From Eutreptiella sp. 'Long Island Sound 2002' (lineage: Eukaryota; Euglenozoa; Euglenophyceae; Eutreptiales; Eutreptiaceae): DNA of 64,000 bases. The notes under the pieces were generated by a model, which made no database searches, had not been told where the DNA came from, and was given only the letters and a program-made list of their open reading frames with translations. Positions 1-64,000 of this stretch are shown in pieces (positions within the stretch are counted from its first letter, which is position 1; every line of letters starts with the position of its first letter). The stretch spans positions 13,909,629 through 13,973,628 of the forward strand of contig OZ038380.1 of NCBI GenBank assembly GCA_964036045.1, written 5' to 3'. Both the position numbers and the translations under genes were made by a program.

Positions 1-1100
1 CAAGGTGTTATGAGGCAAGGTGTGTCTTCCCTCCTTGGGGACAAGCGAGCCCACAGTTAGGACCCCTGACTGGTCCAGACCCATGGGGTTCTACCCTTCC
101 TTACAGGGTTTACCATACCCCTAAGCGTGCTACGTATTTCTGTATGTGTGAGTGTGCTATTCCTAAGGTCCTGAGAGCAAGCCGCAGAAGTGGTGTCCTA
201 ATTATACCCAAGTCTGCTCCCTTGCTAAACCTGGAGGGTTGGCTTATTGATGCCACGGGGTACGCCCCGGGTCTCCCCTCCCCTATGCGCCCAATTTCTG
301 TGCTGGCGCAAAACCTTGGGGGAATACCCAGCGTGCTAATCCAGGTATTGTTTTCCCTACCTATCTGTCTACTACAGGGAGGGGTGGCCAAAAGCTATGA
401 AGGCATGCAAAACGCCTGTTTGCTATGTGGCCAAAACACTGACCTAACCACTGTCACAGCCCACCAACCCAGCTAAAATTGCAGGAAAAGGGTGGGACAG
501 TGACACACCCCCTACAGGTCCTACACACCCTACAGTGGCACCATCCTGGTGGGCGAGCACTGGGCAACTGGCTCTAGCCCCCACTCAGGACTACCACTCC
601 TACACGCACACTCTACTGGGCGTTGCGAAGGTGAAGGTCTCATGGGTCCTAGCGATCCTCCTGTGAAATGGCAAGAGAACACAGCGCTACTAAGCAACTG
701 TGGCCTGACAGGGGACGCCACAGCGCGTTTCCCCTGCTAGGGCTTGGAGGGAAGGGCCGCTCTCGTTGCGTGCACAGCGCAGGTGTCGTTGAGGTCGAAC
801 TGTCCTCGCCAGTACTGGCTGAGGCACAGTGATTTGATTTGTGATCAGCGCCCCTGTTTTGCTGGGGCAGAAAAATGGTAGCCGCCGAAGGCAGCTGCTG
901 CATGCACCAATCACCCTTAACCTCTCCCACCTGTACAAAAGAGGCAGATGAAGGGGCGTTTGCGACTGTGGAACCAAGCCACACTCCAGGTATTATACCC
1001 TTCTCAGTGTGACCTATAATACGCTGCTCGCAAACACGCTGCAGATGCAGCTACCCCTGTCAAGCAAGCAAGCTTTAAGAAACTCCTCGGGTTCTCTTAA
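1..1100. other. Left flank without a recognisable gene
   Basis: Short ORFs occur on both strands, but none has a recognisable domain, a convincing start context or a coding-like composition. No tRNA, transposon end or splice-bounded exon was recognised. The last bases, AGAAC at 1101-1105, are the left copy of the target duplication of the LTR element that follows. Confidence 0.6.
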
Positions 1101-1105
1101 AGAAC
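1101..1105. repeat. Target site duplication, left copy (AGAAC)
   Basis: AGAAC directly precedes the TG of the 5' LTR. The same five bases directly follow the CA of the 3' LTR at 11870-11874. Five-base duplications are usual for Ty3/gypsy integrases. Confidence 0.9.
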
Positions 1106-1637
1106 TGTAAGTGCGGCTAGCCCCATCTGCTCAGATTTTCAGACATTCTGCCCAGATTGGCTACATTTTGGTCATTTTCTTTGCTTCGGCGGATTCGCCG
1201 CCTCGCAGCTCAGTCACAGGATATTTCCTATATATTTCTGATATGCCGGATTTGATTCCGCGGTCCATTTCCCGTAAATCCGCCGCATTCCGCTATTTTA
1301 GCTGGAATCGCCATTTGCCGCTGGCGCGCGCTCGCGGGCCTGATCGGCCATACAATTTTACATAAATGGATTATTTAAATTCATTCGGACAGTTTTGGAC
1401 ACTCAGATGTATTTAGAATAATTCCCCTCAATTTTCTTCATAGACTGGGATTTTCTGCCGGACCACAATCAGCATGGATCTTGCTTCTGTTGTCGCTGCT
1501 CTCGCCTCCGTTGGTGTCCGAGTGTCCGGTTCCAACCCCAATAACAACATCCAGGGAGACTCCTCGCGTGCCTGCCCCACTGGTCTTGCCGGCCCCGAGT
1601 CCTCCGGCACCCACAACGACCCAGGGCAGCACTTTCA
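1106..1637 (+). repeat. 5' LTR (532 bp)
   Basis: Matches 11338-11869 almost perfectly at a constant offset of 10232. It begins TGTAAG and ends TTTCA. A TATA-like stretch lies near 1229-1236 and could serve as the U3 promoter; that is inference from composition only. The gag frame opens inside this LTR at ATG 1474, so the 3' LTR carries a duplicate of the first 50 or so gag codons. Confidence 0.95.
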
Positions 1638-4509
1638 TGGTAGCAGAGGCTACCTGAATGTTGTTCCTATGGTGTCCCAACCACAGCTAGCCCCTCAGTA
1701 CGGCCCCGTAGACTCCGCAACCTCCGGAGACGTAACGATTACGCTGCCGTGGTGCTGTGCGAACGAGGCCCTCAGAGGAATGCCTTGCGCAAGCCCAAAT
1801 TGCCCAAGAAGGACACAAATCAGCAGCTGTGGAGGCCCAGATTACAATCAAGATCCCAGTCGAAATTGGCCATCAAGCAGCTGGAATCTCCCAGCTTACG
1901 CTAATGGCAACGCTCCGGTGGAGCTTACGGACTTGGCAGGTACCAATGCTCCCTACCAATGTCCACATTTCGAGACCATCGATGCCGACATTGACGACAT
2001 TGAGATGGGTGGTCCAGGTGAGGTACCAACCTATAATCGACCAGCCTCATGGGCACAATGGGACAACCATTTGTCGCCGGAAGTGACCCGTAACCTTGAG
2101 GCGCTTGAGGCCCTGTGTCTATTAGCCACGTCTAAGCTGATAGGACAAGAAAGAATCACCTCTGATTTTTTATTTGAATATTTTTTCCTCCTTCAAGAAG
2201 AAATTAATAGCAGGATGTGGTGGTGTTCTCAAGAAGATGAATCTTTTGCCATTTTCTTGCAGATCTGGGAGGCAAGCCCCTTCCCGAAGGAGAAGACCAA
2301 GGCACCGGTTGCCGGGCCCTCCGCCCCTCACCCCTCTGTGTCCATCCGCGACGATCTAGCCGCCGCGGTTGAGGAAGGAATCTTAGAGGCAGCTAGGCAG
2401 GCAAGCCTGGAAATTAGGACTGAAGGAGCTCCCCAAGTGGACTCCTGGCTGCGAACCACTGAGATTAGCGGTCCGACAGCCTGCTCAGGTCCTTCAGGAC
2501 ACGGTATGTACTGCCCTGCCGACTGCTCTTGCAGATCTCAGCGAGACTCTGAGCTCCAATTGCTCAAAGATCAAATGCAACTCATCATTCAGACGCTGGG
2601 AATTAAAGATCTTTTCAAGACCCACATGCGATCTGAGGGTGCATCATCGGTGGATCAGACAACAGAACCGTCGGAGGAGGCGACAGAAATTTTTTCGATT
2701 GCTCCTTCGGTGGACTCTAAGACCACCGATGCACGGATCAGCAGGACTAAGTTAAAGGAAAGGGTTACAATCTCTCGATCACAGAGTAGATCGGCGAAGG
2801 CTAGGACTGAGGTTCAGAATGCCAAAAGAACTGCCTCCCGTACTACCCTTCCTGCTGTTGATTCCAATGCAATTGCCCAGATGTTGCTCGCCCAGACCCT
2901 CGCCGGAGCTGGTGTGGCTAATGATGCCGCCAAGGTGTCTACCATTACGGCCGGTGTTGGGCTGGATTCACTCCTAAATCCCACTTCATTGCAACTTCGT
3001 CAGGTTGCCAAGCAACCAAAGTATAATGGTAACCCCAGACGTTGGCCTCAGTTCCAACGGGAATTTAAACTGTGGGTTAAGACTCAAAAACTCCAGGATG
3101 ATCAGTTCCTGATGGCGCTCTTGGACTGCCTTGAGGGAGCGCCGGCCAACACTTGGCTCAGAACCTGGAGTGATCGTGAAGATTCAAGTTCCCCCCTTAC
3201 CTTTGATGAGGTGTGGGAACAGTTGGAGGTACGTGGATCTCGACTGCCAGAGGACCATTACCACCAGATGTTGAAGAATTTTCCTTCGTTCTCTCGATTA
3301 ATCTTGCATGAGGTGCAGGACAAGAGACAGCGCTTCTGGAATCTCGTAGAAGAATCTGAACATTCAGGCGAAAAATTTTCTAGTGCCGAGCTGAAAAATC
3401 TGATTTTTGACAAGATCCCCTCAGAAACCGCCGCCACCCTTCGGAATCGACAGTCTGAAGAAAAGGTCAAGACCTGGTGGGCGGAGATCGATGGCTTTGA
3501 CGCCTCGGCCAACCGGTTTACAGTCAGGGAGGCACTTCAAAAGTGCTCCCCCACGTCGTTTACCAAGGTGAAATTCACTGAAAACACGTGGAAAATCAAG
3601 TTCAATGAACACGAGGATCGGGACTTGTTTGTCCAAGTCCTCAACAGGGGAGTAAGCTACCACGGAAATCGCCTGAAGGCCAGGAACTGGGTGTTTCCGT
3701 TTACTCCGCAGGAACTGTGGGAAGAGGTTGAGAGGCTCGCTGACGCCGCCAATCAAAATTTCCATGAGGGTCTTGGGGGAAACAGGAATACCCAGCAAAA
3801 CACCCAAAATGGGGCCCAAAAGGGCAACAAAAAGGTGAATGACACCCGGAATGTTCAGGATCATTGTAGCATCTGTCTTCTTCTAGGTTCTACGAACCGA
3901 GCTAAGACGCATTCCACTGCTAATCACCGATGGTCTGCTTACGATCACAAGGTGATTGGTGAAAATGTCAGTAATCCTCAGAATTCAGACAGGAATGACA
4001 GACAGGTGCATGGTGCCAAGGGGGGAAAGGGTAATTCGACTCCCTCCGGTGGGAACAAAAATACTGGAGGCCCTGGCGGGTTCCAAGGCAAAGGGAATCG
4101 GACTCCATCCGGCTCCGGTGGACAGCCAAACGGCCAGACAAGTCCAAATGTCAACGCCGGAGGCGGAAATCGAAATCCAGGCCAAACCCCTCAATCCGGT
4201 ACAAACAAAGGAAATGCTCCAGGATCACAGGGTAAAGGTAAGGGAAATCCTTCAGGAACCCCCTTCTCTGGTAAGGGCAGAGGGCGTGGCGACGGTGGTG
4301 GCCCATCATCCGGCGGCCGTGGCCGTGGACGTGGAAAGGGAAACCATCGTGTGGATCAGGTCTCAGGTGCAGACCAGGTGTCTGATGCGGATCGAGATTA
4401 CGTCGAAAATGCTCTGAATCCAGCGGATGATCCGTTCCAAGATGAATGGATCGACGAAACAGGCTGCGTTCACAATGTTAACGCAGCCGCTGGAGGTCAG
4501 AACGCCTAG
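1474..4509 (+). CDS. gag: Gag polyprotein of the LTR retrotransposon
   Basis: A 1011-codon ORF whose first ATG lies inside the 5' LTR and which reads through the primer binding site. Residues about 1-470 are low-complexity and Ser/Thr rich. Residues about 490-780 resemble a retroelement capsid: the run around WPQFQREFKLWV is followed by the helical pattern typical of Ty3 capsids. A zinc-binding motif CX2CX11HX4H (near residue 800) replaces the usual CCHC knuckle. The last 160 residues are Gly/Asn/Arg rich with RGRGR runs, fitting nucleic-acid binding. The ORF ends in UAG, and pol continues in the same frame. A downstream in-frame ATG may be the true start; I keep 1474 because the frame is open from there. 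The role would be particle assembly and RNA packaging. Confidence 0.85.
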   Translation: MDLASVVAALASVGVRVSGSNPNNNIQGDSSRACPTGLAGPESSGTHNDPGQHFHGSRGYLNVVPMVSQPQLAPQYGPVDSATSGDVTITLPWCCANEALRGMPCASPNCPRRTQISSCGGPDYNQDPSRNWPSSSWNLPAYANGNAPVELTDLAGTNAPYQCPHFETIDADIDDIEMGGPGEVPTYNRPASWAQWDNHLSPEVTRNLEALEALCLLATSKLIGQERITSDFLFEYFFLLQEEINSRMWWCSQEDESFAIFLQIWEASPFPKEKTKAPVAGPSAPHPSVSIRDDLAAAVEEGILEAARQASLEIRTEGAPQVDSWLRTTEISGPTACSGPSGHGMYCPADCSCRSQRDSELQLLKDQMQLIIQTLGIKDLFKTHMRSEGASSVDQTTEPSEEATEIFSIAPSVDSKTTDARISRTKLKERVTISRSQSRSAKARTEVQNAKRTASRTTLPAVDSNAIAQMLLAQTLAGAGVANDAAKVSTITAGVGLDSLLNPTSLQLRQVAKQPKYNGNPRRWPQFQREFKLWVKTQKLQDDQFLMALLDCLEGAPANTWLRTWSDREDSSSPLTFDEVWEQLEVRGSRLPEDHYHQMLKNFPSFSRLILHEVQDKRQRFWNLVEESEHSGEKFSSAELKNLIFDKIPSETAATLRNRQSEEKVKTWWAEIDGFDASANRFTVREALQKCSPTSFTKVKFTENTWKIKFNEHEDRDLFVQVLNRGVSYHGNRLKARNWVFPFTPQELWEEVERLADAANQNFHEGLGGNRNTQQNTQNGAQKGNKKVNDTRNVQDHCSICLLLGSTNRAKTHSTANHRWSAYDHKVIGENVSNPQNSDRNDRQVHGAKGGKGNSTPSGGNKNTGGPGGFQGKGNRTPSGSGGQPNGQTSPNVNAGGGNRNPGQTPQSGTNKGNAPGSQGKGKGNPSGTPFSGKGRGRGDGGGPSSGGRGRGRGKGNHRVDQVSGADQVSDADRDYVENALNPADDPFQDEWIDETGCVHNVNAAAGGQNA
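1638..1649 (+). promoter_or_regulatory. Primer binding site, initiator tRNA-Met type
   Basis: TGGTAGCAGAGG starts at the first base after the LTR CA. It is complementary to the 3' end (CCTCTGCTACCA) of initiator tRNA-Met as known from animals and other eukaryotes, the usual minus-strand primer for many Ty3 and copia elements. The gag frame reads through this site without a stop. Confidence 0.85.
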
Positions 4510-4535
4510 GGGAGCCACGAAAATCGTCCCTCCCC
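4507..4535 (+). promoter_or_regulatory. Candidate stop-codon readthrough signal between gag and pol
   Basis: The gag stop UAG is followed by G. A hairpin begins at the last base of the stop: 4509-4514 pairs with 4530-4535, a CC/CC internal loop follows, and 4517-4520 (ACGA) pairs with 4524-4527 (TCGT) around an AAA loop. Pol is in the same frame as gag and has no ATG near its beginning. This arrangement resembles UAG suppression in gammaretroviruses, although there the structure sits several bases further downstream. A simple nonsense mutation or a cleaved single ORF is the alternative. Confidence 0.5.
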
Positions 4536-7500
4536 AGGCGATTTCAGGCATGATCCCCAAATTCCTGATCGACCATTACTTGATGTAGGGTCGCTTGTCT
4601 CCTCTCCCCTGGATCCGGCAGCGGATCCTTCTGTTGTAGTGGACGAGGTTGGTGTACAGTCCAAGCACAGGGCTCGTCAGTTTGTCACAAAGCTGTGGGT
4701 CTCTGATTGCAAGGGAAATTTCCACCTCGCCACCTGTTTGTGTGATAATGGATCAGAGGTAAATCTCCAATCCAATGCATTCTTACCCGACGACTGCGTG
4801 TTCGAGTCGCCTCATCCTGTTACCCTCGAGGGAGTTTCTGGACATTCTCTCGCAGGTGGGCAACGCGGTTGTTATATATCAACCCATTTGGTCGCTCAAG
4901 ACCTTTGGGAAGAGCAAAATGTGGAAGAAGTTGTCCTTAAGGATGACTACTTCTACCGTGCTGACATAAAATATGACCTTTATTTGGGGCATCCTTGGCT
5001 TCGCAAGAACAGGGTAGCGCCCGTAGGTCATCGTCGTTGTTTTTTGCTGGAGTCAGGTCCTTTGGAGCGTCCTGAATTTCGTTTTTTGCACGCAGGGTTT
5101 AAAAGTGCAGAAGAATTTTTGAAGCAAAAAGTGACACCAAAATTTGGTGAAGACGTCACCATTGCAGAGGTGAATGGGAGTGCCGATTACTCCCAAGAGT
5201 TAGAATGTCTTCGTAGGGACTCCCAGCCACGACGCCCTTCGCGCTGGCACTCTTCATCCTACAGAGTTGTCGACAAATGGCGCGATGCAATTTGTGAATA
5301 CTTTCATGAACACCATTCTTTTTGGCCCCAGTATGATGCATTTGCTAACCGCACGAACAAGCGCTTTGACAAGCACTTCAGCGACGCTTGGACCCACAAA
5401 TGGGACAAGAAGTTGTGGATTAATCCTCCGTTTCACTTAATCCAGCAGGTCATCCACAAAATCAAGCAAGATAAAACCCAGGCAATTTTGGTTGTGCCCT
5501 TGTGGGACGACAAGCCTTGGTTTCAGGAATTACAGGACATTTGTGTTGATTACATCGAACTTCCCAGGAAGATTAAGCTGTATGCCAGGGACGACACAGG
5601 TCCCCTGCCACAGCGGTCCTGGAGTTCGCTTGCATTCCTGGTGGATGGAAAGCTTTCTGACTCTAATTCTGCTGATTCTGGTACAGATTCCTGTGTTGGG
5701 TCTGAATCTGAGGTTGAGCGTGGTACTGATGATGAATCTATTTTTTCTGATTTTTGTTCGTCAGATACCCAGGGTGATTCAACGACCAATGGATCCGCCT
5801 CGTCTCCCTCTTCCCCAATACGGCCGACATCGAAAAGAATCTTCAGCGCACGGGCGAGGAAAAATCTCCAATCGCGCCGCAAATTCAGAGTTTTTTATGA
5901 AAAACCCCCTGTGGAAGCTTTCATGGATCCTTTCGAGGAGCTGGATCGCGAAGAAAATCTCTGGGATTTCGACACAAGACCCACCTATCTTCAAGAGGCA
6001 GTTGATACGGACCTGTTCAGGGACATCCGTAAGAAGATTCTTCCTGCCAAAGCCGAAGAAGTCGCCAAAGTTTTTTCGACAGTAATTCCTGGCGATCAGG
6101 TGGACACTGAATTGTGTTCCAAGTCCAGAGAAAAGATTTTTGAGGAACGGAAGGACACAACCCTTTCAGGGAAGTTGATCAAAGATCCCCCTGTCCGTGG
6201 ACAGTTCGGTGAAGCCTTCATCGAGCTTCGTGAAGGATACAAGGCAAAAAAACAGCGCCCTTATGAAAATCATGGACACAAACATGAGATTCTCAGAAAA
6301 ATCATCGAGAGAAATCTCAGGGAATTTGGTTGGCTTGAGGGTTGTATGACCAGCGAATGGTGCTGTTCACCCTTCACAGTCCCGAAGCCACCGCCTGCAG
6401 ACCAGAACACCATAGATGGTTGGCGAATGGTGGTTGATTTTCGCAATCTCAACGCCGAAACCAAGGCGGATTCACACCCCCTGCCCCTCATTGAGGAGGA
6501 AATCGCCAAGAGGGCAAGAGGTCGTTTGTTCTCTGTGCTGGATCTCCGTCACGGCTTTCACCAAATGCCGTTGAGGAAGGACAGTAGACCTCTCACTTGT
6601 ATGTGCACGCCATGTGGCCCAGTCCAATGGACCGTCATGCCCATGGGATTGAAGAACGCCCCCTCATTTTTTCAAAGAATGATGGAGGATGTGCTGTTCA
6701 CAACCCATCCTGAGCTTCGTGCCTTCGTGAGTGTGTACATAGATGACATAATCATCGCGACGGAGGGGGAGGGACTGACCGAAGCCGAGCTGGTGGCCCT
6801 ACATGAGAAGCAGCTGAACCAAGTTTTGGATATTCTTGACGCCAATCAGCTGATTTGTGGGCCAAAGAAGGGAAAATTGTTTTTAAAATCAGTCGAATTT
6901 TGTGGTTCTCTCCTAGAGAATGGCACTCGACGACCCAGTCCAGGGAAGCTCGTCGCTATTCAGAAGTGGAAGCGCCCTGAGACGATCACGGAGTTGCGAG
7001 GATTCCTAGGTTGTTGCAATTTTTACCACACTTTTGTGCCGAATTATGCCAAATTTGCTGCCCCCCTCACTGAATTATTGAAGGTAGGGAGAGATGCAGG
7101 CAAGGCAGGTTCAAAGGTTCGTGTCAAGTGGACTGACGAGTGCGAGGAGGCCTTCCATCACTTGAAGGCAGCCCTCTGCGAAGTCGCCACGTTGCATGTG
7201 CCCCAATTTGACAGACCCTTCTACATTAGAACCGACGCATCTAGGTACGCGATCGGAGCTGTCCTTGAACAGGTTGATGAAGCCACCGGCGATCATTACC
7301 CTCTTGCATTTTGGTCACGGAAGCTAGCCCCACGCCAAATGCAATGGTCGCCGCGTGAGCAAGAGACTTACGCCATCATCTGTGCTTTAAAAAAGTACCA
7401 ATCGTGGGTTGGCACCAATCGAGTCGAGGTCCTGACGGATCATCGATCTCTGGAGTATTGGGCCACTGAACACATTGATACTATCGCGAGCCCAGCTGGT

Positions 7501-8178
7501 CGACGGGCCAGATGGCACGAATTTCTCTCTCTGTTTGACCTCCATGTGTCGTATCTGCCTGGTAAACATAACACGGTAGCGGATGCTCTGAGCCGATGGG
7601 CTTACCCCGCCTCAGAGGGGCTGCAAAGTACCAACATCCATGGTACGGAGCAGGACCGCCATGTCATCATCGAATGGGATCAGGAAGAAAAGAAACTCAT
7701 TCGACGGGCATGCATGCAGTGCGCTGTCAAGCAGCACGCATTGCCGTGTCACGACATCACGGCCATCTCAGATCCGGCGCATGCCCATGAGATCTGCACC
7801 AAAACGATGAAAGTCGTGGAAAATGTCACCGATCCCTCCACAGGGAGTGTGAAACGGTTTGACTACACCCGACGAGTGAATCGATTTCGGTTGATCCAAG
7901 GCATTAAGCGTCGAGATCCGGCCAAAACTCCACCCCTGCCTAAGGATTCCCTGATCATCCGTGACTGGACGTCCGATTACCTGCAGGATCCCATGTTTAA
8001 AGAGGTCTTTGGAAATCTCAAATCCAAAGATGCTCACAGGGATGGGATTTTTGCAGAGTACTCGTTGGATGGGGGGAAGCTGTGGATGGAGGGTAAATTG
8101 TGTGTGCCAGACGCCCTAGCCCCCCGAGTGTTAAACTGGTGGCACAAATGGGAGTCCCCCCACGCACATGGCCGTTGA
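4510..8178 (+). CDS. pol: Pol part 1: protease, Dam-like domain, RT, RNase H, start of integrase
   Basis: The frame is open from the codon after the gag UAG. The first long ORF starts at a GTG (4639), so it probably has no independent start. Domains in order: an aspartic protease around CDNGSEV (about 4660-5060; DNGS instead of the usual D[ST]G[AS]); a Dam-like N6-adenine methyltransferase domain (about 5230-5650) with NPPF at 5422-5433; RT (about 6290-6960) with YIDD at 6736-6747; RNase H (about 7200-7600) with RTDAS, ETYA and TDHRSL motifs and the terminal HNTVADALSR. The first two His of the integrase HHCC finger lie just before the UGA at 8176-8178. The next codons continue the integrase in the same frame, so this stop looks like one point mutation. 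Confidence 0.9.
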   Translation, partial: GSHENRPSPGDFRHDPQIPDRPLLDVGSLVSSPLDPAADPSVVVDEVGVQSKHRARQFVTKLWVSDCKGNFHLATCLCDNGSEVNLQSNAFLPDDCVFESPHPVTLEGVSGHSLAGGQRGCYISTHLVAQDLWEEQNVEEVVLKDDYFYRADIKYDLYLGHPWLRKNRVAPVGHRRCFLLESGPLERPEFRFLHAGFKSAEEFLKQKVTPKFGEDVTIAEVNGSADYSQELECLRRDSQPRRPSRWHSSSYRVVDKWRDAICEYFHEHHSFWPQYDAFANRTNKRFDKHFSDAWTHKWDKKLWINPPFHLIQQVIHKIKQDKTQAILVVPLWDDKPWFQELQDICVDYIELPRKIKLYARDDTGPLPQRSWSSLAFLVDGKLSDSNSADSGTDSCVGSESEVERGTDDESIFSDFCSSDTQGDSTTNGSASSPSSPIRPTSKRIFSARARKNLQSRRKFRVFYEKPPVEAFMDPFEELDREENLWDFDTRPTYLQEAVDTDLFRDIRKKILPAKAEEVAKVFSTVIPGDQVDTELCSKSREKIFEERKDTTLSGKLIKDPPVRGQFGEAFIELREGYKAKKQRPYENHGHKHEILRKIIERNLREFGWLEGCMTSEWCCSPFTVPKPPPADQNTIDGWRMVVDFRNLNAETKADSHPLPLIEEEIAKRARGRLFSVLDLRHGFHQMPLRKDSRPLTCMCTPCGPVQWTVMPMGLKNAPSFFQRMMEDVLFTTHPELRAFVSVYIDDIIIATEGEGLTEAELVALHEKQLNQVLDILDANQLICGPKKGKLFLKSVEFCGSLLENGTRRPSPGKLVAIQKWKRPETITELRGFLGCCNFYHTFVPNYAKFAAPLTELLKVGRDAGKAGSKVRVKWTDECEEAFHHLKAALCEVATLHVPQFDRPFYIRTDASRYAIGAVLEQVDEATGDHYPLAFWSRKLAPRQMQWSPREQETYAIICALKKYQSWVGTNRVEVLTDHRSLEYWATEHIDTIASPAGRRARWHEFLSLFDLHVSYLPGKHNTVADALSRWAYPASEGLQSTNIHGTEQDRHVIIEWDQEEKKLIRRACMQCAVKQHALPCHDITAISDPAHAHEICTKTMKVVENVTDPSTGSVKRFDYTRRVNRFRLIQGIKRRDPAKTPPLPKDSLIIRDWTSDYLQDPMFKEVFGNLKSKDAHRDGIFAEYSLDGGKLWMEGKLCVPDALAPRVLNWWHKWESPHAHGR
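5230..5650 (+). other. Dam-like adenine methyltransferase domain inside pol
   Basis: Between protease and RT, about 140 residues follow the layout of phage-type DNA N6-adenine methyltransferases: a beta-strand with an acidic residue (YDAFANR), a W...KLW segment, the catalytic-type motif NPPF at 5422-5433, then an amphipathic helix and a hydrophobic strand (AILVVPLW). Related MT domains are known next to RT in DIRS-like retrotransposons. The classical SAM-binding glycine motif is not obvious, so activity is uncertain. A Ser/Asp-rich linker (about 5650-5800) separates it from RT. Confidence 0.7.
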
Positions 8179-9693
8179 CTGTGGTCGATGATTAAGCATA
8201 GGTTGTTTGGATCGAGGCTCTACACTCATTGCATGAAAGTAGCTGCCGGATGTGCCCAATGTGCTGTCTCGACGCCTCCCAGCGCGAAGAAGCACGGCCA
8301 TCTGAGGCCTCATCCTATTCCGGAGCGCCTCTTCAACAGAGTCACGAGTGATTTTTTCTATCTCGGTGAGCTCGATGACGAAGAGTGCCATTGGACTAAC
8401 AAAAAAGTCAATGGTGTGCTCCTCATTCAGTGCCGTCATTCCGGCTACATTCAAGTGTTGCCTTGCAACATTGAGTCGATGACTGGCAAGGCTGCCGCCA
8501 AATGGTGCGCACAGACCTGGATGGGAGGCTGGGACGTCCCATCCGAGGTGGTCACGGACTCAGGCAAAGAGTACACCTCCGAATGGTGGAGAGAATTGTG
8601 TGCTCGCCTTGGAATCCACCACCTCAGGTGTGAAATCCACTCGCATCGAGCGCTGCCTGGCGAAAGAGCCGGCCGCTCTGTTATAAATATGCTTCGTAAG
8701 GAGCTCGCGAGTGAGAAGGATTTCCACTGGCTTGAAGTTCTCTTCGCATTGCTTCGCCGTTACCACAACACGCCTTTGTATCATGGCCTTTCTCCAAATG
8801 AAATTGTCTTTGGACGAAAGAAGTGTTGGTGGAACATGCCGTTGAACAATCCTCGCCCCTGTAAGGATGCTTCGCTGTTTTTGGACGAAGTCCAACGTGC
8901 AGATAAATCTGTGTCGAAATTAATCGAGAAGCATCAAGCTGACTGGCTTTGGGTTCAAAATCAAGGTCGAAAAAACCCCCACAATTTTGAAGTTGATGAT
9001 CGAGTTTGGCTTCGAAAATCCGAAACCACCCTGGACGGAGATGACAAGCTTCTTCCCTTGTGGGAGGGGCCATTCGCTGTTACAGCGCGTCTTGGGGAGA
9101 ACAGGTGGAGGATTCGTGTGGATGTCAACAGGGAAATTGACGTTTCGGGCGATCGCCTCAAGAGAGAGATCCCCTCCCCCAAGGATCGAGTTAAACCCCT
9201 TTTTTGGACTGCAAAACACTTGTCCGATCGGGTAATCGAAGGGGGGAAGTACGAACTCAAGAGGATTGTTGAAGCAAGACGTGACGCCAAGGGCGAATGG
9301 GAATTTTTGTGTGAGTGGAGGGGCTTTGATTCCAGTCATAACAACTGGGAACCAGCCCAATCTTTTGTCCATGGATACACCAAAGGGTTCATTGACTTCC
9401 TGAAGAAGCACCCCGAAATTGGTGTACTCCTGACAGATTGTTTGTCGAAACCAGACAGACAAGTGGAGAGCGACGGAAAACGACCTGTGGTGAATCGAGA
9501 TCCAGCCTTTTACGGCCCTCAGCAGCCACATTCCAGGGCTGATCCGTCGATCCCCCCTCCTGTGGTCAGGCCAGCCCAGGAGCCAAATGAGGATCAAGCT
9601 TCGAGTTCGGCCGCTGATTTGCAGCGCCCAAGCCGTACCAGGGCCCGACCAGACAGGTTGGTGGTCACCTGTATTCGTGCTTGGCCGAATTGA
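8179..9693 (+). CDS. pol: Pol part 2: integrase and chromodomain (after in-frame UGA)
   Basis: Same frame as the upstream pol segment, so a product would need suppression of the UGA at 8176-8178 or translation from ATG 8188. The CC half of the HHCC zinc finger is CAQC near 8254. The catalytic triad is visible: Asp in VTSDFF (about 8350), Asp in VTDSGKE (8557-8559) and Glu in PGERAG (8662-8664), giving a D-35-E spacing. A GPF/Y-like module (LWEGPF, about 9058) follows, then a chromodomain (about 9245-9410, YELKRIVEARR through WRGFDSSHNNWEP). The chromodomain is expected to steer integration to marked chromatin. The C-terminal 90 residues are Pro/Ser rich. Confidence 0.88.
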   Translation: MWSMIKHRLFGSRLYTHCMKVAAGCAQCAVSTPPSAKKHGHLRPHPIPERLFNRVTSDFFYLGELDDEECHWTNKKVNGVLLIQCRHSGYIQVLPCNIESMTGKAAAKWCAQTWMGGWDVPSEVVTDSGKEYTSEWWRELCARLGIHHLRCEIHSHRALPGERAGRSVINMLRKELASEKDFHWLEVLFALLRRYHNTPLYHGLSPNEIVFGRKKCWWNMPLNNPRPCKDASLFLDEVQRADKSVSKLIEKHQADWLWVQNQGRKNPHNFEVDDRVWLRKSETTLDGDDKLLPLWEGPFAVTARLGENRWRIRVDVNREIDVSGDRLKREIPSPKDRVKPLFWTAKHLSDRVIEGGKYELKRIVEARRDAKGEWEFLCEWRGFDSSHNNWEPAQSFVHGYTKGFIDFLKKHPEIGVLLTDCLSKPDRQVESDGKRPVVNRDPAFYGPQQPHSRADPSIPPPVVRPAQEPNEDQASSSAADLQRPSRTRARPDRLVVTCIRAWPN

Positions 9694-11327
9694 GAAGCCA
9701 TCCTACCACATTCTGCTCAATCCACTGTTCATTCTTTCTGTTTATGTCATGATGTGGAGAACTGCGAATGTTTGATAATTTGACGTCAATCAACTTTTCT
9801 TTGGTCTCCGTTAGGCAGACAAGGCGTAGATACGCTGACGGAGTGTGCTGCCGTGTTCAGAAAAAACCAAACTCAGGCTTAATTCAGGCAGATTCGGGGT
9901 AATCTTGTCTCTGTTGGTCTGTGCATCTTTGGAATTTGGCTACTCGTGCAGATGGAAGCAAATGTACATAATCAAAACGCTGCGCAGCGACATTCACCCC
10001 TACAGGCAACCCCTGTAGTACTGGCTGCCCTAGAGGCGACGCCAGGAACTCAGATCGTACCTTCATTTGCTGTGATGCTGACGCCAAAGTCCAGATTCAG
10101 ATCCAGGATCCTCAAATTTACCTTGAATTTCTCAGGTTTGTCCATCATTCTGCCACTGTTGTACGAAACCCAGACGTCAATTGTTCAGACAATCTTCATC
10201 TAGGAGCTCTAGGGACTTCTAACAGCAACCTTTGAAGTCCGTAAGCTTCGTTGTATTTTTGGCACACGCCAATGTGAGCTCAATTCGACCAGAAACTGTC
10301 GAGAATGGTGAATCCAAGTGTCTTGTGGGACTCCATCGAAGGATTGGCCTTGTCCAAGTCGATTGACACCACCGCCACTGTAAATTCGGTGTCTCTCAGT
10401 TATATACTGTCAGTAAAGTGCCTTCAGCGAACCTTCGGCGCGTTACATGCCAAGGATCCAGGGCCAGCATGTCCCATCATGATGCATCATCACATGATCC
10501 ACATTTTGATAGAATCTGTTAGATGCTCGCGAACCAACGTGCCGGAAAGCACAATTGAGCTGAATAAACGACAATATATATTAACTTTAGTCTAAACGAA
10601 GGTGTTGGTAGTTTCAGTTGTACACATTCCGCTTCATTTCACCTTCATCTCAGGGAATTTACTCATGTTAGGATAATTTTGATTGATTTCCTTGTCATCT
10701 CCTCTCATTCCTCGAAGATCTGTCGACGGCTTTGCCTAACTTCGTTGACGCTTATGATCTTCTGTGCACTTAGGGTCTGTAGACTACATGTGTATTTGTT
10801 TAACCTCTCTGTGATTGCTTAATCCTCTCAATCTTTGCTCAAATTCATTCTCATTTTTGCTGAATCTTGTGATCATCCTCCAGATGCGCCAAATCTGAGC
10901 CACATGCTGTACTTTTCAGAACGAGAAAAGCGGGATAACACGATGTAGAGTTCGGCGAGGTCACCGTAGCGTGCCCGCGACAGCGAAACTGTGCCAGAGC
11001 GCTGAGATGTCACTCCAATTCTTGATCCCCCCACTCAATCCATCAATAATCTACCTCATTCTCAACCAATGCATGGTTTGGTATCGATTCTCGATACGTT
11101 TACATGCTTTTTAGCCCATGACCTAATGTTTTACTGCACGGAGGACTGTTCGTCACTTCTCATTCCGTCTCATTTCAGGTTCATCCAGCCTGATTCAGTG
11201 CCAATTCAGCCCAATTCAGGTCAGATCAAGCAGATTTCGCCCCATCGAGGCTACATTTCTATGTTTTTCTGGGACTTACCCGCACTACGTTCTTCGTTGA
11301 CGTAGCGACACACCCCAGTGTGTTTTT
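9694..11327 (+). other. 3' non-coding region of the LTR retrotransposon
   Basis: About 1.6 kb between the pol stop and the polypurine tract. Only short ORFs are present and none resembles an envelope protein or another known domain. No nested insertion was recognised. The composition is AT-richer than pol. Confidence 0.6.
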
Positions 11328-11337
11328 GGAGGGGGAG
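11328..11337 (+). promoter_or_regulatory. Polypurine tract
   Basis: GGAGGGGGAG ends at the base before the TG of the 3' LTR and is preceded by a T run. This is the expected plus-strand primer site of a Ty3/gypsy element. Confidence 0.85.
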
Positions 11338-11869
11338 TGTAAGTGCGGCTAGCCCCATCTGCTCAGATTTTCAGACATTCTGCCCAGATTGGCTACATTT
11401 TGGTCATTTTCTTTGCTTCGGCGGATTCGCCGCCTCGCAGCTCAGTCACAGGATATTTCCTATATATTTCTGATATGCCGGATTTGATTCCGCGGTCCAT
11501 TTCCCGTAAATCCGCCGCATTCCGCTATTTTAGCTGGAATCGCCATTTGCCGCTGGCGCGCGCTCGCGGGCCTGATCGGCCATACAATTTTACATAAATG
11601 GATTATTTAAATTCATTCGGACAGTTTTGGACACTCAGATGTATTTAGAATAATTCCCCTCAATTTTCTTCATAGACTGGGATTTTCTGCCGGACCACAA
11701 TCAGCATGGATCTTGCTTCTGTTGTCGCTGCTCTCGCCTCCGTTGGTGTCCGAGTGTCCGGTTCCAACCCCAATAACAACATCCAGGGAGACTCCTCGCG
11801 TGCCTGCCCCACTGGTCTTGCCGGCCCCGAGCCCTCCGGCACCCACAACGACCCAGGGCAGCACTTTCA
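11338..11869 (+). repeat. 3' LTR (532 bp)
   Basis: Copy of 1106-1637 with one visible substitution (C at 11834 against T at 1602). It carries the duplicated gag start at ATG 11706, which runs out of the LTR into flanking DNA and stops near 11942; that short ORF is not a gene. Confidence 0.95.
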
Positions 11870-11874
11870 AGAAC
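11870..11874. repeat. Target site duplication, right copy (AGAAC)
   Basis: Five bases after the 3' LTR, identical to 1101-1105. Confidence 0.9.
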
Positions 11875-13870
11875 GTACCGAGGAGCCTCTGGGTAACCTA
11901 AACAAGGTTTACCGTGCGCAACTCGCGTGGCCTACCCTTTAATGCATCATGTGCACGCAGGGAAGGGAGGCTGAACCACAGACTCAACCAGGAGGTGAGC
12001 TCCTCCTGGGCTAACCTACCTTACTCACCATGCATCGTGTGAATGCCGCATTGAAACGAACACAAAACAAACCTAAGCGTTTTAAGCAACTCAACTTGAA
12101 CGCCACAGCCGCACACGAACAAACGCTTACCTGTGAAGAAGGAAACAAGGGTGAATTAGGGATACAGGTGAAGCGACACAGCGTGTGGATGCCTAGATTA
12201 GGCACATGCATCGCGAGCACAGCGCATATTCTAACCCTACGTGCGCGCTGCGCGCTCCATTCGCATCACATACCTTTCATTCCTGCTTTCACCTGTGCAG
12301 AGCACGAGAGATGAACACCCGACCCCCCAACGAGCACAGCGTTGACAACCCTAACGTTTTGACGGAACAAGCAACACGAACGCAATGCGTGAGTGTGAAG
12401 TGACACAGACATACCTGAGAGACGGGTTGTTGAACTGACCTGTGGTGTGGGCTGATTTTGAATGCTTTACTCTGAAGTTTATAAAAATTTTGATGCAACT
12501 GTGCAAAAATTTTCTTTAAAACTTTAAAAACTACGGCTCATACCTTCTTTTCAAAAAGCCGTTTTCGCTTGCGCAACCCTTTTCTTGGCATCCGCTTCCT
12601 TTGCGCTTGTCTGCGACTTTAAGTTATGTGTAAAAATGACGATTTCCCGCGTGGTTTCGTCGATTTTCAACGATTTCACTTGCTAAATTGCAACCCCTTC
12701 CGCAAAACCGCAGAAATCACTCCCTGCTGGTTCCATTTTCCATTTTTTCCAGCTCCTGGGGGTTTGTGTCCTCCATTGGGAGTATTGCTCCGCCCTGGCC
12801 CTTGGTCAGGACGTTTACTAAAACGCTGTTTATACGGCGATAGCCGTCCGCATTAGAGCGTTCGACTGTACCCTAGTGGACAGACACATGTGCTCTGGAC
12901 AGGGAGTCCTGGGTTCAATTCCCACTGGCCCCACACTTTTTCCAAAAGTTTTCGCCGCACGCCGGCGACTTTTGAGGAATGCCCCTGCGAAGGGACATCA
13001 TTCAAAGTACATTACACTGTTTTTCAAGGGTCCCTACAGTGTGATAGGCTTCTATGAAGTGATGAGGATGTTTTTGGTAAGTTTAATGCATTTTTTTTGA
13101 GGTAATTTTGGGAATATTTGAGCCTTTTTCCTTGGTCCTACTAGCTTGATCAACTAGTACTCCAGGGGGGAGTAAGAAAAAGTCACTGCCATGTCTTTCT
13201 TGGAGGGCTTGATCCAGGCTAAGCCCCCCTTAAAACCCTTTGTTGATGCTGAGACAAACTTAAGTGTTTTTATCACTCTTTTGTTGCCTAAAGTACACTT
13301 TCTCAAGGTAACTAGGGTTGTGACCCTAGCCCCCCCCATGAAGTTCACCCCTACCACTCAACTGAGCGGAGGTACCTTCCTTCATGGAGGATATACCAAA
13401 ATAAATCAGGCATTTCATGCTTGTGGGCCTTGGAGGTTAGGCCTAAGTGGTCTCCCACCCCAAGACCCCTATACTCAATTGATTCTACCACTTATTGTGG
13501 TCCTACTTTGTAACTGTTTCTGAATTCAGTTGCTTGGCCAAGGCTTTTCTGTGTGGTCCTGACATCTATGCCCCTCAGTCCTAACCAGCACCATTTCACC
13601 CAAAAGAGTGCACATGAAGTGCCTATTGCAACCTCTGAGGCTAGAGTCTGACCAATTTTCATATAAAAACTTTTGTATTATCCATTTGTGATTGAATATA
13701 TGTGCATATACCTGCTTTGTCTATCTGCAGCCCTTCTGTGTTATACTGGATTACAAAACCAATCATTGATTCGATCCACATTCAGTCCTTGCTCTACTTG
13801 CTGCTTTGGTTTGGGGTTTTCAACTACAAAACCTGCAGGAATACATCAAAAGACCTAGGGCATAATTCAA
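11875..13870. other. Intergenic DNA without a recognisable gene
   Basis: This is the continuation of the flank interrupted by the LTR element. ORFs are short and on both strands, and none carries a domain I recognise. A tRNA-like remnant lies near 12863-12934. Confidence 0.5.
12863..12940 (+). other. tRNA-like remnant or SINE head
   Basis: TAGTGGACAG (12874-12883) fits an A-box and GGTTCAATTCC (12911-12921) fits a B-box of an internal RNA polymerase III promoter, about 37 bp apart. A TGGG/CCCA T-arm stem surrounds the B-box, and a T run follows at about 12937-12941. Acceptor and anticodon stems do not close, so this is not a functional tRNA. A decayed tRNA gene or a tRNA-derived SINE are both possible. 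Confidence 0.3.
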
Positions 13871-13881
13871 GGACATCTTTC

Positions 13882-16676
13882 TCACCGCGCTTGTGCAAGT
13901 GAGCGCAGCACCACCAACCAGCGTTTTAAAAAGAATTGGAAGGGATGACGTGCCTCCGGATGGTATTTTACAGTGCAACGAACGAACCATGAGGCATAAA
14001 TAGCAGTCCAGGCAAGGATGCCAACAGGGGTTTGGAGTGAGCTGTCTGGTTCACTGTCAATCAGTCGTTGAATACCTAGGACTCCCGAACCCCAATCTGG
14101 GAAGCATTTGGCTATGGTGTCATAGGCCACTGGTAGGTACCAACAGTGTAGCAGGGAGTGCCGTACTGTCTCTAGGGAGCCGTCCAGAGGACAACAGGTT
14201 TCGAGTGGCTTCCAGTTTGCCTGTCTGTGCCCGACTGGCAAGCATTGCCACAGTGCAGCATGGACAAAGTCTTTCAAGTCTGAGGGAAGATTGCAACGCC
14301 ACCATGCTTTCCACACTTTCTGTTCTTGCCTAGGCTCAAAATCATAGGGATAAGATACATAGCTCAGGAGCTTAGTATCAATCCATTTGACCCAGTGCGA
14401 TCTGTCTGGAAGTTCTGGGTATCTGTCTCGATACGCCGGTGGCAACGGTGGCTGTGATGTAGCTAGGCGCTGGATGGCCGCCCGATAGATGGGTTGCCAA
14501 CTGGGTGCAAGCCGGGAGAAAAGGTTGTTGTCCTCCAGCAAGCTGCCCACTGTTAGGATGCCAGCTCCGATTAGCTGTGGGCAATAGTACGTTTGATTGT
14601 GCTGATTACGAAATGCATGATGGTGCCAGAGCGGGGTGTCGTAGGCGAGCGTAGAAAGGGGTGCTTGTGGGATGTGTTGTTTGAGCAACGAAGAGGCGCG
14701 GGCAGACCACGCCAGGTATGGCATGGTGTTCCACACCACGTTGCTCCCCATCTGGAAAGTGAATGTAGACGTGGTGTCTAGGACGATTCCATGTTTGATT
14801 TGAAAAGGTTGGAAGCCGCTGACAATAGTTGAAGGAATGAGTGAGGAATTGTTCAGGAAACGTGCAAAAAGCGTAGAAAATTGCCAGTGTTGAAATTCCT
14901 TAGGTGCAGGCAGCGCATAGCCTCCCTGCTGTTTGGGGAGGGAGAGAATTGGTTGTGTGATGCCCCAGGAATTGAGACGCAGAGATACGTGATAGATGAG
15001 TGTGAGTGTAGAGATAACCTTATCGTCAGCAAAGACTGCCCTGGCAGGGTGCACCAGCAGGGGGATTATCCAGAGCTTCAAGAGTTCTATTCGCTCCGGG
15101 AGGGACAGTTCCCATGAACGCATGGAGTAGGCTCTGCCCAGTGCCTTATTCAGTGCAAGGGAAAAGGACTGTTCTGGGGTGACATGTCCCAGCAGGATCC
15201 CCAGATATTTGTATGTCTTCTGGATAGGTATGCCAAACACTGTGAGTGCAGCTTGCAGTTGTGGAGGCCATTCCCCTTTCAGAAGAATGGCTGACTTGCC
15301 TTTGTTCATTTTTAAGCCGGTATGTGCAGTGAAGCATGACGTTTCTGTCATGATCAGTATCAAAATTGCGTGAGCTTCATCAGGCGGCAGTGTAATGATG
15401 AGAAGTAAATGGTTTGCATATAAAAGAATGGGGATATGTGGTGAAATGGCAGTCAGTTTCAGCGCCAGAGGTGAAATGAGCATTGCAAACATCGAGGGGG
15501 AGTGTGGGCAGCCTTGTCTCACCCCCGATGTTGGGTTTATGGGACAATGCTTGAAAGGTATGCCGTGTATGACAGGTATGATTTGAGCCGTGAACACTGC
15601 AAGTAACAGTCGTGTGACATCTGCAGGCAGGGTCATCATTTCGAAAAAGGCCTGGGCATAAGCATGGGTGACCGAATCGAAGGCTTTCTGAAAGTCAATA
15701 AGAACAAAACAGCCTTGCGTCATGGACGACCAAGAGTCAAACGCCTGCCAAACTGTGTTCTGGATGTAGCGACCTTTGATAAAGCCTAACTAGTGCATTG
15801 GAATGACAGCAGAAACAAGCTCTTGCAATTGCAAAAGCAGAATAGCGGACGTCCACTTGTGGCAGCAGTTTTGCGGGACTAGCGGCCTGAGATCTGCAAC
15901 TCCCACACTGCCCAATGCTTTGGGGATGGGGTTGAGAATGGCCTGAGCCCACTCCGGGTTCAATTCTCCTGTGTTTAAAATATGTTGATAGATGTCATGC
16001 ATCAGTGGGACAAAAAACTCTCAAAAGGCTGAGTGGATGGAGGCCTGCGCTCCATCTGCACCTGATGCAGAGTTTTTGCTGAGGCCGTCCAGTGCGGCCT
16101 CCACTAGTTCTTGTGTGGGGGGGCGTACCAGCATGCTCACCATCAGAGGCATGTTTTTGTTCGGAAAAAATTGCGATAGGTAGCGTTTGCATTCTAGGAT
16201 AGGTGCACCCTCTGCTCGCATGGTTTGCTGCCAGTATTGGACTATCTCTACGGCGAGTGCCTCTAGTTCCTGTATGATGTGTCCGAATTTGTTTCTCAAA
16301 TTATGCAACTTACGTTTGTGCTGAAGTTGCTTGACAAGCCTCCAGACGTCTTGTTTCCTTCTCCAGGGATGCAGTGTGTATGGATCGTCTAACACAGTCC
16401 TCAGCTTTTGCAACACAATTTGTCCCGTTCTGTTTGTATTTTCTTGCTCAGCAAGTGCTGTGAGGATGGAGTAGGCGGATGACGATGATGTAGTGTTGTA
16501 GCCTCGCGAGCGAAGCAAGTCCCAGGCGCCTGGCGAGAGCTGTTGCACTGTAGAATCCATAAGGAGTGCTTGAATTTCAGAACAACCCTGCTCTGCCCTG
16601 TGCTTTGCTTCAACGTGGAGTGCAGAAGAGCGTATGAGGGATAGCGCATCGGCCCAGTGTGCGTAACCTTCCGTGG
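13882..16676 (-). pseudogene. LINE-A, RT-containing 3' half (dead non-LTR retrotransposon)
   Basis: One reading frame runs from 16676 to the stop at 13882 but is broken by TGA (16021-16023) and TAG (15790-15792). The TAG sits where this RT family usually has Gln before GFIKGR. RT features: GFIKGR, then IDFQKAFDS, then GVRQGCPHSP. The catalytic YADD is changed to YANH near 15408-15421, losing both aspartates. A C-terminal zinc-knuckle-like motif (LETVRHSLLHC) lies near 14150. The frame continues at 39405 on the far side of the inserted LINE-B, where the endonuclease part lies. The exact 3' end of LINE-A was not identified; no poly(A) is obvious after the stop. Confidence 0.88.
16663..16676. 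repeat. 14-bp target site duplication, left copy
   Basis: GTAACCTTCCGTGG here is identical to 39391-39404. The two copies bound a 22.7-kb segment. In LINE-A the sequence encodes the same residues (TEGY) on both sides, so it is duplicated target DNA. Confidence 0.93.
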
Positions 16677-16695
16677 TTTGAGGTTTGAGGTTTGA
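16675..16695 (-). repeat. LINE-B 3' terminal heptamer tail
   Basis: Three tandem copies of GGTTTGA on the + strand (TCAAACC on the element strand) abut the left target duplication and share two bases with it. Short-repeat tails instead of poly(A) occur in several LINE clades. Confidence 0.75.
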
Positions 16696-17929
16696 TTTTG
16701 CGGGTACTAGACGCCTTTCGGCCCCGGGGGGCCACCTGGTCGGGCCAGGTGATATCCTCCCCACCGGGCCCTAGTGGGGAGCCCTCCAAGACGCACCTCC
16801 TGCCTGGTGGCGGAGTCCCCCGGGTTCACAGAGCTCGGAGCCCCGTCCTTCCCCGGCGTCCCCGTTTCGCCACTCCCCGGTCAGTGCATCAATTCGCAGC
16901 CGTGGCCGCGGGCGCTTACCCACTGCGTCGCCCCCCTAATGCGTGGTCGCCCGGGGCGCCGGCGCCGCCGGGCCCGTGCTACTGGCTTGTCGCCAGTGGG
17001 ACCCCCTTGGGCTGGCGCGGAGGCTGCCTAGCCTAGGGGTTGGGGCGTGGCGCTGTGCGCCACTACTGCCTTGGCGGGTGCAGTGTCCCGTCTGTGTGTG
17101 CGCGGCGCTCGCGGCCGGTTCGGGGGGGTTCGGGCCGGTACCTGGTGTTGTGTCTCCCCTTCTTCCCCCTTCCCGCCCCGCGTGTTCCGCGCTGCGTGTG
17201 GCGGGCCGTCCCGTCCGGGTGTCCCTTATCCTCGCTCGCTGGTACGCCATTCCATGCGGTCTGTGCGTTCCGCGCGCTCGGTCCGGTTGCCCTTCTGGTG
17301 GTCCCCGCGTGTCCTTTTCGTGTGCGTGCGCTCGCGCTCTCGCGGTGTCCGCTCCCCGCTGGGTGGTGTGGCGCGCGCATCTCGCGTGGTCCCGGCACTG
17401 GGCGCTGGTAGGGCCGTTCCACGTGGTCCGTGCCCCTCCGCGTGTCCTGCCCCGGTCCCGTGCTCCGTCTGGCGTGCTTGGGGGGGGGCGGTCCGGTCCC
17501 GGTTCCCCCCTACTTGGCTTGGGGTTGTGGGGGCGGCGGCAGGGCGTCCTCGGGGGGGTGCCTTCGACCGTTGCGTGGGGCGTTCGGGGTCTTGCGCTCC
17601 TCTTCCCCCGACTGCCCGTCCACTGGGTGGGCTGTCGGGGTCTGCGTTGCGGGCGCAGGCGTGCGGTTGTGGGGGCCCCGCTCTGTTCCTGTGGGGGGGG
17701 AGAGAGGTGTCGACTTGGTGTCCAGGCGCCGGTCCGCCGGATTCCCATGACGAGCCCGATGCGCACGGAGCTTCGCCCTGCGGGATGCGTGGGGGGGTCG
17801 GGGTGACCGTGGCTGGAGTGGCGCACTAATGTTCCGGTTCATGGCCCAGCAGAGCACCCCTACCGCGGGCTTACTCTTAGCACAGGGGGAGGGGGTTGCG
17901 GGCGCGTTTGTTCTGTGACCCGGGTGCCA

Positions 17930-18335
17930 GTGTATCTCAGAAGGCAGCCGCCCCGGAGGTAGCGCACCAGGCGCGCGCCGCGAAGGAGCTGGTTCGAACC
18001 CCGGGATCAGTGGTCTCCCACCGATCCCTTCGAATACCGGACGAGGCCTCCCGTCGACCTGTTCGAGTACAGGTGACGGTGCGCACTGCTGCAGGGGTGG
18101 GTGGCTCCTATGTGTTTTGTTGTTCTAAGGTGGGGGGTAAAACGAACGAGACCTCCACCCGATCCACCGGTATCGGTGGTGGCGCGAGTTGCTGGAGGGG
18201 GGGGTGGTTCCCACGTCGCCAACTAGAGAGCTCTACGTGCAGGGATCCCAGGAGCACCAACGCCTGGGATCGAACCCCCGCACTGGACGATTGAAGACCG
18301 ACGCTCTCACTACTGGGCCGCGGGAGTCTCTTACG
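17930..18335. other. Cluster of tRNA-like A/B-box pieces
   Basis: On the + strand TAGCGCACCAGG and GGTTCGAACCCC (about 17960-18005) resemble A- and B-boxes. A small T-arm-like hairpin (ACCTG-TTCGAGTA-CAGGT) lies near 18057-18074. On the minus strand a better tRNA-like segment spans about 18330-18262: GGCCCAGTAGTGAGAGC as D-arm and A-box, a TCTTCAA loop, and GGTTCGATCCC as B-box. None closes a full cloverleaf. They may be decayed tRNAs or internal promoter modules. Confidence 0.3.
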
Positions 18336-18589
18336 CGACTTTGGGGTGTCGTCGGCTATGAATCCAGTCCTGAGGGTGGGGCTGCGCGTTGTGAAGCGTG
18401 TTGCGCGTGCCGGGAGGCCCCAGTCCACGTGCACGGGGTCGGGACAGGGGGGGAGGGGGCTGGGTGGGGTGCGGCACCGTCGGATCGCCGACTGACGTGC
18501 ACAGGGGTAAGAGGCGGACAGTAGCACCTCCGGATCGCCGACTGACTGTAGGGCGGGGGGTCGCTCTGCCTCTTTCCGTCCCTCTGCCT

Positions 18590-20745
18590 TCCCTGGGCAG
18601 GCAACAAAGCGGGCGTCACTGGCGTTGTGCTGTCCATGGGGGGCGTGGCCCCCCATACCACTCCGGTTCGTGCTCACCCGGCTTCTCTGGGTACGATCTG
18701 TGCGGCGTCCCGGTGCGCAGGCGTGGGCCCGCTTGTTCTTCGCGGCCCCCATGTGGGCCGGCGGCTGGAGCGGGGGGGCGGGTCACACTCCGGCTCCCCT
18801 CTCGGGTGGGGGGGGCCCATCCCCCCTGCCTCGGGGGGGGTGTCGCGCCGCGGCCTCCCTGCTCTCGTTCCGGGCGGCGGCCTGCGGTACCCCTTTCTGG
18901 CTCTCTCCGTGTCGCTGGCGCGCTCCCTTCCGGCGCGCGCGTGCGGTCGGGGCTGAAGTGCCGCCCCGGGGTGGGGGGGGTGAGGGGCGGCCCGTGGACC
19001 GCTCCCCTGGGGGCCCCAGCTGATCTGCAAACCCCCCCTCTGTCCCCTCGGAGTGGGCTGTGGTTACGGGAGGGTCATGCGGGGCGCGGCCTCCTTCGTG
19101 TTCCGTTGCGCGCGTTGCTCCGGCACGCCGGTGTGGGTTCGCGGGAGCAGGTCCAGCCGCCGTTGCCCTTACCGTGTCGCCGTTCCTCCTGTGGGTGGGG
19201 GCGCCCCCCCGGCCCTGGGGGGGCGGAGGGCCGCGCCTGTGGCTCCCCAGCTGGGGTGGGTGCGGGGGGGGGGGGGTGGGGGATCCGCCCCCCCGCCCGC
19301 TCTCGGGCCTGTGTGGGAGGGGGGGGGGGGGAGTGGGGGGGGGCCTTTGGTCCCCCGGCGATGCCTCCTGTCGGCCAAGGGGGGGGGGGGCGGCTTGGCA
19401 GTCCTGGCCCCGGGGGCCAGCCATCGGCCAGGGGGGTTGCGCCCTTCCCCCGCCCCCCTCTACCGAGAGCCGGATTCTCACGCAGTCCCTCTCTGGGGCC
19501 CCACATCCCCCGGCCGTTGTCGCGCGGCGATGGCCGGCCGGGGGTGGCCGTGAGGGTTAGCGGTCAGTGGTTAGCGGGTTGCGGGGCGGCAGGTTTCCCC
19601 CCGCGCTTGTTGTCTCCGCACTACCTCCCGCGGGAGGTGGCGCGCCGCTTTCCCCGGGCAGGCAACAAAGCGGGCGTCACTGGCGTCGTGGCCCCCCATA
19701 CCATTCCGGTTCGCGCCCACCCGGCTTCTCTGGGCACGATCTGCGCGGCGTCCCGGTGCGCAGGCGTGGGCCCACTTGCTCTTCGCGGCCCCCATTTGAG
19801 CCGGCGGCTGGGGCGGGGCGGCGGGTCACACTCCGGCTCCCCTCTCGGGCGGGGGGGGTCCACCCCCTCTGCCTCGGGGGGTGGGGGCCGGGGCCCCCGC
19901 GGCTGGCAGGCCGGTGGGGGGGCGGGGGGGGGGGTGTCGCGCCGCGGCCTCCCTGCTCTCGTTCCGGGCGGCGGCCTGTGGTACTCCTTTCTGGCTCTCT
20001 CCGTGTCGCCGGCGCGCTCCCTTCCGGCGCGCGCGTGCGGCCGGGGCTGAAGTGCCGCCCCGGGGTGGGGGGGGTGAGGGGCGGCCCGTGGACCGCCCCC
20101 CTGGGGGCCCCATCTGACTTGAAACCCCCCCTCTGTCACCTCGGAGTGGGCTGTGGTTACGGGAGGGTCATGTGGGGCGCGGCCTCCTTCCTGTTCCGTC
20201 GTGCGCGTTGCTCCGGCACGCCGGTGTGGGTTCGCGGGAGCAGGTCCAGCCGTCGTTGCCCTTATCGCGCCGCCGTTCCTCCTGAGGGGGGGGCGCCCCC
20301 CCGGCCCTGGGGGGGCGGAGGGCCGCGCCTGTGGCTCCCCTGCTGTGGTGGGTGCGGGGGGGGGGTTGGGGGGGCCGCCCCCCCGCCCGCCCTCGGGTCT
20401 GTGCGGGGGGGGGGGGGGGTGGGTTGGGGGGGGCCCTTTGACCCCCGGCGATACCTCTCGTCGGCCGGGGGGGAGGGGCGGGGGCGGCATGGCGGTCCTG
20501 GTCCCGGGGGCCAGCCATCGGCCAGGGGGTCGCGCCCTTCTCCCGCCCCCCCTATCGAGAGCCGGATGCTCGCGCAGGCCCTCGCCGGGGCCCCTCATCC
20601 CCCGGCCGTTGTCGCGCGGCGCTGGCCGGCCGGGGGTGGCCGTGAGGGTTAGCGGTCAGTGGTTAGCGGGTTGCGGGGCAGCAGGTTCCTCCCCGCGCTC
20701 GTTGCCTCCGCACTCCCTCCCGCGGGAGGTGGCGCGCCCTCGTAC
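18590..20745. repeat. Tandem duplication of a 1.07-kb GC-rich unit in LINE-B
   Basis: Unit 1 (about 18590-19654) and unit 2 (about 19655-20745) start alike (GGCAACAAAGCGGGCGTCAC at 18599 and 19661) and end alike (GAGGGTTAGCGGTCAGTGG at 19552 and 20644). The offset drifts from 1062 to 1092 because of indels in G runs. Similarity is clear by eye along the whole unit. No coding sense is apparent. Confidence 0.8.
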
Positions 20746-20826
20746 GTCGTGCCATACCGTGGGGGGGGCGTGGGTCGGGGGGCCCATCCCCCCCCCCCAA
20801 CCCTCCCGTACCCACCGTCTGGGCCT

Positions 20827-22950
20827 TCACTTGCGCCGCCGCTTGTGTGGGGGCTGGGGCTGCGGCGGCGGCGGGTTGTGCCGGCGGTAGCGCCAGTGGG
20901 CGAGGGCGCTACGCAAAGCCCGGGGGAGCCAGTTGTTGGCGTCCGCATCCGTGATGCGGAGCACCGCTCCCCCTTCCAGGAAGGCCGGCCACGTCGGCTC
21001 CCTGTCGGGCCACGCCGCCCGGATCACTGACCTGAGGACCCTCTCGTGGTCCTCTGGGGCCGCCCAACCCCCCGGGGGTGCCTCTCGGTTTCCTCCGTCC
21101 CTCCGGAGGAGCACGGCATCGAAGGGCCGGTTCCGCGACCTCCTGGAGGTCCCCTGGTTGGCCCAGCACAACCACCCGTACACTTCCCCCACCAGGGGGA
21201 GGGTCTCCCCCCCCAGCGGGTCCGGGACCGCGCCCCAGTCCCGGTCCCATGGCCGGCCCTCCTCCGCCCCCGGTGCTGGCCCCCCTCGCTGCCCCTGCGC
21301 CTGCGGCGCCGATGCCGCGCCCCGTCCCCCCTCCGCCGAGGCCATCCGCGCCGGCTCCGCCCTCGGCGCGGGGGGGGCTTGCTGGTGCTGGTGTCGTGGG
21401 GGTTGGGGGGGGACGAGCTCGCCGGCGTCAGGGTCGATGTTGTAGAGGTGGTGGTGGTGGTGGTGGTGGTGGTGGTGGGTGTGGTGTGCCGGCATCTGTT
21501 GGATGCCGGGGGGGATGCACCTCACCGGCTGCACGTCCGGCTGCGGGGGCGCTCCGCCCTCTGCCCCCCTCCCTTCGCCCCGCCCTCCTCCCTGGGCTCC
21601 CATGCCCCGTCCCGCCTGTCCCTTGGGGCCCGCGGCGCCCTTGCCCTTGCCCTTGGGCCCCTTGCCAGTCCCATGCCCGTGTCGCGGGTCCCGCCCCTCG
21701 TCCCCCACGCCCTGGCCCGCTCGCTCTCCCATCCCCCCTCGTCCTGCCCCCTGCACCTGGGTACCCTTCCCGCGCCCCTGAGCGCCTTTCCCGTGCCCTG
21801 GCCCCTCCCCGGCCCCCTGCCCATGTCGCGGGTCCCGCCTCCCGTCGACCGCGCCCTGGCCCGCTCGCTCTCCCACCTCCCCTCGCCCCGCCCCCTGCAC
21901 CTGGGCTCCCTGCCCGCGCCCCTGCGCGCCCTTCCCGTGCCCTGACCTCTCCCCTGCCCCCTGCCTGTCGCGCCGTCCGCTGCTCCCCTCCCCCCCGCCG
22001 CTGCGCCCTTCCTGGACCACTCGCCGGGCGTCCCACTGCCTTTGCAGTTGCGGCAGCGTGACGCCCGGCGGCGAGCGTTCGCGCGTCGGGGGGCGGACGT
22101 GCCGCTCCCGCCCCGGGGGGAAGGGCTTGGGGGGTTTGGGGGGGGTGGTGTGGGTGTGGGCGGGGTTGGCGTGGGCGCGGTACTTCGCGCTCTCCCTGCC
22201 CACTGCTGCTGCTGCGGCGGCCGCCGGCGAGGCGTCCGCGGCCCGTGCGGGGTTCTTCCCCCGCTTGCGCGGCGTGCTCGGGGCCGCGGCGTGGCCGGCC
22301 GAGGCGGCGTCGCGGCCCGCCGGGGTCGCGGCCGCAGCCCCTCGCGCGCCCTCCTCACTCTCCTTCGCTGCCGAGGCGGCCGCCGACAAGGCGCCCGTGG
22401 CCGCGGTCGCAAAACCTCGCACGCCCTCCTCGTTCTCCTCTGCTGCCGCGGCGGCCGCCGGCGAGGCGCCCACGGCCCGTGCGGGGTCCGTCGCAACCCC
22501 TCGCGCGCCCTTCTTGCTCTCCTGTGCGGCTGCGGCAGCCCTCGGCGATGCGTCCGGCACCTGCGCCGGGGCTGCCCCCCTTGTCGGCGGCGTGCCGGGG
22601 GCCGCGGCCGGGGCCGCGGCGTGGCTCGCCGCGGTCTCCGCCTCCTGCGCGTCTGGGCGGGGCGGGGCGGCGGGGCTGGCCGCTTGGGCGGCGGGGGCGG
22701 CCGTCTCGGCTGGCCCAGGTTCCCGGGCCGGCGGCGGCGGCCCGACCACCGCCGCCTCCGCCAGCCTCCGCTCCTTGCGCTCCGCGAGGGTCTCCCCCGT
22801 CCACTCCGGGGAGGAGACGGGGGAGCGGGAGCGGGACCGGCGGTGGTGGCGGTCGTCCCGCTGGAGGGACCCATCGGAGTCTGCCATCACTGTTACTCTG
22901 GTAGGCATGCGTGGTGGCAGGCGCGCCCTTCCCACTACCCCCTGGTGCAT
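20827..22950 (-). CDS. LINE-B ORF4: low-complexity basic protein, function unknown
   Basis: A 707-codon ORF whose ATG overlaps the ORF3 stop as TGATG, suggesting termination-reinitiation. Parts in order: an Arg/Ser-rich head (HHRRSRSRSPVSS), an Ala/Pro-rich segment, Gly/Arg/Gln-rich tandem repeats of about 48 residues (144-bp period, about 21680-21960), a ten-residue His tract near 21450-21480, and a more ordered C-terminal 110 residues with several Trp (around YGWLCWANQG and WPAFLEGG) ending in KRRRK. The head and repeats look like RNA-binding or condensate-forming sequence. No known domain was recognised. It could play the nucleocapsid role usually given to ORF1, but that is inference. Confidence 0.55.
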   Translation of the reverse strand: MHQGVVGRARLPPRMPTRVTVMADSDGSLQRDDRHHRRSRSRSPVSSPEWTGETLAERKERRLAEAAVVGPPPPAREPGPAETAAPAAQAASPAAPPRPDAQEAETAASHAAAPAAAPGTPPTRGAAPAQVPDASPRAAAAAQESKKGARGVATDPARAVGASPAAAAAAEENEEGVRGFATAATGALSAAASAAKESEEGARGAAAATPAGRDAASAGHAAAPSTPRKRGKNPARAADASPAAAAAAAVGRESAKYRAHANPAHTHTTPPKPPKPFPPGRERHVRPPTRERSPPGVTLPQLQRQWDARRVVQEGRSGGGEGSSGRRDRQGAGERSGHGKGAQGRGQGAQVQGAGRGEVGERAGQGAVDGRRDPRHGQGAGEGPGHGKGAQGRGKGTQVQGAGRGGMGERAGQGVGDEGRDPRHGHGTGKGPKGKGKGAAGPKGQAGRGMGAQGGGRGEGRGAEGGAPPQPDVQPVRCIPPGIQQMPAHHTHHHHHHHHHHLYNIDPDAGELVPPQPPRHQHQQAPPAPRAEPARMASAEGGRGAASAPQAQGQRGGPAPGAEEGRPWDRDWGAVPDPLGGETLPLVGEVYGWLCWANQGTSRRSRNRPFDAVLLRRDGGNREAPPGGWAAPEDHERVLRSVIRAAWPDREPTWPAFLEGGAVLRITDADANNWLPRALRSALAHWRYRRHNPPPPQPQPPHKRRRK

Positions 22951-24182
22951 CAGTGCCGTGCCGTGGGCAGTGCCGTGTGGTGCTCTGCGGGGGGGAGGGG
23001 GGGAGGGGGTGGGGGGCCGGCTGTGGCGTCAGCCCCGCACGGCCGGGGGCCCGCGGCCATCCACCGGCATTGGGAGGGGAGGCGGGGGAGCCATGCGGCC
23101 CACGCGTCGCGCCACAGCTCCCAGTCTGGGGCGGGGCCCAGGGCCCTGGGCCCCCGGGGGTCGTCGAGCGGTGTTGGGGGCAGCCGCACCAGGTGGACCC
23201 CCGTGACGGCGGTGACCTCCTGTGTGCGCAGGAAGGTGTGTACTCCGTCCCGCGCCGCGGGCGCCGGGAGGGGGGGGCGGGGTACGGGCGTGGCCCCATA
23301 GAGGTGGGTGGGGGTGATCCCCAGTATCCGCCCCGGGCCCCCGCGGGTCGCGACGACGAGGAGGAGGAGGGGGGTGCCAGGGCACTCTTGCCAGAGGACC
23401 TGCCCCCTGTGGTGGGCACCCCTGGTCCTGGAGAGGGGGGGGGACAGGTCTGGGTTAGCCCAGCCGCGGGGCGCGTGCGTCGCCGGTGGGAGGGCGGGGC
23501 ACCAAGTGGGCTTCCTGGGGAACGCCTCGTAGACGAGGGCGTACGGGGGGGTAGGCCCGGTGCCGTCATACACCGGGTTGGTCGGCCGGGGGCGGGCGGA
23601 CGCCTCGTCCGCGCCTTCCACGAACACCGTGACCTCGCCCACCTCCAGGTCCTCGTCCGGCGGGTGTAGAAAGTGGAGCGCCGCATCCAGCTCGGACACT
23701 CCCCCCGGGTACGTGGCCCGCGCCTGGTTCAGGTACGGGGCCGCGTCCCCGGGGTAGCGCGTCCTGAGGACGTGCAGCAGGGCTGGGGCGCTACTGCGGA
23801 GGGACATGGCAGACCCCGCTCCCGTCAGCCGGAGGGTGTCCCCCATGGACAGGGGCCGGCCCGACCGATTGGACTCGCGCCACTCCATCCAGTGCCCGTA
23901 GAGGGCCGCTTCCGGGCTGATGAGCCCCGGCCGGATGGCGTTCACGATCCGGTGCATTGCCGGGAGCAGCGTAGGGGCCCCCGCTCCGTTCAGGGCGCGG
24001 ACGGCCGGGAGGGCGGTCTCGTTGAGGAAGGCCCTCGCACTGCCCTCCAGGTCGCACCGTGCGGCAGCGTGCGCTTCTTTAGCCTCCGCCACCGCGTCCG
24101 CCACCAGGCCCCGGACGGCCGCCTCCTGCGCTCTGCGGCGGGCCCTGGTGTGCCCCGGCCCATCCCCCCGTCGGCGTGGCAT
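22950..24182 (-). CDS. LINE-B ORF3: protein of unknown function
   Basis: A 410-codon ORF starting at an ATG 39 nt after the ORF2 stop. The N-terminus is Arg rich (MPRRRGDG). The middle is Ala/Leu rich with globular character and helices around residues 40-160. A Pro-rich region and an ordered segment with several Trp (DWELWRDAWAAWLPRL) follow, and the tail is polyproline. No motif I can name. Its tight packing between ORF2 and ORF4 on the same strand argues that it belongs to the element. Composition alone could produce an ORF this long in such GC-rich DNA, so the confidence is limited. Confidence 0.5.
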   Translation of the reverse strand: MPRRRGDGPGHTRARRRAQEAAVRGLVADAVAEAKEAHAAARCDLEGSARAFLNETALPAVRALNGAGAPTLLPAMHRIVNAIRPGLISPEAALYGHWMEWRESNRSGRPLSMGDTLRLTGAGSAMSLRSSAPALLHVLRTRYPGDAAPYLNQARATYPGGVSELDAALHFLHPPDEDLEVGEVTVFVEGADEASARPRPTNPVYDGTGPTPPYALVYEAFPRKPTWCPALPPATHAPRGWANPDLSPPLSRTRGAHHRGQVLWQECPGTPLLLLVVATRGGPGRILGITPTHLYGATPVPRPPLPAPAARDGVHTFLRTQEVTAVTGVHLVRLPPTPLDDPRGPRALGPAPDWELWRDAWAAWLPRLPSQCRWMAAGPRPCGADATAGPPPPPPLPPAEHHTALPTARH

Positions 24183-24221
24183 GGTGCTGCGGGCTCTGCA
24201 AAGGGCGGCGGCGGGTGGGGG

Positions 24222-27200
24222 TTAGGGGGCGAACACGTGCGACAGGTGCGCAACGGATGTGGGGTCCCGCAGGTGCACGTGGATCCACAGAAGGGCAGCG
24301 CCCGCGGGGCCCGCTTGTTCGTGCGAGTGGGTGTGTGCCCCCTCGATGCGCCGGCGCAAGGCCTCCTCCTCTGTGCGCCTGCGCGGGCCTGCGGGAGGTT
24401 CGGGCCAGGGGCACGCGGCTACCTGGGTGCACCGCGCGCACCTGTTGGCGCCTGTCGATGCTGCGGAGGACACCGTGTCACATTCTCCGCAGAGTCGGCA
24501 GGTGTGTGGGAGGTGGAAGGGCGGCGACCAAGGGTCGAGATGGCGGAGCCAGAGGTCGTCCCACCTCTGTCGGAGGGGGTCCCGGATCTCCAGCAGGCGG
24601 GCGTGGACGCGGCGCCGGTAGTCCTTGCCAAGCGTCTTCCGCTGGACCTCCTGCCACGTGTCGCCGGGGAGGATTCCGTGGTCGTGGAAGGCGGCGATGA
24701 GGTCGTCCCACGTCGGGCGGGGGTGCCCCTGGGGGGGGCTCGCCATGTACACGTGGCGCCCGGTGAGGTGGAGCGTCAGCGCGTCCCATTGGCACCCGTT
24801 CGCGGTGTCCCTGTGGAGGAGGGCCAGCAGGGTGCCGTCCGCGACTGCCTCCCACCCCACTCGCAGCCCTTCGCAGCCGTCTAGCTCCTGGCGCAGCGCG
24901 GCTGCAATGCCGGTGGGGAGCATGAGGAGCAAGGGCCCCTGGGTGTCGCCCAGCCGGGCAGGGCGTCGTCGTATACCGGCCCCCCAGCTTTGAAGTGCGC
25001 CACGGTGAGTTGGGTGGCCCCGTCCTCTGGGGGGTGCCACCGGACGGTGGCCGCAGCGTGTCCCCACGTGCGTATCTCCGTGGCCCGGAGCACGTTGGCG
25101 GCGTGAAGGACGATGCGGGGCGGGACGGGCGTCCTGACGAGTGAGGATACGTCCCCAGTCCATCCCGTTTGCGGCCCCGGGGCCGCCTGCAGCCATTCCC
25201 CCGTCGCCGCGTCCCACGGGTGGTCAGGCCCCGCCCCGCGGATCATGGTGGGTCTCGGCCGGGTGTCCGGCCCCCACCACCGGAGCGGGATGGCGGCGTA
25301 TCGTTGCGCAGGGGTCTCCGGGGCGCGCGTGGCGGCGCACCACTGGCCCCACTCCCGCGCCCACTCCTCCCCCACGATGCGCGCCTCCCATGCGGTCATG
25401 GAGCCGCGCCCGATGATCCACGGTGGGAAGAGGGCGTCTTGTAGGTGCCTCGAGAACCCCCCCGGCAGGTCCTGGTACGGGTGGGGGCTCTCTTGGGGCG
25501 GGCACTCCAGAGTGCCATTCACAACACGGAGGGAGGCTACGAAGTCCTTGTCAGGGCGCGGGGGAGGGGGAGGGTGGTCGCCCTCCGCCGCAGTGAGCCA
25601 CCGGTGCGCCCGGGCCGCCGCGCTTAGGGGCTCGTGGAGGAGTTGCTCCAGCCGGTGGTTGCGAAGCTCCCACGCGAAGTCCCCCAGCCGGAGCATGTGG
25701 TGGAGGAAATCGTCCACTGAGGTCCCTCCCGGCGGGTCGTATCGGGTTATGGCGCGGAGCTGCGCCTCCGCGTCCTCGGGCACCAGTCCGGAGCAGAACA
25801 CCTCCGTCCACGTGGTGCCTGCGGAGCGCCACGAGGCCACCCACAGGGCCTTGTCCCCAGGTGGGAGGTGGCGGGCCGCCTCGTGTACCGCCTGGCGGTA
25901 GTGGGGCGAGAGGAGCCGTGAGTGGGTGCAACCCACGTGCATGTGCACCGGGGTCTCTTCCGGGCCGCCGCAGAAAAGGCACGGTTGTGGGACGATGGCG
26001 ACGCCGGAGAGCCGCTCCTTCCGGACGCGGAGCCTGCGCTGCACCGGCGTGTGGCCGTCTCGGGCCCGCAGCGCCCGGCGGTTGGTGGCCGCCGCGGTGA
26101 GATCCCGGGCGTGGACGTAGGCCGTGGCGTGGGCCGCGCCCAAAGGTGTGCGTCCCCGGTGCGTCAGCGCATGGTCCGTCTGCGCCCGTTGCGCGACCTC
26201 GCCGAGCACCCGCATCGTGGGGGGCCGTAGATCGAGATGGCCGTCACGGCCGGCGACAATGAGTTGGGCGTGGCCAGGGTCCGGGGGCGTATTCTGCAAG
26301 ACGGTGTCCTGGGACGCCGCCCAGTCTGCCTTGTGCAGTAGGGCGTCACTGTGGTGCGAGGTGGCTCGGACGTACCAGAACGGGTGCCCGGCGTGTTGCC
26401 CCCGCGCGCACAGGCCGTCCCGGAGCCACCTCAGGGGCATCTGGTTGACCACCTTCGCTGCGCCCGCGGGGACCCCCGTGGTTCGCTCGCGATCTGCGTG
26501 CCGCAGGAGGTGGAGGATGACTTCGGCGTCCACCGTGTGGACCCATGGTCTGTGTGCACCGTAATGTAGGGGGAGGGAGGCGGCCACCCCCTCCCCGTCG
26601 GGCACCGTGCCCGAGATGGCCACCGCCCACGTGCGGGTGAGGTCGGCGGCGAGAGCGACGCTGGTGGCGTGTTTGCAGGGTCCGCCCCCGGACGCGTCAG
26701 AGGAGGTGTGTCCCCAGGCCTCCGGGATCCAGTAGTATCCGGTGGGGCTGAGCCACCCCGCGTTGAGGTCGGCGGAGTGCCACCGGACGTCGGGGTGGCT
26801 GGGGGTCAGTTGGTCCACGCTCAGCGCCCTGGTGTCGCCTGGGCTGATCGCCGGGTGGTCGTGCAGCCGGATCTCCGCTCCGGCGACCGTGCTTGCCCAG
26901 GACCGTAGCGCCGTCACATGTTCCTTGAGCCACGCCGGGCCCCCGCGCTGGTGCACCACCAGGTGTCCCGTGTCCTCCGGACGGTCCTCCAGCGCGTGCA
27001 CCGCCATGTGTGGGTCGTGCGGCACCCCCGTAGCCACCAGTAGGGCGGTGCCACGGGGGAGCCCACGGGGTTCGGGCTGGCCTGCCCCCACTTGCACTAT
27101 TACCCACTCAGCCCGGAGCTGCGCTTGTCCCGTCGCCTGGGTGCATTGGTCGTCCGTGGTAACCAGCCACAACGGCGTCGGCGCGTGGGGCCGGGGGCGT

Positions 27201-30200
27201 AAGGGCTCTGGCCACGCCACGTCCGCGTTAGGCTCTTGGTGCTCGCTTTCCGCGAGTACGTCGCGGAGGATGTACATGAGGGCCGCCGGCGGGTGGTACG
27301 CCCCCCCCCGCGTGGGGGGGGACAGGCCGTCCCGGCGGCGGTAGCCCCCGACGTGGAGGTGCAGGCCGTCCGGGGTCACCCGTGGGCCGGTGTGGGCGTC
27401 CTGCTTAGCCCTCGTGGGGTGGACGAGTCTCAGGCGGGGGTCCCGTGTGCCGGTGGTGTGGAAGAGGTGGGCCAGGGCGTCGCGCCACCCGGGGTGGTTG
27501 GTGGGCTCCTGCTCACGGCGGCAATAATGGAGGTGTTCATCGGCGCATTGGTTGAGGCACTCCCGCACCGCCGTCGGCCACGGATCGTCGTTGTCGGGGA
27601 AGGGTGGCGTGGCCCGTGGTGCCCATGCCACGGCGTTGTGTGTGGCAACGTCAGGCGGCACGTGTCGCGGTGTCGCAGCTTGGCGGTGCGCAGCGTGACG
27701 ATTTTGCCCGGCGGGGACTGTAGTTGGACATGAGCCGCCCTGGGGCACGCGATGGGGTTGTATATCCCCACTCCCAGGGCGGCCAGGGCCCGGGGTATGC
27801 GGTGGACCCAGTCGCCTCCCGCCAGAGTTGCGAACTCCGGGACGGGGTAGTGCACCTCGGGACATATTCCGTGCGCGCCAGCTATCTCCCAGAACATCTT
27901 GGTGACCTCGGCGCGCACGGAGATTGCGCGGTGGTGGACGAGTGAACCCACGAGGGCCACCGCTGCCTGCTGGCACCGCGTGGGCACCCGTGTGAGCCCC
28001 AGGGTCCGGTCATCCTGCAGGCTGTCCCGCGAGGCGTCGAAGGCGTACCGCGCCCTGTCCTTCGCGACCTGGACCGTGATGTGGTCCAGGTGGCGTGCAG
28101 TGTCGGAGTCGTCGGCGATGAAAGGGGCGACGTACTGCGTCACCCCTCCGAGGATCGCAAGGATGACGTCCTGCACCACTTTCGGTGGCGCGAGGGTGTT
28201 AAGGCACCAGTGGTGCACTGCCGCCAGGCGTAGCCGGTGCTTGCGCTGCAGGGAGAACTCCCCGTCCGGCTGCAGCTGGAGTCCCAGGTAGGGGACGGAG
28301 TCCGCCGCTGGTACCCAGTACCACGGGTTTTCCAGGTGGGGGCAGAGGCGCAGCTGCAGGCCCGGGACCCCCTCCGTGGTGGCCATGGCGCACTTGCGGG
28401 GGTTGAGCTCCATGCCCATCATCCCAAGGTCCGCGGCCACCGCCTCCACGCCCTCGACGAAGTGCTGCAGCGTGTGGGCCACCACCAGCAGGTCGTCGAT
28501 ATAGGCCTGGATGAGGCCGTGCTCGGCCCCTCCCGGCGGGCGCAGGCGGTGCCCCTGTGCCCTGAGCAGGGGCTCCAGGAGGAGCGCGTACAGCAGGGGG
28601 CTCTCGGGGTTGCCCTGCCGGACGCCGCGTAGCATGTAGACGGGCTGCGTTAGCCCGTGTGCTGTGACGATGCGCAGCCTGGCGCACGTGTGGAGGAAGA
28701 GCAGGAGGTCAATGACGTCCGGCGGCACGGAGAGGTGGCGCAGGATGAGGTGGAGGGCGCCGTGTGGGGCGGTGTCGAAGGCCTTGCGGGCGTCGAAGGA
28801 GAAGACGTAGTTGGGCCTTCCCCGCTGGAGCTGCCGCTGCGCCATGAACAGCGGGGGGCCTGTGTTGGAGCCAGGGAGGGCCCCCTGCTGCCAGTCGCTG
28901 ACCACTCCGTGCCGTGTGAGCACCTCCGTGATGCGCTGGGTGAGGGGGCCCGTGAGCAGCTTCATGTCTAGCTGGCCCAGGGCTATGGGCCTGTGGTCGT
29001 CCAGTCTGGCAGAGCCCGGTACCTTGGGGCTGAGCCGGATGTGCGCGTCCCTCCAGTGCATCGGCGGCGGGGCGCCGCGGAGGATGGCCCGGTAGGAATG
29101 GACCAGGAGCCACTGGACGGGTGCCGGGAGGGCCTTGATGAAGCGGGCCTCCACGTGGTTAGGACCTGGGGCCTTGCCGTCGGCCTTTTCCAGGGCGGAC
29201 TTCAGGTCCTGCATGGAGTACTGCTGGACCTGTGTCCAGGCCCCTTCAGGGACCCGGGGGACGTGGCGGCCGAGGACCGCCTGGAAACCCGGGAGGCCCA
29301 CCGGGCGTTTGTCATACAGTTCTCGCCAGAAGGCGCGAACTGCGAACATCACGTCGTGGGCCTCCGTGAGGAGCGTTTGGGTGTTGGGAACCCGCACGTT
29401 CCAGAGGCCTGACGGGCCTGCGGCCTCTACCTCTATGGCTCCCCGCACGGCTTTCCATCGCTGGGCGATGTCGGGGGCGTGGCGTCGCCAGAAGTCCTTG
29501 ATGGCGCGCTTGCGGTCTGCCGCCAGGAGGGCGCGGAGCTGGCGAATGTCCTCCTCGAGGGCGGCTGCTTGCCTCTCCAGCTCCTCCTGTAGCTGGCCCT
29601 GCGTGGTCGGGCGGAACCCGGGCGACACACCCTGCAGTTCCTCCGTGAGCCGGAGCGCCGCCTCGGACCGGATGCCATGCCTGGCCGCGTCCGCCTGGTA
29701 CGCTGCCGGGGCGCGCGCTGCCAGGGTGTCATAGCGGAGGACCGCTGCCTGGAGCTGCTTCCCGCTCTCCGGGAGGTCCCCCTCCGCCGGGTCCGTTCCC
29801 GCCGGAGACGGCTGCCGGCGTCCCACCACGCGCGCCAGGGCGTCATGCGTCGCGTGGAGGTGTTCGAACACCTTGTCCACCTCGGCCGCGGGCATGGACC
29901 CGTAGTCGTGCTGCTCTGCGGGACCCAGCCAGGGCGCCAGGGAGGGTTCATCCTGCGCGGCGGTGACCGCCGCCCACAGGCAGTGTTGGACGGGTGCGGC
30001 CTCGGCGTCGTACGGGAGGAGGCGGCCCTCCGTGTGGCTGTAGGGGGTGGGCATCGCCGCGCGTCCCGCTGCGCTGAGGAGACCCGGCAGGGCCAGGCGG
30101 ACCGGGAGGTGGTCCGAGCCGACCACCTGGGGGTGTGCCATGCCGCGAGCCCAGACGCTTTCCCGCAGGGACCACGGCAGGAGGGGCTCGTTGACCAGGA

Positions 30201-30903
30201 AGGTGTCCACCCTGTGCTGGGACGGGTGGAGCGTGGGGGTCATGTCCTCCTCGCCGCCTGCCGCGGCCCTTCGGAAGCCGCAGGCTTCCCAGCCCGCTCG
30301 GAAATGCTCCGTGGCCGGGTTGGCGGGGACATCCATGTAGATGTTGGTGTCGCCGGCGATGACCACCGGGTGCCTCCCGCCGAGGCTGCGTGCCGTGGCA
30401 TACATTTGTATGTCGGCCCAGAACGCCGCCCGTCCCGCCCACGGGGAGCAGCCTGCTTGCGGCCCGTGGACGTTGATGAGGGTGAGGCCTCCCCCGTCCG
30501 TGCGGATCTCCAGGGCCGCGGCCTTCCCGGGGACAATTTCCGTGAAGCTGAGCACCTCGTGCTCCGCCACGTACTTGCTGCTGACCGCGGTGAGGAGGCC
30601 CCCCCCTCTCGAGGTGGAGGTGGCCCCCGTCTCCGCCAGCCGGCTGCTGAAGTAGGCGGTGTACCCCTTGTCCCGGAGCGCCGCGGCCACGTGCATCTCC
30701 TGCGCCCTGGTGGCGATCCCCGTTTCCTGGAGCATGATGGCAAAGCCCCCCTCCTGGGGCAGCATGCCGGTGATGAGGTGCTCCTTGTCGGTGCAGGCCG
30801 CCGGCCCCCGGCGCCGCCGGAGTGTGTCCCGGAGGGACCGGTCTGGCGGCACGAGGCCGTTGCGCAGGTTCCACGAGAGGAGCCACAGGGCGTCGCCCGT
30901 CAT
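24222..30903 (-). CDS. LINE-B ORF2: APE endonuclease, reverse transcriptase, RNase H-like, zinc fingers (two frameshifts)
   Basis: ATG at 30903, 12 nt after the ORF1 stop. The N-terminal APE-type endonuclease has all expected motifs: LSWNLRNG, LQET, GDTN, RVDTFL and GSDHLPV (about 30880-30080). The RT (about 29090-28330) has FDARKAFDT, GVRQGNPESP and YIDD near 28495. The frame shifts by -1 near 27650-27690 and continues with an RNase H-like domain (about 26665-26220: an Asp strand AADLT, DAEVILHLL, HKADWAAS; the third acidic residue is unclear) and a zinc knuckle CLFCGGPEETPVHMHVGC near 25930-25985. A second -1 shift near 24930 leads to a C-terminal Cys cluster (CRLCGEC...CARC) and the stop at 24222. 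The shifts may be decay, or homopolymer errors in the read assembly. Confidence 0.85.
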
Positions 30904-30915
30904 GTCCTCCTGGAG

Positions 30916-33900
30916 TCAGCTATCCCGCATCGGCATCGCCGCCGGGTTCGCTGGTGCCGCCAGGGCATCTGGGTGCGCCGCATCCGCTGAGCCCGTTCCC
31001 AGCGGGGTCCACAGGGGGGCCCGGGGGACCGGGGGAGCCAGGGGGGCCAGGGGGGCCAGCCCCGCGGGGATGGACATGGACCCTGGCGGGGCCGCACCGC
31101 CGGCCCCCGGGGCCGCTCCGGGCGCCTCCTCACCTCCATCTGCGTGGTCGGCTGCCTGGGGCGGGGGGCGCCGGGTGTACGGGGCGTGCCACGGGGACCT
31201 CCGTGCTCTCCCCTGCAGGATGTTGGCGGCCGCCTCCTTGTCGTCCGCCGGGGCCGCAGCGTGCACCGCGTGCCACGCCAGGTGTTCCAGCATTGCCCCG
31301 CTGGTGTAGTACTTGTCCGCACACAGGGGGCATTTCGTCGGCTCCGTGGCCCCTCGCGCCGGGGGGAGCTGCACCGACTTCTGAATGGCGCCCTCCGCCG
31401 CTGGTTCGAAGGGCAGGTTGGCCAGCGGCACCGTGTGTGGTGCCAGCGTGCGGCCCGGGGCCGCCGCATCGAGGGCTCGCGTCGCGGGCGCGGGCCCGAG
31501 GCCTCGGGCGGCATCGCGCTGCGCGTCTGCTTGCAGCCACGTTTGCCAGTGCGTGGAGCCGATTTGGCGGTCGGGTTTGCCCCTCCATCGCAGGTCGTGG
31601 AAGGCCTGTAGCCAGTGGTACACCGCGGTCGGGACCGCCAGCTGGAGCTCCAGGTCGGCCGGGTGCGCCGCTACCGGCCACACTCCCGGCCTCGCCGCCC
31701 GGGCGTTGTCCTTCAGCCTGACCTGGAGCAGGAGGGCGTGGTGTTCGCCCTCCCGCAGCGCCTTGATGATCATGCGGGTGCAGTCTGCCACGCGGATCAC
31801 GGCTTCGGGCCCCGGCAGGCGTTCGGGGTCGCAGACGACGATGTGCGCGTCCGCCGGGCTGAACATGCAGACCACCCACTGTGGGTTCTGCTGTCCCCGT
31901 TGGGCCACCGCCAGGGTAGCCGCTGGGCGGGCGTGCGTGATTGGCCCCGCGTGGAGGTCCGGGACGTCCGTGGCCCTGATGGCGTCTCCCTGCCACGCGG
32001 CCCGTAGATGCTCCTCCTGGTCGGGGCTCCACACCAGTGTGGGGGGGTTGACCCACCCCGGTTCCTGCCTCTTGTTGGGGGCGCTGACAGTGTGTAGCAG
32101 GACCGCCAGCGGCCAGGGGTCCGCCGACATATAGTAGGCCTGGGTGGGCCCCTGTCGCCAGTCGACGTGGCGCAGGGGCGGGAAAGCCCCCTGCCTGGCG
32201 GTGCTGTGCCAGACCGTCCATCGGCCTCCGGCCAGGACGTGCGACCGGTACCCTCCGGCGTGGCCGTGTATGATGGCTTGGTAGCCTGCCGTCTGCAGTA
32301 CCAGTGCCTCCCCCTGCTTAGGCCCGGGCGGGGGTGCGCCATCGCCCGCACCCCAGACGCGGGTGCGCCCGCGGAGTGTGGCATGCCACGGGTCTGGTGC
32401 ATCGCGCTGAGGCCCTTGTATGCATCCCGCAATTTGCGCCGGGCCGTGGTGGTGGAGGAAGCTCTCCCCGCCGTCTGCTAGCACCGCCGCCGCGACGACG
32501 TATAGTTGCTCCGCCGTGAGGGGTGCCGTCGGCTCGTGCGTCGCGGCCGGCCGTCGGGGCCGCGTGTCGCGGCAGGGGACGTGGGGCAGCAGTTGCGCCG
32601 GCCACGCCGCCACTGGACCCATGGTGACGGCCGCGACCGCGGACGCCAGCGCCGTGCGGTCCGTGGGTCTGTACTGCCGGAGTCCCGTGGTACCTCGGGT
32701 GAGGTGCCTGCAGGCTGCCATCCAGGCCACCGCTCCGCAGTTCGTGCAGTCCGGTTCGGCACCACTCGCGTCGTCGCCTCCCCTTTGCTGTACCGTGGTG
32801 GCGGTGTCGAGCGGGGGGCCCCGCTGTAGCGCCTCCGGGCCCTGCCCCGGCGGGAGGGCGGGCGGGATTGGCTGCGGGTAGTTTTGCGCGCCTCGGCGCT
32901 CCGGGTGCGTGTGGTACGGGTTTTGCCGGCGGTGTTCCGGGGCTGCCTGTGGCTGGAAGAGGAGTTGGTGCAGGTACCAGTGGCCCTCCGCGGTGGACGG
33001 ATTGCGGAGCGTTAGCCACTGTTCCACCACGCCTCCTGGGTGCGCGGCCTCGACGCGGCGCTGCAACCCCAGGCGGCCTAGGCGGTTGGACGTGCCCGCG
33101 GGTGGGATGTGTGCTTGCGGGTAGAGCACCCGCAGCGGCTCCAGCGCCAGGTCCAGCACTTCGTCGTTGAGCTGCTTCGTGAGGGCCGACGCCCTGTGTA
33201 GGGCGTGGAGGACCCCGGGTGTGGGGGCCGTGAGCTGTTCGAGCACCGGTCCCGGCGGGTACCGCGTACCCCGGTTCGTTAGCCACTCCCTGGTGTGGCT
33301 CAGTACAGCCTTCCACACGTCCCTTGTAGAGGCGTGCTGGGGGGCCAAAGAGGGGACCATCCGTAGGAGGCGGTGGCACGCCGGCGGCGATCGCATGGGC
33401 TGTGGGGCGGCCGCCGTGATCCACCTGCACGCCGTGCCGGGCACGATCGCCCCCCATTCCACGGTCCCCATGCCCTCGGCGTGGATCAGCGCCTGGCCCT
33501 GGACCATGGGGAAATAGGGGCTCGAGCGCCCCTTCCCTTCCTTCCACCGTACCCAGGCGGCCCCCGCCTGCAGGCTGCGGAGCAGGGCCACGCCGGGGAG
33601 GAGCGGCTGCGGGAAAGCCCCCTTGGCGGCCTGGGTGGCGTGGGCCAAGGTGCCCATGGGCAAGTACCACAACGGGAGGGTCCAGGGGCCCGGCAGCGGT
33701 TGCGCCACCCCTGCGTCCCATCGCCACTCGGAGTCTGGCGGGGTGGCCGGGACCGTGCCCGTCTGCAGGAAGTGGCGTCCCTGCTTGTCGGGGTGCCGTT
33801 GGAGGGTTGCCGCGAGGCTGAGCCCCTCTGCCGCTGGTGCCACCAGGAGGCCGCCCCGGGGCCTGCGCCAGGGGTATTCCTGGTCGGCCGGCCAGGTGTG

Positions 33901-34612
33901 GAGGTCCCGGGCGATGTCCTCCGCGGTCCCTGTGGGGGCGTCCTCTGGTGCCAGGTGCCACATGACGGCGAGCACCGCCCATGTGGAAAAGGGCCACGCC
34001 CGCGGGGGGGTGTACACCTGGATGGTCCACTGTGGGCACGCCCGCCGCACGCGGGACGCCTGGAGCACCCCTCGGACCATGTCCGCCGCCAGGACCAGCA
34101 CCATTCCCGAGGGATCCACAATGATCCCCTCTGCGGGTCCACCGTGGCGGCCCCGGGTGTGCAAGGCCACTGCCGCCTGTCCCGCGTGGGTGACTCGGTC
34201 GACGGCCTCCTGGATGTTCACGCTGCCGCGCGCGGTCTCATCCAGGATCCAGCCCTGCGCCACCCCGTAGCGTAGGGCGGCGCGTGCGGCCGCGGGTTTC
34301 ACCTCGGGTAACGCTCCGTCATCGGGACCGGGCTGGGGGTGCTGTTTGGGGCGCCAGCCTTCGCCGGTGCAGTGGCCCCGTTTCCACGCGGGGCAGATCG
34401 CGGGTACGCTGCCCGCCGGCGGCGCAGGTTCCGCGGGCGCGTCTCCCGTGGGGGGCTCCGGCAATGCCTCCAGGTCGGAGTCCGTGCCCGCGTCCCCTTG
34501 TGGGGGGTCTCCTTCGCCGTCTCTGAGTCCCAGCGCCCTGATGACCTCGTGTGCTTCGTCCAGCGTCGGAGATCGGGGGCAGTGTCTTGCGTGGTGCCGC
34601 GGGTTCCGCCAT
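30916..34612 (-). CDS. LINE-B ORF1: large protein with zinc-finger motifs
   Basis: The frame is open from 34950 to the stop at 30916, but the upstream part lies in the monomer array and begins at a GTG. The best start is ATG 34612 (MAEPAAPRK), which needs a one-base shift near 34580 to enter the long frame. The protein would be about 1230 residues. Visible are a Cys/His cluster near the N-terminus (CPAWKRGHC), a CTNCGAVAWMAACRHL segment near 32730, and a C2H2 finger CX2CX12HX3H (CPLC...HLAWH) near 31340-31270. A segment around HGHAGGYRSH...WTVWHS (about 32290-32200) recalls the His box of ubiquitin hydrolases, weakly. At about 1230 residues it is much longer than usual LINE ORF1 proteins. The likely role is RNP formation. 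Confidence 0.6.
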
Positions 34613-34699
34613 TGCTGTGTCGCTGTGTCTAAGAGCAGGGGGTTGGGTGCGGATGTCCCGTGGCTGGTGCGTTGGTGCGCTGGTGCGTTGCTCGGTGTG

Positions 34700-37600
34700 G
34701 GGGTGGTGGATGGGCATCCCCGGGGGGGCGCTTTCCAGCGTTGCGAGGGGTGTCCGGTGTTAGGCGCTGTCCCTCTCCCGGTCGCCCGTCCTCCGGAGCG
34801 GGCAGCCAGGGTTCCGCGACCCGTGTGTCCCGGGTGCGGTCGATGCGGGCGTGTGGGCCCAGCACCGGCCCCACAGCGTGCGCCCTTGCGGGCCGGCGTT
34901 GCTCGCTGTGGGGGTGGCGGAAGGGCGTCCCCGGGGGGGGTGCCTTCCACCGTTGTGGGGGGCGCCTGGTGTCAGGCGCTGTCCCTCCCCCGGCCGCTCG
35001 TCCTCCGGAGCGTGCAGCCAGGGTTCCGCGACCCGTGTGTCCCGGGTGCGGTCGATGCGGGCGTGTGGACCCAGCACCGGCCCCACAGCGTGCGCCCTTG
35101 CGGGCCGGCGTTGCTCGCTGTGGGGGTGGCGGAAGGGCGTCCCCGGGGGGGGTGCCTTCCACCGTTGTGAGGGGCGCCTGGTGTCAGGCGCTGTTCCTTT
35201 CCCCGGCCGCTCGTCCTCCGGAGCGTGCAGCCAGGGTTCTGCGACCCTTGTGTCCCGGGTGCGGTCGATGCGGGCGTGTGGACCCAGCACCGGCCCCACA
35301 GCGTGCGCCCTTGCGGGCCGGCGTTGCTCGCTGTGGGGGTGGCGGAAGGGCGTCCCCGGGGGGGGTGCCTTCCACCGTTGTGATGGGCGCCTGGTGTCAG
35401 GCGCTGTCCCTCCCCCGGCCGCTCGGCCTCCGTAGCGTGCAGCCAGGGTTCCGCGACCCAAGTGTCCCGGGCGCGGTCGATGCGGGCGTGTGGACCCAGC
35501 ACCGGCCCCACAGCGTGCGCCCTTGCGGGCCGACAATGCTCGCTGTGGGGCTGGCGGAAGGGCGTCCCCGGGGGGGGTGCCTTCCACCGTTGTGAGGGGC
35601 GCCTGGTGTCAGGCGCTGTCCCGTCCCTGGCCGCTCGTCCTCCGGAGCGTGCAGCCAGGGTTCCGCGACCCGTGTGTCCCGGGTGCGGTCGATGCGGGCG
35701 TGTGGACCCAGCACTGGCCCCACAGCGTGCGCCCTTGCGGGCCGGCGTTGTTCGCTGTGGGGGTGGCGGAAGGGCGTCCCCGGGGGGGGGTGCCTTCCGA
35801 CGTTGTGAGGGGCGCCTGGTGTCAGGCGCTGTCCCTTCCCCGGCCGCTCGTCCTCCGGAGCGTGCAGCCAGGGTTCCGCGACCTGTGTGTCCCGGGTGCG
35901 GTCGATGCGGGCGTGTGGACCCAGCACTGGCCCCACAGCGTGCGCCCTTGCGGGCCGGCGTTGTTCGCTGTGGGGGTGGCGGAAGGGCGTCCCCGGGGGG
36001 GGGTGCCTTCCACCGTTGTGAGGGGCGCCTGGTGTCAGGCGCTGTCCCTCCCCAGGCCGCTCGTCCTCCGGAGCGTGCAGCCAGGGTTCTGCGACCCGTG
36101 TGTCCCGGGTGCGGTCGATGCGGGCGTGTGGACCCAGCACCGGCCCCACAGCGTGCGCCCTTGCGGGCCGGCGTTGCTCGCTGTGGGGGTGGCGGAAGGG
36201 CGTCCCTGGGGGGGGTGCCTTCCACCGTTGTGAGGGGCGCCTGGTGTCAGGCGCTGTCCCGTCCCTGGCCGCTCGTCCTCCGGAGCGTGCAGCCAGGGTT
36301 CCGCGACCCGTGTGTCCCGGGTGCGGTCGATGCGGGCGTGTGGACCCAGCACCGGCCCCACAGCGTGCGCCCTTGCGGGCCGGCGTTGCTCGCTGTGGGG
36401 GTGGCGGAAGGGCGTCCCCGGGGGGGGTGCCTTCCACCGTTGTGAGGGGCGCCTGGTGTCAGGCGCTGTCCCTTCCCCGGCCGCTCGTCCTCCGGAGCGT
36501 GCAGCCAGGGTTTCTGCGACCCGTGTGTCCCGGGTGCGGTCGATGCGGGCGTGTGGACCCAGCACCGGCCCCACAGCGTGCGCCCTTGCGGGCCGGCGTT
36601 GCTCGCTGTGGGGGTGGCGGAAGGGCGTCCCCGGGGGGGGTGCCTTCCACCGTTGTGAGGGGCGCCTGGTGTCAGGCGCTGTCCCTCCCCCGGCCGCTCG
36701 TCCTCCGGAGCGTGCAGCCAGGGTTCTGCGACCAGTGTGTCCCGGGTACGGTCGATGCGGGCGTGTGGACCCAGCACCGGCCCCACAGCGTGCGCCCTTG
36801 CGGGCCGGCGTTGCTCGCTGTGGGGGTGGCGGAAGGGCGTCCCCGGGGGGGGGTGCCTTCCACCGTTGTGAGGGGCGCCTGGTGTCAGGCGCTGTCCCTT
36901 CCCCGGCCGCTCGTCCTCCGGAGCGTGCAGCCAGGGTTCCGCCACCCGCGTGTCCCGGGTGCGGTCGATGCGGGCGTGTGGACCCAGCACCGGCCACACA
37001 GCGTGCGCCCTTGCGGGCCGGCGTTGCTCGCTGTGGGGATGGCGGAAGGGCGTCCCCGGGGGGGGGTGCCTTCCACCGTTGTGAGGGGCGCCTGGTGTCA
37101 GGCGCTGTCCCTCCCCCGGCCGCTCGTCCTCCGGAGCGTGCAGCCAGGGTTCCGCGACCCGTGTGTCCCGGGTGCGGTCGATGCGGGCGTGTGGGCCCAG
37201 CAGCGGCCCGGCAGCGTGCGCCCTTGCGGGCCGGCGTTGCTAGCTGTGGGGGTGGCGGAAGGGCGTCCCCGGGGGGGGTGCCTTCCACCGTTGTGAGGGG
37301 CGCCTGGTGTCAGGCGCTGTCCCTCCCCCGGCCGCTCGTCCTCCGGAGCGTGCAGCCAGGGTTCCGCGACCCGTGTGTCCCGGGTGCGGTCGATGCGGGC
37401 GTGTGGACCCAGCACCGGCCCCACAGCGTGCGCCCTTGCGGGCCGGCGTTGCTCGCTGTGGGGGTGGCGGAAGGGCGTCCCCGGGGGGGGTGCCTTCCAC
37501 CGTTGTGAGGGGCGCCTGGTGTCAGGCGCTGTCCCTCCCCCGGCCGCTCGTCCTCCGGAGCGTGCAGCCAGGGTTCCGCGACCCGCGTGTCCCGGGCGCG

Positions 37601-39040
37601 GTCGATGCGGGCGTGTGGACCCAGCACCGGCCCCACAGCGTGCGCCCTTGCGGGCCGGCGTTGCTCGCTGTGGGGGTGGCGGAAGGGCGTCCCCGGGGGG
37701 GGGTGCCTTCCACCGTTGTGAGGGGCGCCTTGGTGTCAGGCGCTGTCCCTCCCCCGGCCGCTCGTCCTCCGGAGCGTGCAGCCAGGGTTCTGCGACCCGT
37801 GTGTCCCGGGTGCGGTCGATGCGGGCGTGTGGACCCAGCACCGGCCCCACAGCGTGCGCCCTTGCGGGCCGGCGTTGCTCGCTGTGGGGGTGGCGGAAGG
37901 GCGTCCCCGGGAGGGGTGCCTTCCACCGTTGTGAGGGGCGCCTGGTGTCAGGCGCTGTCCCTTCCCCGGCCGCTCGTCCTCCGGAGCGTGCAGCCAGGGT
38001 TCCGCGACCCGCGTGTCCCGGGTGCGGTCGATGCGGGCGTGTGGACCCAGCACCGGCCCCACAGCGTGCGCCCTTGCGGGCCGGCGTTGCTCGCTGTGGG
38101 GGTGGCGGAAGGGCGTCCCCGGGGGGGGGTGCCTTCCACCGTTGTGAGGGGCGCCTGGTGTCAGGCGCTGTCCCTCCCCCGGCCGCTCGCCCTCCGGAGC
38201 GTGCAGCCAGGGTTCCGCGACCCGTGTGTCCCGGGTGCGGTCGATGCGGGCGTGTGGACCCAGCACCGGCCCCACAGCGTGCGCCCTTGCGGGCCGGCGT
38301 TGCTCGCTGTGGGGGTGGCGGAAGGGCGTCCACGGGGGGGGTGCCTTCCACCGTTGTGAGGGGCGCCTGGTGTCAGGCGCTGTCCCTCCCCCGGCCGCTC
38401 GTCCTCCGGAGCGTGCAGCCAGGGTTCCGCGACCCGTGTGTCCCGGGTGCGGTCGATGCGGGCGTGTGGACCCAGCACCGGCCCCACAGCGTGCGCCCTT
38501 GCGGGCCGGCGTTGCTCGCTGTGGGGGTGGCGGAAGGGCGTCCCCGGGGGGGGTGCCTTCCACCGTTGTGAGGGGCGCCTGGTGTCAGGCGCTGTCCCTC
38601 CCCCGGCCGCTCGTCCTCCGGAGCATGCAGCCAGGGTTCCGCGACCCGTGTGTCCCGGGTGCGCTCGATGCGGGCGTGTGGACCCAGCACCGGCCCCACA
38701 GCGTGCGCCCTTGCGGGCCGGCGTTGCTCGCTGTGGGGGTGGCGGAAGGGCGCCCCCGGGGGGGGCTGCCTTCCACCGTTGTGAGGGGCGCTTGGTGCCA
38801 GGCGCTGTCCCTCCCCCGGCCGCCCGTCCTCCGGAGCGTGCAGCCAGCGTTCCGCGACCCGTGTGTCCCGGGCGCGGTCGGTGCGGGCGTGGGGACCCAG
38901 CACCGGCCCCACAGCGTGCGCCCTTGCGGGCCGGCGTTGCTCGCTGTGGGGGTGGCGGAAGGGCGTCCCCGGGGGGGGTGCCTTCCACCATTGTGAGGGG
39001 CGCTTGGGGTCAGGCGCTGTCCCTCTCCCGTCTGCCCGCC
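34700..39040 (-). repeat. LINE-B 5' monomer array (about 20 copies of 212 bp)
   Basis: About twenty head-to-tail copies of a 212-213 bp unit. The marker GTGTCAGGCGCTGT recurs at 34969, 35181, 35394, 35606 and so on to about 39008, with a diverged copy at about 34755 next to ORF1. Copies are more than 90% alike by eye; those at both ends are the most diverged. The array lies directly upstream of ORF1 on the element strand. This is the position of the roughly 200-bp promoter monomers of mouse L1, so a promoter role is a reasonable inference. Long ORFs run through it in several frames only because it is GC-rich and stop-poor. Confidence 0.88.
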
Positions 39041-39390
39041 CACTGCTGGGTGGGTTGCCGGGGTTCGTTGGGTGTGTGCGGTGTGTGTGGTGTCTGTGCC
39101 GTGCGTGTCGTGGTGCGTGGTGCTCCTCTTCCCTTGGTCCTCCGGTGCTCCCCTCTCCGGTGTCTCGGTGCGGTGTTGTGCTCGCCGTGTGCCCGCCGCG
39201 TCCCCTCCCCTGTGTGCGCCCCTTGCTCGTTCGCTGGCTACCCCTTGTTCCTTTCGCGGCTTCGTTGCTCTTTACCCTTTCCTCTACCCCTCTCCCTGGC
39301 ATGCACTTTTTCCCTGCCTCCGCTTTGTTGTGTGTCTCTGTCTTTTTCCTTGTCGGCCCGGGCTTCCTCCTTTGAACCTGCGTAGAGAGA
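39041..39390 (-). other. LINE-B 5' leader outside the monomers
   Basis: About 350 bp of unique sequence between the outermost monomer and the target duplication. On the element strand it is purine rich toward the 5' end (AAGGAAAAAGACAGAGA and similar). Its presence suggests that the copy is not 5'-truncated inside the monomers. Confidence 0.5.
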
Positions 39391-39404
39391 GTAACCTTCC
39401 GTGG
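39391..39404. repeat. 14-bp target site duplication, right copy
   Basis: Identical to 16663-16676 and placed at the 5' end of LINE-B. Confidence 0.93.
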
Positions 39405-40140
39405 GGATGGCCTCCAATTTCTCCCCAATGGCTGAAACTGTGTCGGCGCAGGACAGAAACGTATTCGGACAGCGTTTCAGCTTGTTGGCGTGACGCTTGA
39501 GAGGCGCGATGCGGGCAACAACAACCTTGTGGTCAGAGCCGCCCAAAAATGTGCAATAGCATTCAAGTAGGTTCTGAAGGTAGGAAGAGGGGAGCAAAAT
39601 TCGATCAATGCGCCTCCGTCTGTCGGTCAGAACGGCGCTTTCATTAGGAGAGATGTCGGGCTTTGAGGGGGCCTGAGACAGCCGTGGAAAACCCCAGGTG
39701 TAGCCTTCGAGGGGAAGGTCGTCGAGTTGGCCTTCATGGAGCACCCAGTAGGCATCAATCACGTGGTGACTGCTGACAAATTCTGCCTCTGCAACACGCG
39801 CCTTGACAGTGTCCGGGGGCTCAGACCCCAGATGTGGCGAGGCGACGTCACGAATAGGGAGCATGACGGAGTTATGGTCTGACAGAAAAATAGTGTCATC
39901 GTGCAGCCAGCCTGGCGGCACAGCCGTCGGCTGCTCCCACTGTTGTAGGCGGATGTCTGCTTGATGATGAAAATGCGAAACCAGAAAGTTATGTACATTG
40001 CCATCTGGGTCAGCCAGGCTTGCATGTAAAAACCGTGGATGGAAAGACCATGAGGTGATCAAGGTCCAGTTTTTGTGGTATAAAAGAGCTACAGCCCCGC
40101 GGGCAGGGGGGGTGTCACAGAGCTGTGAATTGCAGTGCTG
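39405..40140 (-). pseudogene. LINE-A, endonuclease-containing 5' part (truncated)
   Basis: Encodes the C-terminal two thirds of an APE-type endonuclease: RGAVALLYH, VSHFHHQADIR, FLSDHNSV (in place of the usual GDFN), RRRRIDRILL and GGSDHKVV. The first catalytic blocks (N and LQET) are missing, so the copy is 5'-truncated near 40110-40140. The frame ends at the LINE-B insertion and continues at 16676 without a shift once the insert is removed. LINE-A in this window is about 3.5 kb in total. Confidence 0.85.
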
Positions 40141-40522
40141 GGGTGGGAGTGCAGGAGGGCTGGGGGGGGGGGGGCTACAACCAGTCCTAATGCGACCCAT
40201 CCCCCAACTATCTTTCAAAACTGGAGCGGGGGGGGCAGTTGGGGGGGGGGGGGTCCAGCCGGGGGTGGGGGGCGGGGGTTGTTCCTGTCGGGGGTCGGGA
40301 AGTCAAGGGGGCGTCCAGCCAGGGGTGCCACCTTGACCTGGGGGGCAGGGGGGGGGTCCTGGTGAGGGTTGCTGTTGCTGTTGCTGCCTCCGTTCAGATA
40401 GTGGAGGATACTATCCACATGCACATCCCATGGACTTGGAAAAGAGAGTACGACAAAACTTGCAGGACAAAACCTGCAGCACAAAACACTCAGAGGGTAT
40501 AGCTGCTGATATACAGGCATAC
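40141..40522. other. G-rich spacer between LINE-A and the SRCR exon
   Basis: Contains several runs of 7-13 G on the + strand and a short CTGTTGCTGTTGCTGCCTCCG microsatellite-like stretch. It translates on the minus strand as Pro-rich sequence, but the SRCR exon has a good donor site just before it, so it is probably intron. Confidence 0.4.
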
Positions 40523-40903
40523 CATCACACTCAACTCTTGCGTCCATGACAGGGTCACCATTCCCATGTACACAAGCATAGAACTGGACAGTTTGAGCTC
40601 CTCCAACGGTCACCTGGGCGTATTGACCCCTGCCATTATGCGAGCAATGTGCCAGGCTTGATTCACTTCCTGTGCACCACAGCCCATGCAGCCAAATTTG
40701 CTGGTTGGGATCAGTTGACGGAAACGCATTTTTCACTGTGCCACCCTGCAGTCCCAGCTGACGGCAGATCACGGCGGCCTCAATAGGACCAAACCGGTTC
40801 GCACAAACAGTGCCCCAGATGTCTTGGTACTTCACCTCTACGGGTCCACTGATGGGACGTCCATCCCTTATCATTCCGTCCATGAGTCTGATGGGAATCG
40901 CAT
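40523..40903 (-). CDS. SRCR-domain exon of a surface or secreted protein (partial gene)
   Basis: A 381-bp exon on the minus strand, bounded by an acceptor (TTCTCATCAG, exon begins at 40903) and a donor (GTATGC, intron begins at 40522). It encodes one scavenger receptor cysteine-rich domain: IRLMDG, then DIWGTVCANRF, AAVICRQLG, LHGLWCTGSESSLAHCSH, YACVHG and ARVECD. Six cysteines in this spacing fit SRCR group A. Such domains are extracellular ligand-binding modules in animal and many algal and protist proteins. The rest of the gene should lie further up the minus strand (right side) and beyond the donor. Neither end of the gene was identified. Confidence 0.75.
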
Positions 40904-41641
40904 CTGATGAGAAGAGCACGGTGTTCAGGCACTTGCAAACACAATTCTTCAACGATTCGCAGCAGAAGCACTGGATTCTACCAACCACATCCGGCTTGCA
41001 CACGAATGCAATCCACCATGAACAGGTGTGAGCGAGCAAGAAAATCTGGGGGCACATGTGACAGCACCTGGAAGGTGTGTAGGGCTTGCAGATGCCAGAA
41101 AGGAAAGAACAGCCCACGGCCAGATCTTTGCAATGGCCGCAGATGCGAAAAAAGTCGTGTCACAAGCTCAACAGATGCAGAAACAAACTCTTGTCAAAAC
41201 CAAACTTTCACGTGGCACGAGCAGCTCGGTCAGTGGTCAGGCTTAACCAGGCTCCCAGGTGCTCTGATATACCCCTTTGCTCCTTGCAGTTACAGCCCAT
41301 GATCTAGGTCTACTCGAAGATCACTACTTGAAAGATTTTGCATTGTAGAGGAATAAGGTTCTGGGCTGCTCAGGGGTGCCTAAAAAAACGAAAGAGTTCC
41401 TGACACATACAAACACAAAGCCCAGAGCACTTCTTCTCAGTTAATGATCCAAAGAAGCACATTGGTAAGCTGGTAATCTGGTGAGTCTCATAACCACTGA
41501 GTCTTTCAACACAGTAGCGGACAGGCAGATTGTGTATCCGGACTGTCCATGACCCAAAACATCAAGCATGTGTTGAAACTCAAAGCAAGCTGCATCCTCT
41601 GTTTGTCATAACACAAAAACTTGCATGTGCACCCTGAAAGT

Positions 41642-41696
41642 CATCAAAACGACGGTAACACGGGCTCCCGTGCTTAGACAAAGCACTGCTTGCGCG
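41642..41696 (+). repeat. Dispersed direct repeat 1, copy a
   Basis: CATCAAAACGACGGTAACAC through CTGCTTGCGC is repeated at 42111-42165 with about ten differences. Function unknown. Confidence 0.6.
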
Positions 41697-42110
41697 CGAC
41701 GCGCGGTACGAAAAGAACGTATGTCACCGGAAACCTGCCCATACCCCACCCTAAGCACAACTGTCGCAACAGGGCACTACAACACAATGTGCAGGCAAAT
41801 TTCAGCGAGTTCTGGAGGTCCTCACTGCCTGTGGAATAGAAACCCTTTCCCACCTTGCAGCTCATCTTGAACAATTGCACATGCTTACCCTTTGGGGCAG
41901 CCTTTGGGTAACAGCCATGCCAGGTGTAGCAGCATGAGCCATGGCTGAAAATCACATCAACGGGCACATCATTGGACAATTGCAAGCAGAATGTTGGTAT
42001 GAGCAGGAGGAACTACCACAAGCATGATCAAGCCCCCCTTTCCCTCTACAAGCGAAGCACAATCGCAAAATGTTACATTTCTGACCATAAAAACCGTGGT
42101 CAGAAAATTC

Positions 42111-42165
42111 CATCAAAATGACAGTAACACAGGCTCATGTGCTTAGACAAGGCAGTGCTTGCGCA
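42111..42165 (+). repeat. Dispersed direct repeat 1, copy b
   Basis: Copy of 41642-41696; followed by a run of ten or more G. Confidence 0.6.
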
Positions 42166-42770
42166 GGGGGGGGGGGTACATTTGTCCCACAGCTCAGTGT
42201 GGTAGCAGAAATAACAAATAGGCAGGGCGAGCCAAATCTGAAACCAGAAGATGTGTTTGCTCCATTCTTCTTCTTCTTTGTCTCAGTGTCAACAGTTCCA
42301 CTGAGTACAGTGTGAGCTCTCAGGCAACAGCCTGGGTCAAGCCTTCTTCTTCTTTGTCTTTCTTCCATTCAAGTAGAGAGGGCGTTTTCACACAGCAGGC
42401 ACAACGCCAATTATTACCACCCACCTACAGAAGCATGCATGATCAATTCAAAACAGCTTAGGGTGCAGAATTCAGGACCCTTGGACGCGTGGCAAGCATG
42501 AGACTAAAACCAAAAATCCCTGGTACCGGCAGGAGCTGTAGGGGGCAGAGCTCACGACCCTGGGATGCGTGGCTACCAGTGGGGGAAAACAGCCGACTTT
42601 TCACATGGGGCGGTGCGCATCATGCTATCCCATTCATTCTCTTTTACCCATACTCATACAATGCTCTTCAAGAAGGTTTGCTTTGCGCATGCACTGGTGA
42701 GAGACACCCCTCTCAAATTTGAGACCCTTCAGGCTGCATGGTCCTTGCAAAAAAGCAAAAAGTGGTTACG

Positions 42771-42882
42771 GGGGAATGTTTGCCGGGCGCGAGCCCGGCG
42801 CACTACCTTTGTATTAAGTATCCTATCTCTAGCCCCAAGTTTATCCTCACCTTGGGAAGTCCCCCAAGTAGACCGCACTAGA
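42771..42882 (+). repeat. Dispersed direct repeat 2, copy a
   Basis: About 110 bp, starting GGGGAATGTTTG and ending CCGCACTAGA, repeated at 43670-43774. Inside it CGGGCGCGAGCCCG is a short perfect inverted repeat. A shared stretch (ATCTCTAGCCCCAAGTTTAT) is identical in both copies. It may be a small non-autonomous element. Confidence 0.65.
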
Positions 42883-43669
42883 CCTTGTATAAACCAAAAT
42901 GTGAGAATTCAACAAAACAAAATGTCACTCCCACCAGTTCCAACCACCACCCTTGCAATCGTCATAAACTGGGTGCAAAGGATGGGCCAGATTCTTAGAC
43001 ACGGCGAGAAGGTACTCCAAAATGTTTGGTGAGGTGGGGACAAAAACAGGCACGGGTGGGTAATGGTCAAAAAAAGATGCCCAGCGCGCTACCGCTCCCC
43101 CTAAAGGTCACATCCCACACCACCCGCCATTCACGCATTCCAGGTGGCACGTGGATGGTTTGTGCCTGGACTTGTTCTTGGTTTCTTTATGGCCATGTTT
43201 CTCAACATGCCAGTGGCAAGGGTAGGAAGCCTGCGCATGTTCTTCGCGTGCAAGCCGTTTGCAACCCACGTTTGTGTTCCAGATTAGTGATGTTCGCTAA
43301 AAGCACAATGTTAAAAAGCGTCAATGCACTGCGAATTTGCTTATTTGGAATGCCTGGTTTGGAAAACCTTGAGTTTCTGTGGAATTTTTTCTGTGGAATT
43401 GATCCAACAAGGTTGATAGCTTTGGATGATTATCTGATGAAATGGCTGAGGCCTTTTGGGGGACAAAAGGCCCAGAACTTGTGAGATCTGTATCATTTTC
43501 AGCCCCTAGTATGTGAGCAGAGTTTAAGCAGAGTCCGGGCAGGCCCCGGCAGGGAGGAGGGGTGAATCCAGGCAGGCTTGGGCAGGGAGCGATCAACCAG
43601 GCAGACCCAGGCACAAGTTAAGAACACTAGGCACAAGTTAAGAACACTGGGACCCTGAGTCCATGTTTG

Positions 43670-43774
43670 GGGGAATGTTTGTGCGGCGCACGCCCGGCGC
43701 ACTACGCAAGTATCCAATCTCTAGCCCCAAGTTTATCCTCACCTAGGGAAGTCCCCCAACTAGGCCGCACTAGA
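43670..43774 (+). repeat. Dispersed direct repeat 2, copy b
   Basis: Second copy of 42771-42882, with substitutions in the palindromic part and a short internal deletion. Just before it lies a 20-bp tandem duplication (GCACAAGTTAAGAACACT, about 43611-43649). Confidence 0.65.
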
Positions 43775-44068
43775 CGGCAAATCAATCCTCCCCCCACCCC
43801 TCAGCCCAAAAAAAACCCTCTCCTTTCCAACTCTCTTCTCAACGATGCCTGTTATCACTGCAACACACAGAAAACACATCGCACATAATGCCCGAAACTC
43901 TTTCCACATGACCCCATTCAATACCGTTTTCAGGTAGAAGAAGCAGTGGTAGAAGAAGCAAGCACTTTGCAAAACAGAGAGGATGTGAATTCTTGGACGT
44001 TTGCGAATAACACCAGTTTTTCATGCAGTCCCTAAGTTTGTGGCAAATGTGTTTCCTGAAATAGATAA

Positions 44069-44203
44069 ACATGTAATGTAGCGTCAGCATGTTGCATCAA
44101 CCCAACAGCATACAGCTGCAGGCAGCTAGCGAACAAAAATGTGTTCCATAATGTAAGAACACATGTAATGCAATGTCAGCATGTCGCATCAACCCAACAG
44201 CAT
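44069..44203 (+). repeat. Pair of 43-bp direct repeats, 92 bp apart
   Basis: ACATGTAATG...AACCCAACAGCAT occurs at 44069-44111 and 44161-44203 with a few differences. Likely a local duplication. Confidence 0.6.
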
Positions 44204-45905
44204 TCAGGAGGATGCAAAGATGAAATGTTGGCATGTGTCATCAGTCCAAGAGCAAACATTGCTGGGGCTGGATGCTCTCATGCACCTGATGGAACAGAGA
44301 TGGGGGCAAGATATCAAATTCAGCTCCGTTGATGATAACAACCATTGTTGAAAACAACAATTGGCATATTCTAATTTTACACCTGTTGTGAAAAGTAGAT
44401 GTAGAGCTAATGTACATGCGCGGCTCCTGGATACCACAAATTTCTGCAAATGCTCTGTTCAGTTCTTGGATGAATGATTGTACATGTGATTGTGGGTGCA
44501 TGCCAGAAAGACCTGAAAAATTAGAGTTACTCAAGAACTGGAAAAAGGCAACTCTAGAGTCACGTACTTCTCCTGTTTTTGTTGTTTCCCTGCTTAGAAT
44601 GCTTGATTGTCAGAAATTTACATGGGGCATCTAGAGGGGCCATTCCAAGGACTGACAGCATTTTGCGTCCGTATCAATTTGGTCCCAATAGACAAATTAG
44701 CAGTAGGTAATTTGACCCCAGGTAATCATGCACTGAGGTAGTATCTTGGTGCAACTGTACAACACAGCTGGGCTCACAGCAATTGACAGATTTCAGTGCA
44801 CTGAGCTCTGGACGTTCCATTGCACCAATACACCAAATTTACACAGGACCTTGAAATTCCACATACCAGAGACAAGAAAGGGCTCTGCGGTGTATGCGAA
44901 ACATTAAGACATGCAGTTGCACGTCTGCACTTCTGCGCAGATGCATTGCTTTGCAATGGGCAGAAGCAGTAAAAAAAATTCCTGAAAATTTTGCACCATG
45001 TCGAGGACAAGTTGCAAGCATTTGTCAGGTGGGATGTTAGAGTTCTGAGAGGAAGTCAGCAACTCCACAAAGGTTGATAAAGGGTGAACGGCTATTTATA
45101 CATTTGTTGGCTACAGCTAGTGAGCCAATTCAATAGATTTGTTGCTGGTCTGCCAAATGCACATCATTCAGCCTTTGATGTACAGACGAGAATAAGAAAC
45201 ATGCTTACCTACTGCTTTGAACCATATTTCAATCTCCATTCTCAGAACCGCAGCCTCAGTGTACATTATACAGCAGAGACCCCCTGCAATTTGCACGAGG
45301 GAGGTAATGATAGACTTTTGCGGGTGAGTGTACCTCGATTCGAGGCTGGCATGCATTGTGTTGACCCTGAAAACAAGCAGTGCCAGCATCATTGCCTTTC
45401 TCCACTCTCCACTACACCCTGTAGCAGGTAGGGTAGCAGGTAGGGTAACAAAAAACAAATTAAATTTCACAAACTGCCACAAGATGGAAAGGGGCAAGCT
45501 TTCAGCAGAACAAGCAAAATCATCTTGCACTGTGCCCCTGAGGCAAAAAATGTGCAAGAGCTGATCCAATCCCATCCAATCCAACAACTTTGCGTGGCAA
45601 AACACGACTTTTTTCCTGGTCCTAGATGGGTGTGGGTGTAAATTCGGGGGGGTTCCTATATTGCGTGATCCTGAGGAGGGCTGGTAACTGATGGAGGGTT
45701 GACCAAGAGGACAAGCAGGCAGCCAAAAGATAAATCGGAGCCAACCCCACGAACTGCGGGCCAGCAACCTGTAGCTGCCCAGTTGTGCAAAACAAGAAGG
45801 CAGGCTTGCCGAACAACCAGGAGTGAAGCTTTGGGCTCCTGGTATCTTCTGGCCTTTCAGCATATCCAATAGTGCTGTCAATATATACTAGAGACAAAGA
45901 ACTCG

Positions 45906-46353
45906 ACATCCACGTGAATGGTCACCGAGTGTCTCCCTGCTCCAGTCAGGGGGAGGAAATCCACTGAAAGGGACCCAAGCAGAGCCGGATGTAGGAAACA
46001 CACTACTACGACAGTCACATTTCCAGGAGAAAGCAAGCAGAAGGGGGAGGAAAGGGAAACCCAACGATCAGGGAAGTAGGAAACACACTGCCACGACTGT
46101 CACATTTCCAGGCAACTAGAAAGGAGAGCAAGCGGCAGTCCAACCAACGGGGATGCAGGCAACGAACTGCCACAAATGTCAGCTACCCTAACGAATTACG
46201 AAGAAATCAAAAAAAGATTAGGGTTCCTGTCCCGCAGGCATAACTGTCATAAATGCAAATGTGCTTATTTGGCCTGTGTTCTTAGATCAAAATGATCTTT
46301 CACTGAGTTGCAGGTGCACCCACATGGAAAGATGACACAGCCATGGCTGAGAT
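45906..46353 (-). other. 3' flank of the PEPCK gene with 80-bp imperfect repeats
   Basis: Three imperfect tandem copies of a unit of roughly 80 bp lie at about 45985-46190, marked by AACACACT..CACGAC.GTCACATTTCCAGG and a weaker third copy. No clear polyadenylation signal was recognised downstream of the PEPCK stop, and no gene is visible. Confidence 0.5.
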
Positions 46354-48144
46354 TCACGCCTTCGTATGGTATGCCCCAACTGGCACAGTACTGTCCTTGA
46401 ATGAAAGGCCACAAGGGGTGGTCTGAGAACTGAACCTCATCAAGATGGCATCCAGCTCAGCATCGACAGATTTGGGGAGTTTACTGAGCCCTCGATAGAA
46501 GCTTCGAATTCTGTCAGCCTCTGCTTGCCACTCTTTCTGATCAACGCGGAAAAGCTTTTGAAGGGTTTGAGCAGACATCTCAAGACCCTTGGTATCCAGT
46601 GCACCTGCAGGCGGCACAAACCCAAGAGGGGTGCGCAGAACTTGCCCAGACCCCTCCACACGCTCCCAGATCCACTTCAGAACACGTGAGTTCTCTCCAA
46701 AACCAGGCCACATAATGTGATTATTCTCATCTTCCTTGAAGAAGTTCATGTGGAAGACCTTTGGCAAGTTGTACCCAAGGTCCTCGCGGAGTGCATCCCA
46801 TTGAGAAATGTAATCATTCATGTTAATTCCACAGTGCAGCGACATTGCAAACGGATCATATTTCACCATGTCAGCTGCCCTTGTGGACAGAGTAGCACCC
46901 AGCGTCATTCCAGCGAGCCAGTGGTACGCTTCATGCACCAACGGCAGGGTGTCCTTACGACGACTACCAAAAACGAATGCCGAAATTGGAACTCCGTGTG
47001 GATGGTTGCTGTCAGGGTCCATCACAGGACAATTGCTGTGTGGAGTGAGGTAGCGGCTGTTCCAGTGTGCAGCAGGGGTGCCACTTCCTGAGGTCCAAGG
47101 CTTGCCTTGCCAGTCAATGATGGACCTGGGGGCATCATTGGTCAGTCCCTCCCACCAAACACCTCCATCTGCCGTAACAGCGACGTTGCTGAATATAGTG
47201 TTCGACTTGATGGTCTCAATGATCCCGGGATCTCTGGCCATAGAGCGACCGCCAGCAGAACCTGAGAAACCGTCCTCCGGATTGACCGCATACAGACGAC
47301 CATCGCGGCCAATGTACAGCCATGCAATGTCATCACTAACACACGTAACTTTCCATCCAGGGATTGTTGGCACCATCATAGCGAGTCCCGTCTTGCCGCA
47401 GTTGGGTGGCATCAGCAGGCACATGTAATGCTTGGTACCGGCAGGTGGTTGCACTCCAATGACCGCACATCTGGAAACGAGGAACTTTTCATGTTGAGAA
47501 ATGACTGAACCAAGTCTCAGCGCGAAACATGACTTAGACATGACACTATTCGCTCCGTACATGCTGCCATAAGACCAAAGCTCGGCAGTGTCGTTGAACT
47601 GGGCCACCATTCGCTTTTGAGGGTCACAGGGCCATGGCACATCACACTGACCAGACGCCAACGGGACCCCCACTGAGTGGACACACTGGACGAACGGCTG
47701 GTCCTTGGCTAGGACGTGCAACACCTGGGATCCCATTCTGGTAGTTGCCCGCAAACCAAGAACAGCATAAAGAGAATCGGTAATTTGGATGCCAACCTTC
47801 GAGAGCTTGCAGTCGATAGGGCCCAAACAGAATGGAACAACGTACATTGTGCGACCCTTCATGGACGCCTCAAACAGAGACGCAATTTTTTCCTTCATCT
47901 TGTTTGGGTCTTCCCAATTGTTCAGAGGACCAACTTCCTCTTGATTCTTAGAACAAACAAATACCTCTTTGGAATGCCACACAGCATCGTTGGGATTGGA
48001 TTGGGCGACGAAGCTGTTCGGATGCTTAGCAGCAGCCAATCTAACGAAAGTACCCTGTTGCACTAGTTTGTCACAAAAGAAGCTGTATTCAGCATCGGAA
48101 CCATTGCACCAATGAACAGCATCAGGGGCCAGAAATTCTTTCAT
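46354..48144 (-). other. PEPCK unit 10: divergent C-terminal unit, probable pseudoenzyme
   Basis: 596 residues with the full PEPCK layout but far from units A and B. Aligned by eye, the substrate-binding Arg of VARVE is Trp (AVWHSK, near 47975), the Lys of GKKC that ligates the metal is Ser (SKSC, near 47535), and the metal-ligating His of AEHC is Arg (VSRC, near 47470). The P-loop is PPNCGKTG, the Asp pair (SDDIAW) is kept, and [10 protein letters not shown] is kept. In the vertebrate numbering I recall, these are R87, K244 and H264. Nucleotide binding may survive while catalysis should not. The chain ends AYHTKA with no peroxisomal signal. Confidence 0.85.
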
Positions 48145-51100
48145 ACTTTCTACCCAGGACAACAGAGCGCCACTTTGGGTCAGAGCCACCGTAGTTGCTG
48201 ACCCACGGAGACGACCTTCCAACTCATCCAAATTGTGCAGCAAAATTTCAGGCAACCGTTCACCAAACTGGTTGTAATACTTGCGAACCTCTGGGATTTC
48301 CTTCAGCCAGCCTTCAGTGTCCACACTCAACAAATGCGCCATCTCAGCTGGAGTGGTGTCAATGCCATCGGTGTCCAGTGCGTCTACTGTTGGCAGATAT
48401 CCAAGCGGTGTGGGGCGGGCTTTGCCAGTGCCATCCACACGCTCACACACCCACTTCAACACACGGGAATTCTCCCCAAAACCAGGCCAGATGAATCGCC
48501 CTTCAGCATCTGCTTGGAACCAATTGGTGTAGAAGATCTTGGGTGCAAGATAGCCAAGCTTTTCGCGGAAGTTCACCCAGTGTCCAAAGTAATCAGCCAT
48601 ATTGTAGCCACAGAATGGCAGCATGGCAAATGGATCACGGCGCACAGCACCAACGGTGCCCTCTGCTGCAGCCGTCAACTGAGAGCCGATAATGGATCCC
48701 ATGAACACACCATGCTTCCAGCTGAAAGCTTCCGTCACCAATGGCACCAGGTTCGGGCGGCGACCTCCAAACAGAATGGCACAGATGGGCACACCCTTCG
48801 GATTCTCCCACTCAGGATCAATCACAGGGCACTGAGATGCAGGCGTCGTGTACCGTGCATTTGGGTGTGCAGCCTTGCGACCACAGTCTGGGGTCCACGG
48901 CTGGCCAGTCCAATCAATCAGGCCTTCGGGGGCGGTCTTGGTCATGCCCTCCCACCACACATCACCATCTGGGGTCAGCGCAACATTTGTGAAGATGCAG
49001 TTCTTCTCCAATGTCTGCATTGCACTCAGATTGGACTTGTTCGATGTGCCTGGTGCCACCCCAAAGAACCCAGACTCAGGGTTGATGGCATACAGCCTGC
49101 CATCCTCTCCCACGTGCATCCAGGCGATGTCATCTCCCACACAACGCACCTTCCAGCCGGGAACGGACGGAACCAGCATTGCAAGATTGGTCTTGCCACA
49201 GGCACTCGGGAAGGCTGCAACAATGTAGTATTCCTTGCCCTCTGGTGATGTCAGCCCCAAGATCAAGCAATGCTCTGCCAGCCAGCCCTCCTTGCGGGCC
49301 ATGGTGGATGCAATGCGCAGGGCATAGCACTTCTTGCCCAGCAGCGCGTTGCCTCCATATCCACTGCCAAACGACCACACACTGGGTTCTTCAGGGAAGT
49401 GCACAATCCAGCGGTTGTCAGGGTTGCATGGCCAGGGAACATCCTTTGCACCTGGTGCCACAGGCTTGCCCACAGAGTGCAGGCACTTCAGGAACGGCGT
49501 CTTCTCGTCAATCAGACGCAGCACCTTGGTGCCAATGCGGCACATGATCTTCATATTCACCACCACGTATGCAGAGTCCGTGATCTCAACACCAAACTTG
49601 GAGTATGGTGATCCAAGGGGTCCCATGCAGAATGGAATCACGTACATGGTGCGCCCTTCCATGCATCCCTTGAACAATCCAATCAGCTTCTTCTTCATCT
49701 CCACAGGATCAGCCCAATTGTTCGTCGGACCAGCGTCATCCTTGTCGGTGGTGCAGATAAACGTCTGCTTCTCAACACGGGCAACATCCGCAGGGTCCGA
49801 TCGGCAGAGGAAACTGTTTGGGCGCTTCTTCTCGTTCAGCCGAATGAACGTACCACCCTTCACCATCAACTCACAAAGCTCAGCATACTCCTCATCGGTG
49901 CCGGTGGCCCACCGCACATGGGCGGGCTTGCACATGTCTCGCATCTCACTCACCCACTGCAGCAAATCTTCGTTGGAAAGAGGAATGTGTGCAGAAGACT
50001 GTAAACGACTCTCCAGCTTCTCCAGAGCCTGCGTCAGCTCAACAGGAACACGATCTCCAAACTGGGCATAATACTTCTGAACCTCTGGGATTTCCTTCAG
50101 CCAGCCTTCAGTGTCCACACTCAACAAATGCGCCATCTCAGCTGGAGTGGTGTCAATGCCATCGGTGTCCAGTGCGTCTACTGTTGGCAGATATCCAAGC
50201 GGTGTGGGGCGGGCTTTGCCAGTGCCATCCACACGCTCACACACCCACTTCAACACACGGGAATTCTCCCCAAAACCAGGCCAGATGAATCGCCCTTCAG
50301 CATCTGCTTGGAACCAATTGGTGTAGAAGATCTTGGGTGCAAGATAGCCAAGCTTCTTGCGGAAGTTCACCCAGTGTCCAAAGTAATCAGCCATATTGTA
50401 GCCACAGAATGGCAGCATAGCAAATGGATCACGGCGCACAGCACCAACGGTGCCCTCTGCTGCAGCCGTCAACTGAGAGCCGATAATGGATCCCATGAAC
50501 ACACCATGCTTCCAGCTGAAAGCTTCCGTCACCAATGGCACCAGGTTCGGGCGGCGACCTCCAAACAGAATGGCACAGATGGGCACACCCTTCGGATTCT
50601 CCCACTTAGGATCAATCACAGGGCACTGAGATGCAGGCGTCGTGTACCGTGCATTTGGGTGTGCAGCCTTGCGACCACAGTCTGGGGTCCACGGCTGGCC
50701 AGTCCAATCAATCAGGCCTTCGGGGGCGGTCTTGGTCATGCCCTCCCACCACACATCACCATCTGGGGTCAGCGCAACATTTGTGAAGATGGAGTTCTTC
50801 TCCAATGTCTGCATTGCACTCAGATTGGACTTGTTCGATGTGCCTGGTGCCACCCCAAAGAACCCAGACTCAGGGTTGATGGCATACAGCCTGCCATCCT
50901 CTCCCACGTGCATCCAGGCGATGTCATCTCCCACACAACGCACCTTCCAGCCGGGAACGGACGGAACCAGCATTGCAAGATTGGTCTTGCCACAGGCACT
51001 CGGGAAGGCTGCAACAATGTAGTATTCCTTGCCCTCTGGTGATGTCAGCCCCAAGATCAAGCAATGCTCTGCCAGCCAGCCCTCCTTGCGGGCCATGGTG

Positions 51101-54100
51101 GATGCAATGCGCAGGGCATAGCACTTCTTGCCCAGCAGCGCGTTGCCTCCATATCCACTGCCAAACGACCACACACTGGGTTCTTCAGGGAAGTGCACAA
51201 TCCAGCGGTTGTCAGGGTTGCATGGCCAGGGAACATCCTTTGCACCTGGTGCCACAGGCTTGCCCACAGAGTGCAGGCACTTCAGGAACGGCGTCTTCTC
51301 GTCAATCAGACGCAGCACCTTGGTGCCAATGCGGCACATGATCTTCATGTTCACCACCACGTATGCAGAGTCCGTGATCTCAACACCAAACTTGGAGTAT
51401 GGTGATCCAAGGGGTCCCATGCAGAATGGAATCACGTACATGGTACGCCCTTCCATGCATCCCTTGAACAGTCCAATCAGCTTCTTCTTCATCTCCACAG
51501 GATCAGCCCAATTGTTCGTCGGACCAGCATCATCCTTGTCGGTGGTGCAGATAAACGTCTGCTTCTCAACACGGGCAACATCCGCAGGGTCCGATCGGCA
51601 GAGGAAACTGTTTGGGCGCTTCTTCTCGTTCAGCCGAATGAACGTACCACCCTTCACCATCAACTCACAAAGCTCAGCATACTCCTCATCGGTGCCGGTG
51701 GCCCACCGCACATGGGCGGGCTTGCACATGTCTCGCATCTCCTGCACCCATGAAATCAGCGCCTGGTTGTTCGTGGGGACAACATCAACAGAACCCAAAC
51801 GCTTCTCCAGGCTGTCCAGCTCCTCAACCAATGCTGCAGGCAACCTCTTGCCAAACTGCTTGTAGTACTCACGAACACCACTGATCTCGGCAAACCACTC
51901 CTTAGGGTCAACCGTCAGCAACCTGCTCATACTGCTGACATTGAATTCATCTTCCAACCCACTGATATCAATGCTGTCGATGGTGGGCACCTGACCAATG
52001 GGGGTCATCACGCTGTGGCCAGTCGGATTGCGTCCCAATCGCTCGCAGACCCACTTTAATACACGCGAGTTCTCTCCAAAACCAGGCCAGATGAACGATC
52101 CCTTTTCGTCCCGTCTGAACCAGTTCACAAAGAAAATCTTGGGCATGTTGTACCCCAGCTTGTGGCGGAACTGCGCCCAGTGGTTGAAGTAATCTCCCAT
52201 ATTGTACCCACAGAACGGAAGCATGGCAAACGGATCGCGCCGCACACTGCCCACCGTGCCCTCAGCTGCAGCAGTGAGCTCAGATCCAATGATGGAGCCC
52301 ATGAACACACCCTGCGACCAGGTGAAAGCCTCGGTCACCAGTGGGACAACCGAATTGCGTCGCCCTCCAAACAGAATGGCGTCAATGGGCACACCCATCG
52401 GGTTCTCCCACTCAGGATCAATCACAGGGCACTGAGATGCAGGCGTCGTGTACCGCGCATTCGGGTGTGCAGCCTTGCGACCACAGTCTGGGGTCCAGGG
52501 CAGACCAGTCCAATCGATCAATGACTCTGGGGCCGTCTTGGTCATGCCCTCCCACCACACATCACCATCTGGGGTCAAGCCGACATTGGTAAAGATGGAG
52601 TTCTTCTTCAATGTCTGCATTGCACTCAGGTTGGACGAGTTGGATGTGCCTGGTGCCACCCCAAAGAACCCAGACTCAGGGTTGATGGCATACAGCCTGC
52701 CATCCTCTCCCACGTGCATCCAGGCGATGTCATCTCCCACACACTGCACTTGCCATCCGGGAATCGTTGGCACCAGCATTGCAAGATTGGTCTTGCCACA
52801 GGCACTCGGGAAACCGGCTGCAACATAGTGCTTCTTGCCCTCCGGCGACGTCAGCCCCAAGATCAAGCAATGCTCTGCCAGCCAGCCCTCCTTGCGGGCC
52901 AACGTGGATGCAATCCGCAGGGCATAGCACTTCTTGCCCAGCAGCGCGTTGCCTCCATATCCACTGCCAAACGACCACACACTGGGCTCCTCGGAGAAAT
53001 GCACAATGTACCGGTTGTCAGGGTTGCATGGCCAGGGAACATCCTTTGCACCAGCTTTGAGTGGCATGCCCACAGAGTGCAGGCACTTCAGGAAAAATGT
53101 ATCCTCTCCAATCGCACGCAACACCTTGGTGCCAATGCGGCACATGATCTTCATGTTCACCACCACGTATGCAGAGTCCGTGATCTCAACACCAAATTTG
53201 GAGTATGGCGAATTGAGTGGTCCCATGCAGAATGGAATCACGTACATGGTACGCCCTTCCATGCATCCCTTGAACAGTCCAATCAGCTTCTTCTTCATCT
53301 CCACAGGATCAGCCCAATTGTTCGTCGGACCAGCGTCATCCTTGTCGGTGGTGCAGATAAACGTCTGCTTCTCAACACGGGCAACATCCGCAGGGTCCGA
53401 TCGGCAGAGGAAACTGTTTGGGCGCTTCTTCTCGTTCAGCCGAATGAACGTACCACCCTTCACCATCAACTCACAAAGCTCAGCATACTCCTCATCGGTG
53501 CCGGTGGCCCACCGCACATGGGCGGGCTTGCACATGTCTCGCATCTCACTCACCCACTGCAGCAACTGTTTGTTGTGGATGGGGACATCAGCAGAGGCCT
53601 TCAACCGACTCTCCAGCTTCTCCAGAGCCTGCGTCAGCTCAACAGGAACACGATCTCCAAACTGGGCATAATACTTCTGAACCTCTGGGATTTCCTTCAG
53701 CCAGCCTTCAGTGTCCACACTCAACAAATGCGCCATCTCAGCTGGAGTGGTGTCAATGCCATCGGTGTCCAGTGCGTCTACTGTTGGCAGATATCCAAGC
53801 GGTGTGGGGCGGGCTTTGCCAGTGCCATCCACACGCTCACACACCCACTTCAACACACGGGAATTCTCCCCAAAACCAGGCCAGATGAATCGCCCTTCAG
53901 CATCTGCTTGGAACCAATTGGTGTAGAAGATCTTGGGTGCAAGATAGCCAAGCTTCTTGCGGAAGTTCACCCAGTGTCCAAAGTAATCAGCCATATTGTA
54001 GCCACAGAATGGCAGCATAGCAAATGGATCACGGCGCACAGCACCAACGGTGCCCTCTGCTGCAGCCGTCAACTGAGAGCCGATAATGGATCCCATGAAC

Positions 54101-57100
54101 ACACCATGCTTCCAGCTGAAAGCTTCCGTCACCAATGGCACCAGGTTCGGGCGGCGACCTCCAAACAGAATGGCACAGATGGGCACACCCTTCGGATTCT
54201 CCCACTTAGGATCAATCACAGGGCACTGAGATGCAGGCGTCGTGTACCGTGCATTTGGGTGTGCAGCCTTGCGACCACAGTCTGGGGTCCACGGCTGGCC
54301 AGTCCAATCAATCAGGCCTTCGGGAGCGGTCTTGGTCATGCCCTCCCACCACACATCACCATCTGGGGTCAGCGCAACATTTGTGAAGATGGAGTTCTTC
54401 TCCAATGTCTGCATTGCACTCAGATTGGACTTGTTGGATGTGCCTGGTGCCACCCCAAAGAACCCAGACTCAGGGTTGATGGCATACAGCCTGCCATCCT
54501 CTCCCACGTGCATCCAGGCGATGTCATCTCCCACACAACGCACCTTCCAGCCGGGAACGGACGGAACCAGCATTGCAAGATTGGTCTTGCCACAGGCACT
54601 CGGGAAGGCTGCAACAATGTAGTATTCCTTGCCCTCTGGTGATGTCAGCCCCAAGATCAAGCAATGCTCTGCCAGCCAGCCCTCCTTGCGGGCCATGGTG
54701 GATGCAATGCGCAGGGCATAGCACTTCTTGCCCAGCAGCGCGTTGCCTCCATATCCACTGCCAAACGACCACACACTGGGTTCTTCAGGGAAGTGCACAA
54801 TCCAGCGGTTGTCAGGGTTGCATGGCCAGGGAACATCCTTTGCACCTGGTGCCACAGGCTTGCCCACAGAGTGCAGGCACTTCAGGAACGGCGTCTTCTC
54901 GTCAATCAGACGCAGCACCTTGGTGCCAATGCGGCACATGATCTTCATGTTCACCACCACGTATGCAGAGTCCGTGATCTCAACACCAAACTTGGAGTAT
55001 GGTGATCCAAGGGGTCCCATGCAGAATGGAATCACGTACATGGTACGCCCTTCCATGCATCCCTTGAACAGTCCAATCAGCTTCTTCTTCATCTCCACAG
55101 GATCAGCCCAATTGTTCGTCGGACCAGCATCATCCTTGTCGGTGGTGCAGATAAACGTCTGCTTCTCAACACGGGCAACATCCGCAGGGTCCGATCGGCA
55201 GAGGAAACTGTTTGGGCGCTTCTTCTCGTTCAGCCGAATGAACGTACCACCCTTCACCATCAACTCACAAAGCTCAGCATACTCCTCATCGGTGCCGGTG
55301 GCCCACCGCACATGGGCGGGCTTGCACATGTCTCGCATCTCCTGCACCCATGAAATCAGCGCCTGGTTATTCGTGGGGACAACATCAACAGAACCCAAAC
55401 GCTTCTCCAGGCTGTCCAGCTCCTCAACCAATGCTGCAGGCAACCTCTTGCCAAACTGCTTGTAGTACTCACGAACACCACTGATCTCGGCAAGCCACTC
55501 CTTAGGGTCAACCGTCAGCAACCTGCTCATACTGCTGACATTGAATTCATCTTCCAACCCACTGATATCAATGCTGTCGATGGTGGGCACCTGACCAATG
55601 GGGGTCATCACGCTGTGGCCAGTCGGATTGCGTCCCAATCGCTCGCAGACCCACTTTAATACACGCGAGTTCTCTCCAAAACCAGGCCAGATGAACGATC
55701 CCTTTTCGTCCCGTCTGAACCAGTTCACAAAGAAAATCTTGGGCATGTTGTACCCCAGCTTGTGGCGGAACTGCGCCCAGTGGTTGAAGTAATCTCCCAT
55801 ATTGTACCCACAGAACGGAAGCATGGCAAACGGATCGCGCCGCACACTGCCCACCGTGCCCTCAGCTGCAGCAGTGAGCTCAGATCCAATGATGGAGCCC
55901 ATGAACACACCCTGCGACCAGGTGAAAGCCTCGGTCACCAGTGGGACAACCGAATTGCGTCGCCCTCCAAACAGAATGGCGTCAATGGGCACACCCATCG
56001 GGTTCTCCCACTCAGGATCAATCACAGGGCACTGAGATGCAGGCGTCGTGTACCGCGCATTCGGGTGTGCAGCCTTGCGACCACAGTCTGGGGTCCAGGG
56101 CAGACCAGTCCAATCGATCAATGACTCTGGGGCCGTCTTGGTCATGCCCTCCCACCACACATCACCATCTGGGGTCAAGCCGACATTGGTAAAGATGGAG
56201 TTCTTCTTCAATGTCTGCATTGCACTCAGGTTGGACGAGTTGGATGTGCCTGGTGCCACCCCAAAGAACCCAGACTCAGGGTTGATGGCATACAGCCTGC
56301 CATCCTCTCCCACGTGCATCCAGGCGATGTCATCTCCCACACACTGCACTTGCCATCCGGGAATCGTTGGCACCAGCATTGCAAGATTGGTCTTGCCACA
56401 GGCACTCGGGAAACCGGCTGCAACATAGTGCTTCTTGCCCTCCGGCGACGTCAGCCCCAAGATCAAGCAATGCTCTGCCAGCCAGCCCTCCTTGCGGGCC
56501 AACGTGGATGCAATCCGCAGGGCATAGCACTTCTTGCCCAGCAGCGCGTTGCCTCCATATCCACTGCCAAACGACCACACACTGGGCTCCTCGGAGAAAT
56601 GCACAATGTACCGGTTGTCAGGGTTGCATGGCCAGGGAACATCCTTTGCACCAGCTTTGAGTGGCATGCCCACAGAGTGCAGGCACTTCAGGAAAAATGT
56701 ATCCTCTCCAATCGCACGCAACACCTTGGTGCCAATGCGGCACATGATCTTCATGTTCACCACCACGTATGCAGAGTCCGTGATCTCAACACCAAATTTG
56801 GAGTATGGCGAATTGAGTGGTCCCATGCAGAATGGAATCACGTACATGGTACGCCCTTCCATGCATCCCTTGAACAGTCCAATCAGCTTCTTCTTCATCT
56901 CCACAGGATCAGCCCAATTGTTCGTCGGACCAGCGTCATCCTTGTCGGTGGTGCAGATAAACGTCTGCTTCTCAACACGGGCAACATCCGCAGGGTCCGA
57001 TCGGCAGAGGAAACTGTTTGGGCGCTTCTTCTCGTTCAGCCGAATGAACGTACCACCCTTCACCATCAACTCACAAAGCTCAGCATACTCCTCATCGGTG

Positions 57101-60100
57101 CCGGTGGCCCACCGCACATGGGCGGGCTTGCACATGTCTCGCATCTCACTCACCCACTGCAGCAACTGTTTGTTGTGGATGGGGACATCAGCAGAGGCCT
57201 TCAACCGACTCTCCAGCTTCTCCAGAGCCTGCGTCAGCTCAACAGGAACACGATCTCCAAACTGGGCATAATACTTCTGAACCTCTGGGATTTCCTTCAG
57301 CCAGCCTTCAGTGTCCACACTCAACAAATGCGCCATCTCAGCTGGAGTGGTGTCAATGCCATCGGTGTCCAGTGCGTCTACTGTTGGCAGATATCCAAGC
57401 GGTGTGGGGCGGGCTTTGCCAGTGCCATCCACACGCTCACACACCCACTTCAACACACGGGAATTCTCCCCAAAACCAGGCCAGATGAATCGCCCTTCAG
57501 CATCTGCTTGGAACCAATTGGTGTAGAAGATCTTGGGTGCAAGATAGCCAAGCTTCTTGCGGAAGTTCACCCAGTGTCCAAAGTAATCAGCCATATTGTA
57601 GCCACAGAATGGCAGCATAGCAAATGGATCACGGCGCACAGCACCAACGGTGCCCTCTGCTGCAGCCGTCAACTGAGAGCCGATAATGGATCCCATGAAC
57701 ACACCATGCTTCCAGCTGAAAGCTTCCGTCACCAATGGCACCAGGTTCGGGCGGCGACCTCCAAACAGAATGGCACAGATGGGCACACCCTTCGGATTCT
57801 CCCACTTAGGATCAATCACAGGGCACTGAGATGCAGGCGTCGTGTACCGTGCATTTGGGTGTGCAGCCTTGCGACCACAGTCTGGGGTCCACGGCTGGCC
57901 AGTCCAATCAATCAGGCCTTCAGGAGCGGTCTTGGTCATGCCCTCCCACCACACATCACCATCTGGGGTCAGCGCAACGTTTGTGAAGATGGAGTTCTTC
58001 TCCAATGTCTGCATTGCACTCAGATTGGACTTGTTCGATGTGCCTGGTGCCACCCCAAAGAACCCAGACTCAGGGTTGATGGCATACAGCCTGCCATCCT
58101 CTCCCACGTGCATCCAGGCGATGTCATCTCCCACACAACGCACCTTCCAGCCGGGAACGGACGGAACCAGCATTGCAAGATTGGTCTTGCCACAGGCACT
58201 CGGGAAGGCTGCAACAATGTAGTATTCCTTGCCCTCTGGTGATGTCAGCCCCAAGATCAAGCAATGCTCTGCCAGCCAGCCCTCCTTGCGGGCCATGGTG
58301 GATGCAATGCGCAGGGCATAGCACTTCTTGCCCAGCAGCGCGTTGCCTCCATATCCACTGCCAAACGACCACACACTGGGTTCTTCAGGGAAGTGCACAA
58401 TCCAGCGGTTGTCAGGGTTGCATGGCCAGGGAACATCCTTTGCACCTGGTGCCACAGGCTTGCCCACAGAGTGCAGGCACTTCAGGAACGGCGTCTTCTC
58501 GTCAATCAGACGCAGCACCTTGGTGCCAATGCGGCACATGATCTTCATGTTCACCACCACGTATGCAGAGTCCGTGATCTCAACACCAAACTTGGAGTAT
58601 GGTGATCCAAGGGGTCCCATGCAGAATGGAATCACGTACATGGTACGCCCTTCCATGCATCCCTTGAACAGTCCAATCAGCTTCTTCTTCATCTCCACAG
58701 GATCAGCCCAATTGTTCGTCGGACCAGCATCATCCTTGTCGGTGGTGCAGATAAACGTCTGCTTCTCAACACGGGCAACATCCGCAGGGTCCGATCGGCA
58801 GAGGAAACTGTTTGGGCGCTTCTTCTCGTTCAGCCGAATGAACGTACCACCCTTCACCATCAACTCACAAAGCTCAGCATACTCCTCATCGGTGCCGGTG
58901 GCCCACCGCACATGGGCGGGCTTGCACATGTCTCGCATCTCCTGCACCCATGAAATCAGCGCCTGGTTATTCGTGGGGACAACATCAACAGAACCCAAAC
59001 GCTTCTCCAGGCTGTCCAGCTCCTCAACCAATGCTGCAGGCAACCTCTTGCCAAACTGCTTGTAGTACTCACGAACACCACTGATCTCGGCAAGCCACTC
59101 CTTAGGGTCAACCGTCAGCAACCTGCTCATACTGCTGACATTGAATTCATCTTCCAACCCACTGATATCAATGCTGTCGATGGTGGGCACCTGACCAATG
59201 GGGGTCATCACGCTGTGGCCAGTCGGATTGCGTCCCAATCGCTCGCAGACCCACTTTAATACACGCGAGTTCTCTCCAAAACCAGGCCAGATGAACGATC
59301 CCTTTTCGTCCCGTCTGAACCAGTTCACAAAGAAAATCTTGGGCATGTTGTACCCCAGCTTGTGGCGGAACTGCGCCCAGTGGTTGAAGTAATCTCCCAT
59401 ATTGTACCCACAGAACGGAAGCATGGCAAACGGATCGCGCCGCACACTGCCCACCGTGCCCTCAGCTGCAGCAGTGAGCTCAGATCCAATGATGGAGCCC
59501 ATGAACACACCCTGCGACCAGGTGAAAGCCTCGGTCACCAGTGGGACAACCGAATTGCGTCGCCCTCCAAACAGAATGGCGTCAATGGGCACACCCATCG
59601 GGTTCTCCCACTCAGGATCAATCACAGGGCACTGAGATGCAGGCGTCGTGTACCGCGCATTCGGGTGTGCAGCCTTGCGACCACAGTCTGGGGTCCAGGG
59701 CAGACCAGTCCAATCGATCAATGACTCTGGGGCCGTCTTGGTCATGCCCTCCCACCACACATCACCATCTGGGGTCAAGCCGACATTGGTAAAGATGGAG
59801 TTCTTCTTCAATGTCTGCATTGCACTCAGGTTGGACGAGTTGGATGTGCCTGGTGCCACCCCAAAGAACCCAGACTCAGGGTTGATGGCATACAGCCTGC
59901 CATCCTCTCCCACGTGCATCCAGGCGATGTCATCTCCCACACACTGCACTTGCCATCCGGGAATCGTTGGCACCAGCATTGCAAGATTGGTCTTGCCACA
60001 GGCACTCGGGAAACCGGCTGCAACATAGTGCTTCTTGCCCTCCGGCGACGTCAGCCCCAAGATCAAGCAATGCTCTGCCAGCCAGCCCTCCTTGCGGGCC

Positions 60101-63100
60101 AACGTGGATGCAATCCGCAGGGCATAGCACTTCTTGCCCAGCAGCGCGTTGCCTCCATATCCACTGCCAAACGACCACACACTGGGCTCCTCGGAGAAAT
60201 GCACAATGTACCGGTTGTCAGGGTTGCATGGCCAGGGAACATCCTTTGCACCAGCTTTGAGTGGCATGCCCACAGAGTGCAGGCACTTCAGGAAAAATGT
60301 ATCCTCTCCAATCGCACGCAACACCTTGGTGCCAATGCGGCACATGATCTTCATGTTCACCACCACGTATGCAGAGTCCGTGATCTCAACACCAAATTTG
60401 GAGTATGGCGAATTGAGTGGTCCCATGCAGAATGGAATCACGTACATGGTACGCCCTTCCATGCATCCCTTGAACAATCCAATCAGCTTCTTCTTCATCT
60501 CCACAGGATCAGCCCAATTGTTCGTCGGGCCAGCATCATCCTTGTCGGTGGTGCAGATAAACGTCTGCTTCTCAACACGGGCAACATCCGCAGGGTCCGA
60601 TCGGCAGAGGAAACTGTTTGGGCGCTTCTTCTCGTTCAGCCGAATGAACGTACCACCCTTCACCATCAACTCACAAAGCTCAGCATACTCCTCATCGGTG
60701 CCGGTGGCCCACCGCACATGGGCGGGCTTGCACATGTCTCGCATCTCACTCACCCACTGCAGCAACTGTTTGTTGTGGATGGGGACATCAGCAGAGGCCT
60801 TCAACCGACTCTCCAGCTTCTCCAGAGCCTGCGTCAGCTCAACAGGAACACGATCTCCAAACTGGGCATAATACTTCTGAACCTCTGGGATTTCCTTCAG
60901 CCAGCCTTCAGTGTCCACACTCAACAAATGCGCCATCTCAGCTGGAGTGGTGTCAATGCCATCGGTGTCCAGTGCGTCTACTGTTGGCAGATATCCAAGC
61001 GGTGTGGGGCGGGCTTTGCCAGTGCCATCCACACGCTCACACACCCACTTCAACACACGGGAATTCTCCCCAAAACCAGGCCAGATGAATCGCCCTTCAG
61101 CATCTGCTTGGAACCAATTGGTGTAGAAGATCTTGGGTGCAAGATAGCCAAGCTTCTTGCGGAAGTTCACCCAGTGTCCAAAGTAATCAGCCATATTGTA
61201 GCCACAGAATGGCAGCATAGCAAATGGATCACGGCGCACAGCACCAACGGTGCCCTCTGCTGCAGCCGTCAACTGAGAGCCGATAATGGATCCCATGAAC
61301 ACACCATGCTTCCAGCTGAAAGCTTCCGTCACCAATGGCACCAGGTTCGGGCGGCGACCTCCAAACAGAATGGCACAGATGGGCACACCCTTCGGATTCT
61401 CCCACTTAGGATCAATCACAGGGCACTGAGATGCAGGCGTCGTGTACCGTGCATTTGGGTGTGCAGCCTTGCGACCACAGTCTGGGGTCCACGGCTGGCC
61501 AGTCCAATCAATCAGGCCTTCGGGAGCGGTCTTGGTCATGCCCTCCCACCACACATCACCATCTGGGGTCAGCGCAACATTTGTGAAGATGGAGTTCTTC
61601 TCCAATGTCTGCATTGCACTCAGATTGGACTTGTTCGATGTGCCTGGTGCCACCCCAAAGAACCCAGACTCAGGGTTGATGGCATACAGCCTGCCATCCT
61701 CTCCCACGTGCATCCAGGCGATGTCATCTCCCACACAACGCACCTTCCAGCCGGGAACGGACGGAACCAGCATTGCAAGATTGGTCTTGCCACAGGCACT
61801 CGGGAAGGCTGCAACAATGTAGTATTCCTTGCCCTCTGGTGATGTCAGCCCCAAGATCAAGCAATGCTCTGCCAGCCAGCCCTCCTTGCGGGCCATGGTG
61901 GATGCAATGCGCAGGGCATAGCACTTCTTGCCCAGCAGCGCGTTGCCTCCATATCCACTGCCAAACGACCACACACTGGGTTCTTCAGGGAAGTGCACAA
62001 TCCAGCGGTTGTCAGGGTTGCATGGCCAGGGAACATCCTTTGCACCTGGTGCCACAGGCTTGCCCACAGAGTGCAGGCACTTCAGGAACGGCGTCTTCTC
62101 GTCAATCAGACGCAGCACCTTGGTGCCAATGCGGCACATGATCTTCATGTTCACCACCACGTATGCAGAGTCCGTGATCTCAACACCAAACTTGGAGTAT
62201 GGTGATCCAAGGGGTCCCATGCAGAATGGAATCACGTACATGGTACGCCCTTCCATGCATCCCTTGAACAGTCCAATCAGCTTCTTCTTCATCTCCACAG
62301 GATCAGCCCAATTGTTCGTCGGACCAGCATCATCCTTGTCGGTGGTGCAGATAAACGTCTGCTTCTCAACACGGGCAACATCCGCAGGGTCCGATCGGCA
62401 GAGGAAACTGTTTGGGCGCTTCTTCTCGTTCAGCCGAATGAACGTACCACCCTTCACCATCAACTCACAAAGCTCAGCATACTCCTCATCGGTGCCGGTG
62501 GCCCACCGCACATGGGCAGGCTTGCACATGTCTCGCATCTCCTGCACCCATGAAATCAGCGCCTGGTTATTCGTGGGGACAACATCAACAGAACCCAAAC
62601 GCTTCTCCAGGCTGTCCAGCTCCTCAACCAATGCTGCAGGCAACCTCTTGCCAAACTGCTTGTAGTACTCACGAACACCACTGATCTCGGCAAGCCACTC
62701 CTTAGGGTCAACCGTCAGCAACCTGCTCATACTGCTGACATTGAATTCATCTTCCAACCCACTGATATCAATGCTGTCGATGGTGGGCACCTGACCAATG
62801 GGGGTCATCACGCTGTGGCCAGTCGGATTGCGTCCCAATCGCTCGCAGACCCACTTTAATACACGCGAGTTCTCTCCAAAACCAGGCCAGATGAACGATC
62901 CCTTTTCGTCCCGTCTGAACCAGTTCACAAAGAAAATCTTGGGCATGTTGTACCCCAGCTTGTGGCGGAACTGCGCCCAGTGGTTGAAGTAATCTCCCAT
63001 ATTGTACCCACAGAACGGAAGCATGGCAAACGGATCGCGCCGCACACTGCCCACCGTGCCCTCAGCTGCAGCAGTGAGCTCAGATCCAATGATGGAGCCC

Positions 63101-64000
63101 ATGAACACACCCTGCGACCAGGTGAAAGCCTCGGTCACCAGTGGGACAACCGAATTGCGTCGCCCTCCAAACAGAATGGCGTCAATGGGGACCCCATTGG
63201 GGTTTCCCCATTGAGGATCGATCACGGGGCACTGAGATGCAGGCGTCGTGTACCGCGCATTCGGGTGTGCAGCCTTGCGACCACAGTCTGGGGTCCAGGG
63301 CAGACCAGTCCAATCGATCAATGACTCTGGGGCCGTCTTGGTCATGCCCTCCCACCACACATCACCATCTGGGGTCAAGCCGACATTGGTAAAGATGGAG
63401 TTCTTCTTCAATGTCTGCATTGCACTCAGGTTGGACGAGTTGGATGTGCCTGGTGCCACCCCAAAGAACCCAGACTCAGGGTTGATGGCATACAGCCTGC
63501 CATCCTCTCCCACGTGCATCCAGGCGATGTCATCTCCCACACACTGCACTTGCCATCCGGGAATCGTTGGCACCAGCATTGCAAGATTGGTCTTGCCACA
63601 GGCACTCGGGAAACCGGCTGCAACATAGTGCTTCTTGCCCTCCGGCGACGTCAGCCCCAAGATCAAGCAATGCTCTGCCAGCCAGCCCTCCTTGCGGGCC
63701 AACGTGGATGCAATCCGCAGGGCATAGCACTTCTTGCCCAGCAGCGCGTTGCCTCCATATCCACTGCCAAACGACCACACACTGGGCTCCTCGGAGAAAT
63801 GCACAATGTACCGGTTGTCAGGGTTGCATGGCCAGGGAACATCCTTTGCACCAGCTTTGAGTGGCATGCCCACAGAGTGCAGGCACTTCAGGAAAAATGT
63901 ATCCTCTCCAATCGCACGCAACACCTTGGTGCCAATGCGGCACATGATCTTCATGTTCACCACCACGTATGCAGAGTCCGTGATCTCAACACCAAATTTG
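46354..64000 (-). CDS. Giant tandem GTP-dependent phosphoenolpyruvate carboxykinase polyprotein (5' end beyond window)
   Basis: One uninterrupted minus-strand frame from the right edge to TGA at 46354-46356, more than 5880 codons and without introns. The frame is already open at the edge, so the true start lies outside. It holds one partial and nine complete units of about 600 residues, each the length of a whole GTP-type PEPCK (oxaloacetate + GTP to PEP + CO2 + GDP). Every complete unit except the last has the family signatures: [15 protein letters not shown] with the metal-binding Lys, AEHCLILG with the metal-binding His, FPSACGKTN (P-loop with the active-site Cys), VGDDIAWM with the metal-binding Asp, and [10 protein letters not shown]. 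No membrane or targeting segment is visible in the part seen. The product would exceed 640 kDa. It may be cleaved or work as a chain. Confidence 0.93.
48145..49944 (-). other. PEPCK unit 9 (B-like, not part of the strict alternation)
   Basis: A 600-residue unit of B type that directly follows another B unit, breaking the A-B order. It carries private changes ([25 protein letters not shown]), and its C-terminal linker ([14 protein letters not shown]...) leads into the divergent last unit. All catalytic motifs are present. Confidence 0.85.
49945..62538 (-). repeat. 3600-bp A-B super-repeat within the PEPCK gene
   Basis: Taking Met of MRDMCK as unit start, boundaries fall at 62538, 60744, 58938, 57144, 55338, 53544, 51738 and 49944. 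B units (62538-60745, 58938-57145, 55338-53545, 51738-49945) are 1794 bp. A units (60744-58939, 57144-55339, 53544-51739) are 1806 bp; the partial unit at the window edge is also A. All lengths are multiples of three. Copies of the same type differ at only a few bases per unit. A and B share almost identical first 110-120 codons but are clearly diverged in their C-terminal halves ([34 protein letters not shown]). Confidence 0.93.

What the first reader, a model, noticed from the sequence alone, without database searches (positions are those of the whole stretch)
46354..64000. A single frame encodes at least ten tandem PEPCK enzymes
GTP-PEPCK is normally a monomeric enzyme of about 600-630 residues. 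Here nine full units and one partial unit follow each other in one intron-free frame with no stop and no long spacer, and the frame runs off the window. Tandem enzyme polyproteins are known in some protists, but I know of no ten-fold PEPCK. A metabolic chain of this size could localise flux, be processed to monomers, or raise dosage.
Basis: partly seen in the sequence, partly recalled or inferred. Interest (0 to 1): 0.93.

Follow-up and report, generated by a model that had tools for sequence, protein, structure and literature searches.

The report
Twelve-unit PEPCK chain with degenerate ends
A euglenid gene encodes twelve copies of the metabolic enzyme PEP carboxykinase in one giant protein, with ten intact-looking enzymes in the middle and a degenerate copy at each end, a layout that recurs in shorter chains from other eukaryotes.

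Summary
On the minus strand, window 46354-63999 is one stop-free frame with nine full and one partial GTP-PEPCK units. In the parent assembly it runs on to 12 units, 7213 aa and 798 kDa, with no intron needed. A second locus has 8 units and 534 kDa.

These are not twelve equal enzymes. Units 2-11 keep all 21 catalytic positions checked; units 1 and 12 have lost the metal-ligand lysine and histidine and the active-site lid, yet unit 12 is nearly as constrained as the inner units. Inner units are of two types: cap-A'-(A-B)n-B'-cap, n=4 and 2. So the layout predates the euglenid expansion.

The organism is a photosynthetic euglenid. Known Euglena polyproteins are plastid-targeted and cut at linkers; this chain shows neither feature. 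I judge it most likely an uncut giant enzyme. Expression, activity and non-cleavage are not shown.

The parts
46354..63999 (-). Stop-free frame of the PEPCK chain (part inside the window; whole frame is C3:13955982-13977725)
62593..63999 (-). Unit 3, type A, partial (first ~129 residues lie outside the window)
   Evidence: all 21 catalytic positions kept in the full unit
60796..62583 (-). Unit 4, type B
   Evidence: 21 of 21 positions kept
58993..60786 (-). Unit 5, type A
   Evidence: 21 of 21 positions kept
57196..58983 (-). Unit 6, type B
   Evidence: 21 of 21 positions kept
55393..57186 (-). Unit 7, type A
   Evidence: 21 of 21 positions kept
53596..55383 (-). Unit 8, type B
   Evidence: 21 of 21 positions kept
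51793..53586 (-). Unit 9, type A
   Evidence: 21 of 21 positions kept
49996..51783 (-). Unit 10, type B
   Evidence: 21 of 21 positions kept
48205..49986 (-). Unit 11, type B' (last catalytic-type unit)
   Evidence: 21 of 21 positions kept
46426..48186 (-). Unit 12, C-terminal cap: PEPCK domain with K244 to S, H264 to R, S286 to P, R87 to W and no omega-lid TAAAEG
   Evidence: Pfam PEPCK_GTP 398 bits; C3 versus C4 dN/dS 0.089 with dS near saturation
46354..46356 (-). Stop codon of the chain

Best explanation
This is a GTP-PEPCK, probably cytosolic, of a photosynthetic euglenid, translated as one ~798 kDa chain of twelve PEPCK domains and, most likely, working uncut. Ten inner units (A', four A-B pairs, B') look catalytic. 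The first and last units are catalytically degenerate end caps. The layout descends from a shorter capped chain (cap-A-B-cap); amplification of the A-B pair between A' and B' gave 12 units here and 8 at a second locus, and recombination homogenised the repeats. I infer that A and B contact different neighbours through their C-terminal thirds and that the caps close the ends of this packing. Likely roles are OAA to PEP for gluconeogenesis on acetate or ethanol, and PEP to OAA carboxylation in anaerobic wax-ester fermentation. Shown here: sequence, layout, residues kept and lost, selection on the coding sequence, sorting of units by position. Inferred: translation, non-cleavage, packing, location, metabolic role.
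For: Twelve domains in one frame, 3-6 residues apart; the junction continues as an ordinary PEPCK N-terminus, as in chain 4wie. K244 is kept in 0 of 14 first units and 0 of 19 last units, and in 50 of 51 inner units; the exception, P0142_4, is a last unit that my script misfiled. C3 versus C4 dN/dS is 0.071-0.078 for four inner pairs and 0.089 for the C-cap, all with dS of 1.45 or more. In the C-terminal third, in 14 of 14 genes A and B of the same chain are farther apart than each is from its nearest same-position unit elsewhere; in the middle third own A-B is closer in 6 of 14. Euglenid first caps group with the first caps of P0127, P0129 and P0130 (support 100) and euglenid last caps with their last caps (89). 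In the same genome an RbcS array carries recurrent linkers of the type AASSSTSYWAMAGTTGEK at many junctions, not seen between PEPCK units. The N-terminus has no strongly hydrophobic stretch. An unnamed metagenome protein, P0133, is 94.7% identical to the end of the C4 chain over 1776 aa. Transcript ORFs labelled complete, with four units, are in EukProt (P0124, P0126). PEPCK in Euglena is reported as cytosolic and GTP-specific (PMC6630311, passages) and involved in anaerobic CO2 fixation (PMC5036851, passages). Recalled only, not verified: a 1988 report of native Euglena PEPCK forms near 760 and 550 kDa, close to the predicted 798 and 534 kDa.
Against: No transcript, peptide or activity was seen for this gene. 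The AlphaFold model of A-B failed (pLDDT 43.6, pTM 0.33) and that of B'-cap gave well-scored domains but pTM 0.52, so no confident orientation: packing has no structural support. Across all sources neither the first nor the last caps form one clade in the best tree (first and last units of P0124, P0126 and P0147 mix); a single origin of each is not rejected (AU p 0.166, 0.411, both together 0.105), and long branches may mislead. H264 is kept in 7 of 14 first and 3 of 19 last units and D311 in 18 of 19 last units, so 'dead' is a prediction. A protease could cut without a conserved linker. A mitochondrial proteome recovered a PEPCK at low enrichment (PMC7403612, passages); PMC6630311 mentions an isoform predicted for the chloroplast and no PEPCK in autotrophic cells; PMC5036851 calls the enzyme ADP- or GDP-dependent.
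Confidence: 0.6

Rival explanations
1. Processed polyprotein: the chain is a precursor cut into PEPCK monomers, as for the RbcS, LHC and plastid PGK polyproteins of Euglena.
For: Euglena makes such polyproteins (PMC7729029, passages), and this genome has RbcS arrays in long frames. Some RbcS junctions here lack the long linker, so a short junction does not by itself exclude cutting.
Against: The known ones are plastid-targeted and carry decapeptide linkers. Here there are 3-6 residues between domains, and the only recurrent junction motif, PTxN, belongs to the normal PEPCK N-terminus; no strongly hydrophobic N-terminus. Degenerate end units kept under constraint are hard to explain if all units are released as monomers.
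Confidence: 0.17
2. Dosage only: repeated unequal exchange multiplied the enzyme in one frame, with no function for the chain itself.
For: A-B pairs of C3 are 98.8% to 99.8% identical and their number differs between loci, and the genome holds many decayed PEPCK repeats.
Against: The caps and the A/B sorting are shared with eukaryotes that have only four units, and the C-cap stays under purifying selection.
Confidence: 0.15
3. Assembly artefact: separate genes or fewer copies were merged into one frame.
For: Near-identical repeats are hard to assemble; no reads were available.
Against: No two A-B pairs are identical, the array is bounded by distinct A', B' and caps, and a second locus on another contig, at synonymous divergence near saturation, has the same layout.
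Confidence: 0.04
4. Untranslated relic: the frame is open but the gene is dead.
For: Many decayed PEPCK fragments lie elsewhere in the genome; no expression data.
Against: A 21.7 kb frame without a stop, and dN/dS of 0.07-0.09 between the two loci. The 20 array units are stop-free, while all but one of the other listed matches contain stops.
Confidence: 0.04

Closest known systems
GTP-dependent PEP carboxykinase (PF00821 / PF17297), PDB 4wie and rat 2qew (organism of these entries recalled)
   Same: Each unit is a nearly full-length homologue; inner units keep the catalytic set
   Different: The known enzyme is a single-domain protein of ~600 residues; here twelve are fused end to end and two are degenerate
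Euglena plastid polyproteins (RbcS, LHC, chloroplast PGK)
   Same: Tandem near-identical units in one frame in a euglenid
   Different: Those are plastid-targeted and cut at decapeptide linkers; the PEPCK chain shows no such linker and no strongly hydrophobic N-terminus, its end units are degenerate and its inner units are of two types
Four-unit PEPCK proteins of mostly unnamed eukaryotes (P0123, P0124, P0126-P0132)
   Same: Low-high-high-low unit scores, K244 and lid lost in both end units, A and B sorting by position in the C-terminal third; caps of P0127, P0129 and P0130 group by position with the euglenid caps
   Different: Four units, not 8 or 12; most have no name in the database; one is filed under Schistocerca gregaria, which I suspect is contamination
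Three-unit PEPCKs of Porphyridium (P0140, P0144) and chytrids (P0135, P0136)
   Same: Tandem full-length PEPCK units
   Different: They branch apart from the capped group. Of the 9 units in P0135, P0136 and P0140, 6 keep all 21 positions, 2 differ at one and 1 at two; P0144 unit 1 is degenerate
PEPCK-like subunit NDUEG2 of Euglena complex I (PMC10884005, passages)
   Same: A euglenid PEPCK fold judged unlikely to be functional
   Different: It is compared there with the E. coli and T. brucei enzymes (ATP type, recalled) and is a complex I subunit, not a chain end

Membership tests
GTP-PEPCK | Full-length PEPCK_N plus PEPCK_GTP homology | tested here: met
   12 of 12 units of C3 and 8 of 8 of C4 match an HMM of 26 single units over nearly its whole length; Pfam hits on part of unit 12, the only stretch of the chain given to Pfam; PDB GTP-PEPCKs at E 1e-180 or better for two inner stretches
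GTP-PEPCK | Catalytic residues (K244, H264, D311, P-loop, R405 and others; rat numbering and roles recalled) | tested here: met
   Met for inner units only: units 2-11 of C3 and 2-7 of C4 keep 21 of 21; units 1 and 12 of C3 and 1 and 8 of C4 do not
GTP-PEPCK | Measured GTP-dependent activity | not testable with these tools
   No assay. GTP specificity of the Euglena activity is reported in PMC6630311 (passages); PMC5036851 says ADP- or GDP-dependent
Euglena processed polyprotein | Tandem units in one frame | tested here: met
Euglena processed polyprotein | Conserved cleavage linkers between units | tested here: not met
   3-6 residues at 18 of 18 junctions of C3 and C4; the recurrent PTxN next to many of them is part of the normal N-terminus, also in 4wie; RbcS in the same genome has long recurrent linkers at many junctions
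Euglena processed polyprotein | Plastid-targeting N-terminus | tested here: not met
   Highest 15-residue hydropathy in the first 120 residues 0.39 (C3) and 0.71 (C4); start codon assumed and no targeting predictor was run. The 34 in-frame codons before Met35 do hold a hydrophobic stretch
Euglena processed polyprotein | Actual proteolytic processing | not testable with these tools
   No protein data
Capped PEPCK chain (cap-A-B-cap) | Degenerate first and last unit with K244 lost | tested here: met
   0 of 14 first and 0 of 19 last units keep K244; ten partial units (some of them terminal) were dropped before the inner count
Capped PEPCK chain (cap-A-B-cap) | Inner units sort by position as A and B | tested here: met
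   C-terminal third 14 of 14 genes; N-terminal third 12 of 14 (not C3 and C4); middle third 6 of 14; C-third tree; A-specific GRN-P loop in 13-14 of 14. On whole units the euglenid A and B group with each other
Capped PEPCK chain (cap-A-B-cap) | First caps one lineage, last caps another | tested here: inconclusive
   Supported between the euglenid and P0127, P0129, P0130 (100 and 89); not recovered over all sources, not rejected either (AU p 0.166, 0.411; both 0.105)

The most novel reading that the evidence does not exclude
The euglenid PEPCK is a covalent enzyme filament: a giant uncut chain in which paired A and B enzymes pack into a repeating structure, closed at both ends by pseudoenzyme caps, and whose length (8 or 12 units, ~534 or ~798 kDa) is tuned by amplifying the A-B pair, giving two isoforms used in different growth modes.
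Probability: 0.35. Interest if true: 0.93.

Novelty: new variant of a known kind. Interest (0 to 1): 0.82.

Why it matters
PEPCK is a textbook single-domain enzyme. A selected chain of two to ten active-type units between degenerate ends would be a new way to build a metabolic enzyme, in a group used for wax and paramylon production where PEPCK is tied to CO2 fixation under anaerobiosis. If cytosolic and uncut, it would also be a counterexample to the known Euglena polyproteins, which are plastid precursors cut to monomers. The two loci and the shorter relatives make the questions (is it cut, what do the caps do, why two unit types) directly testable.

Tried and rejected
Structure: the A-B pair (A1, 13 rows) gave no usable model. 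B'-cap (A2, 16 rows) gave two well-scored domains with undetermined orientation. No fold search was run on either, since homology is clear from sequence.

Introns hidden in the frame: none is needed. Misassembly from identical pairs: weakened, no two pairs identical. Other PEPCK loci as working monomers: the stretches that I fetched from C11, C10, C1252 and C18 look like broken B'-plus-cap repeats (match pattern for all; frame translations printed for C11 only). The others were seen only as match rows, and C21, C2 and C17 were not read.

Viral contigs: 8 loci with a match of about one unit's length, not looked at further. ATP-type PEPCK (PF01293) in the genome: not completed.

Literature: ten searches of the open-licence library showed no title or listed abstract on multi-unit PEPCK; the listings are capped, most listed papers were not opened, and subscription papers are not covered. 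Passages seen without use for the argument: PMC12455990, PMC5174102, PMC8219788, PMC10161547. The 1988 paper on native Euglena PEPCK (Plant Physiol 86:457) is not held; its masses are my recollection only. Species: the GGOE01 label of P0007 is recalled as Euglena longa. The 2024 E. gracilis assembly has no chromosome above 121.4 Mb (PMC11252322, outline and section 4) while C3 here is 190 Mb, so the species is not settled.

Full report
What is there. The minus-strand frame 63999-46354 has no stop before 46354-46356 and no ambiguous base. Anchored on a conserved motif it splits into units of 602 and 598 residues in alternation, then a 600-residue unit and a divergent last one. In that register A units are 99.2-100% identical in DNA, B units 98.4-99.8%, A to B ~82%. 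The assembly that holds the window (2.28 Gb, 2205 contigs) puts it at C3:13909629-13973628, and the frame there is 7247 aa long. Reading on into the next stretch shows an upstream stop just beyond C3:13977725 and the first Met at codon 35, giving 7213 aa and 797.9 kDa. An HMM of 25 single-unit proteins (bacterial where named) plus one eukaryotic unit finds 12 domains, each nearly full length. The window therefore holds units 3 (part) to 12.

A second array. Contig C4 carries a 4829-aa frame with 8 units, 534 kDa from its first Met. By unit the order is cap, A', A, B, A, B, B', cap; the window's gene is cap, A', (A, B) four times, B', cap. Between the loci pS is 0.64-0.77, close to saturation; dN/dS is 0.071-0.078 for four inner pairs and 0.089 for the C-cap; for the N-cap dS could not be computed. 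Within a locus the ratios between neighbouring or A-B units are higher, 0.23-0.52, at low dS. The four A-B pairs differ by 6-43 of 3600 nt, the two C4 pairs by 53. Of 99 matches in the genome, the 20 in the two arrays have no stop. Of the other listed rows one (C18, query residues 191-594) has none and the rest have stops. Stretches from four of these other contigs look like broken B'-plus-cap repeats.

End caps. I checked 21 catalytic positions (names, roles and rat numbering recalled). All ten inner units of C3 and all six of C4 keep all 21. Unit 1 of C3 lacks K244 and has R for H264, E for D311, K for R405; unit 12 has S for K244, R for H264, P for S286, W for R87 and S for F333; both lack the TAAAEG lid. 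With relatives included, K244 is kept in 0 of 14 first and 0 of 19 last units but in 50 of 51 inner ones; the exception, P0142_4, carries the same residues as the C-cap P0141_3 and was misfiled by my script. Ten partial units were dropped before the inner count. Other losses are less uniform: H264 is kept in 7 of 14 first and 3 of 19 last units, D311 in 1 of 14 and 18 of 19. Dead is therefore a prediction, not a measurement. Caps evolve faster than inner units (69.3% and 72.9% identity between the loci versus 82-85%). The C-cap gives well-scored PEPCK-like secondary structure in the prediction of B'-cap.

Old layout. Database proteins of ~2340-2450 aa (P0123, P0124, P0126-P0132; 9 proteins) have four units with low-high-high-low scores. 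In the 3235-10290 aa range only two proteins were found, both unnamed multi-enzyme fusions, so no chain as long as this was seen. The search for shorter chains scored only the 8000 candidates sharing most words and listed 120 of 271 hits. The C-terminal third of A and B sorts by position: in 14 of 14 genes own A-B is farther than both same-position neighbours. In the middle third own A-B is closer than both in 6 and farther in 6; in the N-terminal third closer in 2 (the two euglenid loci) and farther in 12. I read this as gene conversion of the catalytic middle while the C-terminal ends, with an A-specific GRN-P loop, are held apart, as expected if A and B have different neighbours. For the caps I tested the trees again (50 units, LG+F+G4). 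The euglenid first caps group with the first caps of P0127, P0129 and P0130 (100), and the euglenid last caps with their last caps (89). Over all sources first and last caps do not form two clean clades: units of P0124, P0126 and P0147 mix, several nodes are at 59-66, and the AU test rejects neither arrangement (0.166 for first, 0.411 for last, 0.105 for both). So a capped chain older than the split of the euglenid from these three sources is supported; a single origin for all capped chains is open. Three-unit forms in Porphyridium and chytrids branch elsewhere, so fusion may have arisen more than once.

Organism. The euglenid spliced leader occurs 3283 times against 0 for the reversed pattern; the same leader is printed for Eutreptiella and stated as identical to that of E. 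gracilis (PMC3621762, abstract and passages). Flagellar-rod proteins are present, 39 matches, none in 14 control genomes. RbcS arrays in long frames lie on C11 and C14. I take it as a photosynthetic euglenid; its species is open.

How it works. Known Euglena polyproteins are plastid precursors freed by cutting decapeptide linkers (PMC7729029, passages). The RbcS frame on C14 has recurrent linkers at many junctions, though not at all. The PEPCK chain joins a normal C-terminus to a normal N-terminus with 3-6 residues between the domain matches, and from its first Met it has no strongly hydrophobic stretch. I therefore favour an uncut, probably cytosolic chain (0.6). PEPCK activity in Euglena is reported as cytosolic, GTP-specific, seen on acetate or ethanol and not in autotrophic cells (PMC6630311, passages), though another paper calls it ADP- or GDP-dependent and ties it by inhibitor work to anaerobic CO2 fixation (PMC5036851, passages). 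I recall, without having been able to check it, a 1988 report of two very large native Euglena PEPCK forms near 760 and 550 kDa. If right, these may be the 12- and 8-unit chains.

Limits. No transcript, peptide, read or assay for this locus was available. Relative packing of units is unsupported. Copy number is the assembly's. That I know of no print on multi-unit PEPCK rests on the searches listed under Tried and rejected, in an open-licence library, with most listed papers not opened.

Noticed in passing
window 4639-9693 (+): Ty3-type retroelement remains: reverse transcriptase with RNase H, then a frame with integrase-core (below Pfam cut-off) and chromodomain matches.
   Followed up: no
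window 13882-15723 (-) and 27433-30903 (-): Two LINE-like frames with reverse transcriptase; the second also has an endonuclease domain.
   Followed up: no
window 34685-39030: GC-rich 212-bp tandem repeat, ~20 copies at 96% match, inside a 16-40 kb block of 64-77% GC with many long overlapping frames; four of five such frames tested have no Pfam hit.
   Followed up: partly
window 40218-41117 (-): Frame with a scavenger-receptor cysteine-rich (SRCR) domain, some 5 kb from the end of the PEPCK gene.
   Followed up: no
G000 C10, C11, C18, C1252 (L013-L017): Dispersed decayed PEPCK repeats that look derived from the B'-cap end, on C11 as ~6 kb tandem copies beside repetitive DNA.
   Followed up: partly
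L026 (G000:C14:2151500-2158500): RbcS polyprotein array whose frame is split into 517 and 1642 aa parts; some junctions have the SYWAMAG linker and some do not.
   Followed up: partly
proteins P0158-P0167, P0169 and many of P0170-P0240: PEPCKs of ~1040-1070 aa carrying GAPDH-domain or aminotransferase-domain Pfam labels, bacterial where named: recurrent fusions of PEPCK with other enzymes.
   Followed up: no
protein P0132: A capped four-unit PEPCK filed under Schistocerca gregaria; it groups with unnamed entries and not with the animal protein P0157, so possibly contamination of that assembly.
   Followed up: no
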